Assembly: GCA_001412365.1 (NCBI GenBank)
Contig: LKUE01000226.1
Coordinates: 1-21,405, forward strand
From: Desulfuromonas sp. SDB
GTDB lineage: Bacteria > SDB-A
DNA: 21,405 nt
Reading direction: 5' to 3'
How positions within the stretch are numbered: position 1 is the first letter of the stretch; every line of letters starts with the position of its first letter. The translations under genes and the position numbers were made by a program. The notes under the pieces are model-generated. The model was not told the DNA's origin, made no database searches, and saw only the letters and a list, made by a program, of their open reading frames with translations. This document shows positions 1 to 21,405 of the stretch, piece by piece.

Positions 1-1
1 T

Positions 2-76
2 TCCACACCTAGTCCCAGAACACTGAAAGAGAAAGTTGCTGCTGCGCAGTTACCACCCTACCCACATAAGAATTGA
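2..76 (+). CDS. Possible C-terminal end of an unidentified plus-strand gene
   Basis: One plus-strand frame is open from the window edge to a TGA at 74-76 and encodes 24 residues ending in AAAQLPPYPHKN. The other plus frame checked (frame 1) meets a stop within the first few codons. The frame would end six bases before the stop codon of the convergent methyltransferase gene, a plausible convergent arrangement. There is no domain signal in so short a piece, and an open frame of 75 bases can occur by chance. No hairpin terminator is visible between the two stops. The family cannot be named. Confidence 0.3.
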   Translation, partial: STPSPRTLKEKVAAAQLPPYPHKN

Positions 77-82
77 CAGGAT

Positions 83-592
83 TTACTGCCACTGCCTGAT
101 CATCTCGTAAACTACCACTGAAAAGGCGGAGGCGACATTTAATGAATTTTTGTATCCGAACATGGGTATCTCCACTATGTAGTCAGCTAGTTCCAATACC
201 CCCTCTCCAATGCCCAATGCTTCATTGCCGCAGACCAGCACTAAATTCCGGGGATAATTTACCTCCCAGATGTTCTTGCTTCTGGTGGTAGTCTCCATTA
301 CTACAATAGGCAGTCCCTGCTGTTTAAGTATTTTTACCGCGGGGAGAGTGTGGATTTCATATCTCCACTGAAGGTATTTTTCCGCCCCCATGGCGGTTTG
401 TTCAATTTTCTTATGGGGGGGGATGGCAGTGGTTCCGCACAGAATTAGCTCTCCTGCCCCTGCAGCATCGGAAGTCCTCATGATTGCTCCTACATTTCGA
501 GCGCTTCTCATGTTGTCTAAAATCACCTTGAACGGTTTCCGCTGATAATTACCACGGTGACCGTCTCCTCTTCTTATGGATATTCCAGTCAT
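83..592 (-). CDS. SPOUT-family (TrmH/SpoU-type) RNA 2'-O-ribose methyltransferase
   Basis: A 169-residue protein with the three SPOUT motifs. Motif 1 is NMRSARNVGAIMRT at residues 27-40, with the conserved Asn and Arg. Motif 2 is LVCGNEALGIGEG at 119-131 and motif 3 is IPMFGYKNSLNVASAF from 142; together these form the knotted SAM-binding site. The family methylates the 2'-OH of a ribose in tRNA or rRNA using SAM. The protein lacks the long N-terminal RNA-binding domain of RlmB-type enzymes, so it is a minimal catalytic domain and its target base cannot be told. Its ATG overlaps the stop of the upstream gene as ATGA (589-592), and no clear Shine-Dalgarno precedes it, so translation is probably coupled. 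It is the last gene of the minus-strand operon. Family assignment is firm, substrate unknown. Confidence 0.85.
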   Translation of the reverse strand: MTGISIRRGDGHRGNYQRKPFKVILDNMRSARNVGAIMRTSDAAGAGELILCGTTAIPPHKKIEQTAMGAEKYLQWRYEIHTLPAVKILKQQGLPIVVMETTTRSKNIWEVNYPRNLVLVCGNEALGIGEGVLELADYIVEIPMFGYKNSLNVASAFSVVVYEMIRQWQ

Positions 593-1578
593 TGTGGTGA
601 TAGTTTAAAATATTGATGAAGGTAATCCCATTCCTGCTGATCAGTAGTCCAGTCGGCGTAGATTGAAATACCCAGGTAATAACTTTGATTTGCATGATCT
701 AATCCGCCGGAAATTCCGTTTAGAGCATGAACAAGATTTTCTACCCGGGGATTAAAACTTTTCTTTTCGTCTTCATAACTGGGAATCCCAATTAATACCG
801 GCTTATGGGCAGAGTGAGTAAGCTGGACTAATTCCAGGGCAATAAAAAGCTGATAAAGCCAAACCTGCTGAATTCCGGTATCATAGAGCATGGCTACATT
901 ATAATCGGTATAACCGGAAACTTCCCGGTAATATCCTGGAGTCCACAATCCACTTACTGAAAAAATCTGAGCTCCCAGATGAAAAGCTTTTCCTAAAGAA
1001 ATTTTAGGACAGGCAACGCTGAGGATTTTATCTTCACCCAGTGAATCTCTGATTTCCGCCAGCAACAGCAGAAAGTATTCATCTTGATTGTAAATTGGTT
1101 CGATATCAAGATGAATTCCATCAAAACCTAATTCTATCATTTCCGCTGAAGTGGAGGCGATATTGGATCTTACTCCGGAATCACTTATATCTAATCTGCC
1201 ACCTCCTCTCTTTTCAATTTGTCCAATCCATGCCTGTACGCTTACCAGCTCCGCATAATCAGATTTAATTATATTGATAAAATCAGAGGCATAGGGATAC
1301 CGGTGGGAAGGAATATTTCCATCAGCATTCAAAGGTCCGGCATGAGCGAAAACATGATATATCCTGGTTTTTCTCAGGTTTTCAATTAAACTGTCCACCT
1401 TTAGCGGTGCCACCGGCTCTCCCACCCACCTGTGGGACAGCCAGATCCCATTTTCACCTTGATATATAAGAGTTTTATTTCTGTGATCAATGCTGATAAA
1501 CAGCATTCCTACCGCCACTACCCCCAGTGATATCAAAACCAGTAAAACTTTTAAAATAAACTTCAACTGCACTTTCAC
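589..1578 (-). CDS. Membrane-anchored GH18-like TIM-barrel protein of unknown function
   Basis: A 329-residue protein starting with GTG at 1576-1578. Residues 7-29 are one hydrophobic segment after a short basic N-terminus, so it is probably an uncleaved anchor with the rest outside the membrane. Residues 151-161, GFDGIHLDIEP, resemble the catalytic strand of GH18 glycosidases (consensus DGxDxDxE). D153, D158 and E160 are kept, but the middle Asp is His156. Such barrels occur in chitinase-like and peptidoglycan-associated hydrolases. The substrate is unknown, and loss of the middle Asp leaves activity uncertain. The gene starts 22 bases after ahcY and overlaps the methyltransferase gene by 4 bases. 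The Shine-Dalgarno is weak, and a second GTG two codons in is an alternative start. The fold is inferred from one motif and overall composition. Confidence 0.6.
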   Translation of the reverse strand: MKVQLKFILKVLLVLISLGVVAVGMLFISIDHRNKTLIYQGENGIWLSHRWVGEPVAPLKVDSLIENLRKTRIYHVFAHAGPLNADGNIPSHRYPYASDFINIIKSDYAELVSVQAWIGQIEKRGGGRLDISDSGVRSNIASTSAEMIELGFDGIHLDIEPIYNQDEYFLLLLAEIRDSLGEDKILSVACPKISLGKAFHLGAQIFSVSGLWTPGYYREVSGYTDYNVAMLYDTGIQQVWLYQLFIALELVQLTHSAHKPVLIGIPSYEDEKKSFNPRVENLVHALNGISGGLDHANQSYYLGISIYADWTTDQQEWDYLHQYFKLSPQ

Positions 1579-1600
1579 TTCATCAGAATTCTTATCTCAA

Positions 1601-3010
1601 TTAATACCGGTAATGTTCAGGTTTGTAAGGTCCTACCACCGGATAACCGATATACTCAGCTTGCTGGGGAGTCATCACCGTAAGTTTTATTCCTAGCTGA
1701 TCAAGATGCAGCCGGGCTACCTCTTCATCTAATTTCTTAGGCAGGCGGTAAACTCCAATTTCATAATTTTTAGTCCACAGATCAATTTGAGCCAGTACCT
1801 GATTGGTAAAGGAATTACTCATTACAAAAGAAGGATGTCCGGTGCCGCAGCCCAGATTTACCAATCTGCCCTGGGCTAATAAGATAATGGAATGTCCCTG
1901 GGAAAAGAAATACTGGTCCACCTGCGGTTTTATGTTAACTCTTTTGATACCCGGCCATTGTTCCAGCTTTTCCACCTGAATTTCATTGTCAAAATGACCG
2001 ATATTGCAGACTATGCTCTGGTCTTTCATTTTTGACATATGCTCAGCAGTGATCACATCGCAATTTCCGGTGGTGGTGACATAAATATTGCCGATTGGCA
2101 ATACTTGTTCCACCGTTTTCACCTCATACCCCTCCATGGATGCCTGCAGGGCGCAAATCGGATCTATTTCGGTAACAATAACCCTGGCTCCGAAATTTCT
2201 CATGGACTGGGCGCAACCCTTCCCCACATCTCCATAACCGCATACTACCACTACTTTTCCTGCCAGCATCACATCGGTAGCTCTTTTAATTCCATCTGCC
2301 AGGGACTCCCTGCAGCCGTACAGATTATCAAATTTTGATTTAGTCACGGAGTCATTTACATTAATTGCGGGAAAAAGCAATTTATTCTGGGATTTCATCT
2401 GATAGAGCCGGTGAACTCCGGTAGTAGTTTCCTCGGATACTCCCCGGATATTTTCTGCAGTGCGGTGCCATCGCCGGGGATCTTCCTGGGCAATAATCTT
2501 CAATCTTTCCATTAACTTCTTTTCATCTTGACCGGAAGCACTCTTTTCCAATAGTTTTGGATCTTCTTCTCCCTGATAACCCAAATGCACCATTAAAGTG
2601 GCATCTCCTCCGTCATCCACAATCAAATCCGGATAACCGTTATCAAATTTCAACGCCTGGGAGCAGCACCACCAATATTCTTCTAAACTCTCCCCTTTCC
2701 AGGCAAATACCGGAATTCCCTTGGAAGCCAGATATGCGGCGGCATGATCCTGGGTGGAAAATATATTGCAGCTGGACCAGCGGATATCAGCTCCCAGTTC
2801 AATTAAAGTCTCAATTAGCACCGCAGTTTGTACAGTTAGGTGAAGACTCCCAGAAATTTTTGCATTTTTTAAAGGTTGCTGGGATCCGTACTTCTTTCTC
2901 AATGCCATTAAACCAGGCATTTCTTTCTCTGCAATTCTTACTTCTTTCTCCCCCCACTCCGCCAGGGAAAGATCCGCTACTTTAAAGGGAAGTTCATTAT
3001 CAGTTTTCAA
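1601..3010 (-). CDS. ahcY: S-adenosylhomocysteine hydrolase (adenosylhomocysteinase)
   Basis: This NAD-dependent enzyme splits S-adenosylhomocysteine into adenosine and homocysteine, removing the inhibitory product of SAM-dependent methylation. Visible features are the substrate-domain strand [39 protein letters not shown], the NAD-binding loop GYGDVGKG and the conserved C-terminal tail KPEHYRY. A roughly 40-residue insert (around [15 protein letters not shown]) marks the long form found in many bacteria and plants. I start it at TTG 3008-3010, because GGAGG lies five bases upstream on the minus strand; this gives 469 residues. A longer reading from TTG at 3031 would put that ribosome binding site inside the gene. 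It sits between the aminotransferase gene (23-base gap) and the GH18-like gene. The SAM methyltransferase in the same operon is a possible but generic link. Confidence 0.96.
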
Positions 3011-3020
3011 GGTTTCCTCC
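3008..3020 (-). promoter_or_regulatory. Ribosome binding site deciding the TTG start of ahcY
   Basis: Read on the minus strand, GGAGG (plus positions 3016-3020) is followed by five bases and then TTG at 3010-3008. The spacing suits initiation there and argues against the upstream in-frame TTG at 3031. Confidence 0.75.
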
Positions 3021-3033
3021 TGTAATAACAATT

Positions 3034-4194
3034 TTATTTTGTCTGGTTCATCAATGTCCTCACCACCTCACATAACAATTCCAATCCCTCACCTAAAGTA
3101 TTCTTATCAATAACCAAAGGGGGCAGTAATCTCACCAAATCCTCCCCCAATGTATTTATCAGCATTTTCCGTTCAAAACATTTCTGTTTAATACTCAACG
3201 AATTAACCGGAGTCTTCACTCCTATCATCAATCCTTTTCCCCTGACCACACAGGAAGGAGGTAAATTTTTCTGCAGAAAATTCCGGGCATATTTTCCTAA
3301 TTGCTCCACCTGCTCCATCAAAGCTTTATTGATTTTAGATAAAACCACCATGGCTGCAGAAAGAGCCAGAGGATTGGGAGCAAAGGTGGAACCATGATCT
3401 CCGGGTTTAAATATGTGTTTGTATTCTTCTGAAATCAACACTGCCCCCAGGGGCAATCCCCCTCCCAGCGCTTTGGCAATGGTGATGATATCCGGCTGGA
3501 AGTTATAATGCTGAAAGGCGAAAAATTTACCAGTCCTGCCTAAACCAGACTGGATCTCATCGGCTACGATGCAAAATTTAAATTTCTCTCTGGATTTATC
3601 CAGTAGATCAATTATATGCGGGTCAACTTCAACTACTCCCCCCGCTCCCTGGATGAATTCAAGAATTACCCCGGATATCTCCGAACCATGCTTTTTTAGG
3701 AAACCGGAAACTAATTCAGAATCATGAAACGGCAATATTTTAACATTGGGAACCAACGGTTTAAAATCCCGGGTGATCACAGATTTTCCGGTAATAGAAA
3801 GAGAACCCATAGTTCTGCCGTGAAAACTCTTTTCAAAAGCCACCACTATTTTTTTGGAGGGATCATTTTTCCTCAATAATTTAATAGCTGCTTCATTAGC
3901 TTCTGTTCCTGAATTGGAAAAGATAACTCCTCCTCCCGGGTCGAAATGGGAACAGAGCTTTTGAGCAACTTTTTCCGCCTGGGGATCAACAAAAAAATTG
4001 GAAAGGTGGATGTAGCGGTTTAATTTTTCAGAAATTGCTGTCTGCACATCCTCATCACCATAACCTAAAACATTAACTCCTATTCCTGAAAACATATCCA
4101 GATAGCCATTCCCTTCAACATCATAGATATAACATCCCTGCCCATGAGAAATTTCCATATCAAAAGGAGAATATAATTTTACTAAATTACTCAT
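3034..4194 (-). CDS. Class III PLP aminotransferase, probably acting on N-acetyl-diaminopimelate
   Basis: A 386-residue fold-type I aminotransferase of the acetylornithine (ArgD) family. It has [17 protein letters not shown] at 93-109 (phosphate binding), SFHGRTMG at 123-130, [12 protein letters not shown] at 211-222 with D212 for the pyridine nitrogen, and the Schiff-base lysine K241 in [14 protein letters not shown]. By sequence alone it could be acetylornithine, succinyl-DAP or another omega-amino acid aminotransferase. Context favours lysine/cell-wall synthesis: its ATG overlaps the 3' end of dapH by 8 bases (4187-4194), so the two are co-translated. DapH makes N-acetyl-2-amino-6-oxopimelate, and the next enzyme is an aminotransferase. 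In Bacillus that step is done by a class I enzyme, so a class III enzyme here would be a substitution. It might also serve arginine synthesis; no arg genes are in the window. Confidence 0.85.
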
Positions 4195-4891
4195 TTAAAT
4201 TTCTAAGAGCATTGACAATTTTAGATTTACCTGCAGTTTTCTCATCCACCATTTTAATAACCTTGGCGGGAACACCGGCAACCACTGAATGAGGGGGAAC
4301 TTTTTCAATTACCACTGCTCCTGCCGCCACTACCGATTGCTCACCAACTGTAATTCCTTCCAGGATCACCGCGTTAGCTCCTATTAAAACCCTGTCTTCA
4401 ATTACTACCGGAACTGCTGATGGCGGTTCAATAACTCCGGCAATTACCGCCCCTGCTCCAATGTGGCAATCCTTGCCAATAATTGCCCTTCCCCCCACCA
4501 CTGCATTCATATCAATCATGGTTCCTGCTCCGATCTCCGCTCCAATATTGATTACCGCCCCCATCATCACCACCACTCCCTTGCCAATTTCCACTCCCTC
4601 CCTGATAACTGCCCCCGGTTCTATTCTAGCCTGATACCTGGTCAGATCGGCAAGAGGTATGGCTGAATTACGGCTGTTGATTTCCAACTCATAATCAAAA
4701 ATAACTTCAGCATTATCAGCTAAAATCCTGCTGATTTCCTTCCATTCTCCAACTGCCATTCCGAAAAATTTATTGCCAAAATACTTCACCTTATCAAAGC
4801 GCACCTTATCCAGGCGTCCCGAAATGTACAGCTTCACCCTAGTCTTTTTGGGACTAGATGAAATTAGTTTAATAATTTGCTCAGCATCCAT
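4187..4891 (-). CDS. dapH: 2,3,4,5-Tetrahydropyridine-2,6-dicarboxylate N-acetyltransferase
   Basis: It acetylates tetrahydrodipicolinate with acetyl-CoA in the acetylase branch of the diaminopimelate/lysine pathway. The N-terminal start [10 protein letters not shown] is typical of DapH. The C-terminal half is a left-handed beta-helix of hexapeptide repeats, roughly residues 85-205, including [20 protein letters not shown], the loop [17 protein letters not shown] and [12 protein letters not shown] start it at ATG 4889-4891 (234 residues, close to the Bacillus enzyme), because AAGGGG lies six bases upstream on the minus strand. A longer open frame to 5017 would run through the promoter region and over the divergent gene. 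It is the first gene of the minus-strand operon and overlaps the aminotransferase gene by 8 bases. Confidence 0.95.
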
Positions 4892-4901
4892 AGTATACCC
4901 C

Positions 4902-4930
4902 TTGACTTTTAAGGTGAGAGTATATAGTAT
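4902..4930 (+). promoter_or_regulatory. Sigma-A-type promoter for the zinc-ribbon/scpA operon
   Basis: A -35 TTGACT (4902-4907) and a -10 TAGTAT (4925-4930) with a 17-base spacer. A slightly better -10, TATAGT at 4923-4928, would have a 15-base spacer. Transcription would start near 4937, and GGAGG at 4963-4967 precedes ATG 4973. Confidence 0.55.
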
Positions 4931-4947
4931 CATTTCAGGACAATCAA
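4919..4947 (-). promoter_or_regulatory. Sigma-A-type promoter for the dapH operon
   Basis: On the minus strand, a -35 TTGATT (plus 4942-4947) and a -10 TATACT (plus 4919-4924) are separated by exactly 17 bases. Transcription would start near 4912, giving a leader of about 20 bases with AAGGGG before the dapH ATG. It overlaps the divergent promoter at 4902-4930. Confidence 0.6.
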
Positions 4948-4972
4948 CATTAATTATTCTACGGAGGTTTCC

Positions 4973-7273
4973 ATGGCAGGAAATGAAGATGTGCCTATTT
5001 GTCCGGATTGCGGTCATTTAACACGATATATTCCATCAAAGAATTCATATTGGTGCACTAATTGCAGTAAATTTATAGATGTACAAGATAACAGTTCACC
5101 TTCCCCCTCTAATCAACCTGGTGAACCTGCAGAAGAAACTTCCGCAGACCAAACCGATGTTTGTCCCAAATGCGGTAACCAGCCCAGGTACATCCAGCAA
5201 TATGACCGGTACTGGTGTGAACACTGCTCCGAATACCTCCCCGAGGAATTCGGCAAAACCCACCCCGAATTAGCCAGTGCAGATGATCAAACTCTACAAG
5301 AGACTTCAGTTGCTGCTGAAGTTCAGCAAGAATCAGAACAAGCTGTGGATGTACAGAAGGAAACTGCAACTGAACAACCAGAGGCAGCTGAAACCTCCCC
5401 GGAAACTGAAATTGAATTGCCATCAGAACCTGTAGCTGAAACAAATAACCCACCTGAAGTTGAATCACCGCGGGAAACCCCGGAATTAATTTGTCCACAA
5501 TGTGGAAATAAAGTCAGGTATTTAGAACAGTATGACCGGTACTGGTGTGATACCTGTACTGAATATATGGCTCCTGATTTCGGCACCGAAGAATATCTTT
5601 CAGCTGAAACTGAATCTTCCCCCAGCCAGCATATTCCGGATAAAGGTCAAACCAAATTAATCTGTCCAAATTGCGGCAATGAGGTTCGTTACCTTCCGCA
5701 ATATGAGCGATACTGGTGTGACAGCTGTGCTGATTACATGTCTCCTGATTTCGGGAAAACCGACTCTGAACCTCAACCCGACCTGACTCCTCAAACTGAA
5801 GATATCATTCCTCAGGAAGCAATTAGCGAAAAAACCGGGCAGACATTAACCTGCCCCCAATGTCAGAGTCAATTGAGATATGTTGAATTATATGACAAGT
5901 ACTGGTGCGATAACTGTGCTAAATATATTGAAATTGAAACCCCTGTATCCGATGAATCTGAACTGCCAATTACTCCTGATCAAGAAACTGAACCCATCCC
6001 GGAATCTGAAACTTCACTCATCGAGGATATTGATGTTAAATCACTTGATTCTGAAAGTATAGATAATCTTGATCAGGAAATTGAAATTCCCCAGCAGCCC
6101 TCAGTGGAGGAGGAACAGACTGAACCTTCCCCGAAAATATCTTTTACTCCGCCAGAGGAGCCGATTCCAGAACACCCCCCCCAGGAGCAAGAACTTGATG
6201 AAAATTTTGAGGGAGAGGTGATAATTTGCCCTAAATGCGGACATGTTACCAGATATGTTGAAGCTTATGACCGTTATTGGTGCGATAACTGTTCTGAATA
6301 TCTTACTCCGGAATCCAGTGAAGAAGCCCAACCTCCCGACCAGGATCAAGAGCTTGAGCAACAGGAGATTGAGCCGGAGCTGGAGGAACCGGAAGTTGAA
6401 TACACTCCCGAAGACGAGGAACTGTTTAAATCACTGGAATCGGATGTTCTGAATCCTGAGGATATGGAAACTCAAGAAATTGAGCAGGAAGCTTCTACTC
6501 CCTCAGCTCAGCCTGAGACAACCGAACCCCCGCCGGAGCTCCCGGAAAAACAGGAACAGGCTCTTCTCTGCCCCAAATGCGATCAACCAGTTAGATACGT
6601 AGAACAATACGACCGTTTCTGGTGCGACCATTGTTCAGAGTACATGCCGGTGGAATTCGGCAAATCCGCTCAGACTGCATCAGCAGAAAGTCCATCAACC
6701 CCTCCTTCTTCCGGTGCTGAATTGGTTTGTCCTGACTGCGGAAATGATGTTGTATTTAACCAGCAGTATGAACGTTATTGGTGTGAAATTTGCAAAAAAT
6801 ATATGCCTTTGGATTTCGGAGAGGAAGAAGTTTACATTGAAGCAGCCCAGTCTATTCAAAGTGAAGAGGAAGAATCTGAACCCGAACAACCTGAACAAGA
6901 AATCTCCGCTGACATTAATATTCAACATGATGTTACCCCGGAAGTACCTGAATCCGAACAATCAATTGAAAATACCTATTCAGAACAACTAATTACACCG
7001 ATTCAATCCGGGGAACAGTCTCTTGCCCAGGAAACTGCTGAAAAAGAACTGCTCTGCCCGGAATGTTCATCAACTCTCCGCTTCATTGAACAATATCAAC
7101 GGTATTGGTGTGATAATTGCTCAAAATATATGCCTGCTGATTTCGGCATCCAGGCAAAAAAGAAGTATTTTTGTCCTAAATGCGGAGTAGAACTAGCTCG
7201 ATGCCATCCTTGTAAGAAATACTGGTGCCAACAATGTGATCAATGTTACTCACCAGACCAACTGTCAGGCTAG
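4973..7273 (+). CDS. Protein with ten zinc ribbons separated by acidic disordered linkers, function unknown
   Basis: A 766-residue cytoplasmic protein without signal peptide or membrane segment. It holds ten copies of one module, each with exact spacing C-x2-C-x14-C-x2-C. First and last Cys are at 10/31, 64/85, 174/195, 231/252, 294/315, 419/440, 533/554, 586/607, 695/716 and 734/755. The module consensus is CPxCGxxVRY, then [14 protein letters not shown], often ending in PDFG. Linkers of 17 to about 103 residues are rich in Glu, Pro, Gln, Ser and Thr with almost no basic or bulky residues, so probably disordered. Single ribbons with this RYxxQYxRYWC look are common as accessory domains and may bind nucleic acid or protein; a ten-fold array is not a family I recognise. 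The protein should bind ten Zn2+ (or Fe). GGAGG sits five bases before ATG 4973, and scpA follows after 15 bases. Confidence 0.85.
5000..7237 (+). repeat. Ten-fold in-frame repeat coding for zinc-ribbon modules
   Basis: The 66-base core of each module begins at 5000, 5162, 5492, 5663, 5852, 6227, 6569, 6728, 7055 and 7172. The copies are diverged, but some share exact stretches: the 20-base string tatgaccggtactggtgtga occurs at 5201-5220 and again at 5531-5550. The spacing is irregular and the frame is kept, so this is domain duplication within a gene and not a non-coding array. Confidence 0.85.
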
Positions 7274-7288
7274 TTATACCGGTAATTA

Positions 7289-7999
7289 ATGGGATTTTCA
7301 GTAAAACTAGAAGTATTTGAAGGCCCCCTGGAGCTTTTGTTATATCTGATCAAAAGGGACCGCCTGAATATTTATGAAATCCCTATTGCTCATATTACCA
7401 GCGAATATCTGGGATATATAAAAATGTTGCAGGAATTAGATGTCGAACTAGCCAGCGAGTTTTTAGACATCGCCTCCCTGTTGTTGAGAATAAAAGCCCG
7501 GTCGTTATTACCCCGAACTACCGGTGATCAAGATGAGGACTTGCCTGATCCCCGGGAAGAGTTGACCCAAAAACTGCTGATGTATCAGAAATTTAGGGAA
7601 TTTGCAGATATTCTCCGGCAGCATGAACACCAAGGTCGTCTGATTTATCCAGTATCTATAAATTTCAAAGCGCCCCAAACCGAAGTTAAATCGGTTATGG
7701 ATGTAATCGAGTTAATCAGCGCAGCCAGGGAAGTTAATCAACGGATTAAAGCCCGGTCAGCAATGACTTTTATTTTAAATCTGATCCCCCTGGAGTTGAG
7801 AATTGATCAAATCAGGGAAAAAATTTCCAGATGGAAGCAATCAAAATTCAAATTTGAAAAATTACTGGAAGGCAGAACTGACCGGAACTGGATTATTGTA
7901 AATTTCATTGCAATTCTTGAATTAGCCAAAAATTCACAGATTTCCATAAATCAATCTGATGTTTTCGGAGATATATGGATACAGGTCAAGAATTTTTAA
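7289..7999 (+). CDS. scpA: Segregation and condensation protein A (kleisin subunit of SMC-ScpAB)
   Basis: A 236-residue protein. ScpA bridges the SMC heads and binds ScpB in bacterial condensin, helping to compact and separate chromosomes. The N-terminal signature FEGPLELLLYLI (10-21) is followed by the SMC-neck-binding helices (ELASEFLDIASLLLRIKARSL, residues about 53-73). An acidic loop DQDEDLPDPREEL and a C-terminal winged helix follow, ending in FIAILELAKNSQI. Length is close to the usual 240-260. No scpB follows; the next gene is recJ-like, so scpB must lie elsewhere. The start is ATG 7289, 15 bases after the zinc-ribbon gene, with only a weak ribosome binding site, which suggests coupling or a shared transcript. 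The end overlaps the next gene by 25 bases. Confidence 0.93.
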   Translation: MGFSVKLEVFEGPLELLLYLIKRDRLNIYEIPIAHITSEYLGYIKMLQELDVELASEFLDIASLLLRIKARSLLPRTTGDQDEDLPDPREELTQKLLMYQKFREFADILRQHEHQGRLIYPVSINFKAPQTEVKSVMDVIELISAAREVNQRIKARSAMTFILNLIPLELRIDQIREKISRWKQSKFKFEKLLEGRTDRNWIIVNFIAILELAKNSQISINQSDVFGDIWIQVKNF

Positions 8000-9438
8000 A
8001 CCAGGTATTAGCCAACAGGAATCTCCCTGAAAATTTTCTCCAGCTAGACGATCCCTGCCATAACTTTTATCTCCTTCCTTCCAGTTCTGCTGTTTTAAAT
8101 AGAATTAAATTAGCCCTGGAAAATAAACAAAAAGTTTTAATCTGGGGAGATCAAGATGTTGACGGGATCACCGCAACCGCTATTTTAAGTGAAAGCCTTA
8201 AACAGCATAATCCCCATGTAGTTACTCATATCCCCGACCGGGGCAAACAGGGTATTGGATTTAATCTGGATATTTTAAAAAAACTGATAAATAGACATCA
8301 GCCCAACTTGGTAATTACAGTAGACTGCTGCAGCCGGGATTTAAAAGCGGCAAAGTATTTAGAACAACAGGGTATTGACTTCATCATCACCGATCATCAC
8401 GAGATTGACCATGAACTCCTGCTTGAATTAGAACATTGCCATGGATTTATGAACTGCAAAAGAACCGCCAGTGAATATCCTTTCCCCTATTTGGCGGGAT
8501 GCGGTATTTCTTTGAAAATCAGCTTAAACTTTTCACAAAATGAGTACTTATGGATTTTAGCCATGTTGGGGACCATAGCAGACCGGGTGCCCTTGAGGGA
8601 TGAAAATCGAACCATAGTAAAAAAAGGTCTGCTCTTAGTAAATTCTCTGCAGCCTCAAAACCTGGTCAATTTACTTTATCCTGATTGTAAAAATTTTCCT
8701 CTATCCGTTAATGATATTAAGCAATATTTAATTTCTCCCCTTTCTTCTGACTTCATTGACCAGTCCAAATCAGCAGCGCTGGAAGTACTGACCGAAACCA
8801 GTTCATCTGATTACGCCGCTATTTTAGTGCAGAGATCCAGGGAGTGGAACCAGCAACGCATGCAGGGAATAGAAATTGCCGGGGAAAAAGCGGAGCTTTT
8901 AGGAGACTTTACTTTTTGCTATCTTCCCGAACTTCCCCGCTCCTTATTGGGAACTATTGCCAATTATCTAAGTAAGATTTATTCAAAACCGGCAATAGTA
9001 ATCGGAAATTTAAACCAGGGGCTCCAAACAGTTGAAGCCAGAACGGTGGCTGGTGAAATTCTCAGTGTGCTGGACGCTCATTCCTCTTTATTCACTTCTC
9101 ACGGAGGTCATCTGAAGGCAGCGGGAGCCAGCATTCCCCACCAAGAAATTGAAACATTCCGGTCAAGTTTAGCCAATTACAAATATCCCCTTAATTTGAC
9201 CAGAAAACTGAGAGTTGATGTTAAAATATCAAAACTACAAGCAATTCCCGAAATTCTAGAATTACTGGCACAATTAGGTCCTTTTGGTCAGGATTTTCCT
9301 GAAATAAGCATAGAAATTCCCGATTTTTCATCTCCATCTCCGGTTGACAACCGAAATATTTTCCTGTTAGATGAATTAGGAAAGTTAAGACCAGCAGAAA
9401 TTATTGACGATATTTGGGAATTTACCTGCTCCCCATAG
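7975..9438 (+). CDS. RecJ-like DHH/DHHA1 phosphoesterase (single-strand DNA exonuclease)
   Basis: A 487-residue protein with the metal-binding motifs of the DHH superfamily: GDQDVDGITATAIL with D59, D61 and D63, VDCCS at 116-120, TDHHE with D140-H141-H142, and GTIADRVPL at 199-207. The DHHA1 motif HGGHLKAAG (376-384) follows. LAQLGPFGQDFPE near 431-443 matches the LxPFGxGNP entry to the RecJ OB domain. RecJ degrades single-stranded DNA 5' to 3' in recombination and repair. The protein is shorter than usual RecJ (about 550-580): the part after the PFG motif is only about 50 residues, so the OB fold is reduced. The ATG at 7975 lies inside scpA and has CGGAG four bases upstream. Other DHH nucleases are possible, but RecJ-like fits best. 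Confidence 0.8.
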   Translation: MDTGQEFLNQVLANRNLPENFLQLDDPCHNFYLLPSSSAVLNRIKLALENKQKVLIWGDQDVDGITATAILSESLKQHNPHVVTHIPDRGKQGIGFNLDILKKLINRHQPNLVITVDCCSRDLKAAKYLEQQGIDFIITDHHEIDHELLLELEHCHGFMNCKRTASEYPFPYLAGCGISLKISLNFSQNEYLWILAMLGTIADRVPLRDENRTIVKKGLLLVNSLQPQNLVNLLYPDCKNFPLSVNDIKQYLISPLSSDFIDQSKSAALEVLTETSSSDYAAILVQRSREWNQQRMQGIEIAGEKAELLGDFTFCYLPELPRSLLGTIANYLSKIYSKPAIVIGNLNQGLQTVEARTVAGEILSVLDAHSSLFTSHGGHLKAAGASIPHQEIETFRSSLANYKYPLNLTRKLRVDVKISKLQAIPEILELLAQLGPFGQDFPEISIEIPDFSSPSPVDNRNIFLLDELGKLRPAEIIDDIWEFTCSP

Positions 9439-9442
9439 AGAT

Positions 9443-10390
9443 ATGAAAAGAAAGGAAAATAGTAAAAAAGTGAAGAAAGAGCCAGAACTTCTATCATCTC
9501 AGGGATCTAAACTACTCTCCGCAAAATCAGACAAACCCACTGCTTACCCTTCTCCAATTACCATAAGTCAGGATACCTTCAATCTTTATTTGGAAGATAT
9601 ACGAAAAGTTCCCCTGCTGACCAAAGAACAGGAATTGGAACTGGGCAAAAAGATAAAATACGGAACCCCCCAGGAAAAACAATGGGCGGTAAATCAACTG
9701 GTCCGGGCAAATTTAAGGTTTGTGGTATCAGTTGCTCTTCACTACGACCGAGAAAAAAAAATGATCACCGACTTGATCAACGAAGGCAATATTGGATTAA
9801 TTAAAGCTGCCAATAAATTTGATCCGGATCGAAAACTGAAATTTATATCTTATGCAGTATGGTGGATTAGACAACATATACTTCATTATATCATCTCTCA
9901 TCAGCATTTGGTAACCATCCCCTTCAACCGGGCTGGACGATTGAGAAGAGTGATTAAGGCAAGTCAAGAAGCCGGTTATGACATTGAATCCAGCTCTGCC
10001 CCCCTTTCAGAAATCGCCCAGGATTTGGATATAGAGGAAGATTCATTAAAAGAAGCTTATCAGTTTGCCAAGAGGGATATTTCTCTGGATGTCATGGAAG
10101 GCGGAGCTTACGATACGATGATGGATTCCTATCCATCCCCGGAGGAGTTCTACCTGAAAAAAGCAGAAATTCAGGAGATTAACCGGCTGATGAAAAATCT
10201 CACCGAGAGGGAACAGTATATATTGAAAATGTATTTCGGGCTGGGAGATAATTTACCCCGTTCTTTTGAAAAAATTGGCAAAAAATTAGGAATTTCCAGG
10301 GAAAGAGTCAGACAGATTAAAGAACGGGCTTTACAGAAAATGAGACAATCTCCTGAATCATCAAAGCTTCGGGAACTAACTGGAAATTAG
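9443..10390 (+). CDS. Sigma-70 family RNA polymerase sigma factor, RpoD-like short form
   Basis: A 315-residue group 1/2 sigma factor. Region 1.2 is DTFNLYLEDIRKVPLLTKEQE (44-64). Region 2 runs about 84-150, with NLRFVVSVA, DLINEGNIGLIKAANKFD and KFISYAVWWIRQHIL for core binding and -10 recognition. Region 3 spans about 156-230. Region 4 is 252-302, with LTEREQYILKMYFGLG and ISRERVRQIKERALQKM for -35 recognition. Region 1.1 is replaced by about 40 Lys/Ser-rich residues. FISYAVWWIRQ followed by TIPFNRAGRL recalls the short RpoD of Bacteroidota. It may be the housekeeping sigma or a close paralogue; this cannot be decided here. I start at ATG 9443, four bases after the recJ-like stop. An in-frame TTG at 9404 would give 13 more residues inside the upstream gene and lacks a ribosome site. 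Confidence 0.9.
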   Translation: MKRKENSKKVKKEPELLSSQGSKLLSAKSDKPTAYPSPITISQDTFNLYLEDIRKVPLLTKEQELELGKKIKYGTPQEKQWAVNQLVRANLRFVVSVALHYDREKKMITDLINEGNIGLIKAANKFDPDRKLKFISYAVWWIRQHILHYIISHQHLVTIPFNRAGRLRRVIKASQEAGYDIESSSAPLSEIAQDLDIEEDSLKEAYQFAKRDISLDVMEGGAYDTMMDSYPSPEEFYLKKAEIQEINRLMKNLTEREQYILKMYFGLGDNLPRSFEKIGKKLGISRERVRQIKERALQKMRQSPESSKLRELTGN

Positions 10391-10418
10391 ATAAAATTAA
10401 TAAAACAGGAGATATTTA

Positions 10419-10877
10419 ATGGGAAAGGTCCTCATCATCATGGGTTCTAAATCAGACATGGAAATTGCGGAAAAAGTTCAAGAAGTACTTCAATCATTTG
10501 AAGTGCCCTTTCATACTGAAATCAGTTCCGCCCACCGCATGCCGGAAAAGACCAGAAAATTAGCCTCCCATGCCCAGGAACAAGGTTATCAGGTTATTAT
10601 CACCATTGCCGGATATTCAGCTCATTTAGGAGGGGTGGTGGCAAGCCTCACTATCCTTCCGGTTATAACTATCCCCGTGAGCAGTTCTCCCCTCCAGGGA
10701 CTGGATAGTATTTTTTCCACAATTCAAATGCCGGGAGGAGTACCTCTGGCGACCATGAGCTTAGACAAAGCCGGTGCAAAAAATGCTGCTTTATTTGCCA
10801 TTGAAATTCTCAGTCTATCCGATCCCCATTTAAGAAACAAATTAAAGGAGTACCGGGTCAAATTAAGTCAATCCTAG
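10419..10877 (+). CDS. purE: N5-carboxyaminoimidazole ribonucleotide mutase (PurE), slightly atypical
   Basis: A 152-residue PurE-fold protein for the carboxyl shift that makes CAIR in purine synthesis. Class I features are MGSKSDME at 8-15, SAHRMPEK with His39, the active-site loop AGYSAHLGGVVAS with His69, GLDSIFSTIQMPGGVP, and the Ala/Asn-rich last helix AGAKNAALFAIEIL. The loop reads GYSAHLGG where class I enzymes usually have GGAAHLPG, so it is a diverged member. No purK or other pur gene is adjacent. AGGAG at 10407-10411 lies seven bases before ATG 10419, and the gene follows the sigma factor by 28 bases. Its 3' end carries AAAGGAG (10844-10850), the likely ribosome site of the next gene, and the two frames overlap. 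Confidence 0.88.
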   Translation: MGKVLIIMGSKSDMEIAEKVQEVLQSFEVPFHTEISSAHRMPEKTRKLASHAQEQGYQVIITIAGYSAHLGGVVASLTILPVITIPVSSSPLQGLDSIFSTIQMPGGVPLATMSLDKAGAKNAALFAIEILSLSDPHLRNKLKEYRVKLSQS

Positions 10878-11962
10878 AAAATCTTAATGATCTTCAGGCT
10901 CTGTTTCATCTAGCTTCCGGGAAAATTTTAATCATTCCCACGGACACAGTTTGGGGGCTGGCAGTTAAACCGGACTCCCCTGGAGCATATGCAGGTTTGA
11001 TGAAATTGAAAAAAAGAAAACCGGGAAAATCATTCCCGGTGATAACATCAGAGTTAGAACAGGGCTTAGCCCTGTTCTCAGAACCTTCTCCTCCCCTAAA
11101 ATTACTGTGCTCACAGTTCTGGCCTGGTCCCTTAACCGTAATCAGTAAAGCCCGATCCGGGATTCCTTGCCACCTCACCGATAAAAACAAATTTCTGGCA
11201 GTGAGGGTACCCCTGCCCCCCACTCCCCTTCATCTGGTAAAAGCTTTCCAATATCTGGTGGCAACCAGCGCTAATTTATCTGATTTACCCACCGGCAGTA
11301 ATATTTATAAAGTAGCTGAATCCTTCAAACCCCATTCTCCACCTTATTGGGGAAGTATGGTCAATTTACTTCCCCGTCAATCTTCCACCGTAGCCGGTTA
11401 CCGGAAAAATAAAATCGAGGTGTACCGCAAGGGGGCTCTGGATATAACCCGGATAATAAATCTGACCGGAAGCATCCGCTATGTCTGTGAACAGCCTTTG
11501 AATGTATTAATAGTTTGTAAGGGAAATACCTGCCGAAGTCCTCTGGCTGAGGTTATCGCCAATCAGATTATATCTCCCCGGTTCAACTACCGGGTGAAAT
11601 TCAACTCGGCGGGGCTGGAAACTGATCACACCTGTACCCAGCTTTCTCCGGCGGTTAAGAAAATATTGAAAAACAAATACAAATGGGAAAAAACAAAAAT
11701 ACCTCAGAAGCTCACCTCCCTGCACACAACTAATGCTGATTTTATTTTAGCAATGGAAGACCGGCAGATTGAGGCGCTTAAACAAATAGGTGGAGATCAT
11801 AAAGTATTTAAACTGACCGGCTTTTCTTCCTCCCATCCTGATATACCCGATCCCTGGGAGAAAGGGGAATCCCAATACATCCTGGTTGAACAAATGATAG
11901 CTGATGCCTTAAATGACTTTTCCGCTTATCTGAAAAAATCAGTATTTGATTTACAGCAATAG
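10862..11962 (+). CDS. Fusion of Sua5/YrdC tRNA threonylcarbamoyl-AMP synthase domain with LMW protein phosphatase domain
   Basis: The N-terminal half is YrdC/TsaC-like: ILIIPTDTVWGLA, KLKKRKPGKSFPVITSE, QFWPGPLTVI, AVRVPLPPTP and VATSANLSDLPTG, then the Sua5-type end STVAGY...EVYRKGAL. This domain makes threonylcarbamoyl-AMP for t6A in ANN-decoding tRNAs. The C-terminal half is a low-molecular-weight Cys phosphatase (tyrosine or YwlE-like arginine phosphatase): VCKGNTCRSPLAE with nucleophile Cys219, and the general acid in IPDPW. In Bacillus the separate genes ywlC and ywlE lie in one operon, so fusion is plausible. The frame is open from 10805, but no ATG, GTG or TTG occurs before the PTDTVWG motif; the first is TTG 10997, which would delete it. 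I place the start tentatively at ATT 10862, eleven bases after GGAG (10847-10850). Domain calls are firm, the start is not. Confidence 0.85.
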   Translation: MKSILENLNDLQALFHLASGKILIIPTDTVWGLAVKPDSPGAYAGLMKLKKRKPGKSFPVITSELEQGLALFSEPSPPLKLLCSQFWPGPLTVISKARSGIPCHLTDKNKFLAVRVPLPPTPLHLVKAFQYLVATSANLSDLPTGSNIYKVAESFKPHSPPYWGSMVNLLPRQSSTVAGYRKNKIEVYRKGALDITRIINLTGSIRYVCEQPLNVLIVCKGNTCRSPLAEVIANQIISPRFNYRVKFNSAGLETDHTCTQLSPAVKKILKNKYKWEKTKIPQKLTSLHTTNADFILAMEDRQIEALKQIGGDHKVFKLTGFSSSHPDIPDPWEKGESQYILVEQMIADALNDFSAYLKKSVFDLQQ

Positions 11963-12000
11963 CTGGCAAAAAAAAATGTTATTAAAACACTATATTTTTC

Positions 12001-12029
12001 TTGATTAAGTAAATTTCTTTACTTAAAAT
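12001..12029 (+). promoter_or_regulatory. Promoter of the hydrogenase operon
   Basis: A -35 TTGATT (12001-12006) and a -10 TAAAAT (12024-12029) with a 17-base spacer. Transcription would start near 12036, leaving a leader of about 50 bases with AGGAG (12077-12081) before ATG 12088. It lies in the AT-rich 125-base gap after the Sua5-phosphatase gene, where no convincing terminator is visible. Confidence 0.6.
12005..12026. promoter_or_regulatory. Perfect 9+9 inverted repeat in the hydrogenase promoter spacer, likely operator
   Basis: TTAAGTAAA (12005-12013) and TTTACTTAA (12018-12026) are exact reverse complements around TTTC. The palindrome fills the spacer and overlaps the last two bases of the -35 and the first three of the -10, so a dimer bound here would block RNA polymerase. 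The arms resemble the AT-rich symmetric sites of redox regulators such as Rex but match no consensus I can name with confidence. Confidence 0.55.
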
Positions 12030-12087
12030 TATTATTCAGATTCTCATAAATTTTATTTAAATTTAAACCTCAGTTTAGGAGTAGTAC

Positions 12088-13116
12088 ATGAAGAATTATT
12101 TTCTATCTGAACAGGATCTAAATAATTTCATTACCAAGCTAATGGATAGCTACCCGGTAATTGCCCCGGTGGCTAAAAAATCCCGGTTTGTCTTTGAGGA
12201 GTTAAAATCTCCTGAACAGCTCCGGCTGGATTACGACACCACGATTTTGCCGCCTAAAAAAGTATTTTTCCCCCCCAAACAAGATCTATTAACCTTCGAC
12301 CAGGGTTCACTGGAAGACTGTATAGATCCCCGGGAGAAAGTGCTGTTGGGAGTACATCCCTATGATATTAAAGCAATATCCTTCACCGATCAACTGTTCT
12401 CGGAAAACCATTACGACAACAATTACATGGCTAATCGGAAATCTACCATCATCATCGGATCAAATGTTCAAAATCACTATGCTCATGCCTTCTTCGGCAC
12501 TCAAGCCCAGGGAGTGAAACTACAGGGCCATGACCTGTTCATGACCAAGATAGACGGAGGTTATGTGGTGGAAGTGTTGACGGATAAAGGGGAGAAGCTG
12601 ATTAAGTTAGGGAATTTCAAGAATGCTGAAGAAACTCAGATTACCAAGGCGGCTGAAGTAAACCGCCAGGCTGATGAAAACTGTCCGGAAAAATTAAAAT
12701 ACAGTGAAACAGAAATAAAAGAAAAAGTGAGAGCTGCTTTTGAATCGGACATTTGGGAAGAACTAAGCAAACGGTGTTTCTCCTGTTCTTCCTGCAATAT
12801 TGTCTGTCCTACCTGTTACTGCTTTGATGTACAGGATCAATGGAATATTGATCAGAAATCCGGGTTCAGATTCCGCCGGTGGGATGGCTGTCTGTCCATT
12901 GATTTTTCAGAAGTGTCGGTTCAGGGGGGCACTGAAAACTTCAGGGAAACCCCTGCCAGCAGATATCGTCACCGGGCGATGAGAAAATTAGTTTATTTAA
13001 ATGATAAATTGGGGTCACCCTTATGTGTTGGCTGCGGAAGATGTTCCGGCGCCTGCACCGCGGATATTGCCAACCCGGTTAATATTGTCAACAGGGTTAT
13101 GGAGGTGGAAGCATGA
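12088..13116 (+). CDS. Group 3b [NiFe]-hydrogenase beta subunit (dicluster 4Fe-4S protein)
   Basis: A 342-residue electron-transfer subunit like HydB of the Pyrococcus soluble (sulf)hydrogenase and the AsrA-type ferredoxin proteins. It has two clusters of cysteines: C230, C233, C236, C240 (CFSCSSCNIVCP, with C243 and C245 close by) and C313, C316, C319, C323 (CVGCGRCSGAC). These should hold two [4Fe-4S] centres passing electrons between the delta subunit and the flavoprotein gamma subunit. The N-terminal 220 residues are the family domain, with PPKKVFFPPKQDLLTF and VLLGVHPYD. AGGAG lies six bases before ATG 12088. It is the first gene of the operon, and its end overlaps the gamma gene as ATGA. 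Confidence 0.92.
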   Translation: MKNYFLSEQDLNNFITKLMDSYPVIAPVAKKSRFVFEELKSPEQLRLDYDTTILPPKKVFFPPKQDLLTFDQGSLEDCIDPREKVLLGVHPYDIKAISFTDQLFSENHYDNNYMANRKSTIIIGSNVQNHYAHAFFGTQAQGVKLQGHDLFMTKIDGGYVVEVLTDKGEKLIKLGNFKNAEETQITKAAEVNRQADENCPEKLKYSETEIKEKVRAAFESDIWEELSKRCFSCSSCNIVCPTCYCFDVQDQWNIDQKSGFRFRRWDGCLSIDFSEVSVQGGTENFRETPASRYRHRAMRKLVYLNDKLGSPLCVGCGRCSGACTADIANPVNIVNRVMEVEA

Positions 13117-13940
13117 GTTTAAATAAAGAAAATATCTTTTTCCCTCAGCAAGCGGAAATAATAGAGACCAAATGGCTAAACCCGACTGAAAAGCATTTTG
13201 TGCTAAAATTGAAAAACAATGAAGTATTTGACTTCCAGCCGGGTCAAATTGTGGAAGCAGGATTACCGGGGTGGGGAGAAATACCCTTAGGTTTATCCTC
13301 ATCTCCGGTAAACCAAGATTCATTTGAACTAGTGGTGAGGAAAGTAGGCAAAGTATCCACTGCCCTGGTGGAGTTAAATCCCGGAGAGGTCATGTATATA
13401 AGGGGACCTCTGGGCAATGGATTCCCGGTAGAGGAATTTACCGGTCACCCCGTTTTAATCGTAGCAGGGGGAATTGGATTATGTCCTACCCGAAGCATGA
13501 TTAACTATATTCTGGACAAGAGAGATGATTTCAAGAAATTCACCTTATTCTTCGGATCCAGAGATATTGATTGCCGGCTGTTTACCGATGATCTGTGCAA
13601 ATGGGAACAAGATGAAAATGTAGATTTTTATGAAACCATGGATAACCCTCCTGAGAGCTGGGATAAAAACAAGGGAGTGATTACTACCCTGTTTGCCAAA
13701 ACCAGCATTGACCCAGATACCCGGGTTATCATCTGTGGTCCTCCGGTAATGTATAAATTTGTGATCAAGGAACTCCGCAAGATTGGTATTCCCGATGAGC
13801 ATGTGTTTGTGGATTTAGAAAGAAGAATGAAGTGCGGAGTAGGAAAATGTGGACACTGTCAGATTAACAATAAATATGTATGTATAGACGGACCGGTGTT
13901 CAGATATTCTGATATTCTCGGATTAGAGGAGGCAATATAA
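13113..13940 (+). CDS. Group 3b [NiFe]-hydrogenase gamma subunit (FAD/NAD(P)-binding, 2Fe-2S)
   Basis: A 275-residue flavoprotein of the ferredoxin-NADP reductase/PyrK type, like HydG of Pyrococcus hydrogenase. It should exchange electrons with NAD(P)H. A beta-barrel FAD domain carries GLSSSP (60-65) and RGPLGNGFP. The nucleotide domain has VAGGIGLCPTRS (117-128) and ICGPPVMYK (207-215). The C-terminal CGVGKCGHC with C241, C246 and C249, plus C257, is the pattern of a PyrK-type [2Fe-2S] centre. GGAGG at 13101-13105 precedes ATG 13113, which overlaps the beta gene by 4 bases; its TAA shares one base with the next ATG. Preference for NADP or NAD cannot be read off the sequence. Confidence 0.92.
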   Translation: MSLNKENIFFPQQAEIIETKWLNPTEKHFVLKLKNNEVFDFQPGQIVEAGLPGWGEIPLGLSSSPVNQDSFELVVRKVGKVSTALVELNPGEVMYIRGPLGNGFPVEEFTGHPVLIVAGGIGLCPTRSMINYILDKRDDFKKFTLFFGSRDIDCRLFTDDLCKWEQDENVDFYETMDNPPESWDKNKGVITTLFAKTSIDPDTRVIICGPPVMYKFVIKELRKIGIPDEHVFVDLERRMKCGVGKCGHCQINNKYVCIDGPVFRYSDILGLEEAI

Positions 13941-14689
13941 TGGCTAAATTAAAATGCGCTTGGTTTGACTTTGCCTGCTGTGAAGGCTGCCAGGTTGAAT
14001 TAACTAATTTTGGCGAACCATTTCTCAACCTGCTTGAATATATCGAACCGGTCGAGTTCAGAGAAGTAATGACTGAAAAAACAGATCAGAGGATTGACAT
14101 TGCCTTTATTGAAGGCTCTTTCACTAGAGAATCTGACCGTAAAAGACTGGAGTTAATAAGAGAGCGAGCCGATGTTGTAATTGCTTATGGAGCTTGCGCA
14201 GTTACTGCAGGGATAAATGCTCTTAAAAACCATCAGACTGATTACAAACAGTACGTTTACGGAAAAGATAAAGACATGCCTCATCTGGATTCTCAGTTGG
14301 CAAAACCAATTTCCGCGGCAATTAAAGTTGACTATGAAATTCCAGGTTGTCCTATTGACCGGGATGAATTTGTAAGGATAGTATCCCAGGTAATTCACGG
14401 AAGCAAACCGGTGCTACCCAAATATCCGGTTTGTGTGGAATGCAAATTAAGAGAAACAGTTTGCCGTTATGATGAAGGAGATTACTGTTTAGGAGTGGTA
14501 GCTAAAGCCGGCTGCGGAGCACCCTGCCCCGCCATGGGCATTCCCTGTGAAGCCTGCCGGGGTTTTTGCGATGAACCCAATCAGGAGTCACTGATACAAT
14601 TACTTAAAGAAAAAGGACCTTATGGCGACAAATGGGCAGAAGAAAAATCTAGAATGTTTACTGCTAATTTAAGGAAGGATTCAAAATGA
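13940..14689 (+). CDS. Group 3b [NiFe]-hydrogenase delta (small) subunit
   Basis: A 249-residue small subunit, like HydD of Pyrococcus. The proximal [4Fe-4S] cluster ligands are visible as CEGCQVEL (C14, C17), GACAVTAG (C86) and PGCPID (C137). Nine further cysteines between 165 and 210 (CVECKLRETVC, CGAPCPAMGIPCEACRGFC) fit medial and distal clusters. There is no Tat signal peptide, so the enzyme is cytoplasmic, as in group 3. AGGAGG at 13927-13932 precedes the ATG. The end overlaps the large-subunit gene as ATGA (14686-14689). Confidence 0.94.
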   Translation: MAKLKCAWFDFACCEGCQVELTNFGEPFLNLLEYIEPVEFREVMTEKTDQRIDIAFIEGSFTRESDRKRLELIRERADVVIAYGACAVTAGINALKNHQTDYKQYVYGKDKDMPHLDSQLAKPISAAIKVDYEIPGCPIDRDEFVRIVSQVIHGSKPVLPKYPVCVECKLRETVCRYDEGDYCLGVVAKAGCGAPCPAMGIPCEACRGFCDEPNQESLIQLLKEKGPYGDKWAEEKSRMFTANLRKDSK

Positions 14690-16002
14690 AAGATATTAAT
14701 ATAAATGTTCATCACCTTACCCGAGTGGAGGGTCATGGCAATATAGTAGTAAATGTCAAGGAAGGCAAGATTGAAAGATGTGAATGGCAAGTACCCGAAG
14801 CTCCCCGCTTTTTTGAAGCGATGATTAGAGGGCGCCATTATTCGGAAGTTCAGAGAATTACCAGCCGTATCTGCGGAATATGTTCAGTAGGACATACCTT
14901 GGCTTCGTTGAAAGCTACTGAAAATGCCTTGGGAATAAAAATTTCCAAACAGTCAGAAATTTTACGCCGAATGCTAAAACACGCTGAAAACTTCGATTCC
15001 CATGTTCTCCATGTGTTCTTTCTGGTCGCTCCTGACCTGTTTGGAGTTAAATCTGTATTCCCCCTGGTGGAAACTAACAGCGATGTAGTTAAAATTGCGT
15101 TAAGAATGAAAAGACTGGGGCATGAATGGGGCAGTCTTCTGGCAGGAAGAACTACCCATCCGATTAAATGTATACCCGGAGGCTGGTCTGAATATCCCGA
15201 CGAGGAACAGCTTAACCAGTTGAAAAAATTAATTGCAGACCGGGTTCCCGATGTCGAAACCACAGTAGAAGTTTTAGCTTCAGTTGCCCATAAGATTCCC
15301 GATTTCACCAGAGAAACAGAATATATCGGACTGGTGGATGAAGAGGAGTACGGAATGTACGATGGTAAAATAGGATGCTTAATGCCCGACGGGAAATTAA
15401 CCACCTATGAAGTTCAAGACTATCGCTCGGTAACTAACGAATGGGTCAGCCCCCTCTCCACCGCCAAATACACCAAACATTCCATGGACAGCTACATGGT
15501 GGGAGCACTAGCCAGAATTAATATTAATTTCGACCGGCTCCATCCCCAGGCTAAAAAAGTAGCCCAAGCCCTGGGATTTAAGGCAATTTGCTTTAATCCC
15601 TACATGAACTCAGTTGCTCAGTTTATTGAAGCCGTTCACAGCGCTTACACCACTTTGGATTATGCCGATCAACTTCTGGAAATGGGCGTGGATACTGGAG
15701 AAAAACCAGCTCAACCTACTAAATTCGGCAAGGGATTCGGTTCCACTGAAGTTCCCCGGGGGATATTATTCCACGAATACGAATATGATAAAGACGGATT
15801 CTGTGTGGGAGGAAACTGCATCATTCCCACCAATCAAAACCATGCTAATATTCAGAAAGATTTCGAAAAAATCCTTCCGGAAATGCTGGAGAAAGATAAA
15901 TCGGAAAAAGAAATCGAGTTAACCATGGAAATGCTGGTAAGAGCTTATGATCCTTGCATTTCCTGTTCCGCCCATTATTTAGATGTTGAATTTAAAAGAT
16001 AA
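14686..16002 (+). CDS. Group 3b [NiFe]-hydrogenase alpha (large, catalytic) subunit
   Basis: A 438-residue large subunit carrying the NiFe centre. The L1 motif is LTRVEGHGN (11-19), and the L2 motif is RICGICSVGH with nickel ligands C63 and C66. The C-terminal motif is DPCISCSAH (422-430) with C424 and C427. Residues 431-438 are an 8-residue tail expected to be removed after His430 by the endopeptidase encoded next. Length and the DPCISC end match the soluble NAD(P)-linked group 3b rather than membrane uptake enzymes. The predicted complex interconverts H2 and NAD(P)H; some relatives also reduce polysulfide. AAGGAAGG at 14671-14678 precedes the start. It is the last structural gene, followed by a terminator. 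Confidence 0.95.
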   Translation: MKDININVHHLTRVEGHGNIVVNVKEGKIERCEWQVPEAPRFFEAMIRGRHYSEVQRITSRICGICSVGHTLASLKATENALGIKISKQSEILRRMLKHAENFDSHVLHVFFLVAPDLFGVKSVFPLVETNSDVVKIALRMKRLGHEWGSLLAGRTTHPIKCIPGGWSEYPDEEQLNQLKKLIADRVPDVETTVEVLASVAHKIPDFTRETEYIGLVDEEEYGMYDGKIGCLMPDGKLTTYEVQDYRSVTNEWVSPLSTAKYTKHSMDSYMVGALARININFDRLHPQAKKVAQALGFKAICFNPYMNSVAQFIEAVHSAYTTLDYADQLLEMGVDTGEKPAQPTKFGKGFGSTEVPRGILFHEYEYDKDGFCVGGNCIIPTNQNHANIQKDFEKILPEMLEKDKSEKEIELTMEMLVRAYDPCISCSAHYLDVEFKR

Positions 16003-16024
16003 TCCGAATTGCTAAAACAAATTC

Positions 16025-16050
16025 AGGGAGCTGTACAGCTCCCTTTTTTT
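16025..16050 (+). terminator. Intrinsic terminator after the hydrogenase structural genes
   Basis: The stem AGGGAGCT (16025-16032) pairs perfectly with AGCTCCCT (16037-16044) around the loop GTAC and runs into seven T (16044-16050). This is a textbook rho-independent terminator, 22 bases after the alpha stop codon. The next gene starts at 16056, so it may act as an attenuator between the structural and maturation genes. Confidence 0.88.
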
Positions 16051-16055
16051 ATATT

Positions 16056-16505
16056 ATGAAATACATTTTTGGTTTTGGCTCATATTACCGGGGCGACGAC
16101 AGTATTGGGATTAGAATATGTGAACAGATCATCCTCCGGAATTTAGAAGACGGATTTAAATCAGTGGTAGTGGGTAACAACGGATCACTATTTTTGTCCC
16201 TGGTTGAACAATGTACCCATAAAGTATTAATTGTGGACAGCGCGGATATGGGGAAACTTCCCGGAGAATACTTGATTTTTTCCCCGGACCAGGTTAAATC
16301 TAAGAAATTAATATCCAACTTCAGCACTCATGAGGGGGATGTACTGAAATTGATTTATTTAGCTGAAAAAATATACGGACAACTGCCTCCTGTCGAAATT
16401 ATGGGGATTCAGCCGAAATGTCTGAACTCCGGTGAACTTTCCCCGGAATTAGATCAAAATTTCGAAAAATATTTACAAAAAGCAATTTACCTGATTAAAC
16501 ATTAA
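16056..16505 (+). CDS. [NiFe]-hydrogenase maturation endopeptidase (HyaD/HycI/HoxW family)
   Basis: A 149-residue nickel-dependent protease that removes the C-terminal tail of the large subunit once nickel is in place. The N-terminal FGFGSYYRGDDSIGIR matches the family start GxGNxxxxDDGxG. Likely metal ligands, by analogy with E. coli HybD, are D15, D61 (IVDSADMG) and H92 (STHEGD). Its place directly after the large-subunit gene makes that subunit, with its 8-residue tail, the obvious substrate. The ATG at 16056 lies six bases after the terminator T-run. There is no Shine-Dalgarno and no room for a promoter between them, so expression probably depends on readthrough or on a start inside or before the hairpin. 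A later start would cut the catalytic motif. Confidence 0.88.
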   Translation: MKYIFGFGSYYRGDDSIGIRICEQIILRNLEDGFKSVVVGNNGSLFLSLVEQCTHKVLIVDSADMGKLPGEYLIFSPDQVKSKKLISNFSTHEGDVLKLIYLAEKIYGQLPPVEIMGIQPKCLNSGELSPELDQNFEKYLQKAIYLIKH

Positions 16506-16509
16506 CAAC

Positions 16510-18765
16510 ATGACTAGACTGAAAATTAAAGCCAAAGGAATTGTGCAGGGGGTCGGATTCCGGCCATTCATTTACAAAACCGCACATCACTATAAATTAA
16601 CCGGCTTTGTTAAAAACACCTCCTCCGGAGTGGAGATTGAAGTTCAGGGAGATAAGGTGGAAAAATTTGTGGATTTTTTAAAAGAACACCATCCTCCTCT
16701 GGCTAAAATAACCGAGATAAAAGTAAGTAAAATCCCTTCTGTCCCCACGGAAAACTTTGTAATCCTGGAAAGCGAGGAAGATGTTCAGCGGGATGTTCTA
16801 ATTCCTCCGGACATCGCCATTTGTGAGGATTGTTACCGGGAATTTAACAATCCTGAAAACCGCCGTTTTCATTACCCTTTTATAAACTGTACCAACTGCG
16901 GTCCCCGGTTTACAATAATCACAGATATACCCTATGACCGACCGTTTACCACCATGAAAGACTTCGAAATGTGCGATGACTGCCACAGGGAATATACTGA
17001 TCCAAACGACCGGAGATATCATGCTCAGCCCGTTTCCTGTTTTAAGTGCGGACCTCAGCTGAAGTTGCTGAACAACCAGGGTAATTCCCTGGAGGTAAAT
17101 CCGGTAGCTTTTGCCGGAGAAATGCTACTTCAAAATAAAATAATTGCCATCAAAGGATTGGGCGGTTTTCATCTTGCTTGTTTAGCAGATAAGGATCAAT
17201 TGGTTTTAGCAATCCGCAAGAAAAAACAGCGGGGAAACAAACCATTGGCAGTAATGGCAAGTTTAAACATGATTCAGCATATAACTTGCCTCAGGGAAGA
17301 AGAGCAGGCTGCGTTAACTTCCCCTTCCGCTCCCATCGTAATTCTTAAAGTGCCTCCCCATCCTCTTATTTCCAAAGAATTAGCCCCTGGATTGGATTCA
17401 GTGGGATTCATGCTGCCCTACACTCCTCTCCATTTACTGCTATTTAGATATGTTGATAAGCCCCTGGTGATGACCAGCGCTAATTTATCCCATCAACCAA
17501 TTATGTATAAACAGAACTCTGATTTGTTAGCTTTAGCCGATTATGTTTTAACTCATGACCGGCAAATACACAGTCCCTGTGACGACAGTGTGGTTAAGAT
17601 TTTTAACCAACAGCCTTATTTTTTCAGAAGAAGCCGGGGCTATGTCCCCCAGCCCATTACCCTGTCCTTTACTTCCCCCAAAGTGGTGCTGGGGTTAGGA
17701 CCCATGCTCAACAACACTTTTTGCATGTTAGTGGGCAACCAAGCCTTCCCCAGTCAATACCTGGGAACCACAGATAATCTTAAAACAGTAAACCGGGAGC
17801 AGCAGAATATTGATCAGTTTTGTAAAATGCTGTCTGTACAGCCCCATATAACTGCAGTGGATAAACATCCGAATTTTCCCAATAGAAAATTAGCAGACAA
17901 CTTCCCCCAAAGTAAACTGGTGGAAATACAGCATCATCGAGCCCATATTGCCTCCTTACTGGCGGAACTGCAGGAAGACGGACCGGTAATTGGTATTGCC
18001 ATGGATGGAACCGGTTTTGGAGATGACCGCAAAATCTGGGGGGGAGAATTCTTTATGGGATCACTGCAAAGCCTGGAACGGGTAGGACAGTTAAAATACT
18101 ACTTTCTACCTACCGGAGAAACCGCTATCCACCAACCCTGGAGATACGCTCTTTCCCTGCTGCACAGTTTATACGGTAACGGTAAACCTACCTCCCACTT
18201 TGCAGATAAATTCACCCCTCAATCCTCTTCTGTCCTGGATATTATAAAAAAGCAGAATATCGGAGTTTTCAATTCCAGCTGCGGAAGATTGTTCGATGCA
18301 GTTGCTTCCCTGCTGGGCATAGGTCATTACAGCACTTACCGGGGAGAACTTCCTTCAGTATTACAAGGGGCAGCAGAAAGAGTATCTGTGGACAGTAAAT
18401 TAATGCAGAAAAGTTACAATTATTCAATAAGTTTTAATGATAATTACCTGGTTTTAGATATGTTACCCGCTATCGGCGAGATCATTGAAGATAAAATAGA
18501 TGTATGCTTAAAAGCTTTTTACTGGCATTTCAGTTTAGCTAAGGCTTTATTGGATTCTTCTAAAATACTCAGAGAACATTACCATCTGAACAAAGTGGGT
18601 TTGTCCGGAGGGGTATTCCAAAATACATTGCTGCTTGAAATGTTGCTTGATATGTTTAACAATAATAATTTTGAAGTTTTGATACACCGGCAGCTTCCTC
18701 CTAATGACAGCTGCATATCATTAGGACAAGCTGTGCTGGCAGCTAAAGCTGAAGTTAGGAGTTAA
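16510..18765 (+). CDS. hypF: Hydrogenase maturation carbamoyltransferase HypF
   Basis: HypF turns carbamoyl phosphate and ATP into carbamoyl-AMP and loads the carbamoyl group on HypE, the source of the CN ligands. The 751 residues show all domains. An acylphosphatase domain comes first (VQGVGFRPF at 12-20). A double zinc finger follows, with CxxC pairs at C105/C108, C127/C130, C155/C158 and C177/C180. A YrdC-like domain is next (IIAIKGLGGFHLACL to about residue 385). Last is a Kae1-like domain with HHRAH (475-479), IAMDGTGFGDD and GLSGGVFQN. Length equals that of typical HypF. It starts four bases after the endopeptidase gene, again without an evident Shine-Dalgarno, and ends one base before hypC. 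Confidence 0.97.
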   Translation: MTRLKIKAKGIVQGVGFRPFIYKTAHHYKLTGFVKNTSSGVEIEVQGDKVEKFVDFLKEHHPPLAKITEIKVSKIPSVPTENFVILESEEDVQRDVLIPPDIAICEDCYREFNNPENRRFHYPFINCTNCGPRFTIITDIPYDRPFTTMKDFEMCDDCHREYTDPNDRRYHAQPVSCFKCGPQLKLLNNQGNSLEVNPVAFAGEMLLQNKIIAIKGLGGFHLACLADKDQLVLAIRKKKQRGNKPLAVMASLNMIQHITCLREEEQAALTSPSAPIVILKVPPHPLISKELAPGLDSVGFMLPYTPLHLLLFRYVDKPLVMTSANLSHQPIMYKQNSDLLALADYVLTHDRQIHSPCDDSVVKIFNQQPYFFRRSRGYVPQPITLSFTSPKVVLGLGPMLNNTFCMLVGNQAFPSQYLGTTDNLKTVNREQQNIDQFCKMLSVQPHITAVDKHPNFPNRKLADNFPQSKLVEIQHHRAHIASLLAELQEDGPVIGIAMDGTGFGDDRKIWGGEFFMGSLQSLERVGQLKYYFLPTGETAIHQPWRYALSLLHSLYGNGKPTSHFADKFTPQSSSVLDIIKKQNIGVFNSSCGRLFDAVASLLGIGHYSTYRGELPSVLQGAAERVSVDSKLMQKSYNYSISFNDNYLVLDMLPAIGEIIEDKIDVCLKAFYWHFSLAKALLDSSKILREHYHLNKVGLSGGVFQNTLLLEMLLDMFNNNNFEVLIHRQLPPNDSCISLGQAVLAAKAEVRS

Positions 18766-18766
18766 G

Positions 18767-18985
18767 ATGTGCTTAGGAATTCCAATGAAAATCATTGATA
18801 TTGATGGAACTTCCGGAATTGTAGAAAATAAAGGAATTAAACTCAAGGTTGAACTGGTGTTAATTGATGACCCTCAGGTGGGAGACTGGGTAATTGTACA
18901 TGCCGGTTTCGCCATTACCAAATTGACCGACCAGGAAGCCCAGGAAACTTTAGAGTTGTTAAAAGAGGAAAATTTTATTGAATAA
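18767..18985 (+). CDS. hypC: Hydrogenase assembly chaperone HypC
   Basis: A 72-residue HypC/HupF protein starting MCLGIPMKI. After removal of Met1, Cys2 ligands the iron of the Fe(CN)2CO unit, shared with HypD. It then binds the immature large subunit. The small beta-barrel body reads GDWVIVHAGFAITKL, followed by an acidic helix. AGGAG at 18756-18760 (end of hypF) lies six bases before ATG 18767, and the gene overlaps hypD by 8 bases. Only one hypC-like gene is present, as expected for a single hydrogenase here. Confidence 0.96.
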   Translation: MCLGIPMKIIDIDGTSGIVENKGIKLKVELVLIDDPQVGDWVIVHAGFAITKLTDQEAQETLELLKEENFIE

Positions 18986-20033
18986 TAATTTCGATCAAGT
19001 TCCTGGAGAGCTGGTGGAAAAGCTTAAAAATTTCAAAGCGGGACGTCCTTTGAAAATAATGGAAGTGTGCGGCACCCATACTGTGGAAATCCACCGGTGG
19101 GGCATTCATAATCTCCTTCCGGCTGAAGTAAAATTAGTTTCCGGACCGGGATGTCCAGTTTGTGTTACTCCATCCTATTACATAGACCAGGCAATTCACC
19201 TGCTGCAGCAAGATTTTATCATCGCCACCTTTGGTGATCTGGTTAAAGTCCCCGGCAATCACTCCACTCTGGAAAAAGAAAAAGCGGCAGGAGGATTGGT
19301 AAAAGTGGTTTATTCTCCAATGGAGGTGATAAATTATGCCAGAAATACCGGAAAGCAGGTTGTTTTTCTGGCAGTTGGATTTGAAACTACCTCTCCCGGT
19401 ATTGCCTTCACCATCCACCAGTGCAGTGAGTTGGGAATCAATAATATTAAATTTTTCTGTGCGGCTAAAATTATTAAACCGGCGATGGAGATAATTATCC
19501 GGAACTCCGAGATTGACGGATTTCTTCTTCCCGGACATGTTAGTACCATTATAGGGTCACAGTCATTTAATTTTCTGGCTGAAAACAATATACCCGGAGT
19601 AGTAGCCGGATTTAAGCCCCTGGATCTGGTCTCATCAATTCTACAGCTGCTTTCTTTAATCAAATCAGGGAATAATCAGATTATCAACAATTATTCCCGG
19701 GCAGTTAATCAAAGCGGAAACCTCAAGGCTCAAATGATGATCGAACAGGTATTTGAACCGGGAAATTCCGAATGGAGAGGATTGGGTAATATTGACCACA
19801 GCGGATTGAAAATTAATCAAAAATACCGAGATTACGATGTGGAATATTCTGTTGATTTAAATATTCCCCGGGAAGAGGTAAACACCGGCTGCCGATGCGG
19901 GGATGTACTGAAGGGTTATATTGACCCTCCCCAGTGCCCCCTGTTTAAAAAACAATGTAATCCGGATAATCCTATCGGTCCTTGTATGGTTTCCAAAGAA
20001 GGGAGTTGCAGTGCCTGGTACTGGTATGGATAA
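18978..20033 (+). CDS. hypD: Hydrogenase Fe(CN)2CO assembly protein HypD
   Basis: A 351-residue Fe-S scaffold that, with HypC, builds the Fe(CN)2CO centre using carbamoyl groups from HypE. Motifs are MEVCGTHT (C31), SGPGCPVC (C59, C62), GFETTSPG, LLPGHVSTIIG, AGFKPLD and the C-terminal GCRCGDV with C305 and C307. C320, C327, C336 (PIGPCMVSKEG) and C344 follow. Some of these hold the [4Fe-4S] cluster. The start is TTG 18978 inside hypC, with GAGG around 18965-18968. The end overlaps hypE. Confidence 0.96.
   Translation: MNNNFDQVPGELVEKLKNFKAGRPLKIMEVCGTHTVEIHRWGIHNLLPAEVKLVSGPGCPVCVTPSYYIDQAIHLLQQDFIIATFGDLVKVPGNHSTLEKEKAAGGLVKVVYSPMEVINYARNTGKQVVFLAVGFETTSPGIAFTIHQCSELGINNIKFFCAAKIIKPAMEIIIRNSEIDGFLLPGHVSTIIGSQSFNFLAENNIPGVVAGFKPLDLVSSILQLLSLIKSGNNQIINNYSRAVNQSGNLKAQMMIEQVFEPGNSEWRGLGNIDHSGLKINQKYRDYDVEYSVDLNIPREEVNTGCRCGDVLKGYIDPPQCPLFKKQCNPDNPIGPCMVSKEGSCSAWYWYG
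20001..20013 (+). promoter_or_regulatory. Ribosome binding site favouring a GTG start for hypE
   Basis: GGGAG at 20001-20005 is five bases from GTG 20011 but twenty bases from ATG 20026. The spacing favours the GTG, although conservation of the first residues is too low to settle it. Confidence 0.5.
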
Positions 20034-21021
20034 ACCACAACGCATTTTACTTTCCCATGGAGGGGGAGGGCATAAAACAGAAGAATTAATTCGTAATGTT
20101 TTTCAGCCTTATCTAAATGATCCCCTTCTCGCTTCCATGGATGATTCCGCCATTATTGACAATATAGTTTTTACCACTGACAGTTTCGTGGTTCATCCTC
20201 ATTTTTTCCCGGGAGGGGACATTGGAAAGCTGGCGGTGTCGGGAACGGTAAATGATATTACTTCCATGGGGGCTCAGCCCCAGTACCTTTCCATTTCTTT
20301 TATTCTGGAAGAAGGATATAAAATAAGTGATTTAAAGAAGATCCTGGAATCTATCAGAGAAGCTGCCCATGAATCCGGAGTGAGAATTGTAACTGCGGAT
20401 ACCAAGGTAGTGGAAAAAAAGAGTTGTGACGGTGTATTCATCAACACCTCGGGGATAGGAAATGTGGTAATCCAGCCTCCTCCCTCCTTTAATTTAATCC
20501 AGCCCGGTGATGCCATCATCATCAACGGAGAGATAGGTTTGCATGGCATTGCGGTGCTTCTGGCTAGAGGCGAATTCAGCATGGAAGGGAATATTTTAAG
20601 CGATGTTGCCCCTTTGTGGTCGATGATTGAAAAAATAAAACAGTATAATATAAAATTCATGAGAGATCCCACCCGGGGAGGACTGGCTCAAACCCTCAAT
20701 GAAATTGCCCTCAGTGCCGATGTGGGCATTAGCCTGGATCAACATGAACTTCCCATATCTCCGGAAGTACAAAACGCCTGTGATCTGTTGGGATTTGATC
20801 CCTTGGAGATTGCCAATGAAGGAAAGATGCTGATTATCTGCAGTGACCAGGATAAACAGAATATTTTAGATATTCTCAAATCCCATCCTCTGGGTGAGAA
20901 ATCACAGATAATCGGCACTATCACCTCCCATCACCGGAAAGTGGTGACTTTGAGGACTTCCTTGGGCACCGAAAGAATAATCATGCCTCCTTCCGGCGAA
21001 ATACTTCCCAGGATTTGCTGA
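20011..21021 (+). CDS. hypE: Hydrogenase maturation carbamoyl dehydratase HypE
   Basis: HypE receives a carbamoyl group on its C-terminal cysteine and dehydrates it with ATP to a thiocyanate, which donates CN to iron. The protein ends with the diagnostic Pro-Arg-Ile-Cys. It has the PurM-like ATP-binding features LSHGGGG near the N-terminus, TTDSFVVHPHFFPGGDIG, LAVSGTVNDI and RDPTRGGLA. I start it at GTG 20011, which has GGGAG (20001-20005) five bases upstream (336 residues). ATG 20026, five codons later, is the alternative start. Either overlaps the end of hypD (20033). Its stop TGA shares its last base with the hypA ATG. Confidence 0.95.
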   Translation: MPGTGMDKPQRILLSHGGGGHKTEELIRNVFQPYLNDPLLASMDDSAIIDNIVFTTDSFVVHPHFFPGGDIGKLAVSGTVNDITSMGAQPQYLSISFILEEGYKISDLKKILESIREAAHESGVRIVTADTKVVEKKSCDGVFINTSGIGNVVIQPPPSFNLIQPGDAIIINGEIGLHGIAVLLARGEFSMEGNILSDVAPLWSMIEKIKQYNIKFMRDPTRGGLAQTLNEIALSADVGISLDQHELPISPEVQNACDLLGFDPLEIANEGKMLIICSDQDKQNILDILKSHPLGEKSQIIGTITSHHRKVVTLRTSLGTERIIMPPSGEILPRIC

Positions 21022-21380
21022 TGCACGAAGCCAGCATCTGTCAATCAATAATAGAAACCTCGGTTAATATCGGAACTGAGCGGAAACTTATCCGGATTGA
21101 TAAAATTTACCTGATGATTGGCAATATTCACCATATTGTTGATGAAGTGCTGGTGAATTATTTTGACATTCAGAAAAACCAATATCCTCTCATGGCAGGT
21201 GCTGAATTAATTATTGAAAATAAACCGCTGATAATTAAATGCAGTATGTGCGGTGAGCAGAATGAATTAACCGAACCTATTTTTATCTGTCCATCCTGCT
21301 ACAACCGCAATATTGAAGTAGTTCAAGGAAATGAGCTGCATATCATAAAGATGGAAGGGGAGGTTAACAATGAACAATGA
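21021..21380 (+). CDS. hypA: Hydrogenase nickel-insertion protein HypA
   Basis: A 119-residue nickel metallochaperone. It starts MHEASICQSI, where His2 is the conserved nickel ligand of the MHE motif. A zinc site is formed by CSMC (about residues 75-78) and CPSC (about 91-94). It works with the GTPase HypB to load nickel into the large subunit. I use ATG 21021, which overlaps the hypE stop in TGATG. A TTG six bases earlier would put two residues before the MHE motif and abolish the free N-terminus needed for nickel binding. The end overlaps the next reading frame by 11 bases. Confidence 0.95.
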   Translation: MHEASICQSIIETSVNIGTERKLIRIDKIYLMIGNIHHIVDEVLVNYFDIQKNQYPLMAGAELIIENKPLIIKCSMCGEQNELTEPIFICPSCYNRNIEVVQGNELHIIKMEGEVNNEQ

Positions 21381-21405
21381 TCAATTATCAATTCATCCCA
21401 ACCCT
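21370..21405 (+). CDS. First 12 codons of a downstream gene, probably hypB
   Basis: ATG 21370 is preceded by GGAGG at 21359-21363 with six bases between, and the frame runs open to the window edge (MNNDQLSIHPNP). In hyp operons the gene after hypA is very often hypB, the nickel GTPase, and no other gene of the set is missing from this cluster. The 12 residues carry no diagnostic motif, so the assignment is by context only. Confidence 0.5.
   Translation, partial: MNNDQLSIHPNP

Follow-up and report, generated by a model that had tools for sequence, protein, structure and literature searches.

What might a bacterium do with ten zinc ribbons strung along one acidic, disordered chain, and what does the place of the gene at the head of an operon with scpA, a recJ-like gene and a sigma factor say about its partners? 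These questions are raised by one gene in a stretch of 21,405 nucleotides (hereafter, the window) from Desulfuromonas sp. SDB. The architecture of the encoded protein, hereafter the array, is undescribed by the libraries that we searched, and its component parts are of known kinds. The coordinates of the gene, its ribbons, and its neighbors are provided in the Table.

Ribbons, linkers, and predicted fold

The array protein is acidic (pI 4.05). The sequence-only reading had proposed ten C-x2-C-x14-C-x2-C modules, and exactly ten non-overlapping copies of this motif occur in the 766-residue frame (starts at residues 10, 64, 174, 231, 294, 419, 533, 586, 695, and 734), compared with a mean of 0.0045 and a maximum of one in 2000 residue-shuffled versions. 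The inter-module linkers of 17 to 103 residues, which had been described as Glu/Pro/Gln-rich, are so by count (Glu 20%, Pro 11.5%, Ser 10%, Gln 9%), and charge-hydropathy analysis of three array proteins classes the linkers as disordered. A check for a membrane anchor, made by reading the sequence directly, revealed hydrophilic linkers and no long hydrophobic stretch in the protein. The earlier count of 43 cysteines is also right, and resolves into 40 ribbon ligands and three extra cysteines in or just after module 10.

Across 33 modules from four species, five columns are invariant, namely the four cysteines and W22, and Y18 and Y29 are kept in at least 90% of the modules; R13, Y14, R20, and Y21-W22 are commonly kept. 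The aromatic core that had been attributed to all ten modules survives as a consensus but not to the letter: the exact string QYDRYWC occurs only in modules 2 and 3, modules 1 and 8 diverge from it, and module 10 is without an aromatic core. The cysteine pattern of module 10 is C-x2-C-x6-C-x2-C-x4-C-x2-C-x2-C, and since all seven of these cysteines are invariant in the four species, the module is best treated as a different unit.

AF2, supplied with the 33-module alignment, predicts a zinc ribbon for the single module (pLDDT 86.8), as had been expected, and the four cysteines would be occupied by zinc. The nearest folds to this model are RPB9/RPC-type, RPA, NudC, TFIIB, and PriA ribbons, all of them weak matches (Foldseek E at least 0.28, VIA Z at most 3.9).

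Most of these neighbors belong to nucleic-acid machinery, a point against a protein-docking scaffold, yet one made at those low Z-scores. They raise the alternative that single-stranded DNA or RNA is bound by the ribbons, strung like beads, through their aromatic/Arg faces; the acidic linkers would then guard against unspecific binding, and the protein would act together with RecJ, RNA polymerase, or the nucleoid. The RPB9/RPC-type, RPA, TFIIB, and PriA likenesses, the commonly kept arginines and aromatics, the operon, and the occurrence of the same type of ribbon within a DnaA-like ATPase of other lineages (see below) all speak for such a binder. Yet ribbons bind many kinds of ligand, and the modules are near neutral to acidic, with net charges of +0.4 to −3.6 except for module 10 at +2.3; ribbons of this charge on a chain of so low a pI disfavor direct nucleic-acid binding, and we regard this alternative as somewhat unlikely.

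The closest family match is to YfgJ. Ribbons 9 and 10 match the double-ribbon profile Zn_ribbon_6 (PF07191) with an E-value of 4.9e-8 and 33.3 bits, and the whole chain reaches 71.6 bits over six matched stretches (cut-off 25 in both cases). The solved YfgJ entries (2JNE, 2JRP) are proteins of 81–101 amino acids with one double ribbon, whereas the array has 766 amino acids, ten ribbons, long disordered linkers, and extra cysteines in its last ribbon. A model of ribbons 9 and 10 (pLDDT 76, pTM 0.38) is too low in confidence to place the halves relative to each other. As for the solved YfgJ fold, 2jrp is listed in the structural comparisons at a Foldseek E-value of 0.49 and a VIA Z of 3.0 (rmsd 5.0).

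No family in Pfam, NCBIfam, PADLOC, or PHROGs describes the whole-chain architecture, so that the earlier statement that no known family has it held in these libraries and in phage and plasmid searches. The RanBP2 zinc finger (PF00641) is not among the 12 Pfam families matched at E ≤ 1, nor is zinc_ribbon_5 (PF13719) among the Pfam matches at that threshold, where HMMER filters can drop weak matches; Ruc/FmdB-type families are likewise absent from the Pfam matches. The module profile matches the AgmX chain weakly (E = 0.14). We do not believe the one PADLOC match (E = 1e-3), which would suggest a defense gene and arises from linker and ribbon residues; we also set aside the PHROGs matches (best 1.2e-10), mostly short ribbon stretches of families of unknown function, and matches to ribosomal S14, S27, and L37, which reflect generic zinc-knuckle similarity. 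A literature search returned nothing for YfgJ with zinc ribbon, nor for GltJ/MglA.

Table. Positions of the array gene, its ribbons, and other features of the window.
Feature	Position	Strand	Evidence
Promoter-like site TTGACT -17- TAGTAT, overlaps TATATAGT	4902..4930	+	scan, four species
Shine-Dalgarno GGAGG of array gene	4963..4967	+	four-species comparison
Array gene (ATG at 4973, stop at 7273)	4973..7273	+	ORF
Ribbon 1, divergent core	5000..5065	+	motif
Ribbon 2	5162..5227	+	motif
Ribbon 3, module used for structure model	5492..5557	+	motif, AF2
Ribbon 4, closest to ribbon 3 (71% over 35 columns)	5663..5728	+	motif, alignment
Ribbon 5	5852..5917	+	motif
Ribbon 6	6227..6292	+	motif
Ribbon 7	6569..6634	+	motif
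Ribbon 8	6728..6793	+	motif
Ribbon 9, counterpart of sister-genus ribbon 7 (70%)	7055..7120	+	motif, alignment
Ribbon 10, terminal, three extra Cys; with ribbon 9 matches YfgJ-type double ribbon	7172..7246	+	motif, profile
scpA (SMC-ScpA, PF02616), 15 nt 3' of array gene	7289..7999	+
recJ-like DHH/DHHA1 gene, overlaps scpA	7975..9438	+
Sigma-70 family factor, regions 1.2, 2, 3, 4	9404..10390	+
purE (AIR carboxylase)	10419..10877	+
Fused Sua5/TsaC-type domain and low-molecular-weight phosphatase (sua5/LMWP)	10880..11962
Sulfhydrogenase-type [NiFe] hydrogenase genes, then maturation protease and hyp-type genes	12088..21380
dapH-type acetyltransferase, divergent, conserved upstream neighbor of array gene	4187..4891	−
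GH18-like (weak) protein, N-terminal hydrophobic segment	589..1578	−

Distribution and selection

All four genomes in our set that belong to this phylum carry the array gene; since they are separate genomes, we reject an assembly or frame artefact. The three homologs, from a sister genus, have nine ribbons each, compared with ten in the window protein; in one of them (G003) two contig ends carry the gene in parts, with 4 and 5 ribbons, so nine is a minimum there. Outside the phylum, a single-module profile found no array in about 380 genomes (the sample, drawn from across the domain, numbered 386); a single match was obtained in each of 18 further genomes, and several of these are generic Trm112-like ribbons. 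A second genome set, centered on a carrier of the DnaA-like form and overlapping the first, contains at most two ribbon copies per case outside the phylum. Phage or plasmid cargo was considered and rejected, as tblastn gave no match in either the phage or the plasmid collection and viral contigs showed no pattern match. The array protein is real, conserved, and lineage-restricted, and is made by a poorly known group of uncultivated bacteria.

Between sister species, the ribbons share 76–82% amino acid identity, in the range of scpA (75–81%), while the array linkers share 34–49% and require gaps. Ribbon identity is still 71–79% when the cysteines are left out. Synonymous sites are saturated between these species, so we give no dN/dS ratio. 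In 53 of 54 cross-species comparisons, the best match of a ribbon is the one that occupies the corresponding place in the array (mean identity 0.72, vs 0.41 at different positions), which indicates that the number and order of ribbons were fixed before the sister species split and that the surface of each ribbon, beyond the number of zinc sites, has been kept. Taken together, slow ribbons, drifting linkers, and positional identity argue for folded modules selected well beyond their cysteines.

This pattern bears on metal storage, one of the roles that had been suggested. About ten tetrathiolate sites on each acidic chain could buffer or store zinc. Ligands alone would suffice for a store, however, and the other ribbon positions are conserved like scpA; the ribbons are not interchangeable, and a store needs no aromatic face. 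Structural zinc ribbons normally bind zinc too tightly for exchange, and the 21-kb window showed no gene for a zinc transporter or regulator. With its non-cysteine residues strongly conserved and position-specific, the array is very unlikely to be a zinc reservoir.

In comparisons across genera, clear alignment is limited to the C-terminal end, where window ribbons 9 and 10 correspond to sister ribbons 7 and 9. Ribbons 3 and 4 of the window protein seem to be the product of a later duplication. Some linker stretches are also kept in the sister genus, such as an N-terminal SDIPF and, ahead of ribbon 6, an acidic stretch that ends in ISVVGAGE (L026:8013-8027 and about 9450-9585), and are possible short binding motifs.

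Operon, expression signals, and related ribbons

As had been noted, the array gene heads scpA, a recJ-like gene, and a sigma factor gene, and the order is conserved in relatives: array-scpA-recJ-sigma-purE-sua5/LMWP is kept in G001 and G003, and in G002 array-scpA-recJ is kept up to the end of the contig (L026) after recJ. All four genomes share the order divergent dapH, array, scpA-recJ, with the array gene adjoining scpA in each. With a true dapH start at about 4891, dapH and the array gene do not overlap extensively. Where the window has its promoter-like site, the three relatives have TTGACA...TATATA, and the Shine-Dalgarno region ACGGAGGT is kept in all four species.

Further out, gene content beyond sua5/LMWP differs in relatives. 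The sua5/LMWP frame is open 5' of its first ATG/GTG/TTG (10997), and because the Sua5 N-terminus lies there, the gene probably starts at a rarer codon. The hyp-type genes, by reading their sequence, are hypF, hypD, hypE, and hypA. On the other side, the GH18-like gene has the same company in each of the four genomes, namely trmH/SpoU-type, ahcY, aminotransferase, and dapH genes.

A redox role can be considered against these surroundings. On oxidation the ribbons would release zinc, and the disordered chain would then hold unfolded proteins. The architecture of 43 cysteines, zinc ribbons, and disorder would suit such a holdase or sensor, and the window encodes a sulfhydrogenase-type [NiFe] hydrogenase, typical of an anaerobe. 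There is a reported precedent in Ruc of Mycobacterium tuberculosis (Rv0991c), which, like the array, combines a zinc-binding Cys4 domain with a hydrophilic disordered region (PMC7448276); unlike the array, Ruc has one ribbon and is a redox chaperone linked to chaperone genes. Around the array gene, chaperone and stress genes are absent nearby and the promoter is housekeeping-like, and the conservation of non-cysteine residues and of each ribbon's identity is a further argument against this role, which we consider quite unlikely.

The hint at chromosome or transcription work that had been drawn from the operon gains from a gene order kept in the whole sampled phylum, but loses from the 26 scpA loci of other genomes, none of which has an array beside scpA. 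Nor did those loci reveal an ancestral single-ribbon gene, only unrelated ribbons (e.g., RadA-like). SMC was found in all four phylum genomes and ScpB in G000 and G001; profile and protein searches gave no ScpB in G002 (94% complete) or G003 (100%), where ScpA and SMC are present. Both the failure of the scpA linkage to extend to other phyla and the two genomes in which ScpB was not found count against the docking scaffold that we prefer (see below). It is from operon position only that we infer a condensin or transcription link, and ScpA or RNA polymerase as the partner is a guess made on the same basis. A stronger version, in which the protein is a PopZ-like acidic scaffold, co-expressed with ScpA, RecJ, and the sigma factor, that uses its zinc ribbons as stickers to cluster condensin or RNA polymerase, seems unlikely to us; if true, it would make the array a clade-specific bacterial chromosome or transcription organizer.

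The ribbon itself is found in another setting. In seven genome families outside the phylum (f72, f185, f260-f264), DnaA-like AAA+ proteins carry one or two such ribbons, set in a disordered, Pro/Glu-rich spacer that separates the ATPase from the C-terminal domain; carriers include G074, G210, and G393, and the module profile matches with E-values down to 1.4e-12. In the products of three of the genes (L065:61-2295, +; L105:6956-8965, −; L061:134-1993, +), the N-terminal domain has no Pfam match and the C-terminal domain is conserved. At the two loci read, the neighbors include CheY-type response regulators, with a histidine kinase in L105. These proteins are possibly undescribed signaling or localization ATPases. 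They resemble the array in placing the same ribbon within a Pro/Glu-rich disordered region, and differ in that an ATPase carries the one or two ribbons, and in having regulator or kinase neighbors instead of scpA. A ribbon combined with an acidic, proline-rich spacer is therefore a recurring theme, independent of scpA. We looked for a ribbon-bearing DnaA-like gene in the window's own genome, and found only an apparently ordinary DnaA (447 aa).

A possible docking scaffold

The explanation that we tentatively prefer is that the array is a phylum-restricted, cytoplasmic, flexible scaffold that docks one or more protein partners by multivalent weak binding. A flexible multivalent scaffold had been proposed in the sequence-only reading, and it fits the predicted fold, the disorder, and the constraint; the metal storage offered beside it has become less likely. 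Every one of its nine or ten ribbons would form a small zinc-stabilized knob with a conserved aromatic/arginine face, and the long Glu/Pro-rich linkers would hold the knobs apart and keep them soluble and mobile. The array could thereby use avidity to gather several copies of a single partner or a set of related ones, and the double ribbon at its C-terminus, which is YfgJ-like, would be an end module of a different kind. The most economical guess for the partner is a protein of chromosome or transcription housekeeping, a guess suggested by the conserved housekeeping-type promoter, the strong ribosome site, and the position at the head of the scpA-recJ-sigma operon.

Of the readings considered, multivalent protein docking fits best. 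RanBP2/Nup358 and Nup153 carry several small zinc ribbons on a flexible chain, as does the array, and bind RanGDP with them; they differ in the kind of ribbon and its spacing, and in being eukaryotic. A bacterial zinc ribbon may also serve as a protein-docking module, as in ZitP and AgmX (GltJ): the lone zinc-finger domain of ZitP binds directly to the polar scaffold PopZ (PMC5182065). Unlike the array, these are membrane proteins with a single ribbon, which is of the zinc_ribbon_5 class.

The known multivalent scaffolds in which folded binders recur along disordered linkers are mainly eukaryotic, and bacterial scaffolds such as PopZ are built from other parts. Here, a chain of nine or ten ribbons is encoded next to scpA in every sampled genome of a phylum-level lineage. 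The system is compact and testable, and one ribbon could be made as a peptide of roughly 40 amino acids for partner screening.
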